Below are positions 1-64,000 of a stretch of DNA of 64,000 nucleotides, piece by piece; the first letter of the stretch is position 1, and every line of letters begins with the position of its first letter. A program made the position numbers and the translations under genes. Under the pieces are notes generated by a model that was given only the letters and a program-made list of their open reading frames with translations, did not search any database and was not told the DNA's origin. Source of the DNA: Thermoanaerobacter ethanolicus JW 200 (GTDB lineage: Bacteria; Bacillota; Thermoanaerobacteria; Thermoanaerobacterales; Thermoanaerobacteraceae); the NCBI RefSeq assembly GCF_003722315.1, contig NZ_CP033580.1, positions 310,001 through 374,000 on the forward strand. The letters are read 5' to 3'.

Positions 1-155
1 TCTTGATCTATCTCCAATGCTGAATTTCCTTCTTCCACCCCCAGCCGTAAAGATTATACTTCATCATTATATTTTCTTTGTCCTCTTGGCATTTTGTAGA
101 CACTTCCTCTCTTTATATTTTTATTTTATCCTGTTCGAGTTAAAGTGTCTACAAT
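1..155 (-). mobile_element. Possible IS end with start of a transposase orfA (partial)
   Basis: On the minus strand an ATG at 92 opens a short frame, MPRGQRKYNDEV, then a stop. The next codons in a shifted reading (EEGNSALEID) resemble the helix-turn-helix start of IS3-type OrfA proteins. An 11-bp sequence TGTAGACACTT occurs near 146-156 and again, in the same minus-strand orientation, just before the ATG, as an IS terminus would. The element runs off the left edge and the frame is broken, so it is probably a remnant. Family assignment is a guess from the N-terminal style only. Confidence 0.35.
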
Positions 156-192
156 AATATACTAACACCACAACAAATATAATATAAAAAAG

Positions 193-249
193 TTGACAAA
201 ATGAATATGCATAGTCTAAAATAAAATTGATAATGATTATCATAATCAT
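193..249 (+). promoter_or_regulatory. Promoter with Fur box for the iron permease
   Basis: A perfect -35 TTGACA lies at 193-198 and a TAAAAT -10 at 217-222 with 18-bp spacing. It is followed at 229-249 by TGATAATGATTATCATAATCA, which matches the classical Fur inverted repeat. The site lies just downstream of the -10, where bound Fur would block initiation. The ribosome site AAGGAGG precedes the ATG at 265. This implies iron-repressed expression of the downstream FTR1 gene. Confidence 0.82.
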
Positions 250-264
250 ATAAGGAGGGTTTTT

Positions 265-1059
265 ATGTTAGCAGGTATATTAATTACAATCCGCGAAGGA
301 CTCGAGGCTTTTTTAGTCATAGGTATACTATTAGGATACCTTACAAAAATCAACCAAAAAAAGTACTTTAAACACGTATGGCTAGGTGCTATTGGTGCTA
401 TAGTTTTGAGTGTTGTTATTTCGTTTATATTCCAGGCTTTAAAAATTAGTTTTGAAGGCGAAAGTGCTGAATTATTTGAAATAGTTGTTGCAGCGATAGC
501 CATTATTATCCTTTCATATATGGTTGTCTGGATGCAAAAGCAGAGCAAGAACATCAAAGGTGAGCTTCAAGCAAAGGTTGATGAAGCTTTGTCAAATAAT
601 CAGGTATGGGGCATAACGATATTAGCATTTGTAACAGTGATAAGAGAAGGGATAGAAACGGCACTATTCTTAACCGCCTTAAAAGGTGAAGGTTTATTAT
701 TAGGATCATTTACAGGGTTATTTATAGCTGCAATAATATCTGTATTATTATACAAAACAACAATAAAATTGAATTTAAGGAAATTCTTTATGATAACTGG
801 CTGGCTTTTGATATTCATTGCAGCAGGTTTAACATCTCATGCAATTCATGCATTAGGAGAATTAGGAATAATACCTCCAATAATTGAAAAAGTATGGAGC
901 CTAGAATGGTTAATTCCAGATGAAAGTTTGTTAGGTAAGTTACTGCACGCGTTTATTGGATACGAAAGCACTCCGTCTTTAATGCAGGTCATTGCGTATA
1001 GTGCTTATATATTGATTGTAGGTAAAATGTTTATGAATAGTTCGAAAGGAACCACCTAA
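265..1059 (+). CDS. FTR1-family iron permease (EfeU-like)
   Basis: This 264-aa polytopic membrane protein belongs to the FTR1/EfeU family, which moves ferric or oxidised ferrous iron across the cytoplasmic membrane. Both signature REGxE motifs are present: REGLE at residues 10-14 and REGIE at 127-131, each inside a hydrophobic segment, as needed for iron coordination. About seven membrane helices are visible. No EfeO or EfeB partner follows, so it may act alone or with partners elsewhere. The ATG has a strong AAGGAGG site, and a Fur box overlaps its promoter, which supports an iron-uptake role. Confidence 0.9.
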   Translation: MLAGILITIREGLEAFLVIGILLGYLTKINQKKYFKHVWLGAIGAIVLSVVISFIFQALKISFEGESAELFEIVVAAIAIIILSYMVVWMQKQSKNIKGELQAKVDEALSNNQVWGITILAFVTVIREGIETALFLTALKGEGLLLGSFTGLFIAAIISVLLYKTTIKLNLRKFFMITGWLLIFIAAGLTSHAIHALGELGIIPPIIEKVWSLEWLIPDESLLGKLLHAFIGYESTPSLMQVIAYSAYILIVGKMFMNSSKGTT

Positions 1060-1127
1060 TACGTAATTTTATGTGAATATATACCTATTTGCGATACAAA
1101 ATAGCATTAAATTGTGGCGATAGTAAG

Positions 1128-1217
1128 ATGGAAAATAAAAGAAACATCCGGGTAGTTGATGATGAGAAACAGATCATCAATGTACTGAAACCTTGTCTAG
1201 AGAAAGAAGGGATATAA
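1128..1217 (+). pseudogene. Response-regulator receiver N-terminal fragment
   Basis: The frame reads MENKRNIRVVDDEKQIINVL and continues to a stop after 29 codons. The VVDDEKQI segment is the acidic-pocket start of a CheY-like receiver domain. A one-base shift at the stop would restore a GYNAL continuation typical of the family. Only the first strand and helix remain and no output domain follows, so this is a decayed gene fragment. Confidence 0.6.
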
Positions 1218-1864
1218 TGCATTGTTAATTCTCAAATTAGATCTCCAAAGATTTTCAATTATGATGGTATTTTTTAAGGGCATAAAAATATTTTTTCTCA
1301 AATTATTACAGCCTGATTAAAAATTTTTTTCGCTTTTTAAGAGCATTACCGCCAAAATATGTTAATATTTGTTACTGGCAATTTGAATTAATTAATGTAT
1401 AAGCGAAAGCTACTGCTCTCATAAACTGATTTCATTTTCTACCTGGTAAACTTCTTCTTCGTTTATTTCTCTTAGCCTTTTAGAGTATGCGTAGAAGATA
1501 GAAACTGTACCATCTCAAAGACGCCGTTTTCTGCGACGCTAAGGTCTAAAACGGCCTCTTGTAGCATTTCCGAAAGAAATACAAAGAAAGGGGGAAAGCG
1601 AAAGTTACTCGAAGCAATCTAACTTAAAGGAAATATAATACCATTAATTTTCATTTATTAAGCTGGTAAAGAGTCTAAAACTCTACCGTTTTCTCATATA
1701 AGTAATGATTTTATTATAAATAAAATGTATTCCACAACTGAACAAGCAAAGTATGTAACCGATGGTAAGCCAATTCAAATTAAAATATTTTAAAAACTTA
1801 CATACAAAATCTTAACACGGACATACTTTACCCTAACTTTTGACAAACAACCTAAATAAATTAG
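1218..1864. other. Gene-poor stretch after the response-regulator fragment
   Basis: No convincing coding region, RNA gene or repeat was seen in these roughly 650 bases. A 22-codon plus-strand frame (MYSTTEQAKYVTDGKPIQIK onward, about 1726-1794) ends in TAA and may be the tail of a lost gene. I could not identify it. Confidence 0.4.
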
Positions 1865-1903
1865 GACCTTTACATAATATATAAAACATATTATGTAAAG
1901 GTC
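1865..1903. terminator. Perfect 16-bp hairpin, probable terminator
   Basis: Arms at 1865-1880 and 1888-1903 (GACCTTTACATAATAT and its complement) form a perfect 16-bp stem with a 7-nt loop, followed by a T-rich TCGTCTTTT on the plus strand. It lies just beyond the 3' end of the minus-strand SHOCT gene. Confidence 0.5.
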
Positions 1904-1970
1904 TCGTCTTTTAAGGTCATAAAATGTCAATAGGAGCAATGTAAGCAAAAATAATGTCAAATTATTTAGC

Positions 1971-2255
1971 TTATTTTTTTAACATTTTTACTATTTCTGT
2001 ATATTCGTCTGAAGTAATTTCACCTCGAACGTATCTTAACTTGGCAATTTCTAATGCTTCATTATTAGGATCTGTATCGTGTTTTTTAAAAAAGTTAACA
2101 TTTCTAATCTGTTTTACTAGCAAGTAAATTACTACACCTATTAAAATTAAGAACAATATATTGGTAAGTCCACCACCGAACCAAGTTCCATAACCGTACG
2201 GATAATATCCTCCAAAACAATGACCTAAACCACCCGGTATATATCCTCCAAACAT
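1971..2255 (-). CDS. SHOCT-domain membrane protein
   Basis: This is a 94-aa protein. The N-terminus is rich in glycine and tyrosine, and a single hydrophobic segment follows at about residues 31-48 (NILFLILIGVVIYLLV). The last 30 residues (EALEIAKLRYVRGEITSDEY) are a SHOCT domain, a short C-terminal oligomerisation helix pair common in small Firmicute membrane proteins. The start is supported by GAGAGGAGGAG seven bases upstream. It forms an apparent two-gene operon with the next SHOCT gene. The function is unknown. Confidence 0.75.
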   Translation of the reverse strand: MFGGYIPGGLGHCFGGYYPYGYGTWFGGGLTNILFLILIGVVIYLLVKQIRNVNFFKKHDTDPNNEALEIAKLRYVRGEITSDEYTEIVKMLKK

Positions 2256-2286
2256 TGTTTTCTCCTCCTCTCTAAATATTTAAATT

Positions 2287-2475
2287 TTACAAAATACTTT
2301 TTAATTTATTATATTCTTCTTCTGTAATTTCGCCTTTAGCCAAGCGTATATCGAGTATTCTTTTTGCTTCGTTTGTTTGGTAATTTTTGTTTTCATGTAA
2401 ATTATTAATCATTCTTTGCAGGTCACCTGTTTTGTACAAATAAAAGCCAATTGCCAAGATTAATATAAGACACAT
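2287..2475 (-). CDS. Small SHOCT-domain membrane protein
   Basis: This 62-aa protein has an N-terminal membrane helix (MCLILILAIGFYLYK) and a C-terminal SHOCT motif (AKRILDIRLAKGEITEEEYN). I start it at the ATG at 2475 because GAAAGGAG lies six bases upstream. A longer frame reaching 2517 would run into the adjacent IS and has no ribosome site. The IS end at 2506 is only about 30 bp before this start, so the native promoter has probably been displaced. It precedes the larger SHOCT gene in the same direction. Confidence 0.7.
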   Translation of the reverse strand: MCLILILAIGFYLYKTGDLQRMINNLHENKNYQTNEAKRILDIRLAKGEITEEEYNKLKSIL

Positions 2476-2505
2476 ACTTTTCAACTCCTTTCTATTTATC
2501 GAAAT

Positions 2506-4149
2506 AGACTTGTGCAAAATTCAGAAGCCTTAATTTAAGCCATTCTACAGACATACTTTTTTCCTATCACTCTTGAATTTTTTATCTTTTATGTAGGATT
2601 TCCCCTCCCATTTGTCGAATTATTATATATACACTATAAAAAATTTTTTAAGAAGGAGGAAATCCTACATGTACCAGCTTCAATTGCTTTTAAATATACC
2701 TGAACTCTTTACCTCTCAGTCTAAAATTGATTTCTATTCTTCTATGTTTGAAAATCTTGACCTGTCTTCAATACCTGAATTCCCTTCCTCTAGTCCTGGC
2801 CGTAAGGGTTATTCTCACCATGCACTTTTTAGAGCTTTTATTGTCATGAAAGCTGAAAGATTCGGCACAATTTCTGACCTTTTAGATTATCTCCGCAATA
2901 ATCTTATCATTGCTCATCTTTGTGGCTTCGACATTTCTAAACCTCTTCCTTCTTATTGGACTTTTCGCCGTTTTATTAATGACTTCTCTCATGATTATTT
3001 GACCTCTATTTTTCAAAATCAGGTCAATATCCTCAAAAATATGGGTATTATCTCCGGTGAGTTTATTTCCATGGATTCTACCCCTATTAAAGCTAACACT
3101 AAGTTAAATAACCCTAAGTCTTTTTCTAAAAATAAATTCTCTAAAGATAATCAGCCTAAGTCAGATAAGGATTGTAAATTAGGCGTTTATTCTGCTTCTA
3201 ACGATTCTTCTAATAAACGCTATAAGTTTTATTGGGGCTATAAAAATCACATTATTGTTGATGCTATCTCTGGTTTACCCATCGCTGAAACTACTACCCC
3301 CGCTGATGCCCCTGATTTTGAAGCCGCTTTATCTTTGCTTGAGAAGACTAATAAGTGGTTTAACCTTAAGTATGTTAATTTTATTGCTGATAAAGGCTAT
3401 GATGTTAAGAAACTTTATAATTATGTTAGAAATATTCTCCACGGTCATTGCTTTATTCCTCTTAACAAGCGTAATTCTAAAAATCCCCCTCTGACTGATG
3501 ATGGTTATATGGTCTGTGAAGCGGGTATTAAAATGCTTAAAGATGGCAAGCAATATTTTGATGGTTTTATTAAGCAAAAATTTGTTTGCAAGTTCTGTAA
3601 TTCTAAGGATGATTCTGCCTGCCCTATAAATCATCCTAAATATTTTAATGGCAAAAAGCATAGAGGCTGTACTAAGTATGCTATTATATCTTCTGATTAT
3701 AGGTCCTCTATTAATAGAGACTCCCTATATTTTAAGGCCGTCTACAAATTGAGAATTGAATCAGAAAGATATAATTCCCGCTTTAAAGCTCTGGATTTTG
3801 AAAAGGCTTATGTTAGAAATATTAATTCTGTGAGCAACCTTAATACTTTTGGCCATATTACTTTGCTTACTGTCGCTATTGTAGCTATTAAATTGGGCAA
3901 ATATGATGAGTTTAGATCTCTTGTTGCTTTGATGCAATCGGCCTAATTTTTATTGAATCTATTTCATGCCATTTTTTAACATTTGACTTCTACAGGATAT
4001 TTATGCCCTTTTTTAGCTCCTCTTTTTGTCTTTTCTTTTCCCTTACCACTTCCTTTATGTTTGATTGTCAGTGTTGATTACTATATATTGTATGTAATAC
4101 ATATTTTGGTTTTTGATTATGATTATTTTAATTAATTTTGCACATCCCT
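2506..4149 (+). mobile_element. Complete IS, copy 1 (1644 bp, IS1182/IS5-like)
   Basis: The element is bounded by imperfect 16-bp inverted repeats: AGACTTGTGCAAAATT at the left, and AATTTTGCACATCCCT at the right, whose complement begins AGGGATGTGC. It is flanked by an 11-bp direct repeat ATTTATCGAAA (2494-2504 and 4150-4160). It has the same length as the copy at 25294-26937 and differs by only a few bases, so one is a recent transposition product. It carries one transposase gene and lies directly upstream of the SHOCT operon, pointing away from it. Confidence 0.9.
2669..3946 (+). CDS. IS transposase, DDE type (IS1182/IS5-like), copy 1
   Basis: This 425-aa DDE transposase catalyses cut-and-paste movement of its IS. 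The first catalytic aspartate is in SMDSTPIKAN, the second in FIADKGYD, and the glutamate in the C-terminal helix ESERYNSRFKAL. A cysteine cluster (CKFCNSKDDSAC) between them is typical of the IS1182 relatives. The N-terminus has the DUF772-like region. The start MYQLQLLL is chosen because AAGAAGGAGGAAA sits just upstream; a longer frame begins in the IS end. The protein appears intact. Confidence 0.88.
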   Translation: MYQLQLLLNIPELFTSQSKIDFYSSMFENLDLSSIPEFPSSSPGRKGYSHHALFRAFIVMKAERFGTISDLLDYLRNNLIIAHLCGFDISKPLPSYWTFRRFINDFSHDYLTSIFQNQVNILKNMGIISGEFISMDSTPIKANTKLNNPKSFSKNKFSKDNQPKSDKDCKLGVYSASNDSSNKRYKFYWGYKNHIIVDAISGLPIAETTTPADAPDFEAALSLLEKTNKWFNLKYVNFIADKGYDVKKLYNYVRNILHGHCFIPLNKRNSKNPPLTDDGYMVCEAGIKMLKDGKQYFDGFIKQKFVCKFCNSKDDSACPINHPKYFNGKKHRGCTKYAIISSDYRSSINRDSLYFKAVYKLRIESERYNSRFKALDFEKAYVRNINSVSNLNTFGHITLLTVAIVAIKLGKYDEFRSLVALMQSA

Positions 4150-4248
4150 ATTTATCGAAAAATTGTTAACTTGCTTTACCTTTATTTTAAAACTTACTTT
4201 TGAAGAAAATATGAAGAGAAAATAAATATAAAAGTACGTTTTTCTTCA

Positions 4249-4408
4249 TGAACTGGCAAAGGTCTTGGGCATTCAGACGTAAAAATGACTCTTAATACAT
4301 TATTCGCATGTACTTCCCGAAATGCAGAAAGAAGCAGCTGAAAAACTAAGTAAGTTATTTATAAACGGTAAAGATAAGATGTTGTCATTTTGTTGTCACC
4401 AACACTAA
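4249..4408 (+). pseudogene. Tyrosine recombinase C-terminal remnant
   Basis: The translation gives LGHSDVKMTLNT and then, after a one-base insertion, SHVLPEMQKEAAEKLSKLF and a tail to a stop at 4406-4408. This is the conserved C-terminal box of phage/ICE integrases, where the nucleophilic tyrosine sits in T-Y-S-H. The frameshift falls exactly at that tyrosine, and further shifts lie upstream, so it is dead. It ends 49 bp from tRNA-Thr, a usual integration target, which suggests the scar of a lost integrative element. Confidence 0.7.
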
Positions 4409-4456
4409 AATAAAAAAGCAAGGTACTTAAAAACCTTGACTTTTTGACAAAAAAAA

Positions 4457-4532
4457 TGGAGCTGGCGAAAGGACTCGAACCTTCAACCTGCTGATTACAA
4501 GTCAGCTGCTCTGCCTATTGAGCTACGCCAGC
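4457..4532 (-). tRNA. tRNA-Thr (anticodon UGU)
   Basis: This is a full 76-nt cloverleaf on the minus strand. The acceptor stem is GCTGGCG/CGCCAGC, the D arm GCTC/GAGC, and the anticodon stem GCTGA/TCAGC with loop CTTGTAA (anticodon TGT). The T arm contains GGTTCGAGTCC and the 3' CCA is encoded. It lies between the integrase remnant and purA. Confidence 0.96.
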
Positions 4533-4640
4533 ACCTTTATTAGCTATCCAATTGTCCTGACATTTATATATTATACTTAGAGCAACAGTATATGTCAAGC
4601 TTTTTTATAAAATTTTTGTAAAAGAGCCTTAATCACTTTA

Positions 4641-5936
<1,296 letters not shown>

Positions 5937-7319
5937 CTATTTAACTCTCGTTAGAATTTCTCTTGCAACTACAACGCCAGATACAGAGGCTTGTGCCAGT
6001 CCCCGTGTAATGCCTGCTCCATCTCCCGCCGCAAATAGATTTTGAATTTGCGTTTCAAATTTGTCAGTAAGCTTTACTCGTGAGGAATAAAACTTTACCT
6101 CAACACCGTATAAAAGTGTATGTTTAGAATATACCCCTGGAGATACTTTGTCCAAAGCTTGCAACATCTCAATTATTGACTGCAAAAATCTATAAGGTAA
6201 CACCAAGCTTAAATCCCCTGGTGTTGCATCTTTTAAAGTGGGCTCTACAAGTCCTCTTTTAATCCTTTCCGGAGTAGAGCGCCTTCCTGCCAACAAATCT
6301 CCTAACCTTTGGACAATCACTCCATCTCCTAACATATTAGCAAGCTCTGCAATATAACGACCATATTCTATTGGCCTATTGAAAGGATGAGTAAACTCTT
6401 TACTTACCAGTATTGCAAAATTTGTATTCTCCGTTTTTATATCTTTGTAACTATGCCCATTTACAGTTTTTATGCCATTATTGTTTTCAACAACCACCTT
6501 GCCATAAGGGTTCATGCAAAAGGTCCTTACTCTGTCATCAAAAGACTTAGAATAATATATAAATTTAGATTCATAAACCTCCTTTGTAATATCCTCCATA
6601 ACAACAGCAGGGATTTCTACTCTCACACCTATATCTACCGCATTATTCTTTGTCTCTAGCCCAAGTCTATCAGCTTCTTTCTTAAACCACTCTGCCCCTT
6701 CTCTTCCAGGCACAACCACTATATATTTGCCGTAATATTCTTCTCCTTTTTCTGTAACTACACCTTTCGCCTTCCCATTTTCTACAATTATCTCAGTTAC
6801 CATTGTCTCTGTTTTAATCTCCACTTTTTCGCCAAGGTATTCTCTCATATTTTTTATGATATCGAAACTTTTATCTGTCCCCAAGTGTTTAATAACAGCA
6901 GGAATCAATTTTAAATCTGCTGCTTGAGCTCTCTTTTCAATTTCTCTAATCTTTGCTCTATCCGTTCCATGAACTTCTGTCGTCCCACCAAACTTTACAT
7001 ATATGCTGTCTACATAACTTATGAGATGATTAAGCTGAGACTTCGGCATGTACTCGTCTAAAACACCACCAAACTCTGAGGTTAATGTTAACTTTCCATC
7101 ACTAAATGCCCCTGCACCACCTATGCCTGAAGTAATAGAACAAGGTTTGCAATTAAGGCACTTTGAACCATAAGCATTAAGAGGGCAAATTCTCTTTTGT
7201 ATATCTTTTCCTTTTTCAAACAAAAGTATGTCTAAACTTTCATTTTTGTCTACAAGCTCTAAAGCCGTAAAAAGGCCTGCAGGTCCGCCTCCTACAATAA
7301 TAACATCGTATATTTTCAT
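5937..7319 (-). CDS. FAD-dependent dehydrogenase (COG2509-like)
   Basis: This 460-aa flavoprotein begins with a Rossmann FAD-binding motif, VGGGPAGLFTALEL (residues 9-22). It has a cysteine-rich segment CPLNAYGSKCLNCKPC near residue 65 and a second dinucleotide-fold element, FAAGDGAGITRGLAQA, at the C-terminus. This arrangement matches the uncharacterised NAD(P)/FAD dehydrogenases common in Clostridia, whose substrate is not established. It lies 15 bp upstream of purA on the same strand. The long intergenic region upstream (7320-7509) holds no recognised element. Confidence 0.82.
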   Translation of the reverse strand: MKIYDVIIVGGGPAGLFTALELVDKNESLDILLFEKGKDIQKRICPLNAYGSKCLNCKPCSITSGIGGAGAFSDGKLTLTSEFGGVLDEYMPKSQLNHLISYVDSIYVKFGGTTEVHGTDRAKIREIEKRAQAADLKLIPAVIKHLGTDKSFDIIKNMREYLGEKVEIKTETMVTEIIVENGKAKGVVTEKGEEYYGKYIVVVPGREGAEWFKKEADRLGLETKNNAVDIGVRVEIPAVVMEDITKEVYESKFIYYSKSFDDRVRTFCMNPYGKVVVENNNGIKTVNGHSYKDIKTENTNFAILVSKEFTHPFNRPIEYGRYIAELANMLGDGVIVQRLGDLLAGRRSTPERIKRGLVEPTLKDATPGDLSLVLPYRFLQSIIEMLQALDKVSPGVYSKHTLLYGVEVKFYSSRVKLTDKFETQIQNLFAAGDGAGITRGLAQASVSGVVVAREILTRVK

Positions 7320-7509
7320 AAAAATATGACCCCTTCTCTTTGATGTAGTAAACTACAAAACCCGTAATATATATTACCAAAAAAAGAATTACAAATCAAT
7401 AAAAATGCGAATTTTATTTGAATAATTCTATTAAATGTTCGTATTTCATAATGGCTATCGCCCAACTATATTTATTAAAATCTTTTCAAAACAATTCCTA
7501 TAAAAATAA

Positions 7510-7536
7510 AAAGACAGGCTATTACGCTCTGTCTTT
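7510..7536 (-). terminator. Intrinsic terminator of the chemoreceptor gene
   Basis: On the minus strand AAAGACAG and CTGTCTTT (7529-7536 and 7510-7517) form an 8-bp stem followed by TTATTTTTA. It starts 16 bp after the chemoreceptor stop. Confidence 0.8.
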
Positions 7537-7552
7537 CATTACTCATTAATTT

Positions 7553-8800
7553 TTATAAAGATACAACCAATTTCGATAATACATTTTCTAGTTGTGTAGC
7601 TGATTTTAGCAGATTTTCCGAACTTTCTTTTATTTCCTCAATAAATTTCATGTGCTCTTCTGTAGATGCGGCAACTTCTTCAGTGGATGCAGCAGTCTCT
7701 TCTGACACTGCTGTAATATTTGCTATAGATCCTATTATTTCATCTTTATACCTTGCAAGTTCCATCATCGCATTATTCAACATATGTATATTTTCAGTAA
7801 TAGTATCTATTGAACTCTTGATCTCATTAAAGGCAGCATATGTAGTTTCCACTTGATGCGCTTGGTCTTCCGCAATTTCCTTTACCACATTTGCTTTTTC
7901 AACTGTCTTGTCTGTTTTTTGCTCTATTTCGCTTATAATCTTGGCTATTTCACTGGCAGCTTGTCTCGATTGCTCTGCTAAATTTCGAACTTCTTCTGCA
8001 ACAACTGCAAATCCACGACCAGCCTCGCCGGCTCTTGCTGCCTCAATAGCAGCATTTAAAGCAAGCAAATTGGTCTGGTCTGCAATTCCCGTTATCACCT
8101 CTATAATCTTTTCAATATGATGAGAATTTGCTTGCAACTCATTTATCGCACTAACAACTTCGTCAATTGACTCTTTTGTAACATCAGTTTTTTCTTTTAA
8201 AGAATTTACTGTGTGCATGCCATTTTGACTAAGTTTATCAGCATTTATAGTAGACTCTTCTACGGCTTTGAAAAATTTAGCCGAATCATCAATACTATTC
8301 CCAATATTCTGCACCATATCGGCTGCATTAGAAGTATCTTTTGCTTGTTCAGAAGCTCCATTTGCAATCTCTTCCACTGCCTTAGAAATTTGTTCAAAAG
8401 TCATATTCCCTTGTTCAATAGATTTAAAAAGAGCATTTGCCGTATCTTTAGTGTTTTGAGCAAAAGTAGAGACATCTTGTAAAATTGCTCTAACATTTTC
8501 CATCATCGTATTAAAAGTCGTTATTAATGTACCAATCTCATCTTTTCTCTTTAAATCTACCTTAGCTGTAAAATCTCCTTCTTGTGCTTTTTTAAGTTCT
8601 TCAATTAATTTTTTAATAGGTCTTGTAATATTTAATGAAATAATTACTGATAAAATTAATGACAAAGCAAAACTAACACTTGCTACTGTAACAAAGAGAT
8701 GCATTACTTTATCGTCAACCGCAAAATAATAAATAGCCCCCACCGGTATGGCTGCTACTATAAGAAATGAAATAATGAGTCGCCAAAATATGCTTCTCAT
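7553..8800 (-). CDS. Methyl-accepting chemotaxis protein without a sensor domain
   Basis: This 415-aa chemoreceptor has two closely spaced N-terminal membrane helices (residues about 7-27 and 35-57) with almost no extracellular loop. A HAMP linker follows ([20 protein letters not shown]), then a long coiled-coil signalling domain whose hairpin tip reads [20 protein letters not shown] and [13 protein letters not shown]. It would dock CheA/CheW at the membrane. Lack of a periplasmic domain means it probably senses a membrane or cytoplasmic cue rather than an external ligand. It is monocistronic with its own terminator. Confidence 0.92.
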
Positions 8801-8859
8801 ATGTGTTCCCCCCTTTTATAGATTATGTTTTCACCCCACCACCCTGCTACTTTAAGACT

Positions 8860-9030
8860 TCACCTACCAATCAATTTAAGGATGTATTCAAACAATACTC
8901 CCCCAAGGTAAATTCCTATAATGCCAGCTATTCCTGGTAATACATTCGGAGCAGGGAGTGGCAATTTTAAAGATGAAAAAATTAATCCTACAATCATTCC
9001 AGTAACTAATGCTAACAATGTCTCTTTCAC
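8860..9030 (-). CDS. XapX-domain small membrane protein (GTG start)
   Basis: This 56-aa protein starts at a GTG with AGTGAGGTG upstream. It has two hydrophobic helices: ETLLALVTGMIVGLIFSSL, then, after KLPLPAPNVLPG, a second helix IAGIIGIYLGGVLFEYIL. The PLPAPN..PGIAGI..I.LG pattern is the XapX (DUF1427) signature. Its function is not known. It was missed by ATG-based calling. It lies between the chemoreceptor and the YitT fragment on the same strand, and no partner is evident. Confidence 0.8.
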   Translation of the reverse strand: MKETLLALVTGMIVGLIFSSLKLPLPAPNVLPGIAGIIGIYLGGVLFEYILKLIGR

Positions 9031-9158
9031 ATTAACACCTCACTTTATTTTTATCGGTATTTTTATTATTTACTTTAACCAATTTTATATTATATCACAA
9101 TTTTTTGTTATTTGTCAGACGTCTAATCACTTTTCAGAAAAATAAGATGTGTACAGCA

Positions 9159-9878
9159 TTAATGAATCGACCTCTTTTGCAATTTACCTCCTAAAACATC
9201 GTAGACATCATGTATGGTAACAAAGGCTCTTTCGTCATGTTCCTTCACAATCATTTTTAACTTAGCAATCTCCAAACGGCTAACTACAGCATACAAAATT
9301 CCTTTTGTTCCTTTAGTATAACCACCCTTCCCTTCCCAAAGCGTAACACTTCGTCCTAAACGGGCTATTATAGTTTCTGCAATCTCATCTGCTTTCTCTG
9401 TAACTATCATAACAGCTTTCGCTTCATCTAAACCTTCTATAATCAAATCAATAACCTTAAAAGCAATAAAATAAGTGATGAGAGAATACATGGCTCTATC
9501 CCAAGTAAAAACTATTCCAGCACTTCCAAGAATAAAAATATTAAAAAATAATACAATTTCTCCTACAGAAAAACCACTCCATTCTGAAATTACCACTGCC
9601 ACAATTTCTGTTCCATCCATTGAACCTCCATACCTTATTACAAGCCCTACTCCAATTCCCAAAATGATACCTCCAAAAACAGAAGCCAGCAAAGTATCAC
9701 TTGTAAGAGAAGGGAGTTTCTCTAAAAAAGTGACCCCTATAGAAAGAATCGTAACAGCAAAAAAAGTAGAAATTACAAAACTCTTACCTATTTGTTTATA
9801 ACCAAAAACTAAGAAGGGAATATTTAATAGAAAAATAAAAGCTCCAAGAGGCAATTTTGTTAAATAGCTTAATTCCAA
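9159..9878 (-). CDS. YitT-family membrane protein, apparently N-terminally truncated
   Basis: This 239-aa protein has the YitT integral membrane region and the C-terminal DUF2179 cytoplasmic domain (GRSVTLWEGKGGYTKGTKGI). Family members are usually about 280-290 aa and begin with a helix containing a GG(V/T)xG turn. Here the frame begins at LPLGAFIFLLNIPFLVFGYK, so the first helix and loop are missing. The only start is a TTG, and the preceding DNA is the terminator of the upstream oxidoreductase gene. A deletion that joined the terminator to the gene body explains this. Whether it is still functional is uncertain. Confidence 0.72.
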   Translation of the reverse strand: MELSYLTKLPLGAFIFLLNIPFLVFGYKQIGKSFVISTFFAVTILSIGVTFLEKLPSLTSDTLLASVFGGIILGIGVGLVIRYGGSMDGTEIVAVVISEWSGFSVGEIVLFFNIFILGSAGIVFTWDRAMYSLITYFIAFKVIDLIIEGLDEAKAVMIVTEKADEIAETIIARLGRSVTLWEGKGGYTKGTKGILYAVVSRLEIAKLKMIVKEHDERAFVTIHDVYDVLGGKLQKRSIH

Positions 9879-9911
9879 ATGCCTGGTTAAGTCGAGATTT
9901 TTAAAACATAT

Positions 9912-9948
9912 AAAAAGGTCCTACCATGAATATAGGTAAGACCTTTTT
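9912..9948 (-). terminator. Terminator after the CoA-disulfide-reductase-like gene
   Basis: AAAAAGGTC and GACCTTTTT pair, extended inward by CTACC/GGTAAG with a bulge. T runs occur on both strands, so it can work bidirectionally. It begins 6 bp beyond the oxidoreductase stop. Confidence 0.82.
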
Positions 9949-9953
9949 GATCG

Positions 9954-11309
9954 TTATTTTTCTCTTTGTGCTACTGTCGCTGCTTGTTGGAGAGGATCCC
10001 ACACTGAGTTATATGGAGGTGCATAGGCAAGGTCCAAGGCCTGAAGGTCATCAATTGTCATACCATGGAAAAGCGCTGTAGCAAGAACATCAATTCGCTT
10101 GTCTACCCCAGCACCTCCTGCAATTTGTCCTCCTAAAAGCTTGCGGTTGTCTTTATTAAAGTGGAGACGAATAGTCAAAACTTCATCTTCCCAGGGATAA
10201 TAATGACTTATAGGTCTTGCCTTAATAGAAACAGTCTGATATGGAAGACCTAAAGCTTGGCATTCCCTTTCCCCTAAACCGCTTCTTGCAATCGTCCTAT
10301 CAAAAACCTTCACAATCGCTGTACCGACAATACCTGCAAATTTTGCATCTCCGCCCGCCATGTTAATTCCAGCAATTCGCCCTTGTTTATTAGCCGTTGT
10401 CCCTAATGGCACATAATCTGGCGCATTTTTTATGCGATGAAAATGAGTAGCGCAATCCCCCGCGGCAAAAATATCTGGAATATTTGTTTGTAGGCGTTCA
10501 TTTACAAGAATCGCATTTCGAGGGCCTAACTCTATACCAGCTTCTCTGGCAAGCTCACTAACTGGGCGAACTCCTATAGAAATAATGACTAAATCGGCTG
10601 GGAAAGAATCATTTTTTGTCACAACAGCCCGTACGCCTTTTTCATCTCCTTCTAACCCCACAACTTCTTCATTTAAATGAATTTCTACCCCATGCCTTTT
10701 AAGAACATCCTGTGCAATTTCAGCAATAACTGAATCAAAAGTTGGTATAAGTTGGGGTGCTAGATCTAAAACAGTTACTTTGAAACCTCTATTATGTAAG
10801 GCTTCTGCTGTTTCTAAACCAATATATCCCCCACCAATTACCACTGCTTTATTAGGAGTATGAGTTTCAAGCCAAGACAAGAGCTTTTCTGCATCTCCCA
10901 TTGTCTTCAAAGTAAAAACTCCAGGCAAATTTCTACCTTCCCATGGCGGTACAATCGCTGCACTTCCTGTCCCAATTAAAAGCACATCATAAGGCACTGT
11001 AATTTCATCTTTTTCTTCCCGGCGATATACGCGAATCTGCTTCTTTTGAGGTATAATCTGTGTAACCTCATGATAAAGCTTTACATCGATATTATAGCGA
11101 GTGTAAAACTCTTCAGCTGTTCGCGCAATAAGCTTTTTCCTTTCAGCTACTACTCCCCCTATCCAGTAGGGAAGGCCACATTGAGCATAAGAAATGACCC
11201 CCTCTTTTTCAAAGACAAGAATTTCTCCTTCAGGGTCCTGTCTTCTAATTTGAGAAGCTGCACTCATTCCAGCAGCATCGCCGCCAACAATTACATAACG
11301 CTTGGCCAT
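9954..11309 (-). CDS. CoA-disulfide reductase / NADH oxidase-like flavoenzyme
   Basis: This 451-aa protein of the single-cysteine pyridine nucleotide-disulfide family has the FAD motif VGGDAAGMSAASQI (residues 8-21). The redox cysteine Cys44 is in SYAQCGLPYW. The NAD(P)H motif is GGGYIGLETAEAL and a second FAD block is IFAAGDCATH. These enzymes reduce CoA disulfide, polysulfide or oxygen with NAD(P)H, and sequence alone does not separate them. In an anaerobe a role in oxygen or sulfur-redox defence is likely. Codon use is slightly more GC-rich than its neighbours. It is monocistronic. Confidence 0.87.
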   Translation of the reverse strand: MAKRYVIVGGDAAGMSAASQIRRQDPEGEILVFEKEGVISYAQCGLPYWIGGVVAERKKLIARTAEEFYTRYNIDVKLYHEVTQIIPQKKQIRVYRREEKDEITVPYDVLLIGTGSAAIVPPWEGRNLPGVFTLKTMGDAEKLLSWLETHTPNKAVVIGGGYIGLETAEALHNRGFKVTVLDLAPQLIPTFDSVIAEIAQDVLKRHGVEIHLNEEVVGLEGDEKGVRAVVTKNDSFPADLVIISIGVRPVSELAREAGIELGPRNAILVNERLQTNIPDIFAAGDCATHFHRIKNAPDYVPLGTTANKQGRIAGINMAGGDAKFAGIVGTAIVKVFDRTIARSGLGERECQALGLPYQTVSIKARPISHYYPWEDEVLTIRLHFNKDNRKLLGGQIAGGAGVDKRIDVLATALFHGMTIDDLQALDLAYAPPYNSVWDPLQQAATVAQREK

Positions 11310-11395
11310 TTTTTCTCCTCCTTTTTTGCACTTATGTCCATATTTACATTATACTCTTACCTGCTTATTTTTTCAAACCAAAAGCTTCTTGAAGT

Positions 11396-12481
11396 TTAAT
11401 TTACCCACTTTGATAACATTTCAATCTTTTTTAATACCCTCTCTTTTTCTTCCCCTTCTAAAATAACCGGTTTATAGTCATTCCTATCTTTTTGTGAAGA
11501 AATAGAAACAGGTATTATGTTCATCTCTACTTTTGCTATTTCTCTTTTGTCATTAAAAAGAAAAATTTGTTGTAAAATTATAGAATCCTTATCTTTTGGA
11601 TTTCTATTACCTCCGAAAGAAAAATTCCCAAGAGAATATGCAATATACCTATCTTTATACTTCTCTATTCCCTGTAACACATGGGGATGATGACCAATTA
11701 CTAAGTCTGCCCCTTCATCTATTACAAAATGCCCTAAATCCCTTTGAATCTTATTTGGATAGTATCTATTTTCTTCCCCCCAGTGAAAACTGACAATCAA
11801 AATATCTACACTGGGCCTCAACTTCTCAATATCTTTTTTAATTTGATTTTTAGTCCATTTGCTATTGTCAAAACCTGTATACCCTAATATTCCAATTTTT
11901 ATCCCTTTTACAGTCATAATATACTGATACCCATATCCAAAATACCCAATTCCTTCTTTCTTTAAGGCTTTTACAGTGTCTTCAAAGCCTTCTTTCAAAT
12001 AATCAAAAGTGTGATTATTAGCCAAATTCACAACTTCAATGCTTCCTTCTTTCAAAATCTTGGCATAGGAAGGGTCCCCTTTAAAAGCATACTCCTTTTC
12101 AGCCCGCTTGGTTGCATTAGTAAGAGTTGTCTCTAAATTGGCGATGGTCAAATCATCCTTTTCTAATACACTCTTTACATTTTCAAAAAAATATCCATAG
12201 TCATAATTATGTTTTTTAAATTCTTCATCAAAAGTGCCATATTTCCCATAAGACTCATCTGAACCTAAAACGCAATCCCCTACTGCACTTATGACTATTT
12301 TTGTATAATTATCTTCCTTATGAACATCTTCTTGAGGAAGACTTTGTGGCTTTTCTTCCACAATAAATTCCTTTAAAAGAGTTTCCGAAATCCCCAGATT
12401 TACTGCCTTTAATGGAATAGCAATTATTGCCATTATGAGAAAAACAAAAACTAAAATTTTAGTCACCGTTTTTCCTTTCAT
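11396..12481 (-). CDS. CapA-family (PGA_cap) secreted metallophosphatase-like protein
   Basis: This is a 361-aa protein with an N-terminal membrane anchor (VTKILVFVFLIMAIIAIPL). The calcineurin-like CapA fold follows: SAVGDCVLG, NLETTLT, NLANNHTFDY, SFHWGEE and GHHPHVLQGIE supply the conserved Asp, Asn and His positions. CapA relatives take part in poly-gamma-glutamate capsule work, but many clostridial members stand alone with unknown roles, as here. I start at the ATG at 12481 (MKGKTVTK), which has an AGAGGG site. An in-frame ATG at 12532 has none. Confidence 0.82.
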   Translation of the reverse strand: MKGKTVTKILVFVFLIMAIIAIPLKAVNLGISETLLKEFIVEEKPQSLPQEDVHKEDNYTKIVISAVGDCVLGSDESYGKYGTFDEEFKKHNYDYGYFFENVKSVLEKDDLTIANLETTLTNATKRAEKEYAFKGDPSYAKILKEGSIEVVNLANNHTFDYLKEGFEDTVKALKKEGIGYFGYGYQYIMTVKGIKIGILGYTGFDNSKWTKNQIKKDIEKLRPSVDILIVSFHWGEENRYYPNKIQRDLGHFVIDEGADLVIGHHPHVLQGIEKYKDRYIAYSLGNFSFGGNRNPKDKDSIILQQIFLFNDKREIAKVEMNIIPVSISSQKDRNDYKPVILEGEEKERVLKKIEMLSKWVN

Positions 12482-12547
12482 ATCCACTGCCCTCTTCTTA
12501 ACATTCTGTAACAATTTTACACATTCATACAAAATAAATCAATATAA

Positions 12548-12576
12548 AAAGGAAACCACTTATTGTGGTCTCCTTT
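12548..12576 (-). terminator. Terminator of the phosphohexomutase gene
   Basis: AAAGGAGACCAC and GTGGTTTCCTTT pair on the minus strand with a 5-nt loop, followed by TTTATATT. It lies 8 bp after the mutase stop and ahead of the CapA promoter. Confidence 0.83.
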
Positions 12577-12583
12577 GAAATAA

Positions 12584-14257
12584 CTAATCTTCTAAACCTA
12601 AAACTTTTGTAAACTCTTCTTTTGCCTTTTCTAATAGAGATTTAGCTTCTTCAAAAGTTTCCATATTCATAACCATAAAGTAAAACTTCACTTTTGGCTC
12701 TGTCCCTGAAGGCCTTGCATAGACCAAAAGCTTATCTCCAAACTCCATCCTCAAAACATCTGAAGGCGGAATTTGTCCATGTCCTTTTAAATAATCTATC
12801 ATCCCTGTCAGTTTATGTCCCGCAAGATTTTCAATAGGATTTTCCCTCAACCTTTTCATTATTCTCTTTATCTTTTCTACTCCTGCTCCCCCTTCATACA
12901 CAGGAGAAAGCTGCCCTTCAAGATAATACCCGTATTTTTTATAAATCTCTTCTAAAGCGTCCACCAAAGTCATGCCCTTTTGCTTGTAATAAGCTGCCAT
13001 TTCACAAGTCACCATTATTGGAGTCCCAGAATCTTTATCGTAAACAAAATCACCTATATTGTATCCATAGCTTTCCTCATAAGCAAAAAACACTGTCGTG
13101 CCTTCTGCTCTCAATCTGTCAGCCTCATTGCAAATCCACTTAAATCCAGTCAACACTTCAGAAACCTCAACCCCATGAGCCTTTGCAATTTTAGCAAACA
13201 ACTTTGAAGAAACAATGGACTCTATAACTGCTGGATTTTTAGGCATGCCCTTTTTTGAATACATCTCCAACAAGAAATTCAAAAAAAGTATCCCCATTTG
13301 ATTGCCATCTATTCTCACATAATCTCCCTTATGCTTCACTAATACTCCCATCCTGTCTGCGTCAGGGTCAGAAGCTACAACTATATCTGCATCAAGCCTT
13401 TTCGCATCATCTAAAGCTAACTTAAAGGCGTCATCAAATTCGGGATTAGGATAATTTACTGTAGGAAAATTTCCATCAGGTACTTGCTGCTCTTTTTGAA
13501 TGTAAATATCAAAACCCACTTTCTCAAGCAGTGGTGGCACTATCTTTATGCCTGTTCCGTGAAGCGGTGTATAGACAATATTTAAATCTTTTGAAGAAAT
13601 TCCAAAAGAATAAGAAAGTGCTCTTTCAAAATATGCCAAATCAATTTCCTGACCCACCATTACAACAAGCCCTTTTTTCTTTGCCTCTTCAAAAGGCATC
13701 CTCTTTATTTCACCAAAAGATTTTATTTCCTCATATTCTTTTATAATCCCCTCATCATGAGGCGGTATCACCTGCGCTCCATTTGACCAATATACCTTGT
13801 AACCATTGTACTCTAGAGGATTATGACTTGCAGTAATCATTATACCTGCTGTTGTCTTTAAATACCTAACAGCAAATGACAAAAGAGGAGTTGGTCTAAA
13901 GTCGTCAAACAAATACACCTTTATGCCATTTGCAGCAAGAATTTCTGCCGATTCAATTGCAAAATCCTTAGAAAAATTCCTTGTATCATAAGAAATAGCA
14001 ACACTTTTTTCTCCTCGTACCGTCTTATTTATGTAATTGGCAAAAGCTTGTGTTGCTCTACCTACAGTGTAAAAATTCATCCTATTTGCTCCAAGCCCTA
14101 TAACGCCCCGCATACCTGCTGTGCCAAATTCCAGGTCTTTAAAAAAAGCATCCTGTATTTCAGATTCATTCATTTTCCTTAAAACTTCTTTATCCTTCTC
14201 TGAAATTGAAGGGTCATTTAACCATGCTTGATACCTCTCCATTGTTTCCTTCTCCAT
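12584..14257 (-). CDS. pgcA: Phosphoglucomutase / phosphomannomutase, PgcA type
   Basis: This is a 557-aa alpha-D-phosphohexomutase that interconverts sugar 1- and 6-phosphates for cell-wall and glycan precursors. The phosphoserine loop TASHNPLEYNG (Ser near residue 144), the metal loop DPDADRMG, the sugar loop FAYEESYGY and the C-terminal phosphate loop ARPSGTEPKVKFY are all present. I start at the ATG at 14257 (MEKETMERYQ), with GGAAAGG upstream; a TTG 51 bp further out has no ribosome site. The gene is flanked by terminators and stands alone. Confidence 0.93.
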   Translation of the reverse strand: MEKETMERYQAWLNDPSISEKDKEVLRKMNESEIQDAFFKDLEFGTAGMRGVIGLGANRMNFYTVGRATQAFANYINKTVRGEKSVAISYDTRNFSKDFAIESAEILAANGIKVYLFDDFRPTPLLSFAVRYLKTTAGIMITASHNPLEYNGYKVYWSNGAQVIPPHDEGIIKEYEEIKSFGEIKRMPFEEAKKKGLVVMVGQEIDLAYFERALSYSFGISSKDLNIVYTPLHGTGIKIVPPLLEKVGFDIYIQKEQQVPDGNFPTVNYPNPEFDDAFKLALDDAKRLDADIVVASDPDADRMGVLVKHKGDYVRIDGNQMGILFLNFLLEMYSKKGMPKNPAVIESIVSSKLFAKIAKAHGVEVSEVLTGFKWICNEADRLRAEGTTVFFAYEESYGYNIGDFVYDKDSGTPIMVTCEMAAYYKQKGMTLVDALEEIYKKYGYYLEGQLSPVYEGGAGVEKIKRIMKRLRENPIENLAGHKLTGMIDYLKGHGQIPPSDVLRMEFGDKLLVYARPSGTEPKVKFYFMVMNMETFEEAKSLLEKAKEEFTKVLGLED

Positions 14258-14341
14258 CTCATCCACGCCTTTCCTACTACCTATTTTTTGTACTTCTATT
14301 TTAACCAATTTAAATTTTATTGTCTACAATTTATAAAAAAA

Positions 14342-14365
14342 CTGATACTCAAAGCTGAGTATCAG
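14342..14365 (-). terminator. Terminator of pepF
   Basis: CTGATACTCA and TGAGTATCAG form a 10-bp stem with a 4-nt loop, followed on the minus strand by seven Ts. Confidence 0.88.
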
Positions 14366-14388
14366 CGAAAATGTCAAGTTTTGTAAAT

Positions 14389-16200
14389 TTATTTTTCTAA
14401 TTCCTCTGTTAATTTAATTATCTCATCTATTATACTGCCAATATACTGGATTGTATCCAATAACGGCTTTTCTGTTGTTATATCTACTCCCGCCATTTTC
14501 GCCAGTTCTACTGGTGTCTTTGTACCGCCAGCTTTTAATACCTCTTTCCAATCTTCCAATGCCTTTTGCCCTTCCTCTAAATATCTCTTGTTCACTTGGG
14601 TGGCTATAGTAAGCCCTGCACTGTAAGTGTAAGGGTAAAGTCCCATATAATAATGAGGCTGTCTCATCCAAGTGAGTTCTGCTCCTTCGTTTATTTTAAC
14701 AGCATCTCCCCAGAACTTTTCCAGAACTTCTCTTTTAATCTTATTCAAAGTGGGAGCAGTAACAGACCCTCCCTCATCAATTATCCTGTACACTTCTCTT
14801 TGATAAGCTGCTTCTAAAAGGTGCGTCACAAAATTGTGGTAATATGTCCTGGAAATCAAAGTAGAGAGCACCCATCTCTTCATTCTCTTATCATTGCTAT
14901 TTTTCTGCATCAAATAATTAGCCATGAGAAGCTCATTCATTGTGGATGGCGCTTCTATAAAGTAAAGGGATGGCCTTGAATCAAAAATATTTTGATGCTG
15001 ATGTGCCAAGTAAAAATGCCCAGCATGCCCCAGCTCATGCGCTAGGACAAACACTTCTCTCATTTTATCCGCCCAGTTTATCAAAACGTACGGGTGAGCA
15101 CCGTAAGGTGTGGCACAAAAAGCACCTGTAGCCTTTCCTCTATTTTCCGCAAAATCTATCCATCTCTCGCTAAAAGCTCTTCTTATCATCTCCCTGTAAT
15201 CTTCGCCGAAAACTGAAAGCCCCTCTTCTATGTACCTTTTTGCCTCTTCAATTGTCACTTCTGGCTCAAAATCAGGGTCTACTTCCAGCTTCAAATCGGC
15301 AAAAGTCATCTCATCTAACCCGTGTATTCTTTGAAGAAGTTTAGCAAATTTTCTTATATGAGGTGCAAGATTTTCCATTATAAGGTCAATCTGCCTCTCG
15401 TACATATCCCTTTCCACTTTCTGAGGGAAAAGCAAGCTATCAATGACAGAATCAAACCCCCTCAAAGTGGCTATAATCTTCTCTTTCTGCACCTGTGCCT
15501 GGTAAACAGCTGCTATAGTGTGCTGATATTCCTTTAATTTTCTGTAAAAAGCTTCAAAGGCAGCTCTTCTGACTTTCGCATCTTTCTCATACTCCCATTT
15601 AGTCTCAAATAGTGAAAAGCTCAAAGGGTATTCCTTGTCTTCAACCTTAAAAGTTCCAAAATCCATATCTGCCAATTTTGCCATATTGTAAATATCTTCA
15701 AAAACTTCTAAAACAGGAGATAAAGCAGACAAAGCCTTTTCAACTTCGGGATGAAGGGCATGTTTTTTCTTCCTTAAAATTTCTTTCAGATAATTTGCAT
15801 TTTCCTTCGACCCTTCTATCGCTTTATTTATCACCTCTTCTTCCTGCTGTATAATCTCAGATTCCACAAAACTTATGCGGCTCTCAATATTTGATGCGAC
15901 ATTTCTAAACTTCATCTGCCTCTGAAGATTTTCTGTATTGGTCTGGTCAACTGCCACAGCTAGATAAGCATAGCTACCTGCCAGTGTAAGAAGCTCTGCT
16001 ATACTTCTTAACTTGTCCAGGCACTTATTAATATTTTCCGGAGTTGTGAGCTTACCTTTAAATTCTTCTTCAAGCTCTTTTGTAAGCTCTTCCGTTTTTT
16101 TAACTGTCGCTTCATACTCTTCTTCTGTCTTGAAAATACCCGACAAATCCCAAGTCAGCCTTTCATCAACATCCTTTCTATCCAACAAATGTGTACTCAA
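14389..16200 (-). CDS. pepF: Oligoendopeptidase F
   Basis: This 603-aa M3B zinc metallopeptidase cleaves short peptides in the cytoplasm, and in some species degrades signalling peptides. The zinc motif HELGH is at residues 388-392, and the third ligand glutamate lies about 25 residues later in YFIEAPSTMNELL. The N-terminal helical lobe and C-terminal Y-rich region (QPHYYMGLYPYTYSAG) match the family in order and length. The start (MSTHLLDRKD) has AGGGGGG upstream. Given the peptide signalling genes in this window, a role in clearing imported peptides is possible but not shown. Confidence 0.94.
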   Translation of the reverse strand: MSTHLLDRKDVDERLTWDLSGIFKTEEEYEATVKKTEELTKELEEEFKGKLTTPENINKCLDKLRSIAELLTLAGSYAYLAVAVDQTNTENLQRQMKFRNVASNIESRISFVESEIIQQEEEVINKAIEGSKENANYLKEILRKKKHALHPEVEKALSALSPVLEVFEDIYNMAKLADMDFGTFKVEDKEYPLSFSLFETKWEYEKDAKVRRAAFEAFYRKLKEYQHTIAAVYQAQVQKEKIIATLRGFDSVIDSLLFPQKVERDMYERQIDLIMENLAPHIRKFAKLLQRIHGLDEMTFADLKLEVDPDFEPEVTIEEAKRYIEEGLSVFGEDYREMIRRAFSERWIDFAENRGKATGAFCATPYGAHPYVLINWADKMREVFVLAHELGHAGHFYLAHQHQNIFDSRPSLYFIEAPSTMNELLMANYLMQKNSNDKRMKRWVLSTLISRTYYHNFVTHLLEAAYQREVYRIIDEGGSVTAPTLNKIKREVLEKFWGDAVKINEGAELTWMRQPHYYMGLYPYTYSAGLTIATQVNKRYLEEGQKALEDWKEVLKAGGTKTPVELAKMAGVDITTEKPLLDTIQYIGSIIDEIIKLTEELEK

Positions 16201-16260
16201 AAAAATACCCCCCTTTAATTTTTGGTAATTATATGATACCCCCTCAAAAAAATAAAATCA

Positions 16261-16276
16261 ACCCGAATTGATTCTG
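16261..16276 (+). repeat. Isolated copy of the ACCCGAATTGATTCTG element
   Basis: These 16 bases are identical to the untranslated-region dyad found before the family B regulators at 34358, 37234 and 44087. Here the element sits between pepF and the methyltransferase, with no regulator gene next to it. It may be a leftover or an extra binding site. Confidence 0.55.
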
Positions 16277-16312
16277 CATTGATTTCCTTTTTTTGTATTT
16301 AGTTTTGTTTTC

Positions 16313-17116
16313 TTATTTACATTTTTGTGCAACAAATAATAAATGATTACTTGCTCCGAAAAACTCTGGCTTTTCGCTATAATAAAAATGGAAATTAAGC
16401 CACAATTGATAACTCTCATCATCCATGTTGTTTATTTTATCCGCTAATAATTCACTTAAACCATCGGTTGCAATTTCAGCCACAATTGTCAATCCGGAGT
16501 TTTTAAGTAATTCTCTTGCTTGTTGGACTGTTATAAATACAAAAGGAAAATCTCTTACCTTAAAAGTCTTGCGGTCATAATTACCTTTCCTTAAATAATC
16601 AGGTTGATAACACATGGTTTCTGTAACAATAACCATATCATTATTAATAAACGCAAAAAGCATCATTCCATCATCTTTACATACCCGTTTTACTTCCTCT
16701 ATACATTTCAATCGATTCCCTATATCTTCTAAATGATACAATGGGCCAAGACATAACACAATATCATAGCTATTATTTTCGAATCTAGAAAGATCTAAAG
16801 CATTACCTTGAAATATGTCAAGTTTCATATATGGCTTTTTCTTTTCTTTAATACGTTTTACATGTTTTTCAACCAAATCTACCGCAGTCACTTGATAACC
16901 CTTTTCTGCAAAATACAAAGAATATTCTCCAGTGCCTGCTCCTAAGTCTAAAATTTTCATTCCCGGTTTCAAATATTTTTCAATTTGTCTTACTGTAGTT
17001 AAAAATTCAATTCTTGAAGCTTTTGAAGATAACCTGAAATCTTCATCAAAGATTTCATAAAGAGCTGAAATTCTCTCTTCTTCACTTTCTATTTTTAGTA
17101 AGTCTTCCATTTTCAT
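16313..17116 (-). CDS. Class I SAM-dependent methyltransferase
   Basis: This 267-aa protein has a canonical Rossmann methyltransferase core: motif I ILDLGAGTGEYS (residues 55-66), the acidic end of strand 2 TAVDLVEKH, and motif IV YDIVLCLGPLYHLED. The last looks like a small-molecule or ubiE-like methyltransferase. The substrate cannot be told from sequence. It lies at the border of the accessory island, upstream of transporter fragments. The ATG at 17116 follows GGGGGTAATG. Confidence 0.82.
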   Translation of the reverse strand: MKMEDLLKIESEEERISALYEIFDEDFRLSSKASRIEFLTTVRQIEKYLKPGMKILDLGAGTGEYSLYFAEKGYQVTAVDLVEKHVKRIKEKKKPYMKLDIFQGNALDLSRFENNSYDIVLCLGPLYHLEDIGNRLKCIEEVKRVCKDDGMMLFAFINNDMVIVTETMCYQPDYLRKGNYDRKTFKVRDFPFVFITVQQARELLKNSGLTIVAEIATDGLSELLADKINNMDDESYQLWLNFHFYYSEKPEFFGASNHLLFVAQKCK

Positions 17117-17290
17117 TTATCATTACCCCCATTAAATGGATAGTTTCATGAATCTTATGATTTTATTCTATCAACTCTACTCTCTTTATCAATAGGGAAA
17201 TTACTTGATAATTTCATCAGCCAATATACCAATTCTTTCCCTGGATATTCCATTGTTTTACGTGTTAATTGTATTATACCTTTCCCTTAT

Positions 17291-17447
17291 ATGACATACA
17301 TCCCGTCAAAGCTTATATGTGATGCTAATTTTGACATTGAAATAGTAAATAAAGGATTGTTTATTTCATTAGTTTGGGTGTTAATACTTGGTTTCATTGT
17401 TTTTTTACTCATGAAAAATGGATTAAAAAAATACACCTCTCATGGAG
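17291..17447 (+). pseudogene. ABC-2 permease C-terminal fragment
   Basis: The frame IVNKGLFISLVWVLILGFIV continues to FLLMKNGLKKYTSHG. A final membrane helix followed by a basic, tyrosine- and glycine-containing tail is the usual end of ABC-2 drug/peptide permeases. Nothing upstream in the frame encodes the other helices. After SHG the reading runs into sequence antisense to another broken transporter gene, so this is a fragment. Confidence 0.5.
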
Positions 17448-17598
17448 CGTTTGCTTTGATAGTAACAACTTCTGTTAGCCTTTGTAATCCAGCATATCCT
17501 ACACCCAAAATAAAGAGAAATATTGGCCATCTTTGTCGAATAGAAACCTTCAAATATGTAAAGATAGTATATCCCCCATTAAATTTCAAAACACACAT
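17440..17598 (-). pseudogene. ABC exporter N-terminal fragment
   Basis: From the ATG at 17598 the frame gives MCVLKFNGGYTIFTYLKVSI and then RQRWPIFLFILGVGYAGL, a basic stretch plus first membrane helix as in ABC exporter half-transporters. It stops after 52 codons, at the junction with the permease fragment on the other strand. A GAAGAAAA sequence lies upstream. It is a truncated gene produced by rearrangement. Confidence 0.45.
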
Positions 17599-17629
17599 TT
17601 TATTTTCTTCTAAATTTTCTTTTTTACTT

Positions 17630-17712
17630 ATTCTATTTCCTATATTATACAAAATAAAGAAAACAATTTTAACCCGATTTAAATCGGGGTTTGATGTAAA
17701 AAAATGGATATG
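17630..17712 (+). pseudogene. Remnant of a family B regulator promoter and start
   Basis: The sequence CCCGATTTAAATCGGG (17673-17688) is a perfect palindrome at the place of the family B leader dyad. It is followed by TTTGATGTAAAAAAATGGAT, closely matching the leader and first codons of the regulators at 34389 and 44120. The AT-rich stretch before it (TATATTATAC) matches their -10 region. No regulator body follows. Confidence 0.6.
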
Positions 17713-17752
17713 CGCATAAAAAAATAAGCCCACATAAAAGGGGTTATTTAAA

Positions 17753-19438
17753 CTAGCTTACCACTGATAAAACTACACTCGCAGGTGTGAAAATCTCATC
17801 AAAAGTACCTATTTTTATTACTTCTCCATCCTCTACAAAAATTATCTTGTCATATTTTCTCAACACCTCTTCAGAAGTATTATGAGTAATTACCAATGCT
17901 GTCAAACCTTCTATGCTTAAAATAGAATCTTCTATGCTGGAGGCTGTCTTTTTATCCAGTGAAGAAGTAGGTTCATCTGAAACCAAAATAGGTGTGCCCT
18001 TAATTAGTGCCCTCGCAATACTTATTCTCTGCCTTTCTCCACCTGATAAATTGCTTCCTTTCTCTCCTACTTCAGTGTTTTCTTTTTCAGGTAGTTTCTC
18101 TATAAATTCCTTTAAACCAGAGAGAGAAATTGCTCTCTCTATAATTTTTTCATCATACTCTTTAAAAAGAGTTATATTGTTTTTTATACTAGTATCAAAC
18201 ATAAACACATTTTGATGTATTACAGATATTAAATTATTGTACAAATCTTCTGTTTTTATCTTCCTTATATCTATACCGTCAATTAAGATTTTACCCTCAA
18301 AATTGTTATAGTATTTCAAAAGAAGTTTTAGTATTGTAGATTTTCCGCTGCCACTTGGACCAATAATTGCACATTTTTCTCCTCTTTTTACTGTAAAAGA
18401 TACATTCTTTAAAACTGGTTCTTTTCTGCTATCATAAGAAAAACTAACATTGTCAAACACTATTGCATCATTAAAGTCTTCCTTTGAAACAAATTCCTCT
18501 TTTCCGTCTTTCTTGTCCTGCATAATATCTATTATTTTCTGCTGTATTGACTCTGTTCCTTTTAAAGCATTTACTTTTTCTATAATTCCTATCATCGGAT
18601 TTACAATGTTATTCATCAATTGTACTGCAGCTATCATCAATCCCGGTTCTATAACATGCTTTATCACAAGATAGGCTCCAACGCCCAGTGAAACAAAAAA
18701 CATTAAAGATCCAAAAAATTCCGTCAAAGCATTTGCTAAAGCAAGTATTTTTTCAAAGAAAAATCTAGTGTCTTCTACTTTTTTGTTGTATTTCTGATAC
18801 TGTTTCTCCACCAATTTTTCCACATTAAAACTTTTGACTATTTCAAAGCCAGACAATATGTCATTTGTCTGCACTGTCAAATCAGATAAACTATCAGAAA
18901 AATCTTTTTTAGCTTTACTTATTTTCTCCCTAAAAAGATAAGGAATAACTATGAGAAAAATATTTATGACAAAAACTCCTACAGCAATGTAAACATTTAA
19001 TTTAAAAATCGCCACAGTAGCGATTATAAAAGAAAATATTTGCTCTAACATTATCAGTATATTCTTAAAATAATCCTGTTCAAGTATTGTGATATCATTA
19101 TTCAAAGTAGAAATATACGCAGCACTATTGCCCTTTTGAAACTGGTCTATTTCTCTATTTATGACTTTAGAAAATATGTCATTTTTTAAATTGTAAAGCA
19201 TTTGTCTTACATAGTTCGCCCTTAAAACTCTCAAAAAATACCATACAATGAGTACTCCAATTAAATACAATACAAAAATTATACTGGTTCTATAAAGGCT
19301 TTCCATATTATATTGTACAGCTGCATCTACAAAACTTCCCAAAATAAATGCCACCATAACAGTTAATATACTTTCTGCCAATGTGAAAATTATATTTGCT
19401 GTAAGTAGTAACTTATGCTTAAAAAAATACTCCCTCAT
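17753..19438 (-). CDS. ABC exporter half-transporter (peptide/RiPP export type)
   Basis: This 561-aa fused permease-ATPase has six membrane helices in residues 1-310. The nucleotide-binding domain has Walker A GPSGSGKST (about residue 359), signature LSGGERQR, and Walker B ILVSDEPTSSLD followed by the H-loop VITHNT. There is no N-terminal C39 peptidase domain. It probably exports a peptide as a homodimer or with the related half-transporters in this window. Upstream lies a 47-aa membrane peptide gene four bases away, which suggests translational coupling. The substrate is not identified in the sequence. Confidence 0.88.
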   Translation of the reverse strand: MREYFFKHKLLLTANIIFTLAESILTVMVAFILGSFVDAAVQYNMESLYRTSIIFVLYLIGVLIVWYFLRVLRANYVRQMLYNLKNDIFSKVINREIDQFQKGNSAAYISTLNNDITILEQDYFKNILIMLEQIFSFIIATVAIFKLNVYIAVGVFVINIFLIVIPYLFREKISKAKKDFSDSLSDLTVQTNDILSGFEIVKSFNVEKLVEKQYQKYNKKVEDTRFFFEKILALANALTEFFGSLMFFVSLGVGAYLVIKHVIEPGLMIAAVQLMNNIVNPMIGIIEKVNALKGTESIQQKIIDIMQDKKDGKEEFVSKEDFNDAIVFDNVSFSYDSRKEPVLKNVSFTVKRGEKCAIIGPSGSGKSTILKLLLKYYNNFEGKILIDGIDIRKIKTEDLYNNLISVIHQNVFMFDTSIKNNITLFKEYDEKIIERAISLSGLKEFIEKLPEKENTEVGEKGSNLSGGERQRISIARALIKGTPILVSDEPTSSLDKKTASSIEDSILSIEGLTALVITHNTSEEVLRKYDKIIFVEDGEVIKIGTFDEIFTPASVVLSVVS

Positions 19439-19442
19439 TCTC

Positions 19443-19586
19443 TCACCTCCCTAAAGCCTCTACTAATACAAATCCCATTCCAACTCCTAAAAACAGACCA
19501 CCCATGAAATGTCCAAGAAGTATCCCTAAACCTGTACCAATAAATAAGCATCCTACAAAAATTTTGCCTTTCTTTATAAATCCCAA
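19443..19586 (-). CDS. Small glycine-rich membrane peptide (TTG start)
   Basis: This 47-aa peptide starts at a TTG with GGGGGG five bases upstream. After KKGK it has one or two hydrophobic stretches rich in glycine (VGCLFIGTGLGILLGHFMGG). The TGA is four bases before the ABC exporter ATG, and its end (GGGAGGTGA) contains the exporter's ribosome site. It could be an accessory subunit, an immunity peptide or a membrane-active peptide. I do not recognise a family. Confidence 0.6.
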   Translation of the reverse strand: MGFIKKGKIFVGCLFIGTGLGILLGHFMGGLFLGVGMGFVLVEALGR

Positions 19587-19810
19587 AGTATCCCCCCTAT
19601 TTTTCTTAAACTAATCAACACTAATCTTAAATAATACAAATTTAAAATTAATTTTTTTTATTTTTGTTGCTTTAATAATAACATTATTTAAATTTCCAGT
19701 AAAATTTATTAAATCACGAAAAACGGCCTTTATTTCGCATTTAATGAATTTGGCTTATGAATTCTCTAAATTTTAAAGTTTTATTCCTTTTTTCTGTGTA
19801 AATTAAAAAA

Positions 19811-19846
19811 AGCATAGAGTAAAAGCTCTGCAGTTTACTCTATGCT
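19811..19846 (-). terminator. Terminator overlapping the MFS gene end
   Basis: AGCATAGAGTAAA and its complement (19834-19846) form a 13-bp stem, followed by seven Ts on the minus strand. The MFS stop codon lies within the upstream arm. The 19587-19810 stretch between it and the small peptide gene shows no gene. Confidence 0.85.
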
Positions 19847-20851
19847 TACTTCTTTTTCCAATACCATTGCCTTTTTAAAGGGTATGCTGGAAATTAAAGC
19901 AGTAATCAAAGATAAGAAAAGTGCAGCATTAAGGCCCATTCTGTCACTTAAGATTCCAAATAAATAAGTGCATAGAATTGTCGAAACACTAATAAACAGA
20001 CTGTATATTGATATAATCGTAGCACGCTCTGAAGATGGTATTAATTTATTAAAATATGGCATAAAAATTGGTGTATGAGCTGAATATATCACTGTATAAA
20101 TAATATAAGGTATAAATGAATAGCTTGGAATTACATACATCATAAATATAAACAATGCCGAGATAATACTTATAATCATTAATGTCCGAAGTAACCCGCC
20201 AAATTTTTCAGCTATTCTGTCAGCATAGCGTGGGACAATAATGCTAAGTATCATGGTTAACGCTAATATGACTCCAAACCATTCTACAGGTATACCTGCT
20301 TTTTCAAAATAGGGCTGCCACAACATTGACAAAATTCCCGAAGAAAAAAAGAAGAAAAATGCTCCAATTGTAATAGATAATAAAATCCGATGCTTAAATA
20401 GATATCCAGTTCCTTTAGAAATTTTACTAAAATATTCTCTATAACTGTATTCTACCTCTTTTTTCTGTGATTTATCTTTTTTGCCTGTTAAAAATACGTA
20501 AATAAAAACCAGAAAAATTCCTATACCTTCTATTAGCCAAATTTCTCTGAAGATGTTATAGCGTACTAAAATACTCCCTCCTAAAAAACCCATTGTGCTT
20601 CCCAAGTAATTATAACTTGTAAGACGTCCCCAGTATTTTGTAAGGTCTACGTCTTTTTCACTAAAAAGAATCGAATCAGCAAACCAAGATTCAAAGGCCC
20701 CAGAGTTGAGGGTAGCTCCAACCCCTGATAAAAAATAGAGAAATAATAAAACTGCAAAAGAGGTATTAAAGTATATACCGATAGAAGTCAAACTGCCAAT
20801 CAACAAAGATAAAAGAACAGAAAATTTTCGACTATATGTATCCGCAAGAGC
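19835..20851 (-). pseudogene. MFS transporter lacking its N-terminus
   Basis: The reading frame starts abruptly at ALADTYSRKFSVLLSLLIG, which is the conserved loop after helix 2 of a major facilitator protein (D..sRK). About ten helices and a long central loop follow. The first two helices are missing, and directly upstream lie a stop codon and a GACAGGTCCC-type inverted repeat. An ATG at 20806 could still yield a 323-aa product. The break at the repeat suggests rearrangement. Confidence 0.75.
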
Positions 20852-20860
20852 TTAAAAACA

Positions 20861-20886
20861 GACAGGTCCCTGTCCCCTTGTCTTTT
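20861..20886. repeat. GGGAC-type inverted repeat, copy E1
   Basis: GACAGGTCCCTGTCCCCTTG lies here and its inverted counterpart is at 21618-21645 (E2). The pair brackets the truncated ABC ATPase fragment. Similar units occur at 21704, 44753, 52170 and 54541. Confidence 0.7.
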
Positions 20887-20918
20887 GAACATTTTCATGT
20901 TTTACTGTGGGTGTTTCT

Positions 20919-21617
20919 TTACACCACAAATATTCCTTCTTCCCTCACTGGCTCCTCTACTTTATCCAACTTCTCTATATTAAATAAACTGTAAAAATAT
21001 CCTTTCCTATCTAATAGCTCATCAAATTTCCCACTCTCTATTACTTTCCCATCTTTTAATACTATTATCTCATCATATTTCTTCAGTAACTCACTCCATA
21101 ATCTGTGTGTCACTACTATTGCTGTTATATCTTTCATCTCCAATATCGTTTTCTCTATTAAATAGGCTGTCTCATTGTCTAACGCTGCTGTCGCCTCATC
21201 TAACGCCAAAATCGATGCATTTGTTATTATTGACCTGGCTACCGCTATCCTCTGCCTCTCCCCTCCTGATAATAATTTACCTCCTTCCCCTACATCACTG
21301 TATATCCCCTCTGGCAATTTCTCTAACAATGGCCCTAACCCCGCTATCTTTGCTGCTCTTATTACTTCTTCATCTGTGTATTTGTCATTAAAAAGAGTTA
21401 TGTTGTCTTTTACTGTGCCGTCAAATATGAATACATTTTGATGTAATAACGTAATTATTTTGAACAAGTCTTTCTTATCTATTTGCCTTAATTCAATCCC
21501 ATCTAATAATATCTTCCCTTCATAGTTTTCATATTGTTTTAACAATAATTTCAGTATAGTCGATTTTCCTGCCCCACTTGTTCCTACTAAAGCGTATTTT
21601 CCACCTTTTTTGATTGC
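20919..21617 (-). pseudogene. ABC exporter ATPase-domain fragment
   Basis: Only the nucleotide-binding domain remains, from KKGGKYALVGTSGAGKST onward: signature LSGGERQR, Walker B ILALDEATAALD, and C-terminal tail to EEGIFVV. It is almost identical to the last 230 residues of the complete exporter at 23529-25262. Similarity stops at 21617, exactly where inverted repeat E2 begins, and the membrane half is absent. An ATG supplied by repeat-adjacent sequence might allow expression, but this is best read as a duplication remnant. Confidence 0.82.
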
Positions 21618-21734
21618 AGACAAAGGGACAGGGACTTGTCTTTTGTCTAAATTCTTTCATCTAAATAAATGAAGATATTTAGAAGTAAAATATGGAAATT
21701 TTCAAACAAAGAGAACCGTCCCTGCCGTTTGTTT
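21618..21734. repeat. GGGAC-type inverted repeats, copies E2 and E3
   Basis: E2 (21618-21645) has AGACAAAGGGACAGGGAC and is the inverted match of E1. E3 (21704-21734) reads AAACAAAGAGAACCGTCCCT and ends GTTTGTTTA, so its ends pair. E3 abuts the start of the duplicated regulator segment at 21739. Confidence 0.65.
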
Positions 21735-21826
21735 ACTCGTCAATTTTGTGTATTCCCTTTTATGGCCATAAATGCTATAATTATAAAAAACACTTAAACA
21801 TTTTCATCCCCTCTGGTGGTGAAATT

Positions 21827-23110
21827 ATGCTCTCTTCTATAGGCGATAAAATTAAAGCTTTGAGACTACAAAAAAATCTCTCACAAAGTGAATTGTGTGG
21901 AAATTTTATGAGTAGAGTGGTCTTGAGCAGAATTGAAAACGGGAAAGCACTCCCCTCATTAGAACAGTTAGCTTACCTCGCCGAAAAATTAGAAGTACCT
22001 GTAAGTTATTTCTTTAGTGATTCTACAGGAGAAAAATACATACTTTTTGAGAAAAATTCGTCTTTACTTAAAGACTTGTTTTTAGCCAAAGATTATTACG
22101 AAATTATTAAATGGTCCGAGGAAAATCACAATGCTTTTTGTGAAGTAGAAGATTCTAATAAATACTACTATCTTGGCATGTCTTATTTTTACTCCAATAT
22201 CTTTGATAAAGCTTTAAAAATTTTGAAAAAATATATAAATGCTTTTACTAAATCAAGCACAGACTTTAAAAGGGAAAATATAGAAAAATTTTCTGATGCC
22301 TTAAACTCTCTTTTTAAAATAATGCTTAAAAATAAAAACTATGAAAAGGGATTTCATTACTTAGAGCTTGCAAGAAAGTATCTTTATCAATTTAATGCCT
22401 TGAGTTTACCTGTAAGTTTTGCAATACATAATAATTTAGCTTACACTTACCTCAAAACGTGTCAGTTCCAAAAAGTAGTAATTATATTGGAAAATTTCAT
22501 TAATTACAATAATGATATTATAAGCCTTAAAATTATGCCAGATATATATACTTCTCTAAATATCGCCTATTACAACTTAGGAAATTATGAAAAAGCCCTT
22601 TACTATATAAAAAAAGCGATACTTTTATTTGAGTTTCAGGGCGATCATTTAGAAGCTGGAAAATGCTACCTGAACTATATAAATACCTTAAGGCACAGTA
22701 GCAAATTTAAAGAAGTCTTTGAAGTGCTTGAAAAAGCTAAGAATGATTACAAAGATGACGCTGAACTTTATCACAAGTTTAAAATTCAAGAGATGATTCT
22801 TTATTTTAATATCGGTATGTATGAAAAAGTTATTGAACTTTCAGAAAGCATTAATACTTCTTTACTCAGCATGAGAGGGAAAAAAGAGCTCGCTTTCATA
22901 TTAGGTCATATAAAATACTTGAATAAAGAATTTGAGGAGGCTTATAGATTTCTTAAAAAATGCGAAAAATATTTTGCTGAAGAGAATTTTTACAATGACC
23001 TATCTGTTATCTATGAAGACTTATACGCAATTACAGGTGATGTTAATTATAGAGAAAAAGTATTGGCAGTAAAAAATAAATCAGGTAGGAAAAATGTAAT
23101 TATAAAATAA
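21827..23110 (+). CDS. XRE-HTH/TPR regulator, family A (RRNPP-like), copy 1
   Basis: This 427-aa regulator has an N-terminal XRE helix-turn-helix (IKALRLQKNLSQSELCGNFM, about residues 9-65) followed by a run of TPR-like helices with repeated A..Y/L patterns. That is the architecture of RRNPP sensors (PlcR, Rgg, ComR) that bind imported peptide pheromones. The ATG at 21827 follows GGTGGTG; a longer frame from 21692 lacks a ribosome site. It differs from the copy at 29326 at three residues. Its upstream DNA lacks the TTGTAACT palindrome and has no facing peptide gene, so it may respond to a peptide made elsewhere in the island. Confidence 0.86.
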   Translation: MLSSIGDKIKALRLQKNLSQSELCGNFMSRVVLSRIENGKALPSLEQLAYLAEKLEVPVSYFFSDSTGEKYILFEKNSSLLKDLFLAKDYYEIIKWSEENHNAFCEVEDSNKYYYLGMSYFYSNIFDKALKILKKYINAFTKSSTDFKRENIEKFSDALNSLFKIMLKNKNYEKGFHYLELARKYLYQFNALSLPVSFAIHNNLAYTYLKTCQFQKVVIILENFINYNNDIISLKIMPDIYTSLNIAYYNLGNYEKALYYIKKAILLFEFQGDHLEAGKCYLNYINTLRHSSKFKEVFEVLEKAKNDYKDDAELYHKFKIQEMILYFNIGMYEKVIELSESINTSLLSMRGKKELAFILGHIKYLNKEFEEAYRFLKKCEKYFAEENFYNDLSVIYEDLYAITGDVNYREKVLAVKNKSGRKNVIIK

Positions 23111-23171
23111 GCAAATGTCCTGTATAGCAAAAAGCAGGAACCCTCCTCATAATAATGAGTTCCTCCTTTAT

Positions 23172-23384
23172 ATGAATCTCCTTATGGAAAAAACAGAGTA
23201 TTATTTAGCTTTTACTAAATACCTTGAACATTTAAGAAAGCATATTTATACCACTAATATTATAGAAAGTAATATTATAGAAAGTGTCAATAGCCTGATC
23301 GAGAAAACCCGCATAAAAACAGGTGAATATTTCAATTCCGCTGAGGCCTTGAAATTAATATTTATCTCCAGAGAAAAAATTTAA
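23172..23384 (+). pseudogene. IS256/mutator transposase C-terminal remnant, copy 1
   Basis: The HLRKHIYTTN.IES.NSLIEKTR segment is the conserved C-terminal region of IS256-type transposases. Only about 70 codons remain. A 15-bp tandem duplication gives IIESNIIES, which is absent from the other copy. The element end, ACACAAAATTCTTGACAA, is retained about 100 bp downstream. Confidence 0.75.
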
Positions 23385-23528
23385 AACAAACAAAAGGGAA
23401 AAAGCCGGTTCCAATGACAAATGGCCATATCTATGAAATACAACAACTTTTCCAGTTACGTTACTTTAACCAGACACAAAATTCTTGACAAATCTCCGAG
23501 TATACGCCTAGATTAAGAGGCCCTCAAT

Positions 23529-25262
23529 CTATACCACAAATATTCCCCCTTCTTTCACTGGTTCCTCTACCTTATCCAGCTTCTCTATGTTAAATAAACT
23601 GTAAAAGTATCCTTTCCTCTCTATTAAATCGTCAAACTTGCCCCTCTCTACAATCCTACCATCTCTTAATACTATTATCTCATCATATTTCTTTAGTAGC
23701 TCACTCCACAACCTGTGTGTCACCACTATCGCCGTTATGTCCATCTCCAGTATCGTCTTCTCTATTAAATATGCCGTTTCATTGTCCAGTGCCGCTGTTG
23801 CCTCATCCAGTGCTAGTATTGACGCATTTGTTATTATTGACCTCGCTATCGCTATCCTCTGCCTCTCCCCTCCTGATAGAAGTTTTCCCCCTTCTCCTAC
23901 ATCGCTTAATATGTCCTCTGGCAATTTCTCTAACAATGGCCCTAATCCTGCTGTCTTCGCTGCTCTTATTACTTCTTCATATGTGTATTTGTCATTAAAT
24001 AGGGTTATGTTATCCTTTACTGTCCCGTCAAATATGAATACGTTCTGATGTAATAGCGTAATTATTTTGAATAAGTCTTTCTTGTCTATTCTCCTTAATT
24101 CTATCCCATCCAGTTTTATTTCTCCTTCATAGTTTTCATATTGTTTTAACAATAACTTGAGTATTGTGGATTTCCCTGCTCCACTCGTCCCTACTAATGC
24201 GTACTTTCCTCCTTTTTTGATTGTAAAGTTTATGTTATCCAAAGCTTTTGTCTCACCTGTGTAGCTAAAAGATACATTTTTAAATTCTATTGAATCGTTA
24301 AAAGATTTTACTGGTATATAATTATCCCCCTCTTCCTTTTCCTGTAATACTTCATTTATCTTCTGTGATATGCTCTTTAAGGAGAGTATCCTATTGAGAT
24401 TTTGACCCATACTGTATATTGGCATAATTATGCTATTGCTAAGCTGCACACAGGCAATCATTGTTCCTAAAGTCATCTCTCCTTTTATGGTAAAGTACAA
24501 ACCTACTGCAAATACAGAGAGGAAAATAAAACTACTTAAAATTTCAGACATAGTGTCAGAGGTATTTAAAAGTATGCTGTATTTAAGCTTTTTATCTTCC
24601 ACATCTTCATTAACTTTTGAAAACTTCTCATGTACTTTATCCTCTATCCCGAAGCTCTTTATCACTTCAAGTCCTGTAAGAGTATCTTTAGATTCTATAG
24701 TAAAAAGTTCTAAGCTCTCAGAATAATCGTTTCTCATTTTAGCAATCTTATCATCAAAAATGCGAGGAATTATTACACTAAGAATTGCCATGAGTATTAT
24801 CATCACAGTTATTTTGTAACTTAATATAAATAGAGAAATTAATGCAGCCACAAATCCTACTGCACTGCCTAAAAGCCTAAAGAAATTGTTAAAATAATCC
24901 TCTTCTACAATCTTTACATCATTTGAAATAATTGAAATGTACTTACCTGTATTAACTTCATTAAAATGTTCCACATCCTTTTTAATGATTGCTCTAAATA
25001 ACCTGTCTTTTAGATATATCAAAGTTTTTTTCATGTAATGAAATCGAGTTGTTCTATTTAACCATCCAACTACTGCTTCCAATATGGTAAACATTACTGC
25101 GAATTTGACAACAGAATAAAATTTCACCAAATCTCGTGTAGTTGCTATATCTATGAGTTTTTTATAAATAAAAGCAAAGTAAATATTTATCAATACAGAA
25201 GCTACTAAGAAAAATACTGCAAGCACAAACTCTTTTTTGAACTTGAATAAAAATTCTCTCAT
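23529..25262 (-). CDS. ABC exporter half-transporter of the 26-aa RiPP locus
   Basis: This 577-aa fused permease-ATPase has six membrane helices in residues 1-300, Walker A GTSGAGKST near residue 357, signature LSGGERQR and Walker B ILALDEATAALD. It has no peptidase domain. It probably exports the modified product of the precursor at 28416-28496. Before the IS at 25294 inserted, its start lay about 30 bp after the radical SAM gene, so it was the third gene of that operon. AAGGAGTGAAAGG is its ribosome site. The IS may have uncoupled its expression. Confidence 0.9.
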   Translation of the reverse strand: MREFLFKFKKEFVLAVFFLVASVLINIYFAFIYKKLIDIATTRDLVKFYSVVKFAVMFTILEAVVGWLNRTTRFHYMKKTLIYLKDRLFRAIIKKDVEHFNEVNTGKYISIISNDVKIVEEDYFNNFFRLLGSAVGFVAALISLFILSYKITVMIILMAILSVIIPRIFDDKIAKMRNDYSESLELFTIESKDTLTGLEVIKSFGIEDKVHEKFSKVNEDVEDKKLKYSILLNTSDTMSEILSSFIFLSVFAVGLYFTIKGEMTLGTMIACVQLSNSIIMPIYSMGQNLNRILSLKSISQKINEVLQEKEEGDNYIPVKSFNDSIEFKNVSFSYTGETKALDNINFTIKKGGKYALVGTSGAGKSTILKLLLKQYENYEGEIKLDGIELRRIDKKDLFKIITLLHQNVFIFDGTVKDNITLFNDKYTYEEVIRAAKTAGLGPLLEKLPEDILSDVGEGGKLLSGGERQRIAIARSIITNASILALDEATAALDNETAYLIEKTILEMDITAIVVTHRLWSELLKKYDEIIVLRDGRIVERGKFDDLIERKGYFYSLFNIEKLDKVEEPVKEGGIFVV

Positions 25263-25293
25263 ACAGGCCTTTCACTCCTTTTCATACAACATT

Positions 25294-26937
25294 AGACTTG
25301 TGCAAAATTCAGAAGCCTTAATTTAAGCCATTCTACAGACATACTTTTTTCCTATCACTCTTGAATTTTTTATCTTTTATGTAGGATTTCCCCTCCCATT
25401 TGTCGAATTATTATATATACACTATAAAAAATTTTTTAAGAAGGAGGAAATTCTACATGTACCAGCTTCAATTGCTTTTAAATATACCTGAACTCTTTAC
25501 CTCTCAGTCTAAAATTGATTTCTATTCTTCTATGTTTGAAAATCTTGACCTGTCTTCAATACCTGAATTCCCTTCCTCTAGTCCTGGCCGTAAGGGTTAT
25601 TCTCACCATGCACTTTTTAGAGCTTTTATTGTCATGAAAGCTGAAAGATTCGGCACAATTTCTGACCTTTTAGATTATCTCCGCAATAATCTTATCATTG
25701 CTCATCTTTGTGGCTTCGACATTTCTAAACCTCTTCCTTCTTATTGGACTTTTCGCCGTTTTATTAATGACTTCTCTCATGATTATTTGACCTCTATTTT
25801 TCAAAATCAGGTCAATATCCTCAAAAATATGGGTATTATCTCCGGTGAGTTTATTTCCATGGATTCTACCCCTATTAAAGCTAACACTAAGTTAAATAAC
25901 CCTAAGTCTTTTTCTAAAAATAAATTCTCTAAAGATAATCAGCCTAAGTCAGATAAGGATTGTAAATTAGGCGTTTATTCTGCTTCTAACGATTCTTCTA
26001 ATAAACGCTATAAGTTTTATTGGGGCTATAAAAATCACATTATTGTTGATGCTATCTCTGGTTTACCCATCGCTGAAACTACTACCCCCGCTGATGCCCC
26101 TGATTTTGAAGCCGCTTTATCTTTGCTTGAGAAGACTAATAAGTGGTTTAACCTTAAGTATGTTAATTTTATTGCCGATAAAGGCTATGATGTTAAGAAA
26201 CTTTATAATTATGTTAGAAATATTCTCCACGGTCATTGCTTTATTCCTCTTAACAAGCGTAATTCTAAAAATCCCCCTCTGACTGATGATGGTTATATGG
26301 TCTGTGAAGCGGGTATTAAAATGCTTAAAGATGGCAAGCAATATTTTGATGGTTTTATTAAGCAAAAATTTGTTTGCAAGTTCTGTAATTCTAAGGATGA
26401 TTCTGCCTGCCCTATAAATCATCCTAAATATTTTAATGGCAAAAAGCATAGAGGCTGTACTAAGTATGCTATTATATCTTCTGATTATAGGTCCTCTATT
26501 AATAGAGACTCCCTATATTTTAAGGCCGTCTACAAATTGAGAATTGAATCAGAAAGATATAATTCCCGCTTTAAAGCTCTGGATTTTGAAAAGGCTTATG
26601 TTAGAAATATTAATTCTGTGAGCAACCTTAATACTTTTGGCCATATTACTTTGCTTACTGTCGCTATTGTAGCTATTAAATTGGGCAAATATGATGAGTT
26701 TAGATCTCTTGTTGCTTTGATGCAATCGGCCTAATTTTTATTGAATCTATTTCATGCCATTTTTTAACATTTGACTTCTACAGGATATTTATGCCCTTTT
26801 TTAGCTCCTCTTTTTGTCTTTTCTTTTCCCTTACCACTTCCTTTATGTTTGATTGTCAGTGTTGATTACTATATATTGTATGTCATACATATTTTGGTTT
26901 TTGTTCGTGATTATTTTAATTAATTTTGCACATCCCT
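25294..26937 (+). mobile_element. Complete IS, copy 2 (1644 bp), inserted at a radical SAM stop codon
   Basis: The length and ends match copy 1 (2506-4149). The direct repeat ATACAACATT flanks it at 25284-25293 and 26938-26947. On the minus strand the radical SAM frame runs through the target repeat and ends TAG, with the last two bases supplied by the IS end. Without the IS the codon would be TGA. The enzyme is therefore intact, but the exporter downstream is separated from its operon. Confidence 0.93.
25457..26734 (+). CDS. IS transposase, DDE type, copy 2
   Basis: This 425-aa transposase is identical in sequence to the copy at 2669-3946; the few DNA differences are silent or outside the gene. 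The start is the ATG after AAGAAGGAGGAAA. The catalytic SMDST, FIADKGYD and SERYNSRFK blocks are intact, so the element should be mobile. It is transcribed against the surrounding RiPP operon. Confidence 0.88.
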   Translation: MYQLQLLLNIPELFTSQSKIDFYSSMFENLDLSSIPEFPSSSPGRKGYSHHALFRAFIVMKAERFGTISDLLDYLRNNLIIAHLCGFDISKPLPSYWTFRRFINDFSHDYLTSIFQNQVNILKNMGIISGEFISMDSTPIKANTKLNNPKSFSKNKFSKDNQPKSDKDCKLGVYSASNDSSNKRYKFYWGYKNHIIVDAISGLPIAETTTPADAPDFEAALSLLEKTNKWFNLKYVNFIADKGYDVKKLYNYVRNILHGHCFIPLNKRNSKNPPLTDDGYMVCEAGIKMLKDGKQYFDGFIKQKFVCKFCNSKDDSACPINHPKYFNGKKHRGCTKYAIISSDYRSSINRDSLYFKAVYKLRIESERYNSRFKALDFEKAYVRNINSVSNLNTFGHITLLTVAIVAIKLGKYDEFRSLVALMQSA

Positions 26938-28318
26938 ATACAACATTTAAAAATTTATCCTCAATTCCTTTTGTCGTTTTCTTTAGGTTGCCGTATAGTT
27001 TTTCAAAATTGCCATTTAAAATATAATATCCTAATTTTTCCAAGACTACTTCTGTTATTTTCCGTACATTTACACACTCACTTGTTATAATATTTTCTTC
27101 TAAGTTATTTTTTTGTATAGCACCCAAGCACTTTACACACCAATATCTAGCAATACACTTTTGACATTCTGAAAATCTAGATTTCTTTATTTTGTAAAAA
27201 TTATCTGACACCTCATTGAATTTTTTAAAATCGAAGTTTGTAATGTCGTTAAAATCTATTTTCCCCATATGATATTCATTTTTCCCAATGAACAATTGGC
27301 ATGGCCATATATCCCCGCTGGCTGTTATCGTAATGTTCGATATACCTGTAGTACAAAAATTATCATTATATGATTTGGAGAAAAATGATATTAATGGAAG
27401 AGAGTATTCATTTAGATAAATAAACCTATCAGCGATTATATTGTCAAACACATATTCAACTTCTTTTTCTATATCTTGGACCTTTTCCTTTTCTACTTTA
27501 AGCGTTTCATCTTCTGTAATCACATCGCCAATAGCAATATATTTTACTCTAAACTCTTTGTAAAGGTACTCTGCGATCTGATGTTTAGAATACTTTTTTT
27601 GAGCCTGAAGAGTATATACGGCATCCACCGTATCGAAATATTCTGTTTCCTCCATAAGCTTCTTAGCATTGTGCCTAACAATATCAAAGCTTCCTCTTCC
27701 GTTCCTTTTATATACCCTATTAAGATCATGTATTTCCTTTGGACCATCTATGCTTCCTGTAACATTTATACTATACTCGTTAATTATTTTTATTATTTCT
27801 TCATTTAAAATCGTAAGATTAGTGTTAACAATGTAATGTATTTCTTTTCCCATTTTTTCACATATCTTTCCCATAGCTTTATATCCAAGTAAAGGTTCTC
27901 CTCCAAAAAATACTATAACTTTAACTTTTGGAAAATTTAACTTTATAAAATCAGCTACTTTTTCCGCTATTTCTTCTGTCACTATAGCTTCCTCTTGGTT
28001 ATAGTCCCCATGGTTCGCATAACAATACTTGCACTTAAGGTTACACTCATTGCTCGTGTGGATCCTTATCTGGGTAATCTCTTTTTCTCCACTACTGTCA
28101 TAATTCCGAAATCTAAACAACAGTTCATATATTTCTTTCTTTTTAGGAGTGCTTCCATTAATGTTTTTATCAAATAAAACTCCTTTTTCTACCTCAAAAT
28201 ATATTTCTTCAAATAAGTTGAAAGTTTCATCATCAATCTCGTATATATCGTATTTATTCAAATCAAATAATATCTTCTTGTCATTAGTAATATAAACATT
28301 AGCCTTTTCATAATACAT
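26936..28318 (-). CDS. Radical SAM/SPASM peptide maturase of the 26-aa RiPP locus
   Basis: This 460-aa enzyme has the radical SAM cluster motif CNLKCKYC (near residue 105), the glycine motif FFGGEPLLG, and a C-terminal SPASM domain with FCTTG, WPCQLF, ECQKCIARYWCVKC and SEC, enough to hold two auxiliary clusters. The N-terminal 90 residues resemble a peptide-recognition domain. Such enzymes install thioether or carbon-carbon crosslinks in short peptides. I start at the ATG at 28318, with AAGGAGGAG. A longer frame to 28453 overlaps the hairpin and the precursor gene and should be discarded. Confidence 0.88.
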   Translation of the reverse strand: MYYEKANVYITNDKKILFDLNKYDIYEIDDETFNLFEEIYFEVEKGVLFDKNINGSTPKKKEIYELLFRFRNYDSSGEKEITQIRIHTSNECNLKCKYCYANHGDYNQEEAIVTEEIAEKVADFIKLNFPKVKVIVFFGGEPLLGYKAMGKICEKMGKEIHYIVNTNLTILNEEIIKIINEYSINVTGSIDGPKEIHDLNRVYKRNGRGSFDIVRHNAKKLMEETEYFDTVDAVYTLQAQKKYSKHQIAEYLYKEFRVKYIAIGDVITEDETLKVEKEKVQDIEKEVEYVFDNIIADRFIYLNEYSLPLISFFSKSYNDNFCTTGISNITITASGDIWPCQLFIGKNEYHMGKIDFNDITNFDFKKFNEVSDNFYKIKKSRFSECQKCIARYWCVKCLGAIQKNNLEENIITSECVNVRKITEVVLEKLGYYILNGNFEKLYGNLKKTTKGIEDKFLNVV

Positions 28319-28367
28319 CGAAAACACGCTCCTCCTTATAATCCAATTATGATTAAGGAAAAAGAGG

Positions 28368-28406
28368 AGGTGAGATATGTAGTTTAAAAGACTACATATC
28401 TCACCT
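28368..28406 (-). terminator. Attenuator hairpin between precursor and radical SAM gene
   Basis: AGGTGAGATATGTAGT pairs perfectly with its complement over 16 bp with a 7-nt loop. On the minus strand it is followed by CCTCTTTTTCC. It begins 10 nt after the precursor stop, so it should stop most transcripts after the precursor or protect its 3' end, giving an excess of precursor over enzyme. Confidence 0.82.
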
Positions 28407-28415
28407 TTTGAATTT

Positions 28416-28496
28416 TTACTTAATTTCAACGCCGCATATTTTTGCGAAACCACAAAATGCTGGATTAACGATGGGGTCGAAATTTATCTTTCTCAC
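28416..28496 (-). CDS. RiPP precursor peptide, 26 aa (GTG start)
   Basis: The minus-strand frame encodes 26 residues: a short leader (RKINFDPIVNP) and a core ending AFCGFAKICGVEIK, with two cysteines six residues apart. The GTG follows GGGAGGTG by six bases. It lies directly upstream of a radical SAM/SPASM gene with a hairpin between, as expected for a sactipeptide- or streptide-like system. Cys and Lys side chains are the plausible crosslink sites. The product is not predictable. It is too short for usual gene callers. Confidence 0.75.
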   Translation of the reverse strand: MRKINFDPIVNPAFCGFAKICGVEIK

Positions 28497-28531
28497 TATT
28501 GACACCTCCCCCTAAACAATTTCTATACTGA

Positions 28532-28621
28532 GCACATCTTAAAACTTTTTTATTTGTATTTACATCAAAGTTCTAAAATGTGCCTTCAGCCTGCCTGAAA
28601 TCTATTTTTGCTTTGCATCTT
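28532..28621 (-). ncRNA. Conserved leader RNA element, copy 1
   Basis: A 17-bp stem (28532-28548 with 28567-28583) is preceded on the minus strand by AAGATGCAAAGC and ATAGATTTCA-GCAGGC blocks. These blocks are conserved at 51316-51405 and 43790-43870. AAGATG could alternatively pair with CATCTT of the stem, which would give two exclusive folds. It lies between the secreted-peptide gene and the precursor gene. Any ligand is unknown. Confidence 0.55.
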
Positions 28622-28633
28622 TTTTATTTATAA

Positions 28634-28722
28634 TAGATTGGGGAAAATTCAAAAGCTTTCATCTAAGCCGTTCTATAGATATCTTTTTATCCTTCTTGAG
28701 TTTTTATCTTCTACGGTATGTA
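28634..28722. mobile_element. Solo fragment of an IS left end
   Basis: About 85 bp (AAAATTCAAAAGCTTTCATC and onward) align with the left terminus of the complete IS copies at about 80% identity, including CTTGAGTTTTTATCTT. No transposase accompanies it. An identical fragment lies at 51420-51507, so it was carried in the duplicated segment. Confidence 0.6.
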
Positions 28723-28761
28723 AGCATTGGATATTAAAAATATTTTTCAATTTCTAAGCTT

Positions 28762-28935
28762 CTATCCACCCCATGGATTATTTATATCTCCATGTACCCT
28801 TGGTTCTCTTTCTTCTGCTAACATGTATTGTTGCATTACTTTTTTATCATTTATATAGGAGGGCTTTACGTTAATGTACGTCACTATCCCAAGTAAAAAA
28901 GCTACTAATGCCAATAAAGCTATAGCTTTCTTCAA
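28762..28935 (-). CDS. Family A secreted signal-peptide precursor, copy 1 (TTG start)
   Basis: This 57-aa peptide starts at a TTG after GGGAGGTG. KK is followed by a hydrophobic segment (AIALLALVAFLLGIVTYI), then a hydrophilic tail ending EEREPRVHGDINNPWGG. It is transcribed away from the RRNPP-like regulator at 29326. A signal-peptide-bearing peptide facing such a regulator is the PapR/Phr/SHP arrangement, in which the C-terminal part is the pheromone. An identical copy is at 51546-51719 and divergent relatives lie at 54063 and 56033. I infer pheromone function from context. Confidence 0.72.
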   Translation of the reverse strand: MKKAIALLALVAFLLGIVTYINVKPSYINDKKVMQQYMLAEEREPRVHGDINNPWGG

Positions 28936-29107
28936 TTTTCTTCACCTCCCAAATTTTCTTTCAATTTTATCCTACCATTCTTACCTCTTTCCAGTAAAAT
29001 GGCAAAAATGCTTATAAGCCCTCCCAATATTTCGTTTTGGCGAAGTTATCTATATTTTCCTTTCTTTTTCTCTTTTTTTTATATATCACCAGTGAAAAAT
29101 TTTAATT

Positions 29108-29165
29108 TTGTAACTGTAAGTTACAACAGGTTAAATTTGTAAAATGGCTTCAAAGACAGTATAAT
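29108..29165 (+). promoter_or_regulatory. Family A operator palindrome and regulator promoter
   Basis: TTGTAACT-GTA-AGTTACAA (29108-29126) is a perfect 8-bp inverted repeat. Eleven bases later come -35 TTGTAA (29137-29142), a 17-bp spacer and -10 TATAAT (29160-29165), reading towards the regulator. The palindrome is conserved at 51892, 54289 and 56374. A second TATAAT lies nearer the gene at about 29279. Confidence 0.75.
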
Positions 29166-29325
29166 CAATTGTTATAGGATACAAAAAGTCAATTTTAAAA
29201 TAAATTGTTTGAAAATTTAAACTTTATTTTTCTTCTTGTCAATTTTGTGTATTCCCTTTTATGGCCATAAATGCTATAATTATAAAAAACACTTAAACAT
29301 TTTCATCCCCTCTGGTGGTGAAATT

Positions 29326-30609
29326 ATGCTCTCTTCTATAGGCGATAAAATTAAAGCTTTGAGACTACAAAAAAATCTCTCACAAAGTGAATTGTGTGGA
29401 AATTTTATGAGTAGAGTGGTCTTGAGCAGAATTGAAAACGGGAAAGCACTCCCCTCATTAGAACAGTTAGCTTACCTCGCCGAAAAATTAGAAGTACCTG
29501 TAAGTTATTTCTTTAGTGATTCTACAGGAGAAAAATACATACTTTTTGAGAAAAATTCGTCTTTACTTAAAGACTTGTTTTTAGCCAAAGATTATTACGA
29601 AATTATTAAATGGTCCGAGGAAAATCACAATGCTTTTTGTGAAGTAGAAGATTCTAATAAATACTACTATCTTGGCATGTCTTATTTTTACTCCAATATC
29701 TTTGATAAAGCTTTAAAAATTTTGAAAAAATATATAAATGCTTTTACTAAATCAAGCACAGACTTTAAAAGGGAAAATATAGAAAAATTTTCTGATGCCT
29801 TAAACTCTCTTTTTAAAATAATGCTTAAAAATAAAAACTATGAAAAGGGATTTCATTACTTAGAGCTTGCAAGAAAGTATCTTTATCAATTTAATGCCTT
29901 GAGTTTACCTGTAAGTTTTGCAATACATAATAATTTAGCTTACACTTACCTCAAAACGTGTCAGTTCCAAAAAGTAGTAATTATATTGGAAAATTTCATT
30001 AATTACAATAATGATATTATAAGCCTTAAAATTATGCCAGATATATATACTTCTCTAAATATCGCCTATTACAACTTAGGAAATTATGAAAAAGCCCTTT
30101 ACTATATAAAAAAAGCGATACTTTTATTTGAGTTTCAGGGCGATCATTTAGAAGCTGGAAAATGCTACCTGAACTATATAAATACCTTAAGGCACAGTAG
30201 CAAATTTAAAGAAGCCTTTGAAGTGCTTGAAAAAGCTAAGAATGATTACAAAGATGACGCTGAACTTTATCACAAGTTTAAAATTCAAGAGATGATTCTT
30301 TATTTTAATATCGGTATGTATGAAAAAGTTATTGAACTTTCAGAAAGCATTAATACTTCTTTACTCAGCATGAGAGGGAAAAAAGAGCTCGCTTTCATAT
30401 TAGGTCATATAAAATACTTGAATAAAGAATTTGAGGAGGCTTATAGATTTCTTAAAAAATGCGAAAAATATTTTGCTGAAGAGATTTTTTACAATGACCT
30501 ATCTGTTATCTATGAAGACTTGTACGTAATTACAGGGGATGTTAATTATAGAGAAAAAGTATTAGCAGTAAAAAATAAATCAGGTAGGAAAAATGTAATT
30601 ATAAAATAA
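29326..30609 (+). CDS. XRE-HTH/TPR regulator, family A (RRNPP-like), copy 2
   Basis: This 427-aa protein has an XRE DNA-binding domain at about residues 9-65 (LSQSELCGNFMSRVVLSRIE) and a TPR-like peptide-binding domain to the end (for example NLGNYEKALYYIKKAILLFE). The family senses short imported peptides. The ATG follows GGTGGTG. It is divergent from the 57-aa secreted-peptide gene and the RiPP operon, with a conserved palindrome between them. It therefore probably controls both itself and the operon. Full-length and apparently intact, it differs from copy 1 at three residues. Confidence 0.88.
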   Translation: MLSSIGDKIKALRLQKNLSQSELCGNFMSRVVLSRIENGKALPSLEQLAYLAEKLEVPVSYFFSDSTGEKYILFEKNSSLLKDLFLAKDYYEIIKWSEENHNAFCEVEDSNKYYYLGMSYFYSNIFDKALKILKKYINAFTKSSTDFKRENIEKFSDALNSLFKIMLKNKNYEKGFHYLELARKYLYQFNALSLPVSFAIHNNLAYTYLKTCQFQKVVIILENFINYNNDIISLKIMPDIYTSLNIAYYNLGNYEKALYYIKKAILLFEFQGDHLEAGKCYLNYINTLRHSSKFKEAFEVLEKAKNDYKDDAELYHKFKIQEMILYFNIGMYEKVIELSESINTSLLSMRGKKELAFILGHIKYLNKEFEEAYRFLKKCEKYFAEEIFYNDLSVIYEDLYVITGDVNYREKVLAVKNKSGRKNVIIK

Positions 30610-30669
30610 GCAAATGTCCTGTATAGCAAAAGCAGGAACCCTCCTCATAATAACGAGTTCCTCCTTTAT

Positions 30670-30870
30670 ATGAATCTCCTTATGGAAAAAACAGAGTATT
30701 ATTTAGCTTTTACTAAATACCTTAAACATTTAAGAAAGCATATTTATACCACTAATGTTGTAGAAAGTGCCAACAGCCTTATTGAGAAAATTCGCATAAA
30801 AACGGGTAGATATTTCAATTCCATTGAGGTCCTTGAAATTAATATTTATCTCCAGAGAAAAAAAATTTAA
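30670..30870 (+). pseudogene. IS256/mutator transposase C-terminal remnant, copy 2
   Basis: The frame keeps HLRKHIYTTNVVES.NSLIEKIR, the C-terminal block of IS256-type transposases, then frameshifts. The element end TTGACAAGTCTC follows at about 30982. It is dead, and marks the right edge of the duplicated segment. Confidence 0.72.
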
Positions 30871-31043
30871 AAGAGACAAAATGAATAAAACCGGTTCCAA
30901 TGATAAACGGCCATATCTATGAAATACAACAACTTTTCCAGTTATGTTACTTTAACCAGACACAAAATTCTTGACAAGTCTCAGTTTGGGTATGGAAGAA
31001 TTTTATACAAAAATTGGTACTTGACTAATTTGAGAAAGGACAA

Positions 31044-31781
31044 TTAATAAAATCTTTCAAGAATATATATGCGTTTAAATGTCTTTAAAACATAAATACT
31101 CAAAACAGTGATGAGAACTGTAAGATATATAAACGACCAGATCATATTAGCTATCGGAGGAAAGCCTAAAGCAAATCTTACTAAACTTAAGCAATGGGTG
31201 ACAGGATTTATAAGTAATACTGAAGTATATACAGGATGTAAATTCTCCGTCGAATAATATACCGGTGCAAAAAGTAGAAAAACCCACGAAAGCAGCGGGA
31301 TTATACCTTGCGCGATAAATATATTTTTGATCAGAAGTCCTAAGAAAGTTCCGATGAGTAAGATAGTGAAAATGGAGATTAAAAGAGCTAGAATTAAGAA
31401 TAATGCATTAACAGTAGTAGAAAAAGCGACAGAAATACATATTGAAACTAGTATGCTGGGAAGTGTAAGTATTATATAGCTTAAAGCAAGTGAAGTAGCA
31501 AGTTCAAAGGTACTAACAGATAAAGTAGAATACAATTCAAGCACTTGAGGTTCCATCAGATTACATATCCTTATTGCATACAATCCTAGAAAAGAACCAA
31601 TGAGAGTTGCCACCATATAACCAGAAATTAAATAAGTTACCGTCTCTCCACGGATATCTCCGAACAATAATAATACAAAAACATAAGATAATGGCAAAAT
31701 CAAAAGACTAGTTAATACTTGCCACTTATACAATCTTAAGCTTTTAAACTCCATTTGGATTCCAGTAATAATTCTGTTCAT
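31044..31781 (-). CDS. ABC-2 type permease of the 32-aa RiPP locus
   Basis: This 245-aa protein has six predicted membrane helices (for example VLTSLLILPLSYVFVLLLFG) and the ABC-2 transporter layout, including a conserved loop NPVTHCLSLVRFALG before the last helix. Its start overlaps the ATPase stop by four bases (ATGA), so the two form one exporter. It is the last gene of the operon precursor, radical SAM, ATPase, permease. It should export or give self-protection against the modified peptide. Confidence 0.87.
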   Translation of the reverse strand: MNRIITGIQMEFKSLRLYKWQVLTSLLILPLSYVFVLLLFGDIRGETVTYLISGYMVATLIGSFLGLYAIRICNLMEPQVLELYSTLSVSTFELATSLALSYIILTLPSILVSICISVAFSTTVNALFLILALLISIFTILLIGTFLGLLIKNIFIAQGIIPLLSWVFLLFAPVYYSTENLHPVYTSVLLINPVTHCLSLVRFALGFPPIANMIWSFIYLTVLITVLSIYVLKTFKRIYILERFY

Positions 31782-32719
31782 TTTTTATCTCCTTCCTCCA
31801 ATAGTTTTACAACAGTTTTCTCAAATGAAGGAGCCTCCAGCTCCAAATATTTAAGCCCCGCTAATTCATTTACTTCTTTTATAAAGTTAATTCCTTTATT
31901 AAGTTCATCAAAAGTAACATTAAAAACATTATATTCTTTTTTAAAACCGAGAGGTTTTTCATATTCAAATACTTTTTCTACTTTTTCTACTTTTTCTTCG
32001 TCAAAAGGAATAAATGTTATCTCTACCGGCATCTTCATTAAAGTTGAAATTTCTTCTGGTGAACCTTCTGCTATAATTTTCCCTTTTACTATTACGTACA
32101 CTCTATCACAAAGAGATTTTACTTCATTCATGTCGTGACTTGCAATCAAAACAGCCTTATTTTTCATACTTCTCAATTGAGATAGCCTTTCCCAAATTCG
32201 AGTCTTTGAAATCACATCAACCATAGCTGTCGGTTCATCAAGAATAAGAAGAGGTGAATCCTTAACAATAGCAATATTTAGTAACAAAAGCCTCATCATA
32301 CCAGAAGAAAGCATATATCCTGCATGATTTTTAAAATTTTCAAGTCCCGAACCTTTTAAAGCTTCTTCTACTTTTTGGGAAAGAAGTTCGTTTTTTAAGC
32401 CTTTAAATTTAAGTGCAAATTCGATAGTTTCTTTTACCGTAAGGGAAGGAAAATACAGAATATTTTGAGGACAATAGCTAATATTTTCTCTAACAATATG
32501 GGGGCTTTTAGATATGTCTTCCCCAAAAATTTCAATTTTCCCATTGGTAGGACGCAGTAACCCAAGTACTTGCCTTATTAGAGTGGTTTTCCCTGCGCCA
32601 TTAGGCCCAATAATTCCGATAATCTCTCTTTCTCTAACTGAAATATTAAGATTGTCGTTTGCTTTGACTCCATTAGGATATATTTTGGTTAAATTTTCAA
32701 TTTTTAAAATTTCTGTCAT
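31778..32719 (-). CDS. ABC transporter ATP-binding protein of the 32-aa RiPP locus
   Basis: This 313-aa ATPase has Walker A GPNGAGKTT (residues 37-45) and Walker B LLILDEPTAMVD, followed by ASHDMNEVKSLCDRVYVI. The ABC signature region is degenerate: it reads YMLSSGMMRLLLL rather than LSGGQ. A C-terminal extension of about 90 residues after the core is typical of drug/peptide ABC-2 partners. It lies 15 bp after the radical SAM gene and overlaps the permease, so it is co-translated with it. Confidence 0.88.
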   Translation of the reverse strand: MTEILKIENLTKIYPNGVKANDNLNISVREREIIGIIGPNGAGKTTLIRQVLGLLRPTNGKIEIFGEDISKSPHIVRENISYCPQNILYFPSLTVKETIEFALKFKGLKNELLSQKVEEALKGSGLENFKNHAGYMLSSGMMRLLLLNIAIVKDSPLLILDEPTAMVDVISKTRIWERLSQLRSMKNKAVLIASHDMNEVKSLCDRVYVIVKGKIIAEGSPEEISTLMKMPVEITFIPFDEEKVEKVEKVFEYEKPLGFKKEYNVFNVTFDELNKGINFIKEVNELAGLKYLELEAPSFEKTVVKLLEEGDKK

Positions 32720-32734
32720 ACTTAATATCCTCCT

Positions 32735-34096
32735 TTATACTACCTTTCCATTTAAATCTTTTCGTTTCTTCAAATGATCAACTATTTTCTCTGTGTCTAG
32801 AGAACTAGCAAGGACTTCCATGGTAACTCTTGAAAAGAGTTGTTTTTTACAAATTTTTTTAGTATAATCTCCTACATTAACATAGGATTCAAAAGCACAG
32901 CCTCCCCCACATAAAGGCACATATGGACACTCAATACATTCTCTCCATCTATCCATTGTAATGAATTCCACATATTTGCTATTAAATTTTTTATCTCTAA
33001 CATTTCCTATTGAAAATTCTTTTTTACCAACAAAACCACCACACTTATATATATCTCCCACAGGATCAATCACAAACTGTGACTCTGAAAGAAGAAGACA
33101 TGGTCCGCTATCTACAAATCTTCGCGTAATGGGAAATCCGTCTCTTTTCGCTGAGGGAAGTGCTTTCTTAATTAAAAATTCGCTAAAGGCTTTGTCTGTT
33201 AAAACGTTAGAATCACACTGTAAAGATGGATAACAAGACTTCATTTGAGGAGAAAAATCAATATAAACTCTATTGTTTAAACCTTCTTCTTTAAGGTACT
33301 TTAATAAATTATCTATATCTTCCATATTTGCACTATCTACATTAATTCTTACAGCTACTTTAGTAAATTCCAAAAATTTTTTTAAGTTCTTTATAATATC
33401 TGAAAAACTTCCCTCCCCATTTTTATATGGTCTTCTTTTATCATGAATGTACTTGCTTCCATCAATTGTTATCTGAATAAATTTGAGGTTATTTTTCGTT
33501 AGTGTTTTTAATTCATCATCAGAAAGTTCAATAGTCCCATTTGTAATAATGCTAAAGGAAAAAGTTAAATTTTTCTTAAGGGTTTCATTATAAAAATAAT
33601 TGCAAATTTGAAATATCGGATCTTTATTAAGTAAAGGTTCGCCACCATAAAATACCAGTTCTAGGATGCGGTAGGATTTTTCATCTATCTTTCTTTGAAT
33701 CCAATTAATTATATCTTTCGTTGTATCATTAGTCATATTTTCCCTTCTGAATCCTTGGATTTCTGTTTCTATACAGTATTCGCATTTCAAATTACAATCA
33801 TAAGTGGTCAATATCATGGCCCCAAATCCTGGATTGCTGAACTTGCCTTTTTCGATAAAGTATTTTATATAATTAGACTCATTATCAGAATAAGAGACTA
33901 ATATCCCTTGATTAAAAAGTTCTTCAATAATGTTTTCAGGGCATTTTTCAAAATCTTTATTGCTAATTCTCTCAAAAATTTCTGTTTCTAAAACAATAAC
34001 ACTTCTAGTCAAAGTACTATAAAGCAAATAGTAGCCTTTTATTGGGAAATCTTCTTTTATTAGTACATATTGAGATAATTTAAGTTCTTTGGACAT
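32735..34096 (-). CDS. Radical SAM/SPASM peptide maturase of the 32-aa RiPP locus
   Basis: This 453-aa enzyme has the cluster motif CNLKCEYC (about residue 105), the glycine motif VFYGGEPLLN, and a SPASM domain (GPCLLL, DIYKCGGFVG, ECIECPYVPLCGGGC, KKICKK) for auxiliary iron-sulfur clusters. The N-terminal region (ILVSYSDNE) resembles the recognition domain of peptide-modifying members. AAGAAAGGAGG precedes the ATG. The substrate is almost certainly the 32-aa peptide encoded immediately upstream, beyond the hairpin. Confidence 0.9.
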   Translation of the reverse strand: MSKELKLSQYVLIKEDFPIKGYYLLYSTLTRSVIVLETEIFERISNKDFEKCPENIIEELFNQGILVSYSDNESNYIKYFIEKGKFSNPGFGAMILTTYDCNLKCEYCIETEIQGFRRENMTNDTTKDIINWIQRKIDEKSYRILELVFYGGEPLLNKDPIFQICNYFYNETLKKNLTFSFSIITNGTIELSDDELKTLTKNNLKFIQITIDGSKYIHDKRRPYKNGEGSFSDIIKNLKKFLEFTKVAVRINVDSANMEDIDNLLKYLKEEGLNNRVYIDFSPQMKSCYPSLQCDSNVLTDKAFSEFLIKKALPSAKRDGFPITRRFVDSGPCLLLSESQFVIDPVGDIYKCGGFVGKKEFSIGNVRDKKFNSKYVEFITMDRWRECIECPYVPLCGGGCAFESYVNVGDYTKKICKKQLFSRVTMEVLASSLDTEKIVDHLKKRKDLNGKVV

Positions 34097-34118
34097 CTTC
34101 TTTCCTCCTTTCTTATGG

Positions 34119-34163
34119 ACCAGTAATTGGCTTGGTCATCAGATGACCAGGCCAATTACTGGT
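34119..34163 (-). terminator. Hairpin between precursor and radical SAM gene
   Basis: ACCAGTAATTGGC (34119-34131) pairs over 13 bp with 34151-34163, and the stem continues with TGGTCATC/GATGACCA, giving more than 20 bp. No T run follows, so it is more likely a processing or stabilising hairpin than a simple terminator. It begins 19 nt after the precursor stop. Confidence 0.75.
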
Positions 34164-34181
34164 GTTCAGATTTTTAATTCA

Positions 34182-34280
34182 TTAGAATATTGTGCGAACT
34201 GGTGCGATAAAGCACCCGCAAATAAAATTTGGTTCCCCACCTACAGGTATATGATATTTGGCTTCCTCAATAATTAACAT
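34182..34280 (-). CDS. RiPP precursor peptide, 32 aa
   Basis: From the ATG at 34280 (GGGGAGGGGTG six bases upstream) the frame encodes MLIIEEAKYHIPVGGEPNF followed by ICGCFIAPVRTIF. The N-terminal half looks like a leader; the core holds a C-G-C pair near the end. It is first in the operon with a radical SAM/SPASM enzyme and an ABC exporter, and faces regulator B1. I assign it as the precursor from context. It has no relation in sequence to the other three precursors. Confidence 0.75.
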   Translation of the reverse strand: MLIIEEAKYHIPVGGEPNFICGCFIAPVRTIF

Positions 34281-34304
34281 CTTTTCACCCCTCCCCATAC
34301 TCCC

Positions 34305-34374
34305 TTTACTTTTCCTTCTCTTACCTATATAATATATGGTAAGTTAAACAATTTCAACCCGAATTGATTCTGGG
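34305..34374 (+). promoter_or_regulatory. Family B promoter, palindrome and leader dyad
   Basis: The -35 TTTACT (34305-34310), 17-bp spacer and perfect -10 TATAAT (34328-34333) read towards regulator B1. The -10 is enclosed by CTTACC (34320-34325) and GGTAAG (34338-34343). A second dyad, CCCGAATTGATTCTGGG (34358-34374), lies next to the ribosome site GGGTGGTG. The whole block is repeated at 44034-44103 and, without a gene, at 37180-37250. Confidence 0.8.
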
Positions 34375-34388
34375 TGGTGTGTAAAAAA

Positions 34389-35333
34389 ATGGATGGATTC
34401 TATTATGATTTAGAGGCTTTTGGAAATGAATTGAAAGATATACGTAAATCTTTAAGGCTTACTCAGAAAGATGTAGCAGATCAAACTCTTGTAAGCACAG
34501 ATACTCTAAGGAGAATTGAAAATGGAAAGGTTATGCCTAAACAGGAAACTCTTGATTTGATGTCTGTCATCTTTAAAAGAGACTTAAATGAGCTCTTGCT
34601 TAAGTACAGACTTAAAGATTACTCTTCTTTTTATAAAATAAAAACTTCTATTGAAGATAAGCTTGAAGGTGGAGAATTTGAAGATTTGAAAAAGGAGGTT
34701 GAAGAGCTTAAAAAAATAATTGATGAAAGGAAAATGAGTCTTTATTACATTCGATTATTGAAGCAACTTCTCTTGTTAGTGGAGTCTGTTATTGAAAAAA
34801 CTGTAAATAATGATTATGAAAAGGCTTTAGAAAAATTGATTGAAGCTATGAAAGTCACTATACCAGATTTTTCTTTTTCTAACTATACCCGCTTTGTGTA
34901 CAGCAGTATGGAAGTTAGAATTTTAATGAATATGGCTATTATACTAAGAGAAAAAGAATCATACGAAAAATGTATAGAAATGCTCCTTTTCTGCTTAGAA
35001 GCTCTAGAGCCAGACAATGTAGAAGAAAGAATTAGGGTATATTATAACCTTTCCTATGCGTATCACCTGGCTTCCATATATGATAAGGCGCTTTACTACG
35101 CAGAAGAAGGTATTAAAACTTGTACAGAAAACAAGACTTTAAATGGCTTGGCACTTTTATACTTCAGAAAGGGAATTGCCGAATTTAAGCTTAATAGAGA
35201 AAATTACATGGACTCTCTTTTAAAGGCTGTAAATCTTTCAGAAATATGTGGGCATGAAAAGTTAAAGAAAATGGTCATAGAAAGTTGCAAGAAAATTTAT
35301 AATATAGACCTGAAAAATTTTCAAAAGCTTTAA
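34389..35333 (+). CDS. XRE-HTH/TPR regulator, family B (RRNPP-like), B1
   Basis: This 314-aa protein has an XRE domain (LKDIRKSLRLTQKDVADQTL, residues about 12-68) and a helical TPR-type C-terminus (YYNLSYAYHLASIYDKALYY). It is shorter than the family A regulators and not closely similar outside the HTH. The ATG at 34389 follows GGGTGGTGTG. It is divergent from the 32-aa precursor operon and shares a 108-bp control region with it. No family B peptide gene is present in that gap, so its inducer may come from the locus at 43872-44018. Confidence 0.86.
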   Translation: MDGFYYDLEAFGNELKDIRKSLRLTQKDVADQTLVSTDTLRRIENGKVMPKQETLDLMSVIFKRDLNELLLKYRLKDYSSFYKIKTSIEDKLEGGEFEDLKKEVEELKKIIDERKMSLYYIRLLKQLLLLVESVIEKTVNNDYEKALEKLIEAMKVTIPDFSFSNYTRFVYSSMEVRILMNMAIILREKESYEKCIEMLLFCLEALEPDNVEERIRVYYNLSYAYHLASIYDKALYYAEEGIKTCTENKTLNGLALLYFRKGIAEFKLNRENYMDSLLKAVNLSEICGHEKLKKMVIESCKKIYNIDLKNFQKL

Positions 35334-35349
35334 TATTTAAACAAAAAAA

Positions 35350-35387
35350 CAGCAGAGAGTAAAATGTTAGCATTCTACTCCTTGCTG
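35350..35387 (-). terminator. Terminator of the small ORF at 35426
   Basis: A 17-bp imperfect stem (CAGCAGAGAGTAAAATG with CATTCTACTCCTTGCTG) is followed by a run of Ts on the minus strand. It may also serve the converging regulator gene. Confidence 0.72.
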
Positions 35388-35425
35388 ACTATAAAATCAT
35401 TGGTTCTGCCGCTCTTTAACTTCCC

Positions 35426-35629
35426 TCAATTATTTGTAGGAACTTTCTTGGAGTTATCTCTTATTCCTTTCACAAATTTAGAAATACTCACTTCTGTATA
35501 ACCCAATTCTTCAAACCTTTGTTTAGTTTCTTTTGTTGTTTCAAATAATTCTTTCACAATTCTCATTCTCTTTTGAATAAGATATTCTATAAAATCTAAA
35601 ACTTCTTTTTTAGCATTTTTAGGCAACAT
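35426..35629 (-). CDS. Small DUF2281-like protein
   Basis: This 67-aa protein begins LPKNAKKEVLDFIEYLIQKR, a pattern seen in the N-terminus of DUF2281/antitoxin-like proteins, followed by a basic helix. No toxin gene is adjacent. It lies downstream of the 159-aa hypothetical gene with decayed protease sequence between them. The family match is weak. Confidence 0.45.
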   Translation of the reverse strand: MLPKNAKKEVLDFIEYLIQKRMRIVKELFETTKETKQRFEELGYTEVSISKFVKGIRDNSKKVPTNN

Positions 35630-35756
35630 CCTTGCGTTTTAATAAATAATATCATCAAGTTTATCATTATCAAAATTTGTCATTTTAAACACAACCATTA
35701 CAGATTTCTTAATTATATTCTAACACATTCCAACAATTATTAAAATGCAAACTTTC

Positions 35757-35850
35757 TCACTTTTCAAGAGACTTAATTACTTCCACTGTCTTTTGTTTTA
35801 ATATTTCTGCTCTTACTTCTGGATGCTTGACATTTGTATGAGGTGGATTG
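35757..35850 (-). pseudogene. S41 peptidase C-terminal remnant
   Basis: The minus-strand sequence matches the last 30 codons of the S41 gene at 39752 (PEVRAEILKQKTVE and IKSLEK) at about 85% DNA identity. The similarity ends at the GTATGAGGTG junction. Nothing else of a protease remains here. Confidence 0.65.
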
Positions 35851-35911
35851 TTTTATGCTTACCTTATTGTAAGTTTTTTTATAAAGATTTGACTATTTAT
35901 CACTTTTTTAA

Positions 35912-36391
35912 TCAATATTCTCCATTATTATAGGCATCCAAATAGCCCAGGTAAGCATAAAACATAGGTGTTTTATTTTTATAATCAAACTCACTAATTC
36001 CTTGTTCAATGAATAATTCTAAAAGCAATCTGTTACAATTTGAATGGATGCATCCTGTTTTTGTTTCAAAAACAACATAAATTATATCATCTTTTTCATT
36101 ATTGGATATGTGCGCATAATTTGACTGATAGTACAAATTACTTTTATCATTTTTTAAAACTTTATATGCAATGAAATTAAATTCTCTAGCAGTAAGATTT
36201 AATCGCTGATTTCGCAAACAATGAACGGCATTGAACGCAATGTGTTGCATAATAGACTCTGGCAAATCTGTTGTGGAAATTTCTTTAATATCCACTTTCT
36301 GTTTCAAGAAATCAATTAATTCTTCAATACTTTTTTCACCAGGCATAATTTTATGTTTGTATTTTTTTAGTAAGTCCTCTCTGTTATTCAT
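35912..36391 (-). CDS. Hypothetical protein, 159 aa
   Basis: A soluble, mostly helical 159-aa protein without signal peptide or membrane segment. It contains FETKTGCIHSNCNRLLLELF, with two cysteines, and ends in an aromatic helix (MFYAYLGYLDAYNNGEY). I do not recognise a family. It has AAGGAGC before the ATG and lies 40 bp after the secreted protein gene at 36432, so both are probably co-transcribed. An immunity role is possible from position only. Confidence 0.6.
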   Translation of the reverse strand: MNNREDLLKKYKHKIMPGEKSIEELIDFLKQKVDIKEISTTDLPESIMQHIAFNAVHCLRNQRLNLTAREFNFIAYKVLKNDKSNLYYQSNYAHISNNEKDDIIYVVFETKTGCIHSNCNRLLLELFIEQGISEFDYKNKTPMFYAYLGYLDAYNNGEY

Positions 36392-36431
36392 TGTCTTAGC
36401 TCCTTTTCACTGAAAAGTTTTAATTCTTTAT

Positions 36432-36996
36432 TTAGTTTATTGTAACTGTACCTGTAAATGTTAATGCTGAAAGCCAACCACCAGAAGTCAGATTATACCC
36501 CTGTAAATCCTTAACACTTACCTTTACCTTATTAACATGAGTTGGTATTGTAGCATATCCAATAAAAACTGTACCTACGCTGGAGACACCAGTATAGTAC
36601 GTACTGTACGTCTTCCCATCTCCAAATGTTGCATACGTTTTTGGGAAGAGAAAGCTCGTATCCTCTATGGTTAAAGATTTGAAACGCCAAGCGTAATATA
36701 GATCAGTTCCACTCCAGGTTAAATACACATGACAAGTGTCAGTATTTCCGGATCGGGTTATAGTAGCATAAATTATAGTAGGAGTAGACGCCGTTGTGAT
36801 ATCATTTGTGGATGTTTTTGCTGAATCCAAAAGTATTTTACCAATCTCTGCCACGTTAAGATTTTCATTAACTGTGACAATAGGAACCTCAATATAAGTT
36901 TCATCTTCGGTTTCAGTTGCCATAGCTGAAATACAAAGAGTTACAACCATAACCATAGCTAAAAAGATACTACTTAAGATTTTTTTCTATTTTCAT
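36432..36996 (-). CDS. Secreted beta-rich protein with a frameshift in an A7 run of the signal peptide
   Basis: The ATG at 36996 follows GAAGGAGGG but its frame stops after eight codons. Removing one A from the A7 run (36980-36986) gives MKIEKILSSIFLAMVMVVTL and CISAMA-TETEDE, a textbook signal peptide that continues into the 174-aa open frame. The mature part is rich in Thr, Ser and Tyr with alternating hydrophobics (CHVYLTWSGTDLYYAWRF), suggesting a beta-sandwich. The function is unknown. The run could be a phase-variable switch, a mutation or a sequencing error. Confidence 0.65.
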
Positions 36997-37001
36997 CGTG
37001 A

Positions 37002-37289
37002 ACCCTCCTTCAATAAACATGGCTACCAAGTGGATAATTGAGCTAAACTGATTCAATAGTTTGTTGAGCTTAATCAAACTCTATAATTTTGACAATTTTT
37101 GTGTGGTAAGTTAGACTATATTTGAAATAGTCTAGCTTAGCTAACTACTACCCATCCCTATTTAACGCTACCGCCTCCCTTTACTTTTCCTTCTCTTACC
37201 TATTATAATATATGGTAAGTTAAACAATTTCAACCCGAATTGATTCTGGGTTACGCTCCAATCTCTGGCATTTCACTCATATTTTCCTT
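37002..37289. other. Non-coding stretch with an orphan family B promoter
   Basis: TTTACT, CTTACC, TATAAT, GGTAAG and the CCCGAATTGATTCTGGG dyad (37185-37250) repeat the regulator B promoter almost exactly. Instead of a regulator, the sequence then meets the 3' end of the convergent ABC gene. A small hairpin TAGACTAT/ATAGTCTA lies at about 37112-37133. The regulator that belonged here has been lost. Confidence 0.7.
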
Positions 37290-38084
37290 TCATACAGTTT
37301 CTTCTACAGTCTCAATCTCTTCTTTCTCATCAATCCCATAATTATACATATAATAGAAATACCCTCTCTTCTCTAATAGCTCATCCAATGTGCCTCTTTC
37401 AATGATTTCTCCATCTCTCATTACAAATATTTCATCATACCTTTTAAGTATCTCCAGGTCTAGTTTATGTGTTACAGCAAGTACTGTCGCATCTAAATTT
37501 ATAAGTGTCCTCTCTATATCGCTTGCCGTAACTTTGTCTAAAGCCGCCGTAGCTTCATCTATAAGCAGTATTTCAGCTTTCTTGATTAACGCTCTTGCAA
37601 TTGCTATCCTCTGTCTCTCTCCTCCCGATAGTTCTACTTCCCCTTCCCCTACTATTGTATCGAGTCCTTTGGGGAGTTTCTCAACAACCTGAATTAAACC
37701 AGATTGTTTCAATGACTCATTGAGTTCCTCTTCACTGCATTCACTATACAGACAAATGTTATTCTTTAATGTGTCACCAAACATAAAGACATCCTGCTGT
37801 ATGATACTAACTTTCCTGTAATAAGAGGCAGGGTCAAATTCTCTTATATCTACTCCGTCAATTAGCACTTGCCCCTCATAATCTGTAATGTGATTTAATA
37901 GCACTCTGAGCAGTGTGGTCTTTCCACACCCACTTTCTCCAACTAATGTATACTTTTTGCCTTTATCAAGCTTCATGTTTATATTCGACAAACCATTTCT
38001 CTTCCCATCGTAAGAAAAGGTTAAGTTTTTGATTTCTATAGAATCTTTAAATTCAAAACCTGTGAAACTTTTTACACCAAACAT
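37290..38084 (-). CDS. ABC exporter ATPase half without membrane domain
   Basis: This is a 264-aa nucleotide-binding domain: Walker A GESGCGKTT, signature LSGGERQR, Walker B ILLIDEATAALD, H-loop VTHK. Its sequence begins FEFKDSIEIKNLTFSYDGK, the linker that normally follows the membrane half of a fused exporter. The start overlaps the end of the preceding ABC gene by 13 bp with AAAGGTGG upstream. It may have lost its membrane half by recombination, or may now work as a separate ATPase paired with the 38072 half-transporter. Confidence 0.72.
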   Translation of the reverse strand: MFGVKSFTGFEFKDSIEIKNLTFSYDGKRNGLSNINMKLDKGKKYTLVGESGCGKTTLLRVLLNHITDYEGQVLIDGVDIREFDPASYYRKVSIIQQDVFMFGDTLKNNICLYSECSEEELNESLKQSGLIQVVEKLPKGLDTIVGEGEVELSGGERQRIAIARALIKKAEILLIDEATAALDKVTASDIERTLINLDATVLAVTHKLDLEILKRYDEIFVMRDGEIIERGTLDELLEKRGYFYYMYNYGIDEKEEIETVEETV

Positions 38085-39730
38085 TCCACCTTTTTAGAAA
38101 TTCTATTTAAATCTATCACTTCATCCGCTATATTTAAAAACTCTTGGTTATGAGTAACAATTAAAATTATTTTTTCTTTCTTGAGTGCTGTTAGCATAGA
38201 TTTTAATTTCTCAATACTAACAACATCTAAGGCAGACGTGGGCTCATCTAACACTATGACATCTGGATCTTTTAAAAATGTCCTGGCAATCGCTATCTTT
38301 AATTTTTCTCCTCCTGAAATGTTGCTGGAGGCTTCATTTAGTTTTGTATTCAATCCTTCATGAAATTTATCTATATTTACATTTAAATCTTTTAGCAGTT
38401 TATCAATAGTTTTATAATCGTAAACCTCCACCCCATATATTAAGTTATTGATAATTGTGTCATTAACTAATTTTGGTTCCTGTTCAGTAACTCCAATGAT
38501 TTTTCTCCTTATGTAATACATGTCTAGTTCCTTAAGTTCTATTGAATTGTAGCGTATTTCACCCGAATAGTAATTTACTAAAATTCCAAGAATTACGTTA
38601 ATAAGAGTACTTTTGCCCGTTCCATTATCTCCTACAATGCAGTATATTTTCCCTTTTTCAAATTCATAGTTGAAATCGTGTATAATTTTTTTAGAATTGT
38701 CATAAGCAAAGGAAACATTTCTAAGTTCAATAGTCTCTATACCCTCTAATCTAATAGTACCATTTATCTCTTGGGGCTCATCTAATATTTGTCTTAATCT
38801 ATCGTAGGAAACTAAAGCATCCTGATATGACTTACCCAAGTTTAAAAAATACCCAACACTTCCTATCATCATCGAAAAATAGCTACTAATTATCGTAAAA
38901 TCTCCTATTGTCAAATTTCCATTTATTATTTCCATTCCGCCAACAAAAAATATTATTACCCTTGCAATAGTAGTCACCATTGAATTGCTGCTATTAAAAA
39001 GATAAGAAACTTTTGTATACCTCAGCAATGAATTAAACATTTTTTCAAATGCGCTATTTAATCTTTCAGTTTCTTCCTTAAAAGTGGCATTTAGTTTTAT
39101 GACTTTTACATTTTGCAAATTATCATTCATTTTTGAAAAAAATTCGTTCTGTTTTTCTTTTAATTCATAGCCTCTTATATATAAAGGTTTTCTAAACAAA
39201 AAGTAAAGAAATATATATAAAGGAATTAAAGCCATTAATTCTAAAGTTAATTTGGCATTTATTCTCATGGAAATATAAGCCAAGAAAATAATAGTTAAAG
39301 CATTAGTAAGAATATCTAGCATATTGGCTAATACAAAAGAAACTACAGTATTGCTGTCAGAGTTTATTCTTTGATTTAGATATGCACTGTCTACTCCTTT
39401 AAAGTAAAGAATAGGCAATTTAGTTACATGGTTCAATACGTAAAAGTTTAAGTCTGTCATTGATTTGGTCTGAATTTTAACATAGGTATAGCTCACTATG
39501 AAAGAAGTAGTTATAGTGATTATGCCAATTAATATTATCTTTGCTGTAAAATCGTAAATTACTTTGAAATCTTTACTCTGCAATAGAAGGTCAATATAAT
39601 TACCTGTAATGTAAGGCACTATAATTGACATGAGCCATCCAATGATACTAAAAAACAGAAATACTATCAGGGAGCTTTTGTACTTAAATATAAATTTTTT
39701 AACAAAGTTAAATATTTTCATATTGATCAA
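38072..39730 (-). CDS. ABC exporter half-transporter of the 62-aa RiPP locus
   Basis: This 552-aa fused permease-ATPase has six membrane helices in the first 300 residues, Walker A GDNGTGKST near residue 367, signature ISGGEKLK and Walker B VIVLDEPTSALD. It lacks a peptidase domain. It is the exporter candidate for the cysteine-rich peptide encoded at 42150, with S41 proteases between them perhaps acting on the leader. The order is radical SAM, precursor, protease, protease fragment, exporter. Confidence 0.87.
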   Translation of the reverse strand: MINMKIFNFVKKFIFKYKSSLIVFLFFSIIGWLMSIIVPYITGNYIDLLLQSKDFKVIYDFTAKIILIGIITITTSFIVSYTYVKIQTKSMTDLNFYVLNHVTKLPILYFKGVDSAYLNQRINSDSNTVVSFVLANMLDILTNALTIIFLAYISMRINAKLTLELMALIPLYIFLYFLFRKPLYIRGYELKEKQNEFFSKMNDNLQNVKVIKLNATFKEETERLNSAFEKMFNSLLRYTKVSYLFNSSNSMVTTIARVIIFFVGGMEIINGNLTIGDFTIISSYFSMMIGSVGYFLNLGKSYQDALVSYDRLRQILDEPQEINGTIRLEGIETIELRNVSFAYDNSKKIIHDFNYEFEKGKIYCIVGDNGTGKSTLINVILGILVNYYSGEIRYNSIELKELDMYYIRRKIIGVTEQEPKLVNDTIINNLIYGVEVYDYKTIDKLLKDLNVNIDKFHEGLNTKLNEASSNISGGEKLKIAIARTFLKDPDVIVLDEPTSALDVVSIEKLKSMLTALKKEKIILIVTHNQEFLNIADEVIDLNRISKKVECLV

Positions 39731-39751
39731 CTCTCTTGCATTTTTTAGAAA

Positions 39752-40730
39752 TTACTTCTCTTTTCCTAAAGATTTAATTAATTCAACTGTCTTTTGCTTC
39801 AATATTTCTGCTCTTACTTCTGGATAGCCAGCATTTGTATCTGGAACATCTAATTCTATGTCCGGTTTCACACCTTCTATAAAAAATGAACCCCCGTCTC
39901 GGTTTAAAATTGTGCCGGCTTCAAATCTCACAATCAATCCACTGTTGGGAAGTCTCATATATGAGGTAAGTGAACCATGGCCTAAAGTATTTCTTCCCAC
40001 TAATGTAGCAAAACCTGTTTCTTTACAAAACTTGGCAAATTCTGTGGCTGCAGAAAAAGTCGCTCTGTCTATTATTAGAAATATCTTCCCTTTGAAATTT
40101 ACATATTCATTTGATTTGAAAAACTTTTCTATATACTTTTCCTCTTGTTTAAATAGGTTTTCTTTAAATTCATAGATTGTAAAATCTTTTTTCATCTCTT
40201 CTGAAAGTTTATCGTATATAGGACTCTCTCTGAATTTATACTAGCAATTCACTCCATTTTTCATAATTTTTCTTGGAATCTTTAAATATTTTTATAAAAG
40301 GCTTTAATTCAACAAAATCTCTTATCGCTTCATCTTCGATTAACTTTAAAAAATAATTAAAATAGCTAGGACTTGCTACATAAAGGTGCCCATCATGCAA
40401 TTTCCCTAAAATTTCATTTAATTTATTATAAAACTCAATATTATTCCTTGTATTTTTTATCTCTTCTATAAACTCTTCCTTATGGGCTAGCCAGTCGTAG
40501 CCGTACATCTTTTTTACTTCATAAAAATGTGCGTAATTGTCTTTTAAAATGTTATACATATACTCAAAATCTTCTATCTTTTCTTTCTCTGTTAAATCTT
40601 TTAATTCCTTTGATGCAAATAGAGTGTTTGAAGTATATATACCGGTAAAAAATCCTGTTGAAAATATCAGAATCAATAAAAATATCAAAGTAATCATAGA
40701 AATTGACAGTTTCTTACTCAACAGTATCAC
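39752..40730 (-). pseudogene. S41-family peptidase with internal deletion
   Basis: Two frames remain. 40730-40236 encodes the signal anchor and N-terminal domain (KLHDGHLYV). 40195-39752 encodes the C-terminal catalytic part (DRATFSAATEFAKF, with the nucleophile serine region). Compared with the intact paralogue at 40742, about 130 codons of the catalytic domain core are missing and a stop lies at the junction. The encoded enzyme cannot be complete. Confidence 0.82.
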
Positions 40731-40741
40731 ACCTTTTTTCC

Positions 40742-42070
40742 TTATTTAATGCCTTTTTCCTCATTTTCTAACGATTTAATTACTTGCAGTATTTTTTGTT
40801 TTAGCTCCTCATCTTTTTCAAATGGGTTTTTAGGAATCATTTTTATTTCTATATCTGGTATAGTCCCTGTTTCAAAATATGAAGTACCATCCTGATTTAT
40901 AAGCATTGCTCCATCAAATCTCACAATTAACCCGCTATTAGGAAGGCGCATTAAACCTGGCATAAGCCATCCTCCATCTCCTTTTCTGGTTCTTTCACCT
41001 ATTACTGTAGCAAAGCCCGTTTCTTTACAAAATTCTGCAAATATATTTGCTGTTGAATAAGTGGTTCTACTAACGATTAAAAATATCTTCCCATTAAAAT
41101 CTACAGGTTCTACATATTTAGAAAATTTTTCAAAATCTTTTACTATATCTGTGGTCGCATAGTACATGAAATTTTCTTTTACTCCTGCAGGAAGCAAATC
41201 ATACATAGGAAGTTTATCTATAGTATTATTTTTCAAATCTGGTATATAATTTTCAAGCAGATTAACAATATATTCCCCACCTCTTATAAGATAAGTCTTT
41301 TCTACTGACAAGTTTTTAACTTCTTTTAACTTATTCCTCAAAGGTGCTACTATAGCTTGCAACCAGTACTCCCTATTACCCCCTTCATTATCACTAATAT
41401 CTATGAAAAGATACGGGTAATCTTTTATACTTTTCAAAAAATCGTATATGATCTCTATTTCTTTCTTGTATTCTTCTCCTTCTTTGTGATAATCAATTAA
41501 AAAAGAATAGATTTTCAAATAAGCGATCTTTCCAGGTTCTATAACGTCTGTCACAACATTTTCTCTTCTTTTCTTTAGTGAATAATAATCTTCTAGTTCG
41601 CCCTGTCTATATGTATTTTTAAAGATTTTTTCCCACATCTTATAAGAACTTTCTGATTCCCTAAACATATCTTCATAAGGTTTAAAACCTAATGGTCCAA
41701 ATAAATATTTATAATACCCGGGACTTAAAACATGTGTATGCCCATCATGCAATTTTAGTAGAATATCATTTAATGCATAATAAAATTCTAAATTATTTTT
41801 TGTCTTCTTTATCTTTTCTTTAAATTGCTCTTTATATTCTAACCAGTCATAACCATACATCTTTTTCACTTCATAAAAATGAGCATAATTGTCTTTTAAG
41901 ATGTTATACATGTATTCAAAGTCTTCTATTTTTTGCTTTTCTGTTAATTCCTTTGTCCAATATAAATTAAGCCGTGTATTCAAAAAAATATGTGTACTGA
42001 GTAATATAATTACTGAAAATACCAAAGTAACTATTAAAATAGGTAACTTTTTTCTCAAGAATATATCCAT
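40742..42070 (-). CDS. Membrane-anchored S41-family (C-terminal processing-like) peptidase
   Basis: This 442-aa protein has an N-terminal membrane anchor (LPILIVTLVFSVIILLSTHI) and the S41 fold: a helical domain with KLHDGHTHV, a beta region with FIDISDNEGGN, and the nucleophile block SRTTYSTANIFAEF, in which the Ser after TY is the likely catalytic residue. The active site faces outside the membrane. Its place right after the 62-aa precursor suggests it removes a leader or trims the exported product. No PDZ domain is obvious. Confidence 0.84.
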   Translation of the reverse strand: MDIFLRKKLPILIVTLVFSVIILLSTHIFLNTRLNLYWTKELTEKQKIEDFEYMYNILKDNYAHFYEVKKMYGYDWLEYKEQFKEKIKKTKNNLEFYYALNDILLKLHDGHTHVLSPGYYKYLFGPLGFKPYEDMFRESESSYKMWEKIFKNTYRQGELEDYYSLKKRRENVVTDVIEPGKIAYLKIYSFLIDYHKEGEEYKKEIEIIYDFLKSIKDYPYLFIDISDNEGGNREYWLQAIVAPLRNKLKEVKNLSVEKTYLIRGGEYIVNLLENYIPDLKNNTIDKLPMYDLLPAGVKENFMYYATTDIVKDFEKFSKYVEPVDFNGKIFLIVSRTTYSTANIFAEFCKETGFATVIGERTRKGDGGWLMPGLMRLPNSGLIVRFDGAMLINQDGTSYFETGTIPDIEIKMIPKNPFEKDEELKQKILQVIKSLENEEKGIK

Positions 42071-42094
42071 CCTTTCACTTATAATTTTTAAAAG

Positions 42095-42136
42095 TAGCGA
42101 TGCATCTAAAACTTAAAAGTTCCAGATGCATCGCTA
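42095..42136 (-). terminator. Hairpin after the 62-aa precursor
   Basis: TAGCGATGCATCT (42095-42107) pairs perfectly over 13 bp with 42124-42136, with a 16-nt loop. It begins 14 nt after the precursor stop and before the S41 gene, the same place as the hairpins at the three other RiPP loci. Confidence 0.78.
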
Positions 42137-42149
42137 TTAAGATAACAAT

Positions 42150-42338
42150 TTACTTTATTGCTCCGTAATAAGGCTCCATCTTAGGACGGCATGCCTGCAC
42201 CCAACAATATGGACCCCAGCACACACAGGGACCTGGTCCTTCTGGTAATTTTATTATATCACAAGGTGTTATAGGAAAAACGTCATTAGGTATCTCATTG
42301 CCAATTTCTTTATTATACCCTTCTATCAAATATTCCAT
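42150..42338 (-). CDS. RiPP precursor peptide, 62 aa, cysteine-rich
   Basis: This 62-aa peptide has an acidic leader (MEYLIEGYNKEIGNEIPNDV) and a core with five cysteines, prolines and tryptophans (GPCVCWGPYCWVQAC). GGGAGG precedes the ATG by nine bases. It lies between the radical SAM/SPASM gene and an S41 peptidase. The CxC and spaced Cys pattern suits thioether crosslinks made by the upstream enzyme. It is unrelated in sequence to the other precursors in the window. Confidence 0.8.
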   Translation of the reverse strand: MEYLIEGYNKEIGNEIPNDVFPITPCDIIKLPEGPGPCVCWGPYCWVQACRPKMEPYYGAIK

Positions 42339-42430
42339 TTTCTTTTACCTCCCTTCTTTTTATCTTTTATATAGAATGTGCGCACATTCTAATCAAAATT
42401 AATACCCTAAAACATCAAACTCAAATTGGT

Positions 42431-43756
42431 TTAAACCCTTTCTTGTTTTTTCTCTAACAATTCTTTTGCTATATCTTTTAAATACTCTTCTAAAACATAC
42501 TTATAATCCCTACACCTCTCCGTCACTCTCTCTATTCTTCTCCTTGGACATCCTCCCATACAAATTGGCAGTAGCTTGCAATCAATACACATCTCGTCTA
42601 TCGTAGGGTCATAAAGAAGATATTCCATATATTTATCAACATTCAAAGAAACTAAGGACGTGTCGTCCAATATATTCCCTACTCTATACTCTTCCATCCC
42701 TATATCAGACCAGCACTTGTATATGTATCCTTCCGGGTCTATCACCATTGAATTTACACTATCTGCTCCACAAAAATTGTATTTTAAATAGGGATACTTA
42801 TGCATCAAATTATTTGAAAAACCTCTTTCTTTTAACACTTTTTCAAACATATAAGTTACTTTAGAGTATTCATACATAGATAGACATTTATTTGGTACGT
42901 AACTGTCATTTGTATGTTCTACATGTCCCAAATAAACGCTGAGTCTATTTTTCAATCCTCTTATTTCTAACTCATCTAATATCTTATTAACTCTGGTTAC
43001 GTTTTCTTTGTCCACGTTTATTCTTAAGTAAATATTTGGCATTATATCAATATTTTCTTCTATGTTGATCAGTATCTTTTCAAAAGTCCCCTGTCCACCT
43101 TTTAAAGGACGTCTTTTATCATGCACATCCTGGGGACCGTCTAATGTTATTTGTATAAATGATAATCGCAAGTTCTTAAATTGTTCTACTACTTCCCTCG
43201 TCAAGTTATACCCATTTGTCACAATAGATGCACCATATATAACTTCATTTTCATCACAGAGCTTTATAATTTTTTCTGACATATCTTTAACAATATCAAA
43301 AGCTAATAAAGGTTCCCCTCCATACCAAGTAATATTTACACTCTGCAAATACTTTATCTGCCGCTTTATGTATTCAATTATTTTACGCTGCACTTCTTCG
43401 CTCATAAATACATTTTTCTGACTATCCTTTTCATAACAATATACACAGGCAAAATTACACCCTAGTGTAGGTGCAATAGTTAAACCCAAATTTTTGTCAT
43501 TAAATCTACTCCGCCAGAGATTGAAACGTAATAGCTGGAGTTCGTCAACATTGTCATCTATGAGAAATTGACCTTTTTTCAAGTCTTCTATTAATTTACT
43601 GTCATCAATTGAAATGCCTTTTTCCACATAATTTTTATACTTGTCGTAATTCTTTTTTTCCATTAAGGCTAAAGCTCCTGTTCTTGAATTATAAGCTACT
43701 ATTTTCTCCGGCTCTTCAGGAAAGTCAAAGAAAAAGTTATATCTAGACGGTTTCAT
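42431..43756 (-). CDS. Radical SAM/SPASM peptide maturase of the 62-aa RiPP locus
   Basis: This 441-aa enzyme has the cluster motif CNFACVYC near residue 105, WYGGEPLLAF, and a full SPASM domain (NFCGAD, YIYKCWSD, MCIDCKLLPICMGGC and ERCRDY). The spacing resembles maturases of cysteine-rich (six-cysteine type or quinohemoprotein-type) peptides. It is preceded by the leader RNA and the family B secreted-peptide gene and followed by the precursor. GGGGAG precedes the ATG. Confidence 0.9.
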   Translation of the reverse strand: MKPSRYNFFFDFPEEPEKIVAYNSRTGALALMEKKNYDKYKNYVEKGISIDDSKLIEDLKKGQFLIDDNVDELQLLRFNLWRSRFNDKNLGLTIAPTLGCNFACVYCYEKDSQKNVFMSEEVQRKIIEYIKRQIKYLQSVNITWYGGEPLLAFDIVKDMSEKIIKLCDENEVIYGASIVTNGYNLTREVVEQFKNLRLSFIQITLDGPQDVHDKRRPLKGGQGTFEKILINIEENIDIMPNIYLRINVDKENVTRVNKILDELEIRGLKNRLSVYLGHVEHTNDSYVPNKCLSMYEYSKVTYMFEKVLKERGFSNNLMHKYPYLKYNFCGADSVNSMVIDPEGYIYKCWSDIGMEEYRVGNILDDTSLVSLNVDKYMEYLLYDPTIDEMCIDCKLLPICMGGCPRRRIERVTERCRDYKYVLEEYLKDIAKELLEKKQERV

Positions 43757-43789
43757 TTTCTTTCTCCCCTTAAAGAATTTTTATGATGA

Positions 43790-43870
43790 GCCCATCTCAA
43801 AAACTTTTCTACATAAAAGTTCTAAGATGTGCCTTTGGCCTGCTTGAAATCTATCTTGGCTTTGCATCTT
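43790..43870 (-). ncRNA. Conserved leader RNA element, copy 3
   Basis: The blocks AAGATGCAAAGC, ATAGATTTCAAGCAGGC and the long stem (43790-43808 with 43814-43832) match the leader copies at 28532 and 51316. Here it lies directly after a family B peptide gene and before a radical SAM gene, so it is shared between two unrelated peptide families. Confidence 0.55.
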
Positions 43871-43871
43871 T

Positions 43872-44018
43872 TTACTTATCTACAACTACTGAATGCCAAT
43901 CTATTATATCCTTTTCTCCCATTGGTCCTATACTTTCGACATTTCCCATCACACTAAAACACCATGAAGACAGTAAAAGAGTAACTATGGAAAAAACAAT
44001 TAATAATTTTTTCTTCAT
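43872..44018 (-). CDS. Family B secreted signal-peptide precursor
   Basis: This 48-aa peptide starts with MKKKLLIVFSIVTLLLSSWC, a signal peptide with a possible lipobox-like cysteine. Its hydrophilic tail ends GPMGEKDIIDWHSVVVDK. GGAGGGGC precedes the ATG. It is divergent from regulator B2, with the palindromic promoter between. The decayed copy at 53703 keeps GPLGEEDLIRWHSAV, so this tail has been under selection. A pheromone role for the tail is inferred. Confidence 0.72.
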   Translation of the reverse strand: MKKKLLIVFSIVTLLLSSWCFSVMGNVESIGPMGEKDIIDWHSVVVDK

Positions 44019-44033
44019 GCCCCTCCTTGCCTC

Positions 44034-44103
44034 CCTTTACTTTTCCTTCTCTTACCTATATAATATATGGTAAGTTAAACAATTTCAACCCGAATTGATT
44101 CTG
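44034..44103 (+). promoter_or_regulatory. Family B promoter, palindrome and leader dyad, copy 2
   Basis: The -35 TTTACT, CTTACC (44049-44054), TATAAT (44057-44062), GGTAAG (44067-44072) and the CCCGAATTGATTCTGGG dyad (44087-44103) are identical to the block before regulator B1. It controls regulator B2 and possibly, in the other direction, the secreted-peptide gene. Confidence 0.8.
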
Positions 44104-44119
44104 GGTGGTGTGTAAAAAA

Positions 44120-44755
44120 ATGGATGGATTCTATTATGATTTAGAGGCTTTTGGAAATGAATTGAAAGATATACGCAAATCTTTAAGGCTTACTCAAAAA
44201 GATGTGGCAGATCAAACTCTTGTAAGCACAGATACTCTAAGAAGAATTGAAAATGGAAAGGTTATGCCTAAACAGGAAACTCTCGATTTGATGTCTGTCA
44301 TCTTTAAAAGAGACTTAAATGAGCTCTTGCTTAAGTACAGACTTAAAGATTACTCTTCTTTTTATAAAATAAAAACTTCTATTGAAGATAAGCTTGAAGG
44401 TGGAGAATTTGAAGATTTGAAAAAGGACGTTGAAGAGCTTAAAAAAATAATTGATGAAGGGAAAATGAGCCTTTATTACATTCGATTATTGAAGCAACTT
44501 CTCTTGTTAGTGGAGTCTGTTATTGAAAAAACTGTAAATAATGATTATGAAAAGGCTTTAGAAAAATTGATTGAAGCTATGAAAGTCACTATACCAGATT
44601 TTTCTCTTTCTAACTATACCCGCTTTGTGTACAGCAGTATGGAAGTTAGAATTTTAATGAGTATGGCTATTATACTAAGAGAAAAAGAATCATACGAAAA
44701 ATGCATAGAAATGCTCCTTTTTTGCTTAGAAGAACTGGAGAAAGACAATATAACA
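44120..44755 (+). pseudogene. Family B regulator B2, truncated by an inverted repeat
   Basis: The first about 210 codons are nearly identical to regulator B1, including the XRE domain and the first TPR helices. At EELEKDN the sequence changes to the GGGAC-type repeat at 44753-44818 and the frame continues into unrelated codons to 44893. About 100 C-terminal residues, which would form part of the peptide-binding groove, are gone. A 257-aa protein could still be made and could bind DNA. Confidence 0.82.
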
Positions 44756-44818
44756 AGCAGGAGAGACGGTTCCTTTTATCTGAAAAAATCAGACAGAAGG
44801 AACCGTCCCTCCTGTTTG
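44753..44818. repeat. GGGAC-type inverted repeat, copy E4
   Basis: AGAGACGGTTCCTTTTATCT and, after six bases, AGACAGAAGGAACCGTCCCT form a stem of about 20 bp. It lies exactly at the truncation of regulator B2. Confidence 0.8.
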
Positions 44819-44893
44819 ATAATCCTGCTTTTTGTTCAAGGTTTAATGAAAATAAGTCTGTGTCAAAATTTTGTAGGTAAAAATTTTTTATAA

Positions 44894-45146
44894 CTGATCT
44901 TACCATTAAAAATCTAGGAGTTTAAAATCAGTAGTTTATATATATATTGCTAATTATATTAAATTATTACTTTAACAAATCATAAATATTCGCTTTCTTT
45001 TTGCTCTAGAATTGTTTACTCCTCAAATACCTAATGCTAATCCATTTGCTCGTGTTAATTCCTTTAAAACGTACTTTATCCATGGCTTGGTCGTAAATAC
45101 ACCTTTCTTACAAAAAACATTATATTACCACCAATATTTTTCAAAA
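44894..45146. other. Non-coding stretch with an unidentified minus-strand tail
   Basis: No complete gene was seen. A minus-strand frame near 45015-45102 ends KPWIKYVLKELTRANGLALG-I and a stop, which looks like the C-terminus of a lost protein I cannot name. Confidence 0.35.
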
Positions 45147-45491
45147 TCATATAACTGTTTCTAAAATTCTGTAATATTGGCATTTTCTAATAAATTTTAT
45201 TATATCTAATAATAGTTCTTTATTATCAAGGTTTAAGCTAAGTTGTTCTCTTATTTTTTTAACGATTTCTCCTAAGCAATATTTTCCATCACACATTTCT
45301 AAAATTTTAACTCCTACAAAATTGACAATCAACATTCTAGAATCCTCGGGATTAAAGATAAGTGCTCTAAAGGGATTATCAGAAACTTGATGAATTTGGA
45401 TATCATCCCTTGTTTTCAATTTTTGTTTTTCTATGAATCTTATTAAACCGAATATTTCTTTAAAATATTCAAGCTCTAGGGATTTATCCAT
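45147..45491 (-). CDS. PqqD-like RiPP recognition protein
   Basis: This 114-aa protein has a C-terminal half, FVGVKILEMCDGKYCLGEIV, which matches the PqqD fold: beta strands, the C-D-G turn, then a three-helix winged motif. PqqD-type proteins bind the leader of a RiPP precursor and present it to a radical SAM enzyme. It is the last gene after a radical SAM gene 33 bp upstream. Its N-terminal 60 residues are extra. Its client is likely the 39-aa peptide at 51162. Confidence 0.78.
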   Translation of the reverse strand: MDKSLELEYFKEIFGLIRFIEKQKLKTRDDIQIHQVSDNPFRALIFNPEDSRMLIVNFVGVKILEMCDGKYCLGEIVKKIREQLSLNLDNKELLLDIIKFIRKCQYYRILETVI

Positions 45492-45523
45492 CTTTTACCT
45501 CCTCTCCTCTTTTAACATTGTTT

Positions 45524-46588
45524 TTAATAAGCCAATATATCATCTGATACATAAGGAATATTACGAGTTTTGTTTTCGGTATAATTTTTAACAAAATCTA
45601 GTACTATTTTATTTTGCCAACCATATTTTAGCCTTTTATTCCAAATATTTGAAAAAGTTTCCTCCTTTAAATCTCCAAAAACAACTGGAACCGAACAATC
45701 TAGTTTTACTTTCCCATCCGGACGTATCAATGCCGCACAAGTTGGAATAAATATAAACTTGCTATAATATGCAGGATATTCTGCCCCACGAATAATTTTT
45801 ATTAACGAATTATACTGTTTTATAAGACTTTTCCCAAGTGCATCTAATTCCTCTTTTTCGTTTTCACTCAAAATCAACAAGTCCCTATTTAAAAAACCTC
45901 TTCCTGCTTCAAGTACAGGAGTAAATATGAACTCCTTGGCTCCAAGAAAAATAGCAAGTTCGACCATTTTCCATATATTTTTGTAATTTTTCTTATTACA
46001 TGTATGTGCTACCTTTACTAAAATTCCTGCATTAGCTATTTTATATACTGCCTCCACAGCTCTTTCCCATGAGCCAGTCACACCTCTTACCCAATCATGT
46101 TCTTGAGGTGTAGCTCCATCAACACTTACCTGAACCCATTTTTTTTGATTTGGAAGAGATTTTAAAAAATCAATAAAGGAGTCATCTACAAACCATCCAT
46201 TTGTTATAATCCCAATTGCAATATTTTTATTCTCAGCAAAAACTGTTAAAATTTTCTCAACAAGTGATCGTTTTAATAAAGGTTCACCGCCAGAAATAAT
46301 AACAGTAAATACTCCCATTGCCTTAAGTTCTTTTGCAATTTTCAACCATAATTCTTCTGATAACTCTTCATTATAACTCTTAGGATTGCTACTTGAATTA
46401 TTATAACAATGCACACACTTTAAATTACATAAAGATGTAATTTCCAATTGAACTCCTAAAGGCCTATTGAAAGAAATCAAATTATTATTTTTATCTAAAA
46501 CAAATTCTTTAGCTTTCTCAACTAATGGAGAAATTTTTATACCAAGAGCATCGGAAAAATATTCTAGAAGCATTTGAAATTCTACCAC
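45524..46588 (-). CDS. Radical SAM enzyme of the 39-aa RiPP locus
   Basis: This 354-aa protein has the cluster motif CNLKCVHC (about residue 52) and GGEPLLK. A shortened C-terminus keeps TCAALIRPDGKVKLDC but not a full SPASM cysteine set, so at most one auxiliary cluster. PqqE/epimerase-like members look like this. It lies between ABC transporter genes and the PqqD-like gene. Possible chemistry includes epimerisation or crosslinking of the 39-aa precursor. Confidence 0.82.
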   Translation of the reverse strand: MVEFQMLLEYFSDALGIKISPLVEKAKEFVLDKNNNLISFNRPLGVQLEITSLCNLKCVHCYNNSSSNPKSYNEELSEELWLKIAKELKAMGVFTVIISGGEPLLKRSLVEKILTVFAENKNIAIGIITNGWFVDDSFIDFLKSLPNQKKWVQVSVDGATPQEHDWVRGVTGSWERAVEAVYKIANAGILVKVAHTCNKKNYKNIWKMVELAIFLGAKEFIFTPVLEAGRGFLNRDLLILSENEKEELDALGKSLIKQYNSLIKIIRGAEYPAYYSKFIFIPTCAALIRPDGKVKLDCSVPVVFGDLKEETFSNIWNKRLKYGWQNKIVLDFVKNYTENKTRNIPYVSDDILAY

Positions 46589-46604
46589 AAAACCTCACCT
46601 CTTC

Positions 46605-47390
46605 CTAATACGTTCCCAAAATTCCTTTCTTTTTAGCCTTTTTGTCTGCTATATCAAAGATTAAAAGCCCAATCACAAGAAACAGTATAGAGGTTATCAC
46701 AAGTTTTACAAAATCAACTCCCATGAGATTTAATGGAATTCTCTCTATATTTAACTTCCTTAGCATCATAACGCTTTGAAACATAGGGAAATATGAGAAA
46801 ATTTCCCTCACTGCCGGTGACAAAATCCTTTCTGGAATAAGTAGTGGCACTAAAAGGACGTATATCAGTATTGCCAGCCAGTTTTTCGCCTCTTTACTTC
46901 TCATCATGAGTACTAAGCCAGCTAAAAAGAAAGCAAAACCATAAAGGCCTGGAAGAAGTATAAGCAAAACCAAAAGGCTGTAGATATTTGTAAAAACTAC
47001 CACTCTGTGAATCAATCCAACTATCAAAATAAATATCGCTATGATTACAATGGATTCTATGGCATGTATTAAAGCTCTTACCAAGAAAATACTCTTTATG
47101 TCCACAGAAGAAAGATGAAGATGTTCAAAAGTCCCCTGCATCCTCTCATCTTCCATATTTTGTGCAATAGAAGATATTGAAAACATTGCAAAAAACCATA
47201 CCACATATCCCAGCATATTTGCAGCTGTAAGAGATCTACTGCTCTCTACATTTCCTATAACTAAAGTAGAAGAAAAATTAATGAGCCAGAAAAGTATGTA
47301 GAGGAATATGAGGAAGGGAAGATTAGCAGTAGGCATATTTTTTATAAATTTCACAAACCTTCTCAATTCAGCCTCCCATAAATACTTCAT
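46605..47390 (-). CDS. ABC-2 type permease of the 39-aa RiPP locus
   Basis: This 261-aa membrane protein has six helices (for example NLPFLIFLYILFWLINFSST). The conserved cytoplasmic patch QNMEDERMQGTFEHLHLSS identifies the ABC-2 permease family. It overlaps the ATPase gene by four bases (ATGA). With it, it would form an exporter or immunity pump for the locus. Confidence 0.86.
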   Translation of the reverse strand: MKYLWEAELRRFVKFIKNMPTANLPFLIFLYILFWLINFSSTLVIGNVESSRSLTAANMLGYVVWFFAMFSISSIAQNMEDERMQGTFEHLHLSSVDIKSIFLVRALIHAIESIVIIAIFILIVGLIHRVVVFTNIYSLLVLLILLPGLYGFAFFLAGLVLMMRSKEAKNWLAILIYVLLVPLLIPERILSPAVREIFSYFPMFQSVMMLRKLNIERIPLNLMGVDFVKLVITSILFLVIGLLIFDIADKKAKKKGILGTY

Positions 47391-48364
47391 TTGTTTTCTC
47401 CTCCTTCCACAAAACTTTTGAATATCTCTTCAAACGGTTCTCCTAAATTGTCTATCTCAACCGGTATTACAGAAAATTTCCTAAAAATATCAAAGACATC
47501 GTATATGAGTTCTGGCCTTTCAAATGTAAGCTCCAATATATCTGTATCTATATTCCCTTCATAAAAACTTATTTCAACACCTCTTATACTTTTTAATTCT
47601 TCCAAATATTGGCTTTCTTCATTTTTTCTCAAAGTAAATCTATATTTAGCATAAGAAATTTTATGTCTGAGCTCTGAGGCAGTCCCCTCTGCTACTACTT
47701 TCCCTTTATTGATTATCAGAATCCTATCAGACACTTTCTCAATAAATCTCAAATCATGGGAAGAAATGATAAGGGTAGATATTTCTTTTAATTCTTTTAC
47801 CAGCTTCTCTACTTCAAATCGCGTTATAATATCAAGCCCGAGGAGGAGTTCATCGAGTATTAAAAGTTTTGGCTTTGTAGCAAGTGCACATATGATAGCA
47901 GCTTTCTGCTGCATCCCTCTTGAAAGCTTTCCAACCTCTTCTTCCAGTTTGTCCTGTATCATCAGCCTTTCTGCCCACATTTCCATGTCATCTTTTACTT
48001 CTCTTGCAGATTTTCCTCTCAAATTTGCAAAGTAATAAACGTTTTCTCTGATGGTCATATGCCAGTATAGATTTCTTGAACCTTCAAGTAATGTCCCTAT
48101 TTCTTTCATTACCTCTTTTTGAGCTTTAGGCATATCTTTCCCAAATATTTGTATACTGCCTTTGTCGGGGGAGACAAGGTTTAAAAGCATTTTCACAGTC
48201 GTTGTCTTCCCTGCTCCGTTTGGACCTAAAAGTGCAAAAATCTCATTTTCTCTTACAGCAAAAGATACTCCATCCACCGCTTTTACTGCCCTCTTGCCCG
48301 CCCCAAAAGTCTTTTCCAAATTTTCTGCCTTAAGGACTATTTTGTCCTCCATTTTCATAACCAC
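47387..48364 (-). CDS. ABC transporter ATP-binding protein of the 39-aa RiPP locus
   Basis: This 325-aa ATPase has Walker A GPNGAGKTT near residue 44, signature LSRGMQQK, Walker B LLILDELLLGLD and H-loop SSHD. The unusual ELLLGL replaces the common EPT sequence after the catalytic Glu. A C-terminal domain of about 90 residues follows. There is a 157-bp gap to the upstream B12 radical SAM gene, so a separate promoter is possible. Confidence 0.88.
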   Translation of the reverse strand: MVMKMEDKIVLKAENLEKTFGAGKRAVKAVDGVSFAVRENEIFALLGPNGAGKTTTVKMLLNLVSPDKGSIQIFGKDMPKAQKEVMKEIGTLLEGSRNLYWHMTIRENVYYFANLRGKSAREVKDDMEMWAERLMIQDKLEEEVGKLSRGMQQKAAIICALATKPKLLILDELLLGLDIITRFEVEKLVKELKEISTLIISSHDLRFIEKVSDRILIINKGKVVAEGTASELRHKISYAKYRFTLRKNEESQYLEELKSIRGVEISFYEGNIDTDILELTFERPELIYDVFDIFRKFSVIPVEIDNLGEPFEEIFKSFVEGGENK

Positions 48365-48521
48365 CTCTATTTCTGATATTTTGTAAATTTTTATAAATTG
48401 AACTTATTTCAATCCATAAAAATATTTATTTAATATTTATTTTGTAAAACTTAATCTATAATGACAAAATTCCTCTTTACTGTTGCTAATTACTTCAGTT
48501 TTTAACAAATTAAATTTCATT

Positions 48522-49856
48522 TTAGTTTTTTATTTTATTTTTAAGGTTATTAATATATCTTTTTTGAAAAATAAGGGATATAGCTCTTCTATGTAAAAGC
48601 TCAATTTCTTCTTTGCTTAGATATAACGTGTCTAAATATACTTTTTTATCCAAGCTAATTTCTGTGGGGTCCGTTACATGTAATTTAACTCCAAAATTAT
48701 CAGGTTTTTCAAAACATGGTGTGCCTGGGAAGGGGGTAAATATATGGCATTGAATTTCAGAAGCTGGTATATTTTTTATAAGTTTGAAAGTTTCGTCTAC
48801 ATCATCCTTAGTTTCAAAAGGAATTCCAACCATAAAAGAAGCTGTTACTTTTATTCCTAGATTTTCAATATACCCTACTTTTTCAATAACTTCATATGGA
48901 GTATAATTTCTGTGGAGTAATCGTAAAATTCTTGGACTTCCTGACTCAATCCCCAAGAAAATTTTTGATAATCCTGCCTTTTTGAGGGTTTTCAATAAAT
49001 CATACTCCAAATGTTCTACTCTTGCAGAAAATCCAAAAGTAATATCTAGGTTTTTGCTAATTAATAATTCTGCAAATTCTCTAGCTCGTTTTTTGTCTAC
49101 TAAAAAATTATCATCAACAAAACCAAATGTACAGATATTAGGATAAAGAGACCTTATGTATTCTATTTCTGCGACAATGTTATGGGCACTTCTACCTCTC
49201 CAATTTCTCCCCCACATTGCAGTAGTAGAGCAGTAAAAACAGGAATAAGGACATCCTCTGCTAGAAAGTATAGTTGCCATTTTAGACAACTTATAAAAAT
49301 TATCATGATAGGTTCTATTCGGTATTTTTAATTCATCAAGCTGAGTTACAAACTCTCTTTTTTGAGTGGTGATTACTTCTCCTTTTCCAGTTTTAAAAGC
49401 TATTCCTCTAATACCGGACAACTTCTCAATAAAATTTTCTTGATTGGAACATTTTTGCAATATAGTTATTAATTCTTTGAAAGTGTGTTCTCCTTCATAC
49501 ATAACTACTATATCTCCATAACTTTCTGTAAGTATCTTCTTATATAGAAAAGTAGAAGTATTCCCCCCAAAAACGATAATCCCATCGAAATTTTCTTTTC
49601 TTAATCTATCTGCAATTCTCAAACCTGAATTTAACGCTGGAGCAAAATTAATACTTATACCAACAATATCGGGACTTATTTTCTTTATTTTATTTACAAT
49701 CATATCTTCATCCATTTCATCTATCAAAGCATTGAAAACATACACTTTACACAAATGTTGAATTTCAGTAGCAAGATATAGTACCCCCAAAGATACGTGT
49801 TCCTCTTTGTTTTTACCTACACTTGGAAAATATGGGCTAATCAACACGACTTTCAT
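48522..49856 (-). CDS. B12-binding-domain radical SAM protein of the 39-aa RiPP locus
   Basis: This 444-aa protein has an N-terminal cobalamin-binding-type Rossmann domain (residues 1-150, VLISPYFPSVG and VVMYEGEHTF) and a radical SAM core with CPYSCFYC. There is no obvious cobalamin His motif, as in many class B methyltransferases. Enzymes of this class methylate unactivated carbons of peptides and other substrates. I start at MKVVLISPYF (49856), with GGTGAGGAT; it overlaps the upstream gene by 20 bp, implying translational coupling. Confidence 0.85.
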   Translation of the reverse strand: MKVVLISPYFPSVGKNKEEHVSLGVLYLATEIQHLCKVYVFNALIDEMDEDMIVNKIKKISPDIVGISINFAPALNSGLRIADRLRKENFDGIIVFGGNTSTFLYKKILTESYGDIVVMYEGEHTFKELITILQKCSNQENFIEKLSGIRGIAFKTGKGEVITTQKREFVTQLDELKIPNRTYHDNFYKLSKMATILSSRGCPYSCFYCSTTAMWGRNWRGRSAHNIVAEIEYIRSLYPNICTFGFVDDNFLVDKKRAREFAELLISKNLDITFGFSARVEHLEYDLLKTLKKAGLSKIFLGIESGSPRILRLLHRNYTPYEVIEKVGYIENLGIKVTASFMVGIPFETKDDVDETFKLIKNIPASEIQCHIFTPFPGTPCFEKPDNFGVKLHVTDPTEISLDKKVYLDTLYLSKEEIELLHRRAISLIFQKRYINNLKNKIKN

Positions 49857-51093
49857 AAATATCCTCACCTTTAGTGAAAATATAACCATCTAAAAAATTT
49901 TCTAATAGCTTTATTGCGTTTTCTTTTTGTAGCTTTTTACATATATGAGGGCATATCCCACCATAAGTAACAGCCTCTTCTTCGCTTACTTCTGAAAATA
50001 AAAAGTGAGTTTTTTCATAAAAATTGAGTTTCTCATTAGCTAATTTTTTAAAACAGTTATTTTCAAGATCAATGTAAACATTATCTTGATATTCTTTAAA
50101 ACAGAAATAAACTTTTAAGTCTTTAATAAGAATTGTATACGAAGAACCGCATCTTACTAAATTAGGAGGAAGATACATTCCATTATTCACAAAGTACCGA
50201 ATACTACTTAACACCCCACCTCCATAAATTCTCATAATCTTTTCAAGATTTTCACTTAATAATGTCGGAACAATTTTTTTATAAAAATTAAGGTTTAAGT
50301 CTCGTACACAAGAGAAAATTAGACTATATATATTGGAAACAACTGGTGACAAATAAAATGTATTAATCAAGGCATAAAGTTGATTCTCAAATATGGCATG
50401 GGATAATTTTAATATACTTTCCATATCGTTGTTTACAAAATATACAACTACTGGAATCCCAAAATTCTGGCGTATTTTCCTTACAGGTTCAAACAAAAGC
50501 AATATTTGGTCGGGTTGATAAATCAAAAAATTTACATATATATTAATTTCTGAATCATGAACTAATGAAATAAATGTATCAAAATCGGTAATTTTATATT
50601 GTGAATTAAAAAAGATATGCGGATTAGAAAAAAAGATTATAAATTCCACTTTTTTATTTTTACTTATAGGCAAAAACAGTTCTTTAAGTTCAAAGATAAT
50701 TTTAGGTAATAAATTTATATACTTATCATTAAATACCAAACCTATGGATATGCTTTTAAATTCCTTTTTTGTCTCCAATACTAAGTTTACTATTTTATTC
50801 CACGGAACTCTAAATATTTCATTAGAGGTTGTTAAATCTAGAAAAACACGGAAAGAAATTTTTTCTTTATACAAATAATACCATTTTTCTTTTAATCTTT
50901 CTATATTTGTATTATTACATGCTAAAAAACCTAAGTATTCTAATTTTTGTATAATTTCTTTACTTCTTCTTGTAATATCTTTCTCTCCTGGTAAATATAT
51001 AATATTGCCACTCCAAAAATCTATTAAAGCAACCCCAGTAGAAACTGGTACAACTACAAGATAATTACCTAAATCAGAGAACTGAACCATCAA
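49837..51093 (-). CDS. Unidentified 418-aa protein, possible degenerate radical SAM/SPASM fold
   Basis: The N-terminus (VALIDFWSGNIIYL and a helical stretch) resembles the recognition domain of peptide maturases. A central 200 residues alternate beta and alpha as a TIM-type barrel would, but the CxxxCxxC motif is missing. The C-terminus has cysteines in a SPASM-like order (RCGSSY, VYFCFKEY, GGICPHICKK). It lies between the 39-aa precursor and the B12 radical SAM gene and overlaps the latter. I infer a noncatalytic partner or scaffold, and am not sure. Confidence 0.5.
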   Translation of the reverse strand: MMVQFSDLGNYLVVVPVSTGVALIDFWSGNIIYLPGEKDITRRSKEIIQKLEYLGFLACNNTNIERLKEKWYYLYKEKISFRVFLDLTTSNEIFRVPWNKIVNLVLETKKEFKSISIGLVFNDKYINLLPKIIFELKELFLPISKNKKVEFIIFFSNPHIFFNSQYKITDFDTFISLVHDSEINIYVNFLIYQPDQILLLFEPVRKIRQNFGIPVVVYFVNNDMESILKLSHAIFENQLYALINTFYLSPVVSNIYSLIFSCVRDLNLNFYKKIVPTLLSENLEKIMRIYGGGVLSSIRYFVNNGMYLPPNLVRCGSSYTILIKDLKVYFCFKEYQDNVYIDLENNCFKKLANEKLNFYEKTHFLFSEVSEEEAVTYGGICPHICKKLQKENAIKLLENFLDGYIFTKGEDIYESRVD

Positions 51094-51119
51094 AAACTCC
51101 TCCCCTATGTACTTTAGGG

Positions 51120-51151
51120 TTCCCTAGTACTCTATCTAGAGTACTAGGGAA
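51120..51151 (-). terminator. Hairpin after the 39-aa precursor
   Basis: TTCCCTAGTACTCT (51120-51133) pairs perfectly over 14 bp with 51138-51151, with a 4-nt loop. It begins 11 nt after the precursor stop. No T run follows on the minus strand, so RNA stability or processing is more likely than termination. Confidence 0.78.
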
Positions 51152-51161
51152 TAACATTGGA

Positions 51162-51281
51162 TTAAAATATTATTTGAATACCTGTGACAGAGACCGCTGT
51201 TTCCCCTATTTCCATTAGTATTTCAGTAAAATCAACCAGGTCAGGATTTTCGTAAAGATTTGCATCGTTTAGTTTAAACAT
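51162..51281 (-). CDS. RiPP precursor peptide, 39 aa, no cysteine
   Basis: From the ATG at 51281 (GGGGGAGGTG eight bases upstream) the frame has an acidic leader (NDANLYENPDLVDFTEILME) and a hydrophobic core, ETAVSVTGIQIIF. The Val/Ile/Thr-rich core with no Cys suits C-methylation or epimerisation by the B12 and ordinary radical SAM enzymes of the operon. Its upstream DNA, from the ribosome site outward, is the same as that of the 26-aa precursor at 28416, so the two share control. Confidence 0.75.
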   Translation of the reverse strand: MFKLNDANLYENPDLVDFTEILMEIGETAVSVTGIQIIF

Positions 51282-51315
51282 TTTCTCACCTCCCCCTAAA
51301 CAATTTCTATACTGA

Positions 51316-51405
51316 GCACATCTTAAAACTTTTTTATTTGTATTTACATCAAAGTTCTAAGATGTGCCTTCAGCCTGCCTGAAATCTATTTTTGCTTTGC
51401 ATCTT
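51316..51405 (-). ncRNA. Conserved leader RNA element, copy 2
   Basis: This is almost identical to the copy at 28532-28621: a 17-bp stem (51316-51332 with 51351-51367) preceded by GCAGGC and AAGATGCAAAGC blocks. It lies between the family A peptide gene and the 39-aa precursor. Confidence 0.55.
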
Positions 51406-51419
51406 TTTTATTTATAATA

Positions 51420-51507
51420 GATTGGGGAAAATTCAAAAGCTTTCATCTAAGCCGTTCTATAGATATCTTTTTATCCTTCTTGAGTTTTTATCTTCTACGG
51501 TATGTAA
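51420..51507. mobile_element. Solo fragment of an IS left end, second copy
   Basis: This is the same 85-bp relic as at 28634-28722, similar to the left end of the IS at 2506. It sits at the same place in the duplicated control segment. Confidence 0.6.
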
Positions 51508-51545
51508 GCATTGGATATTAAAAATATTTTTCAATTTCTAAGCTT

Positions 51546-51719
51546 CTATCCACCCCATGGATTATTTATATCTCCATGTACCCTTGGTTCTCTTTCTTCT
51601 GCTAACATGTATTGTTGCATTACTTTTTTATCATTTATATAGGAGGGCTTTACGTTAATGTACGTCACTATCCCAAGTAAAAAAGCTACTAATGCCAATA
51701 AAGCTATAGCTTTCTTCAA
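51546..51719 (-). CDS. Family A secreted signal-peptide precursor, copy 2 (TTG start)
   Basis: The DNA and the 57-aa product are identical to the gene at 28762-28935: GGGAGGTG ribosome site, TTG start, hydrophobic helix AIALLALVAFLLGIVTYI, and tail ending RVHGDINNPWGG. The facing regulator is reduced to a remnant, so this locus would depend on the regulator at 29326 or 21827. Perfect conservation implies recent duplication or continued selection. Confidence 0.7.
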   Translation of the reverse strand: MKKAIALLALVAFLLGIVTYINVKPSYINDKKVMQQYMLAEEREPRVHGDINNPWGG

Positions 51720-51891
51720 TTTTCTTCACCTCCCAAATTTTCTTTCAATTTTATCCTACCATTCTTACCTCTTTCCAGTAAAATGGCAAAAATGCTTATA
51801 ACCCCTCCCAATATTTCGTTTTGGCGAAGTTATCTATATTTTCCTTTCTTTTTCTCTTTTTTTCATATATCGCCAGTGAAAAATTTTAATT

Positions 51892-52130
51892 TTGTAACTA
51901 TAAGTTACAACAGGTTAAATTTGTAAAATGTCTTCAAAGGCGGTAAAATAAACTGTTAAGAGATTTAAAAAGGAATTTTTAGAATAAATTATTTGAAAAT
52001 TTAAACTTTATATACCTTCGCTTTTAATTTTTTGTCATTCTCCCCTATAGGTATAAATGTTATAATTACAAAAACTTTTTATACTTTTGTTTCTGACAAT
52101 GGCGAAATAATGTTTTCTAATAGAGAATAA
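51892..52130 (+). pseudogene. Family A operator with a decayed regulator start
   Basis: TTGTAACT-ATA-AGTTACAA (51892-51910) and the downstream TTGTAA/TAAAAT promoter are preserved. The later leader (GTATAAATGTTATAATTACA) and the first codons, ATGTTTTCTAATAGAGAATAA, match the start of the family A regulator but stop after six codons. No more of the regulator follows. The operator may still be active for the peptide/RiPP operon. Confidence 0.7.
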
Positions 52131-52169
52131 ATCAAAAAGCCCTCCTATTTCTAGAAGACTTTTTGATTT

Positions 52170-52199
52170 CAAACAAGAGGAACCGTTCTCTTTGTCAAG
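52170..52199. repeat. GGGAC-type repeat, copy E5 (half unit)
   Basis: AAACAAGAGGAACCGTTCTC followed by TTTGTC is a divergent single unit. Directly before it AATCAAAAAG and CTTTTTGATT (52130-52169) form a hairpin. Confidence 0.55.
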
Positions 52200-52201
52200 T
52201 T

Positions 52202-52948
52202 TTACATTGGTTCAGAATCTGTCACTTCTATATTTATGTCGTCTTTATCAATAACAGTTCCCCCAGCAGTTTCAGTATACCAACCTAACCATGAAGTCCC
52301 TGAAGGTGAATATTTTTTCCAATATAATAACCCTGAAGAATTAATGCCCACTTGATAATTAGTTAAATAATATACTGTACGTGGAGGAACAGTAAAAGCA
52401 ACTCCATACTCTTTTCCTGCATACCATGTTTGACTTCTGTCAACTTCTACACCTGTTTTTAATTTTATTCCAGCAAGGAACCCATTCCCTACTGTAGTTT
52501 CTCCTGAAACATTTGCTGAAACATTCCAATAAATTTGTTTGGTGTTCAGCTGTTTGTAAGTACCATTTATTGGAGTATTAGTATAATTTGCTAATCTGTA
52601 TGTCCCTGCACTTGCATAATGCCAATTTTTACTTGCATAATTAGGGTCATAGTGATCAAAAACATATATATAACCGTCATTAGGCACTCCCATAGTAGAT
52701 ATTAAGTTATTGTTATTTTTGATACTTTTTGGGATAACTTCTCTTTTGCTTCCATCTTTATCTATTTCCCAAGCTCTTATTTCTGGCAATTTGAATTGGG
52801 ATTTTTCTACTTTACTTTTGACTTTTTCTAATACACTATCTGGTATTGTATTATCATTACTATTGGATAAATCATTTGCATAAACAAAATATACATTTAT
52901 AAATAATGTAAAGACAAGAATCATAAGTAACAATATAATTTTTTTCAT
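52202..52948 (-). CDS. Secreted protein of unknown function, 248 aa
   Basis: The ATG at 52948 follows GAAAGGAG. A clear signal peptide (MKKIILLLMILVFTLFINVY then FVYA) precedes an acidic, helix-prone propeptide-like region to about residue 85. A beta-rich, Tyr/Trp/Asn-rich domain follows (GYIYVFDHYDPNYASKNWHY). No known catalytic motif was seen. It lies in the path of the decayed family B peptide cassette at 53.7-54.0 kb and may be its cargo. It could be a bacteriocin-like or surface protein. Confidence 0.65.
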   Translation of the reverse strand: MKKIILLLMILVFTLFINVYFVYANDLSNSNDNTIPDSVLEKVKSKVEKSQFKLPEIRAWEIDKDGSKREVIPKSIKNNNNLISTMGVPNDGYIYVFDHYDPNYASKNWHYASAGTYRLANYTNTPINGTYKQLNTKQIYWNVSANVSGETTVGNGFLAGIKLKTGVEVDRSQTWYAGKEYGVAFTVPPRTVYYLTNYQVGINSSGLLYWKKYSPSGTSWLGWYTETAGGTVIDKDDINIEVTDSEPM

Positions 52949-53017
52949 TCTGGATTTCTCCTTTCTCTTCATAAATTATATTTTAAAAGTTTAAAAGTAG
53001 TTATTATCATATCTAGT

Positions 53018-53620
53018 CTAATCATTTTTTGTCTTATCAAAATTTTTTAATATTTCTATTAATGCTTTCATGACATTATTCATTAATGATATATCTACTT
53101 CGCTTGTTGATGAATATTGAACTAAAACTATCAAATTTTTATATGTTAAAACAGCTGTACTATTTTTTTCTGCTAAATTTTTATTTAAATGTGCAAATCC
53201 TTTATTATAAATCCATCCCACAAAATCATTACCAATATAATTTTTCGTGTAGTAAATTCCAACTGTTATTTGTATATTCTGCTTTTCATTTTCTATAGTA
53301 AACTGTTCATCAGTATTTGGTGAATTAAAATCACCGTTTAAAGTTAAAAACTCCCTTTTACCAAATGATAGTTCTTTTTCAATTGCAGTAACATTCCCAT
53401 CTATAGTGCTAGCCTTCACTTTGAAACCCTCTATGTTAAAAGTCTTAACCATTGTTTCAAATAATTCCTTATAATCTTTATAGCTTAATATATCCAAATT
53501 ATCAGTGGTTTCGTTATTTGTTATTAAGTTATCCCTAATTTTGTTTATATTGCCCAAATGTATTTTGTAATATAAAAATGTTAACGCAATTATAACCACA
53601 ATCAAAATAATTACCATCAA
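53018..53620 (-). CDS. Membrane-anchored hypothetical protein, 200 aa
   Basis: An N-terminal helix (MVIILIVVIIALTFLYYKI) anchors a soluble domain with alternating charged and beta-prone segments (NIQITVGIYYTKNYIGND). There is no recognisable domain. The start is uncertain: AGGGGGGT lies about 30 bases upstream of the TTG/ATG pair, so the true N-terminus may be altered. It precedes the secreted protein gene at 52202 in the same direction; an immunity or processing partner is possible. Confidence 0.55.
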   Translation of the reverse strand: MMVIILIVVIIALTFLYYKIHLGNINKIRDNLITNNETTDNLDILSYKDYKELFETMVKTFNIEGFKVKASTIDGNVTAIEKELSFGKREFLTLNGDFNSPNTDEQFTIENEKQNIQITVGIYYTKNYIGNDFVGWIYNKGFAHLNKNLAEKNSTAVLTYKNLIVLVQYSSTSEVDISLMNNVMKALIEILKNFDKTKND

Positions 53621-53702
53621 TATATTTTTATATTTTGTAATTTTCTACCCCCCCTGTTAAATAATTTTTACTACCAAAATGTTATTTTAACGCATTTTAC
53701 CA

Positions 53703-53800
53703 TCACCTCCCAGGCACTGCAGAATGCCATCTTATTAAATCTTCCTCTCCTAATGGTCCAACTCAATTTTTGGCCACCATGTTAAAACACAACGAAGATA
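53703..53800 (-). pseudogene. Family B secreted-peptide gene, decayed
   Basis: The frame reads CFNMVAKN, stop, then VGPLGEEDLIRWHSAVPGR and a stop. It aligns with the tail of the intact peptide at 43872 (GPMGEKDIIDWHSVV). The signal peptide is lost or unreadable. The surviving tail contains only conservative differences. Confidence 0.68.
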
Positions 53801-53868
53801 TCAAAATGGCGCCATCTTTACATATCTCTTCCTTAACTATATAACAGATGGTAAATAGAATAATTTCA

Positions 53869-53985
53869 ACACGATTTGAATCAGGGTAAGGCGTCAAAAA
53901 ATGGATAAGTTTTAGTATAACTTAGAAGCTTTTGATTAAGAGTAGAAAATATTCGCAAATCTTTGAAACTTCTTCAAAGCGGTGT
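53869..53985 (+). pseudogene. Family B regulator start, decayed
   Basis: A degenerate leader dyad (CACGATTTGAATCAGGG) is followed by GTCAAAAAATGGATAAGTTT and then codons matching YDLEAFGNE.KDIRKSLRL, interrupted by three stops. Similarity ends near 53985. Between here and 54062 no gene is visible. Confidence 0.7.
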
Positions 53986-54062
53986 TTCCGTGTACAGTTT
54001 TGTCATTTAGAAAGGATATAGTAACTACATCACTTAAATTTTCTATAATTCTACTGGTTCTT

Positions 54063-54152
54063 TCAATTGATGGTATGTGTTTTATCCCATCTTTCTCCAT
54101 GTATCCTTGGTTCTCTCTCTTCTGCTACTAGATATTGCCGTATCACTTTTAT
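54063..54152 (-). pseudogene. Family A secreted-peptide tail, signal peptide deleted
   Basis: The frame VIRQYLVAEEREPRIHGERW then DKTHTIN matches VMQQYMLAEEREPRVHGD of the intact family A peptides, but the residues after HGE differ completely. A deletion has fused this tail to the upstream control region, removing the signal peptide and start. It shows that the tail after the RxHG core varies between cassettes. Confidence 0.65.
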
Positions 54153-54288
54153 CCTACCATTCTTATCTCTCCCAGTAAAATGGCAAAAACGTTTATAAGC
54201 CCTTCCAATATTTCGTTTCATCGAAGTTATTCGCCTTTTTCTTTCTTTTTCACATTTTTTCATATATCGCCAGTGGAAAATTTTAATT

Positions 54289-54307
54289 TTGTAACTGTAC
54301 GTTACAA
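54289..54307. promoter_or_regulatory. Family A operator palindrome, copy 3
   Basis: TTGTAACT-GTA-CGTTACAA has one mismatch in the right arm. The surrounding about 230 bp matches the region before regulator 29326, down to GAAAATTTAAACTTTAT, but no regulator follows; a crp fragment replaces it. Confidence 0.65.
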
Positions 54308-54426
54308 TAGGCTAAATTTGTAAAATTGCTTCAAAGGCAGTAAAATAAAGCTTTTCAGAGCTTAATAAGTGATGTTTAAAGTTAATTATCTGAAAATTTA
54401 AACTTTATATGTTTATTTTGATATAG

Positions 54427-54536
54427 ATTTAGCAAAATCCCTTCTTTAACATTTACTCCTCTTTCCTTAGCAAAGGTCAAAAGCACGGAGGCAGTCCTTC
54501 CTATTGAATCTCTTAAAGCAAGGTTCTCTATTATAT
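54427..54536 (-). pseudogene. Fragment of the Crp/Fnr gene
   Basis: The frame IIENLALRDSIGRTASVLLT and FAKERGVNVKEGILLNL is nearly identical to residues about 130-165 of the Crp/Fnr regulator at 57782. Only about 110 bp are present, ending at inverted repeat E6. It marks an ectopic duplication. Confidence 0.8.
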
Positions 54537-54540
54537 AGGC

Positions 54541-54624
54541 GGACAAAGGGGACGGACAAAGGGGACGGTTCCTCTTGTCTGATTTTCGAATTTCAGATAA
54601 AAGGAACCGTCCCCGGCGTCTGGG
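54541..54624. repeat. GGGAC-type inverted repeat, copy E6
   Basis: GGACAAAGGGGACGGACAAA, then GGGGACGGTTCCTCTTGTCT, pairs with AGATAAAAGGAACCGTCCCC after a short loop. It has an extra tandem half unit. It lies between the crp fragment and the 3' end of the SurA-like gene. Confidence 0.82.
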
Positions 54625-54632
54625 TAATGTTC

Positions 54633-55349
54633 TCAAAAGCCTTTAAACATATCTTTATATTTATTGTTAATTGTTATTTTGGCACTTTTTAGGTATTCAT
54701 CTATTATACTGTCAACATACCTTTTGTATTCATTTTGCACGTCGTTTGTCATCTCTTCGGCCTTTTTCAATCTCCCGCTCTTTATTCCTTCTTCTATAAT
54801 AGAATTGTACAATTTGCTAAACAACAATATCCTTTTTGCATTGTATTTTTCATAGGTATTCCAATATTCATCTTCTGTCATACCGCTAGTACTAATCAAT
54901 TCATCTAATTTTTTCTTTGCCTCAGGATACTCGTTAAACTCTTTCTTTTCTTTTTCTATATATGCATTTATTTCATTTTGTGAAACCTTTATATTGTATT
55001 TATTTGCTAGATATTCTTGTACTTTTTCCTTGATCAACTTTTGCAATATATAATCATCTATATTATCAGTTTGTACCCCTGATGCCAATGTTAGTCCCTT
55101 TCGTAATTCGAATTCATTGTTGTATATTGGTATACCATTAACTTCTGCAATCACGTCACCTTTATCAATCTGTAATTTATCTTTATTCCCTTTAAAAAAA
55201 GCAGCTACATTTTTAGCAACATTATTAAATCGTAATTCATTCGCTTTCTCCTGCAGATCTGATGCTGAAAATGAAAAAGCACCAACAGCTAAAATAAAAA
55301 GTAGAATGAGACTCACAGTGATTAATATTAAAGGCTTTATTTTTTTCAC
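54633..55349 (-). CDS. SurA-N-like secreted chaperone domain protein
   Basis: This 238-aa protein has an N-terminal membrane anchor (ILITVSLILLFILAVGAFSF) and a SurA/PrsA-type helical chaperone domain. The family block is VIAEVNGIPIYNNEF followed by long helices (IKEKVQEYLANKYNIKVSQN). No parvulin isomerase domain is present. It would act outside the membrane, helping fold exported proteins. It lies 14 bp after the secreted protein gene at 55364, so that protein is its probable client. Confidence 0.8.
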   Translation of the reverse strand: MKKIKPLILITVSLILLFILAVGAFSFSASDLQEKANELRFNNVAKNVAAFFKGNKDKLQIDKGDVIAEVNGIPIYNNEFELRKGLTLASGVQTDNIDDYILQKLIKEKVQEYLANKYNIKVSQNEINAYIEKEKKEFNEYPEAKKKLDELISTSGMTEDEYWNTYEKYNAKRILLFSKLYNSIIEEGIKSGRLKKAEEMTNDVQNEYKRYVDSIIDEYLKSAKITINNKYKDMFKGF

Positions 55350-55363
55350 TTCAATTCACCTCC

Positions 55364-55894
55364 TTAAAAACTAAATGTTAAGGTCGTATAGTCTGCCCAA
55401 TTGTTTGGTATCCAACTAGGATCCAATTGAAAAAGAGTCTTTACAGTAGAATTAACAGTTTTTGTTGTCGTAGAATAATAACTGATTGCATAAGAACTAT
55501 ATAAATCAAAATATATTAACGTATTTGGATTCCAAATTGAGCCATTAGGATTTTTTACGAATTTTGAAGTATCTATTGCACCAATTAAAACTCCAGAACT
55601 AGCATCAACAACGTCAACACCTATTAAGTAACAATTGCCATTACCTATTTCAGGATGATTTGGCAAGTTATTAAAAGCAGCAACATAATGATCACCAATA
55701 GATTTCATGGGGTAATTAATGTAATTAGAAGCACTGTAATTTACGTAAAAAGCGAAAATTTTCATACCCCAATCGCCGGACCACGCATAATGGCGTATAT
55801 AGTTCTGAGTAAAAGCAGCGAAACTTGGAATAATATTGACACTAACCAGTAAAACTACAATTAATATTGATGTTGTTATTTTCTTTATTGCCAT
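55364..55894 (-). CDS. Secreted protein of unknown function, 176 aa
   Basis: A signal peptide (ITTSILIVVLLVSVNIIPSF-AA) precedes a compact, aromatic and beta-rich mature part (YIRHYAWSGDWGMKIFAFYV and LIYFDLYSSYAISYYSTT) with a single cysteine. GGAGG precedes the ATG. It follows the family A peptide at 56033 and precedes a SurA-like chaperone, forming a non-RiPP cargo operon under the signalling cassette. No family is recognised. Confidence 0.65.
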   Translation of the reverse strand: MAIKKITTSILIVVLLVSVNIIPSFAAFTQNYIRHYAWSGDWGMKIFAFYVNYSASNYINYPMKSIGDHYVAAFNNLPNHPEIGNGNCYLIGVDVVDASSGVLIGAIDTSKFVKNPNGSIWNPNTLIYFDLYSSYAISYYSTTTKTVNSTVKTLFQLDPSWIPNNWADYTTLTFSF

Positions 55895-56032
55895 ATTATT
55901 ACCTCCTTTGTTTATAATTTACTTTTTTTAAAATTTTGATTCTTTATTATAAATTTATAAATTTTTGACATGTTTTTACAAAAATTTATAAACTAAATGT
56001 GGCACCCCATAACAAGTTTTTTTATTTGGTCA

Positions 56033-56194
56033 TTAACCTAACCTTTCTTCTCCATGAACTCTTTGCCCTTTCTCATTTGCGATAAAATATTTGTAGGATG
56101 TGTTATTGTGCACAGGACTTATATTTACCTTAAAATAACTAAACACACCTGTAAGTAGCACTACTAAACTCAACAATGTTATAAATTTTCTCAA
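56033..56194 (-). CDS. Family A secreted signal-peptide precursor, divergent (TTG start)
   Basis: This 53-aa peptide starts at a TTG. A basic residue pair and hydrophobic helix (FITLLSLVVLLTGVFSYF) precede a tail ending YFIANEKGQRVHGEERLG. The length, start type, helix and R-V-H-G-E core match the peptides at 28762 and 51546, while the rest has diverged. It faces the family A regulator at 56506 and precedes two secreted-protein genes. The ribosome site (GGGG) is weak. Confidence 0.65.
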   Translation of the reverse strand: MRKFITLLSLVVLLTGVFSYFKVNISPVHNNTSYKYFIANEKGQRVHGEERLG

Positions 56195-56373
56195 TTTTTC
56201 TTACCCCATATATTTCCTTCACCTTCATAATAACATCTTTATACTTATTAGTAAAAGTGATATAATATTAGAAAACATTAATAAGGACTTTTTACAGATG
56301 GTTACATAAATTTACCTCTCCTATCCTTGATTTTTTAACTATTTTCATATATTGCCATTGAAAAAATGATAAA

Positions 56374-56392
56374 CTGTAACTTTCAGTTACAG
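56374..56392. promoter_or_regulatory. Family A operator palindrome, copy 4, with compensatory change
   Basis: CTGTAACT-TTC-AGTTACAG. Both outer bases changed relative to TTGTAACT/AGTTACAA and the pairing is kept. It lies between the divergent peptide gene and the regulator, as in the other cassettes. Confidence 0.72.
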
Positions 56393-56505
56393 GTCAGAAA
56401 TTTCAGAAAAAACCTCAAAATCAGTAAAATCAATGGTTAGAAAGGAATAAAGGAAATTTTTTGAAATAAATTATCTGAAAATTTAAACTTTATGTGGTGA
56501 TATTT

Positions 56506-57798
56506 ATGAATATTTCTATTGGCACTAAAATAAAGTCTTTAAGGCTTCAAAAGAAGCTTTCTCAAAGTGAACTGTGTGGAAATTTTATGAATAGAGTAGT
56601 CCTAAGCAGAATTGAAAATGGCAAAGCATTGCCTTCTTTAGAGCAACTTATTTATATAGCTGAAAAACTTGAAGTGCCTGTAAGTTATTTTTTTAGTGAT
56701 TTGAAGGATACCTCATGCATTAATAATGCAGAAAGTTTTTCTTCAATTATTAAGGAGTTATTTTACAGTTAAAATTATTACGACATTGTAAAATTAGTAG
56801 AAGACAATTATAATGAATTTTGTAAAATGGAGGATTTTAACAAATATTATTGCGCAGGTATGGCTTATTTTTATTCTAAATTGTTTAATAAGGCTTTTAA
56901 ACTACTCAGAAAATATGTGAAAATTTTTACTACTTCCTGTGAAGAGATTCAAAAAGAAAATATAGATAATTTTGGTAACGCATTAAACACCTTGTTTAAA
57001 ATTATGCTGAGAAATAATAATTTAGAAAAAGGTATAAATTATTTAGAGCTTGCAAAAAAATATTTACACTACTTCAAGACTTTAAACCGTCCCATAAGTT
57101 TTATTATACACAATAATTTAGCTTATGCTTATCTTAAAACTTGCCAATTTCAAAAAGTAGTAACTCTACTAGAAAGCTTTATAAATTCCGAGGCTAACTT
57201 TATACATATAAATATCATGCCTGATATTTATATATCTCTAAATATTGCTTGTTATAATATAGGAGATTATGACAAGTCTATTTATTACATTAAAAAAGCC
57301 ATTTTGCTTTTTGAATATATGGAAAAATATTCTGATACGGCAGAGTGTTATTTAAATTATATAAACGCCATAAGGTATAGTGGCAATTTTGAAGAAGCTT
57401 TTAAAATTCTTGAGGAAAATAAAAAAAAATTTAGGGGTAATCCTGAAATTTATTATAAATTTGTAAACCAGGAAATGATACTTTATTTTAACACAGGCCA
57501 ATACGATAAAATAGTTGAAATCTCAGAAGAAATTGACATTTCTCTTTTCAACCACAGAGGAAAAAGGGAATACGAATTTATGTTAGGACATATAAAGTAT
57601 TTGCAGGAAGAGCCCTTTGAAGCATATAATTTGCTTAAAAAATGTGAAAATTATTTTTTGACTCATAAATATTATGGAGATTTGTGTATGCTCTATGAGG
57701 ATTTATATTGTATAACAGATAATCCCATTTATAAGAAGAAAAAAGACGAATGTAAAAACAAAATTGGAAGAAAAAATATCACTACAACATCTCTTTAA
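56506..57798 (+). pseudogene. XRE-HTH/TPR regulator, family A, divergent copy with an in-frame stop
   Basis: From the ATG at 56506 (GTGGTG upstream) the frame encodes the XRE domain (LSQSELCGNFMNRVVLSRIE). A TAA at 56770-56772 replaces a lysine codon of the relatives, and the same frame continues as the TPR domain to 57798. Sequence on both sides is well conserved at about 60% identity to the other family A regulators, so the mutation looks recent. The two parts might be made separately, or the stop might be a sequencing error. Confidence 0.8.
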
Positions 57799-58459
57799 GC
57801 TTTTTTACATCTCTAATTATTATTTTCTGCCTGTCAAGATGTATTATCCCCTCTTTGTCCATTTGGCTTAAAATCCTTGTGACATTTTCTCTTGATGTGC
57901 CGACTATGTTGGCAAGGTCTTGCCTATTGAGATTTAAATCTAATAAAATTCCTTCTTTTGTGTTTATTCCTCTCTCTTTTGCAAAAGTGAGAAGCACAGA
58001 AGCCGTTCTGCCAATAGAATCTCTTAAGGCAAGATTTTCTATTATGACAGCTACATTTTTTAGCCTTTTCGCCATAAGTTTAATAATGCTTAAGGCTATT
58101 TCGCTGTTTTTTAGTATCAAGTTTTCTATGTCTTGATTTTTAAGCATAATCACTTCGGAGTCCTCTATAGCCTCTGCAGTTGCAGGATATTCTCCACCGA
58201 CAAATAGAATAGACTCAGCAAATACGTCTCCTTTTTCCATTATTTTAATAATGTACTCTTTCCCGATAGAAGATGTTTTTGATATTTTAACTTTGCCAGA
58301 TTTTACAAAATATATAGCTTCTCCCTTTTCCCCCTCCATGAAAATAATAGACCCTTTTTTAAAAAAGTTGATAGTTGAAATTTTATGTATCTCTTCAAGG
58401 GATTTATCCTCCAGCTCATTAAAATAAGGAACTTTTTTAAGGTAATCAAAATCAGCCAT
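57782..58459 (-). CDS. Crp/Fnr-family transcriptional regulator
   Basis: This 225-aa protein has an N-terminal cyclic-nucleotide-binding-type beta barrel (GSIIFMEGEKGEAIYFVKSG), a dimer helix, and a C-terminal winged helix (RQDLANIVGTSRENVTRILS). No Fnr-type cysteine cluster is seen, so the effector is unknown. It starts at MADFDYLK (58459) or at an ATG 12 bases earlier. Its end overlaps the converging regulator by 17 bp. It lies downstream of dnaB in the core block. Confidence 0.87.
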   Translation of the reverse strand: MADFDYLKKVPYFNELEDKSLEEIHKISTINFFKKGSIIFMEGEKGEAIYFVKSGKVKISKTSSIGKEYIIKIMEKGDVFAESILFVGGEYPATAEAIEDSEVIMLKNQDIENLILKNSEIALSIIKLMAKRLKNVAVIIENLALRDSIGRTASVLLTFAKERGINTKEGILLDLNLNRQDLANIVGTSRENVTRILSQMDKEGIIHLDRQKIIIRDVKKLKEML

Positions 58460-58495
58460 AATGACTTTCATCCCTTCTCAGAAATAGACTAAAGA

Positions 58496-59824
58496 TTATT
58501 CCGTTCTATATTTATCAAGACTTACAAATTTTGTATACTGTGCAAGCCATAAAAGTTCCACTGTCCCTGTGGGCCCATTTCTGTGTTTTGCAATTATAAC
58601 TTCTGCTATGTTTTTCTTTTCAGAATCTTTATGATAGTAATCATCTCTGTACAAAAACATTACTATGTCAGCGTCCTGCTCTATTGCTCCAGATTCTCTC
58701 AAATCGCTTAAAATAGGTCTGTGGTCTGACCTAGACTCAGGTGCACGTGAAAGCTGTGAAAGGGTGATTACAGGAACATTGAGTTCTCTTGCTAAACTTT
58801 TAAGAGACCTCGATATTTCTGAAATTTCTTGTTGCCTGTTTTCTGCCCTTCCTCTTCCCTGCATAAGCTGCAGATAATCTATCATCACCAAGCCCAATCC
58901 TTTTTCCAGTTTAAGGCGCCGGCACTTCGCCCTTATGTCCATTACGCCAATTCCAGGGGTATCATCAATATAGATAGGAGCTTTAGAAAGAGGAGTCATC
59001 GCAGCTGCCAGTTTCATCCAGTCATCTTCATCAAGGTTTCCTGTCCTAAGCTTTTGGCTATCTATATTGGCAGTAGAACAGATAAGCCTGTTTACCAACT
59101 GCTCTTTTGACATCTCTAAGCTAAATATGGCAACAGGAAGGCCTGTCAAAAGAGCTGCATTTTGAGCAATATTTAAAGCAAAAGAGGTTTTTCCCATTGA
59201 AGGTCTTGCTGCGACTAATATAAAGTCAGAGGGCTGAAAGCCGGCAGTTTTTAAGTCAAGGTCAGGAAAGCCAGAGGGAATTCCCGTAAGCTGTCCTTTG
59301 TTTTTGTAAAGTTCTTCTATTTTATAAAAGGTATTCATTAACACGTCTTTTATAGGTGAAAAATTAGTAGTGTTTCTTCCTTGAGCTATATCAAATATTT
59401 TTTGTTCTGCTATGTCAAGGACAGTTTCTACGTCATCCCCTTCGTAACTTAACTCCATAATCTCTGAAGAGGCCTCAATGAGCCTTCTCAATGTAGCCTT
59501 TTCTTTTATAAGCTTTGCATAGTAAGATACGTTAGCAGTGGTAATAACATTGGAAGACAGGCTTGCTATATAATCAATTCCGCCAACAGCCTCCAGCATG
59601 TTTCGCTTTCTAAGTTCATCAACTACTGTCACAAGGTCAACGGGGATGTCTTTTTCAAACATCTCCATCATTACATCGAATAATTTTTTGTGGGATTCTT
59701 TATAAAAGTCGTCGGCTTTTATTATTTCAGAAACGTCTATTATAGCATCCCTAGATAAAAGCATTGACCCTAAGACGGATTGTTCAGCTTCTATGTTTTG
59801 GGGAGGGATTTTGCTCCACTCCAT
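58496..59824 (-). CDS. dnaB: Replicative DNA helicase DnaB
   Basis: This 442-aa hexameric helicase unwinds DNA at the replication fork. The N-terminal primase-interacting domain begins PPQNIEAEQSVLGSML. The RecA-type motor has Walker A ARPSMGKTSFALN (about residue 206) and Walker B LVMIDYLQLM, with the GAIEQDADIVMFLYR block. No intein is present. It follows rplI by 22 bp in the conserved gdpP-rplI-dnaB order typical of Firmicutes near the origin. Confidence 0.97.
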   Translation of the reverse strand: MEWSKIPPQNIEAEQSVLGSMLLSRDAIIDVSEIIKADDFYKESHKKLFDVMMEMFEKDIPVDLVTVVDELRKRNMLEAVGGIDYIASLSSNVITTANVSYYAKLIKEKATLRRLIEASSEIMELSYEGDDVETVLDIAEQKIFDIAQGRNTTNFSPIKDVLMNTFYKIEELYKNKGQLTGIPSGFPDLDLKTAGFQPSDFILVAARPSMGKTSFALNIAQNAALLTGLPVAIFSLEMSKEQLVNRLICSTANIDSQKLRTGNLDEDDWMKLAAAMTPLSKAPIYIDDTPGIGVMDIRAKCRRLKLEKGLGLVMIDYLQLMQGRGRAENRQQEISEISRSLKSLARELNVPVITLSQLSRAPESRSDHRPILSDLRESGAIEQDADIVMFLYRDDYYHKDSEKKNIAEVIIAKHRNGPTGTVELLWLAQYTKFVSLDKYRTE

Positions 59825-59846
59825 CCTTATTCCCCCCTTGCTTTAA

Positions 59847-60290
59847 TTACTCTGCCACAACATCTACCTTCACTTTTGCTATGACTCCTTGATAAAGTTT
59901 TATGTCTACATAATAGGTACCTGTAGTCTTTACAGTCTCGTCAAAAGATATTTTCTTCTTATCAATGTCAAAGCCTTTCTCCTTTAAAGCCTCTTCTACG
60001 TCTTTTGAAGTGATAGATCCAAAAAGTTTACCATTTTCTCCTGCTTTTACTTTTAAAACTAAGCTTAAGTTTGAAAGCTTTTGGGCCATTTCTTTTGCTT
60101 CCTCTAATTCTTGCTGTCTCTTTTTCTCTTCTGCCTTTTTCTTTTCATTAAGCACTTTTATGTTGGATTCTGTAGCCTCTATGGCAAGTCCTCTTGGAAG
60201 GAGATAATTTCTCCCATACCCGTCGCTGACATTTACAATTTCTCCTGCTTTTCCTACATTTTTAACATCTTTTACTAATATAACTTTCAT
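59847..60290 (-). CDS. rplI: 50S ribosomal protein L9
   Basis: This 147-aa protein has the L9 N-terminal signature [20 protein letters not shown] then YLLPRGLA, a long connecting helix of Lys/Glu residues and the C-terminal rRNA-binding domain ([16 protein letters not shown]). It binds 23S rRNA at the base of the L1 stalk. Its ATG overlaps the gdpP stop as ATGA. Confidence 0.97.
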
Positions 60291-62254
60291 TTGTCTTCAC
60301 CTTCCTCTTCAAAATATTCTTTAATAGCATTTTTTAAGTCTTGCAGTACTTCCTCTATAGGCTTTTTGACCTGAGCTCCTGCAACAGTTAAATGTCCTCC
60401 TCCACCAAGCTTTTCAAGGATAACTTGAACATTTATGTCTCCAAGAGAGCGTCCGCTTATGGCTACATCTTCTTCTCTTTTTAAAAGGACAAAAGAGGCT
60501 TGTACTCCCTTTATTGTAAGAAGTTCATCAGCAGCCTGGGCTATGATGAGATTGTTGGCATTTGGAGGGCTAACTGCTATTGCAATGCCGTTATCCAATA
60601 TCTCGGCATTTTTCACTATTGAAGCTTTTATTATGTAAGAATCTAAGTCATTTTGGAAAAGCTGCTTAACAGAGGTTGTATCTGCCCCTTTTCTCCTCAA
60701 AAAGGAGGCTGCTTCAAAAGTCCTGGAACCTGTCCTGAAAGTGAAATTTTTTGTATCCACTGATATTCCTGCCATTAAAGCCTCAGCTTCTATAGGTTTT
60801 ATGTCAATCTTGTCTACCATATACTGCAAAATTTCTGTGACTAATTCGCTAGCAGAAGAAGCATAAGGCTCTAAATAGACAAGCAAGGCTTTATCAATAA
60901 ACTCTTTCCCTCTTCTATGGTGGTCTATTACAACTATTCTGTCTATAATATCTACAATTTCGGGATAAGTAAGATAACTGGGTCTATGGGTATCAACAAC
61001 TATTAAAAGGCTGTTTTGGTCCACCATGTTTTTAACTTCACTGCTTTTTATAAATAAATCTTCATAGCCTTTTGTGTTTTGTATTTTCTTTACCAATTCA
61101 TCTATTGCTACATTAGATTTATCTAATATTATATAGGCTTTTTTACCTAAAGACATGCTGGCTCTATACATGCCAATTGCAGCACCTAATGAATCAAAGT
61201 CCATAAAGTTGTGACCCATTATGAAAATGGTAGAGGATTCTTTTATGAGCTCTTTTATAGCGTGGGCAATTACTCTCGCCTTTACTTTTGTCCTCTTTTC
61301 AACAGCTTGTGTTCTTCCTCCATAAAACGAAATTTTATCTCCTCTTTTTATTACTGCTTGGTCTCCTCCTCGCCCTAATGCTAAGTCTAAGGCGCTAGAG
61401 GCATATTCATTTAAGGCTAAAAAGTCATTGGCATCTGCTCCAATTCCTATGCTTAAAGTTAAAGGGATTTTTATCTCTTCTCCAATTTCTCTCACTTTAT
61501 CCAATATTTCAAATTTATTTTCTTCTAAGCTTTTTAATCCTTCCTCTTTAAATACGACAAAGTATTTATCATCATCATATTTTTTCATAAAAGCTTTTAT
61601 TGAGGAAGCCCATTCTGAAAGTTTTTTTTCTATTTCTGAAGAAACCACCGCTTTTTTAATATCTTCTATTGCCATCATCGCTTCTTCGTAGTTGTCAATT
61701 ATTATATGCCCTACCACAGGTCTATCGAAAGCTAAAGATTTCTTAAGCTGAATGTATTCAGTGTTATCAAGGAATAAAAGAGTACAGCTTAGGTCCTTCC
61801 CTTTTTTTCTTTTTGCTTGAGAATCTACTTTTAACACGGAATAGTACCGGCCATTGAACTCTATTTGGTTTTTTTTGTCATCTATTTTGTTTCCAGCATA
61901 TTTTTTTATCAATTTCTTTATCTCTTCATTTTCATTAAAGACCTGAGAATAGTTTAAATTATACCACAGGATTTCTCCGTTATCATTTAAAATAACGGCA
62001 GGAATTGGCATCTTTGCTAAAACGCTTTTTGATGCCTTATCAACATTGAAAAATATATTTTCTATATATTTATCCAATTCTAATCGCTTTTTCTTTACGC
62101 CATAGTATTCACTTAAAAGCACATAAAGAAAGATGATTAATGAAATAGAAGCAATTATCTCGTTGTAGTAAAACATTAAAACTATTAATAAAGCTGATAG
62201 TAAAATATTTATCACATTGACAGAAGAAATTATTTTATAAAATTTCTTATCCAC
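60287..62254 (-). CDS. gdpP: Cyclic-di-AMP phosphodiesterase (GdpP/YybT)
   Basis: This protein of about 655 aa has two N-terminal membrane helices, a PAS-like domain ([18 protein letters not shown]), a degenerate GGDEF domain, and a DHH/DHHA1 phosphodiesterase. The DHH part shows [23 protein letters not shown] and VVIDHHRRG, and the DHHA1 part [12 protein letters not shown]. It hydrolyses c-di-AMP, which controls osmolyte balance and wall stress. I prefer the GTG at 62254 (GAGAGGTG upstream) over the ATG at 62269. It forms an operon yybS-gdpP-rplI-dnaB. Confidence 0.94.
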
Positions 62255-62272
62255 AAAAACACCTCTCATTTT

Positions 62273-63181
62273 CTAACTCATGTATTTCCTTAAATCCATA
62301 CTGGTATCTGCAATACCTATTATGGTAAATAGCCAAGAGGTAAGAGGAAAAAGAAATAAAAATACAAGGATTAAGTTAGCAGCCAATGATTTCATATTCA
62401 GTTTATGAGTTAAATAATATTTTACTACCGCCAAGCCTCCTAAAGTAAAACCTAGAGAAAGCAATACTATTATATTGGTAGTTATTGCTTCAGGTTGCTT
62501 TAGAAAATATTGATATAACAACACTCCAATAAAAATCCATCCTGTGACATAAGGCATTTTCCATTCTTCAAAAGGAGGAAGTGCTTCTATATAGACCCTT
62601 TGAGTTTTTAAGATTTTGGATATAATTATATAATTAATTAAAATGACAGCTACGACCGCGATTATTATAGATGCAGGTAAAATCATTTTTAGCATTTCTT
62701 CAATTGTTAATAAATTGCTTTTTATAGCCGAAAAGTTTGGATGTCCCTGATAAATAGATAATACTTCTTTTGTGCTCATATCAATTGCCTTAAAAAACTG
62801 ATCGAGTGCATTTATTTTGAAAGCCACTTTTATGAAATAAAATATTACAATCACACCAAATATTGACACAACAGAAGTATCTATAAGTGTCTCACTAGCT
62901 TTACGTTTTTTCGATATTAAATACCCCATAACAAATCCTTGTAAGGCAAAAAATAAACTTGTAAAAGCTGTACCTATATCTGTAAAAATTACATTTACAA
63001 TAAATACAGCAAAAGATGATGCAATAGCATAAGATTCAGAACTTCTTATACAAGTTATAGCAATGGGAGCTGGTATCAAAAAAAATAGCACAAATAAGGG
63101 CGGAATATACACTCCTATTAATGTCATTACTACAGCCATTGCTGTCATCATTGCCGCATTGGTAAGTTTTCGTAAATCCAT
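62273..63181 (-). CDS. YybS-family (DUF2232) membrane protein
   Basis: This 302-aa protein has about eight membrane helices, starting LTNAAMMTAMAVVMTLIGVY, a pattern shared with ECF-transporter-like S components. DUF2232/YybS proteins are commonly encoded just upstream of gdpP, as here, but their role is not settled. The start at 63181 (MDLRKLTN) is preceded by GCGGGAG. It overlaps or nearly touches the MazG-like gene, in one operon. Confidence 0.87.
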   Translation of the reverse strand: MDLRKLTNAAMMTAMAVVMTLIGVYIPPLFVLFFLIPAPIAITCIRSSESYAIASSFAVFIVNVIFTDIGTAFTSLFFALQGFVMGYLISKKRKASETLIDTSVVSIFGVIVIFYFIKVAFKINALDQFFKAIDMSTKEVLSIYQGHPNFSAIKSNLLTIEEMLKMILPASIIIAVVAVILINYIIISKILKTQRVYIEALPPFEEWKMPYVTGWIFIGVLLYQYFLKQPEAITTNIIVLLSLGFTLGGLAVVKYYLTHKLNMKSLAANLILVFLFLFPLTSWLFTIIGIADTSMDLRKYMS

Positions 63182-63189
63182 TAAATCAA

Positions 63190-63498
63190 TCACTCCCGCT
63201 TTCTACCCTTTATGTATCTCTCTAATCCAGAAAAATTATATTCTCCTTCAAAGTCTTTATCAATAATTTGAAGTTTGAGTTTTTTTTGAAGCGCTTCATC
63301 TATTTCTTCAAAGTCATAGCCTAATTTCTCTCCTAATAAGTACGCAGAAATTAAAATATCACAAAGATTGTCTACTAACACTTCTCCACTTTCATCTTCA
63401 TTAAAGGCTTTCAAAAGAGAATATACTTTTCCTAAAATTTTTATTTTTAAATTTTCAATACTCCTTATGTTTTTAGCAATCTCAAGATTATTTTTCAT
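63190..63498 (-). CDS. MazG-like family protein
   Basis: This small all-helical 102-aa protein contains the MazG-like pattern ENLKIKILGKVYSLLKAFNE then EDESGEVLVDNLCDILISAY, in which the acidic residues would coordinate magnesium for nucleotide pyrophosphohydrolysis. Members of this small family sit upstream of yybS in several clostridia. AAAGGTGG precedes the ATG. A group II intron lies directly upstream. Confidence 0.78.
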   Translation of the reverse strand: MKNNLEIAKNIRSIENLKIKILGKVYSLLKAFNEDESGEVLVDNLCDILISAYLLGEKLGYDFEEIDEALQKKLKLQIIDKDFEGEYNFSGLERYIKGRKRE

Positions 63499-63539
63499 AC
63501 TTTTATTCCACCTTTATTTTTGACAGCTTTTTTAAATAA

Positions 63540-63617
63540 TCGAGTAGGAGCTGAATAATTATTTTATTCAGCGTCCTCTCACACCACCGTACGTACCGTT
63601 CGGTATACGGCGGTTCA
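63540..63617 (-). ncRNA. Group II intron domains V and VI (3' end)
   Basis: On the minus strand GAACCGCCGTATACC-GAAC-GGTACGTACGGTGG forms the domain V hairpin with its catalytic-triad-side bulge. It is followed by GAGAGGACGCTGAATAA and its complement TTATTCAGC as domain VI. The intron 3' end is near 63540, about 40 bp before the MazG-like start. This places the intron in the leader of the yybS-gdpP operon. Confidence 0.82.
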
Positions 63618-64000
63618 TTAGGAATTGTGTACAATTAGATATCTTTGGGATAAACTCTTATAACCTATGCTTTCAAAGTATTTATTTGTAAGAGTCTTAT
63701 TTAGGATTGGGCTATTGGATATTCTTAAGTCACCTTTCCTTGTATTGGCGTATTCCCAGGCTTTTTGTTCTTCTACTCCTAGTTTTACTAAGTTATCATG
63801 CTTCGTTTTTATCTTCTTCCATTGTTTCCATATACATGCCCTTAGTCTTCGCCTTATCCATTCGTCAAGGGTTTTCATTATGCTTTTCGCGTCTGCTAAT
63901 CCAAAATAGTTGACCCATCCTGTTGTTATTTGATTTAGTCTTTTTATTCTGTTTTCCATGCTTATTCCCTTGTTCCGATTGGTTATTTCTCTTACTTTTC
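63618..64000 (-). CDS. ltrA: Group II intron maturase, C-terminal part (leaves the window)
   Basis: The frame is open to the window edge: VREITNRNKGISMENRIKRL, then WVNYFGLADAKSIMKTLDEW and IRRRLRACIWKQWKK. These are the thumb and maturase (X/GIIM) domain of group II intron reverse transcriptases, which assist splicing and retrohoming. It stops at 63618 next to intron domain V, as usual. The reverse transcriptase core lies outside the window, so integrity cannot be judged. Confidence 0.9.
   Translation of the reverse strand, partial: KVREITNRNKGISMENRIKRLNQITTGWVNYFGLADAKSIMKTLDEWIRRRLRACIWKQWKKIKTKHDNLVKLGVEEQKAWEYANTRKGDLRISNSPILNKTLTNKYFESIGYKSLSQRYLIVHNS

Follow-up and report, generated by a model that had tools for sequence, protein, structure and literature searches.

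The window, a stretch of 64,000 nucleotides from Thermoanaerobacter ethanolicus JW 200 (contig NZ_CP033580.1), contains a minus-strand operon of seven genes. The precursor gene comes first and is followed by the genes for a 417-aa protein, a B12-binding radical SAM enzyme, an ABC ATPase, an ABC-2 permease, a second radical SAM enzyme, and a PqqD-like protein. All frames named in a preliminary description of this DNA were found in place, and profile matches agreed with the domains assigned to them; however, the 417-aa gene between the precursor and the B12 enzyme had been omitted. The features were as follows, in window coordinates.

45147-45491, minus strand: PqqD-like RRE protein, 114 aa; PqqD (PF05402) 26.4 bits, cut-off 23.4
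45524-46588, minus strand: second radical SAM enzyme, 354 aa, SkfB/PqqE/ScmE-like, degenerate SPASM region; Radical_SAM 91.4 bits
46605-47390, minus strand: ABC-2 type permease, 261 aa; ABC2_membrane_3
47387-48364, minus strand: ABC transporter ATPase, 325 aa; ABC_tran
48522-49856, minus strand: B12-binding radical SAM enzyme, 444 aa, Cx3Cx2C at 202-209; B12-binding 52.9 bits (cut-off 32.1), Radical_SAM 93.5 bits
49837-51090, minus strand: 417-aa protein of no family; ATG at 51090 with Shine-Dalgarno GGAGGAG (start in the ORF list, TTG at 51093)
51120-51151, minus strand: perfect 15-bp inverted repeat (hairpin, by folding z) in the interval between the precursor and the next gene
51162-51281, minus strand: precursor, 39 aa, with putative leader MFKLNDANLYENPDLVDFTEILMEIG and putative core ETAVSVTGIQIIF
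51234-51260, minus strand: conserved stretch NLYENPDLV
51237-51254, minus strand: YENPDL in the leader (codons 10-15), a motif of the RRE-binding YxxPxL type, read from the sequence
51316-51367, no strand: shared inverted repeat GCACATCTTA(R)AACTTT-18 nt-AAAGTT(Y)TAAGATGTGC, upstream of the precursor
51546-51719, minus strand: small ORF with a signal-like N-terminus (MKKAIALLALVAFLLGIVTYINV...), from its sequence a candidate pheromone precursor in a duplicated promoter cassette

The preliminary description had suggested a search for the same gene set elsewhere, and lack of conservation of the precursor frame, or clustering of the B12 protein with non-peptide enzymes in a phylogeny, was to count against its proposal. 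Among 398 genomes of the phylum, one from another family (G273) carried all seven genes in the identical order, with a precursor homologue at the corresponding place (L013:728-856). The identities between the two copies were 51% for the ABC ATPase, 49% for the B12 enzyme, 48% for the second radical SAM enzyme, 39% for the permease, 29% for the 417-aa protein, and 25% for the PqqD-like protein. No further copy of the set was found among the 398 genomes, nor in 19 members of the family, one of the same species among them. The identical set, identically ordered in one distant relative, indicates that the gene set is real and very rare. Since the known examples are only these two, conservation of a single residue is little proof.

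The precursor start was preceded by a strong Shine-Dalgarno sequence (GGGGGAGGTG), and the 39-aa frame had no match in Pfam or NCBIfam. The G273 homologue kept NLYENPxLV in the leader and SV.G.I.I, and its tail was likewise Val/Ile-rich and free of Cys; the window precursor had no Cys at all, and the G273 precursor had one, located in the leader half. The local alignment score of the pair was 63, a value that none of 20,000 shuffles reached (best shuffle, 53), and together with the conserved place this ruled out a chance ORF. Over 16 ungapped N-terminal codons, 10 residues were identical, seven of them through synonymous codons. When the 398 genomes were scanned with an NLYENP DNA pattern, with the reversed pattern as control, the further matches (G067, G252, and G368) read NFYENP and occurred at about the frequency of the control. 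A conserved small precursor is thus found beside radical SAM maturases, an RRE, and an exporter, and the locus is almost certainly a RiPP operon. Judged from the conserved precursor and gene order, there is good support for a RiPP of the radical-SAM kind whose tail is hydrophobic and free of Cys. The radical-SAM peptides encoded here form a new family that is rare. Its hallmarks are the conserved precursor and the six partner genes conserved with it, and the central member of the set belongs to no known protein family.

The leaders of the two precursors read YENPDL and YENPEL, and both fit the motif [Y/W]xxPx[L/V/I/F/A] recognised by discrete lasso RREs (PMC13381572). Lasso leaders carry YxxPxL (PMC10368454), and RRE binding was found to depend on the YxxP part in a related RiPP (PMC13381572). 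Since YENP(D/E)L is the motif type bound by lasso-type RREs, the PqqD-like protein, for which no match was found among solved structures, probably holds the precursor there; by this analogy we consider recognition of YxxPxL by the PqqD-like protein likely. In its YxxPx[L/V] leader motif and its stand-alone PqqD/RRE protein, the locus resembles the Bacillota lasso peptides and LPP RiPPs (PMC13381572, PMC10368454). It differs from them in possessing radical SAM enzymes and in lacking an archaeal-type signal peptidase gene, a B2 protease, and an asparagine-synthetase-like lasso cyclase; the latter two were absent from the operon genes and from the G273 contig. No leader protease was found in the operon. 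The combination of a lasso-type RRE leader motif with radical SAM chemistry makes leader swapping between these systems testable.

The best explanation as a whole, which we regard as probable, is a radical-SAM-modified RiPP locus in which the PqqD-like protein would recognise the precursor via YENPDL and present its Val/Ile/Thr-rich C-terminus, which has no Cys, to two radical enzymes. Besides methylation, cyclisation and other reactions occur among B12 radical SAM enzymes. Our best guess, held at slightly better than even confidence, is that the B12 enzyme C-methylates the peptide, most likely by adding at least one methyl group to unactivated carbons of the tail. The peptide-acting enzymes PoyC and ApyD methylate (PMC5682303, PMC10635010), and a Val/Ile/Thr-rich tail suits methylation at beta-carbons; both points speak against a non-methyl reaction, such as ring closure or oxidation, which would yield no +14 Da product. 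That reaction is tentatively suggested by the profile scores, since BchE, an oxidative cyclase, matched as well as ApyD (173.9 versus 170.6 bits), and by a tree in which the B12 enzyme formed its own deep branch, apart from the TIGR03975 peptide methyltransferases; we consider it rather unlikely. BchE and ApyD were the two best NCBIfam models, both far below cut-off, and the enzyme scored well under every curated family cut-off. For the G273 copy, the ApyD model ranked first (165.7 bits). Sister-genus relatives of the B12 enzyme (L004-L012, 33%) adjoin a HAD-phosphatase-like gene, and some also a sulphite-reductase-like gene; they do not lie in RiPP loci.

The C-methylation proposed earlier on the model of the proteusins stays plausible, but membership of the proteusin (PoyC) family does not stand: the TIGR03975 score was 94.1 bits against a cut-off of 281.85, and the motif of the 444-aa enzyme is Cx3Cx2C rather than the Cx7Cx2C of PoyC. 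The locus shares with proteusins such as polytheonamide (PoyB/PoyC B12 radical SAM C-methyltransferases, PoyD epimerase) the pairing of a B12 and a second radical SAM enzyme and a Val/Ile/Thr-rich, Cys-free tail. Unlike theirs, the precursors here have 39-42 aa, and no NHLP or Nif11-type leader was detected in the 39-aa precursor with Pfam and NCBIfam. A polytheonamide-like alternation of polar and Val/Ile residues was not significant, as the window tail was no better than any shuffle and the G273 tail gave p ~0.12. ApyD of the apy RiPP pathway forms beta-methyltyrosine on the precursor peptide of a RiPP (PMC10635010). It is likewise a RiPP-modifying radical SAM enzyme with B12 binding and gave a near-best profile match; however, it has its own RRE domain in a 645-position model, and its partners are a P450, an MNIO, and a methyltransferase.

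The second radical SAM enzyme, which has no auxiliary cluster, would introduce another radical change, which could be epimerisation or C-C linkage. Its closest relatives of solved structure were SkfB, the sporulation killing factor maturase (E 1.4e-25), and PqqE (E 3e-14). SkfB forms a thioether with a core Cys, whereas the tails here offer no Cys as a thioether donor of the sactipeptide or SkfB type, and the C-terminal SPASM auxiliary-cluster cysteines were missing in both the window and G273 copies. It had been proposed earlier that this enzyme could be a YydG-type epimerase acting on Val/Ile, with a product that may disrupt membranes. The short Cys-free, Val/Ile-rich precursor, the radical SAM enzyme, and an ABC/ABC-2 pair resembling yydIJ (PMC7026026) recall the epipeptides YydF/EpeX, and C197, present in both copies and absent from three relatives, could act as a hydrogen donor. 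However, YydG is thought to use a C-terminal [4Fe-4S] cluster (PMC5682303), for which this enzyme lacks the cysteines; no epimerase family was among the best 25 NCBIfam matches listed; and no frame for the membrane protease YydH was found between 45147 and 51281. The operon also adds a B12 enzyme, PqqD, and the 417-aa protein to the epipeptide set. With the enzyme closer to SkfB/PqqE/ScmE, the YydG assignment was not borne out; epimerisation by it is doubtful, and an epipeptide-like pathway as a whole equally so.

The second enzyme also scored with PqqE, MftC, ScmE, NirJ, and heme-pathway enzymes. This, the presence of PqqD, and one proteobacterial plasmid on which PqqD and a B12 radical SAM enzyme occur along with two SPASM radical SAM enzymes would fit a peptide that serves as a disposable carrier, in which PqqD and a PqqE-like enzyme rebuild a few residues and a small molecule or cofactor is exported, following the logic of PQQ, mycofactocin, and SynChlorMet. 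We consider this improbable, because the tail has no Tyr and no Glu-Tyr or Val-Tyr end, in both precursors the kept residues SV.G.I.I are scattered over the greater part of the tail, and the ABC-2 transporter belongs to the conserved set. In the radical-SAM-modified RiPP that we prefer, the transporter would serve product export or producer protection.

The 417-aa gene is the most unusual part of the operon. Its product had no Pfam or NCBIfam family and no sequence match among solved structures, and scans of genome contigs, viral contigs, and plasmids yielded no relatives, although the genome-contig scans also missed G273 and were therefore not exhaustive. Both copies lacked Cx3Cx2C and conserved C262, C315, C331, C347, and C381 (numbering of a 418-aa frame). 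Two AlphaFold models were of low confidence (pLDDT about 45; range, 44-45). The best Foldseek matches of the first were mostly radical SAM enzymes, and the second likewise hit radical SAM enzymes with four of its top five chains. The matched structures were TIM barrels, radical SAM enzymes being frequent among them, and no match had E <0.001. On these models, a pseudo-radical-SAM protein without catalytic cysteines is the reading we narrowly lean towards, and the protein would probably be a non-catalytic partner, acting as a scaffold or cluster carrier. Somewhat short of even probability is a new family unrelated to radical SAM, whose N-terminus would be RRE-like and whose conserved cysteines would form a metal or Fe-S site. 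The lack of any sequence match is consistent with it, as are the resemblance of the second model to ordinary TIM barrels and the hhalign comparisons, in which the two copies of the protein gained no support for kinship with SPASM maturases or the second radical SAM enzyme. Against it stand the radical SAM enzymes among the Foldseek matches and the succession of an N-terminal beta-hairpin domain, beta/alpha repeats, and a Cys-flanked hairpin, which is the order of SPASM maturases. A bolder and improbable reading is a two-part machine, in which the enzyme at 45524-46588 lost its auxiliary-cluster domain and the 417-aa protein lost the catalytic set but kept SPASM-like cysteines, so that one or both radical enzymes would receive the cluster and the leader-binding N-terminus in trans. 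The locus would then represent a new RiPP class with C-methylation and a second radical change.

A hairpin was present at the corresponding place in G273, with an unrelated sequence, and the hairpin z values for the two genomes were -4.4 and -5.1. Located 3' of the precursor gene, it may hold the precursor mRNA in excess. An Rfam search gave no match. Upstream of the precursor lies an inverted-repeat promoter cassette that recurs in front of several operons for radical SAM RiPPs in the genus and would drive this one. The cassette is duplicated within the window, positions 51287-52074 being 95% identical to 28503-29288. At the matching site of the same-species genome, a different RiPP operon lies behind the same promoter cassette. 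Retention of the cassette while the RiPP operon differs within the species suggests a route for swapping peptide pathways while their control stays.

The seven minus-strand genes at 45147-51281 were judged to represent a new, rare family of radical-SAM RiPPs, and the assignment of the operon as a RiPP operon is firm. The complete set, with its gene order kept, was found on L013, an 8,984-bp contig of G273, a genome of another family, where it is followed by transposase-like fragments. Domains were clear in five of the seven genes, the exceptions in Pfam and NCBIfam being the precursor and a 417-aa protein whose gene was missing from the gene list of the preliminary description.

Genes of the operon (all on the minus strand), with the G273 counterparts and their identity to the window copies
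51281-51162: precursor, no Pfam or NCBIfam family matched; L013:728-856
ATG 51090 to 49837: 417-aa gene, no Pfam or NCBIfam family matched; L013:947-2152, 29%
49856-48522: B12 radical SAM enzyme, B12-binding and radical SAM domains; L013:2163-3488, 49%
48364-47387: ABC ATPase, clear domain match; L013:3490-4479, 51%
47390-46605: ABC-2 permease, clear domain match; L013:4445-5239, 39%
46588-45524: second radical SAM enzyme, clear domain match; L013:5270-6331, 48%
45491-45147: PqqD-like protein, clear domain match, free-standing last gene; L013:6336-6689, 25%

From the precursor to the PqqD gene, the intergenic spacings were 68, -20 (overlap), 157, -4, 16, and 32 nt, as computed with TTG 51093 as the start of the second gene; ATG 51090, with its Shine-Dalgarno GGAGGAG, is preferable as the start. 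G273 was the sole carrier of the 417-aa protein among 398 genomes of the phylum, and none was found in the 19 other family members searched, including one same-species genome. No further case was found in the plasmids, viral contigs, and genome contigs searched. Cross-contamination of G273 from the genome of the window was ruled out, since the identities were too low and the G+C contents too different (0.372 against 0.308).

The precursor of the preliminary description was borne out by its G273 homologue. The window precursor (MFKLNDANLYENPDLVDFTEILMEIGETAVSVTGIQIIF) and the G273 precursor (MIQANGVNLYENPELVNCSDVFSFEPQGITISVAGSINIVAD) aligned locally with a score of 63, which was reached by none of 20,000 shuffles, and 7 of the 10 residues kept over codons 1-16 were kept via synonymous codons. 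Strong ribosome sites precede both genes (GGGGGAGGTG in the window and AAGGAGGTGA in G273), both tails lack Cys, and Val/Ile/Thr account for about half of the tail residues. A search of the 398 genomes with the pattern NLYENPxxL gave plausible loci only in the window and G273. After the window precursor gene lies a perfect hairpin (z -4.4) with no T run behind it; G273 has a hairpin of unrelated sequence at the equivalent place (z -5.1). That two hairpins unlike in sequence occupy matching positions suggests selection for structure, and they probably serve to keep the precursor mRNA in excess.

The leader motif of the two precursors, YENPDL / YENPEL, matches [Y/W]xxPx[L/V/I/F/A], which is bound by the discrete RREs of lasso peptides (PMC13381572; PMC10368454) and whose YxxP portion is proven essential for RRE binding in the LPP RiPPs of Bacillota (PMC13381572). 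The simplest reading is that the PqqD-like protein would bind YENP(D/E)L. Although the operon shares the leader motif type and a discrete RRE/PqqD-like protein with the lasso and LPP systems, it is not a lasso operon, because neither a lasso cyclase nor a B2 protease was found in it.

The B12 enzyme contains a B12-binding domain, a radical SAM domain, and a Cx3Cx2C motif. Its top NCBIfam scores were those of BchE (173.9) and ApyD (170.6), all far under the cut-offs, and ApyD was the top model for the G273 enzyme; ApyD forms beta-methyltyrosine in a RiPP precursor (PMC10635010). The window and G273 enzymes grouped in a small tree as a separate pair with full support and had no supported link to BchE, TIGR03975, or other groups. 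Methylation at an unactivated carbon would therefore be the likeliest, yet unproven, reaction. The proposed peptide C-methylation was thus retained, but the proteusin analogy was not: the TIGR03975 score was 94 against a cut-off of 282 bits, and Cx3Cx2C differs from the Cx7Cx2C of PoyC (PMC5682303) and of the TIGR03975 enzymes retrieved from the phylum, so that a proteusin/bottromycin type was rejected.

The solved structures closest to the second radical SAM enzyme were SkfB (E 1.4e-25) and PqqE (3e-14), and it passed Pfam SPASM narrowly (23.0 against a cut-off of 21.5). The auxiliary-cluster cysteines of the related SPASM enzymes P0003 and P0006 are absent from both the window and G273 copies. 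Since YydG-type epimerases are described as having a C-terminal cluster (PMC5682303), the YydG-type membership suggested earlier fails, though the enzyme may still act as an epimerase. C197 and C298 are conserved in both copies; C197, which is absent from the three relatives compared, is a candidate hydrogen donor. P0002, a relative on a Macrococcoides plasmid, likewise lacks the auxiliary-cluster cysteines, and its gene adjoins that of a second radical SAM/SPASM protein which has them (L055:3797-5939, with an adjacent ThiF-like gene). An Indioceanicola plasmid cassette (L056:4031-7886) encodes radical SAM/SPASM, PqqD, B12 radical SAM, and radical SAM/SPASM proteins, with no precursor identified.

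The 417-aa protein has a beta-rich N-terminus with LIDF[WF]SGN conserved between the window and G273, as are GGGVLxSI, TYGGICPH, and cysteines 262, 315, 331, 347, and 381; Cx3Cx2C is absent. Both AlphaFold models (pLDDT 44 and 45) showed a beta-hairpin start and a helix, then beta/alpha repeats, and a hairpin flanked by Cys 315 and Cys 331. The Foldseek matches were TIM barrels, chiefly radical SAM enzymes for the first model (best E 0.002), with a NifB-type entry, AprD4, and lipoyl synthase within the first five for the second; the models being of low confidence, these matches are leads only. Sequence-profile tests did not back these structural matches. The protein is a candidate pseudo-radical-SAM protein.

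Upstream of the precursor lies an inverted repeat (51316-51367); a second copy at 28532-28583 and a half copy at 43816-43832 precede further radical SAM RiPP operons in the window. The repeat was matched 7 times, against a chance expectation of 0.29; two of the matches (2822 and 25610) are weak, with 3 mismatches, and lie inside a duplicated transposase gene. Elsewhere in the genus, several genomes have the repeat next to radical SAM genes. The surrounding cassette (51287-52074) shares 95% identity with 28503-29288, the homology ending where the first gene has its Shine-Dalgarno. In G002, a same-species genome, the cassette (L072:18863-19749, 91%) stands beside the same Crp-like gene and, at the matching site, precedes a different radical SAM/ABC operon, so the promoter before the B12 operon serves another RiPP operon there. 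We read the nearby HTH-TPR regulators as RRNPP type:
29236-30609: HTH-TPR regulator
21692-23110: HTH-TPR regulator
34374-35333: HTH-TPR regulator
44105-44893: truncated HTH-TPR regulator, shortened relative to the copy at 34374-35333, with a AGGGACGGTTCCTT-type repeat running through its end
A small signal-like ORF (51546-51719) lies within the cassette, and pheromone control is a plausible prediction.

Elsewhere in the window, a Cys-rich 62-aa ORF (42150-42338, TPCDIIKLPEGPGPCVCWGPYCWVQACRPK) lies downstream of a radical SAM/SPASM enzyme (42431-43756) near TIGR04334 (Clo7bot; 392/600 bits), with the half repeat upstream. A further RiPP-like locus (31044-34096 and 34182-34280) combines a radical SAM enzyme with an ABC pair and has a short frame on the minus strand (MLIIEEAKYHIPVGGEPNFICGCFIAPVRTIF). 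S41-peptidase-like genes (39752-42070), one split in two frames (39752-40195 and 40236-40730), adjoin radical SAM RiPP operons in the window and sister genomes (L046, L047, and L049), and are possible leader proteases. Behind the inverted-repeat cassette, the radical SAM/SPASM gene 26936-28453 is separated from its likely ABC transporter (23529-25262) by an IS copy (25293-26939), whose transposase is near-identical (99.6%) to that at 2505-4151, 23 kb away; the homologous operons at L043 and L044 are intact.
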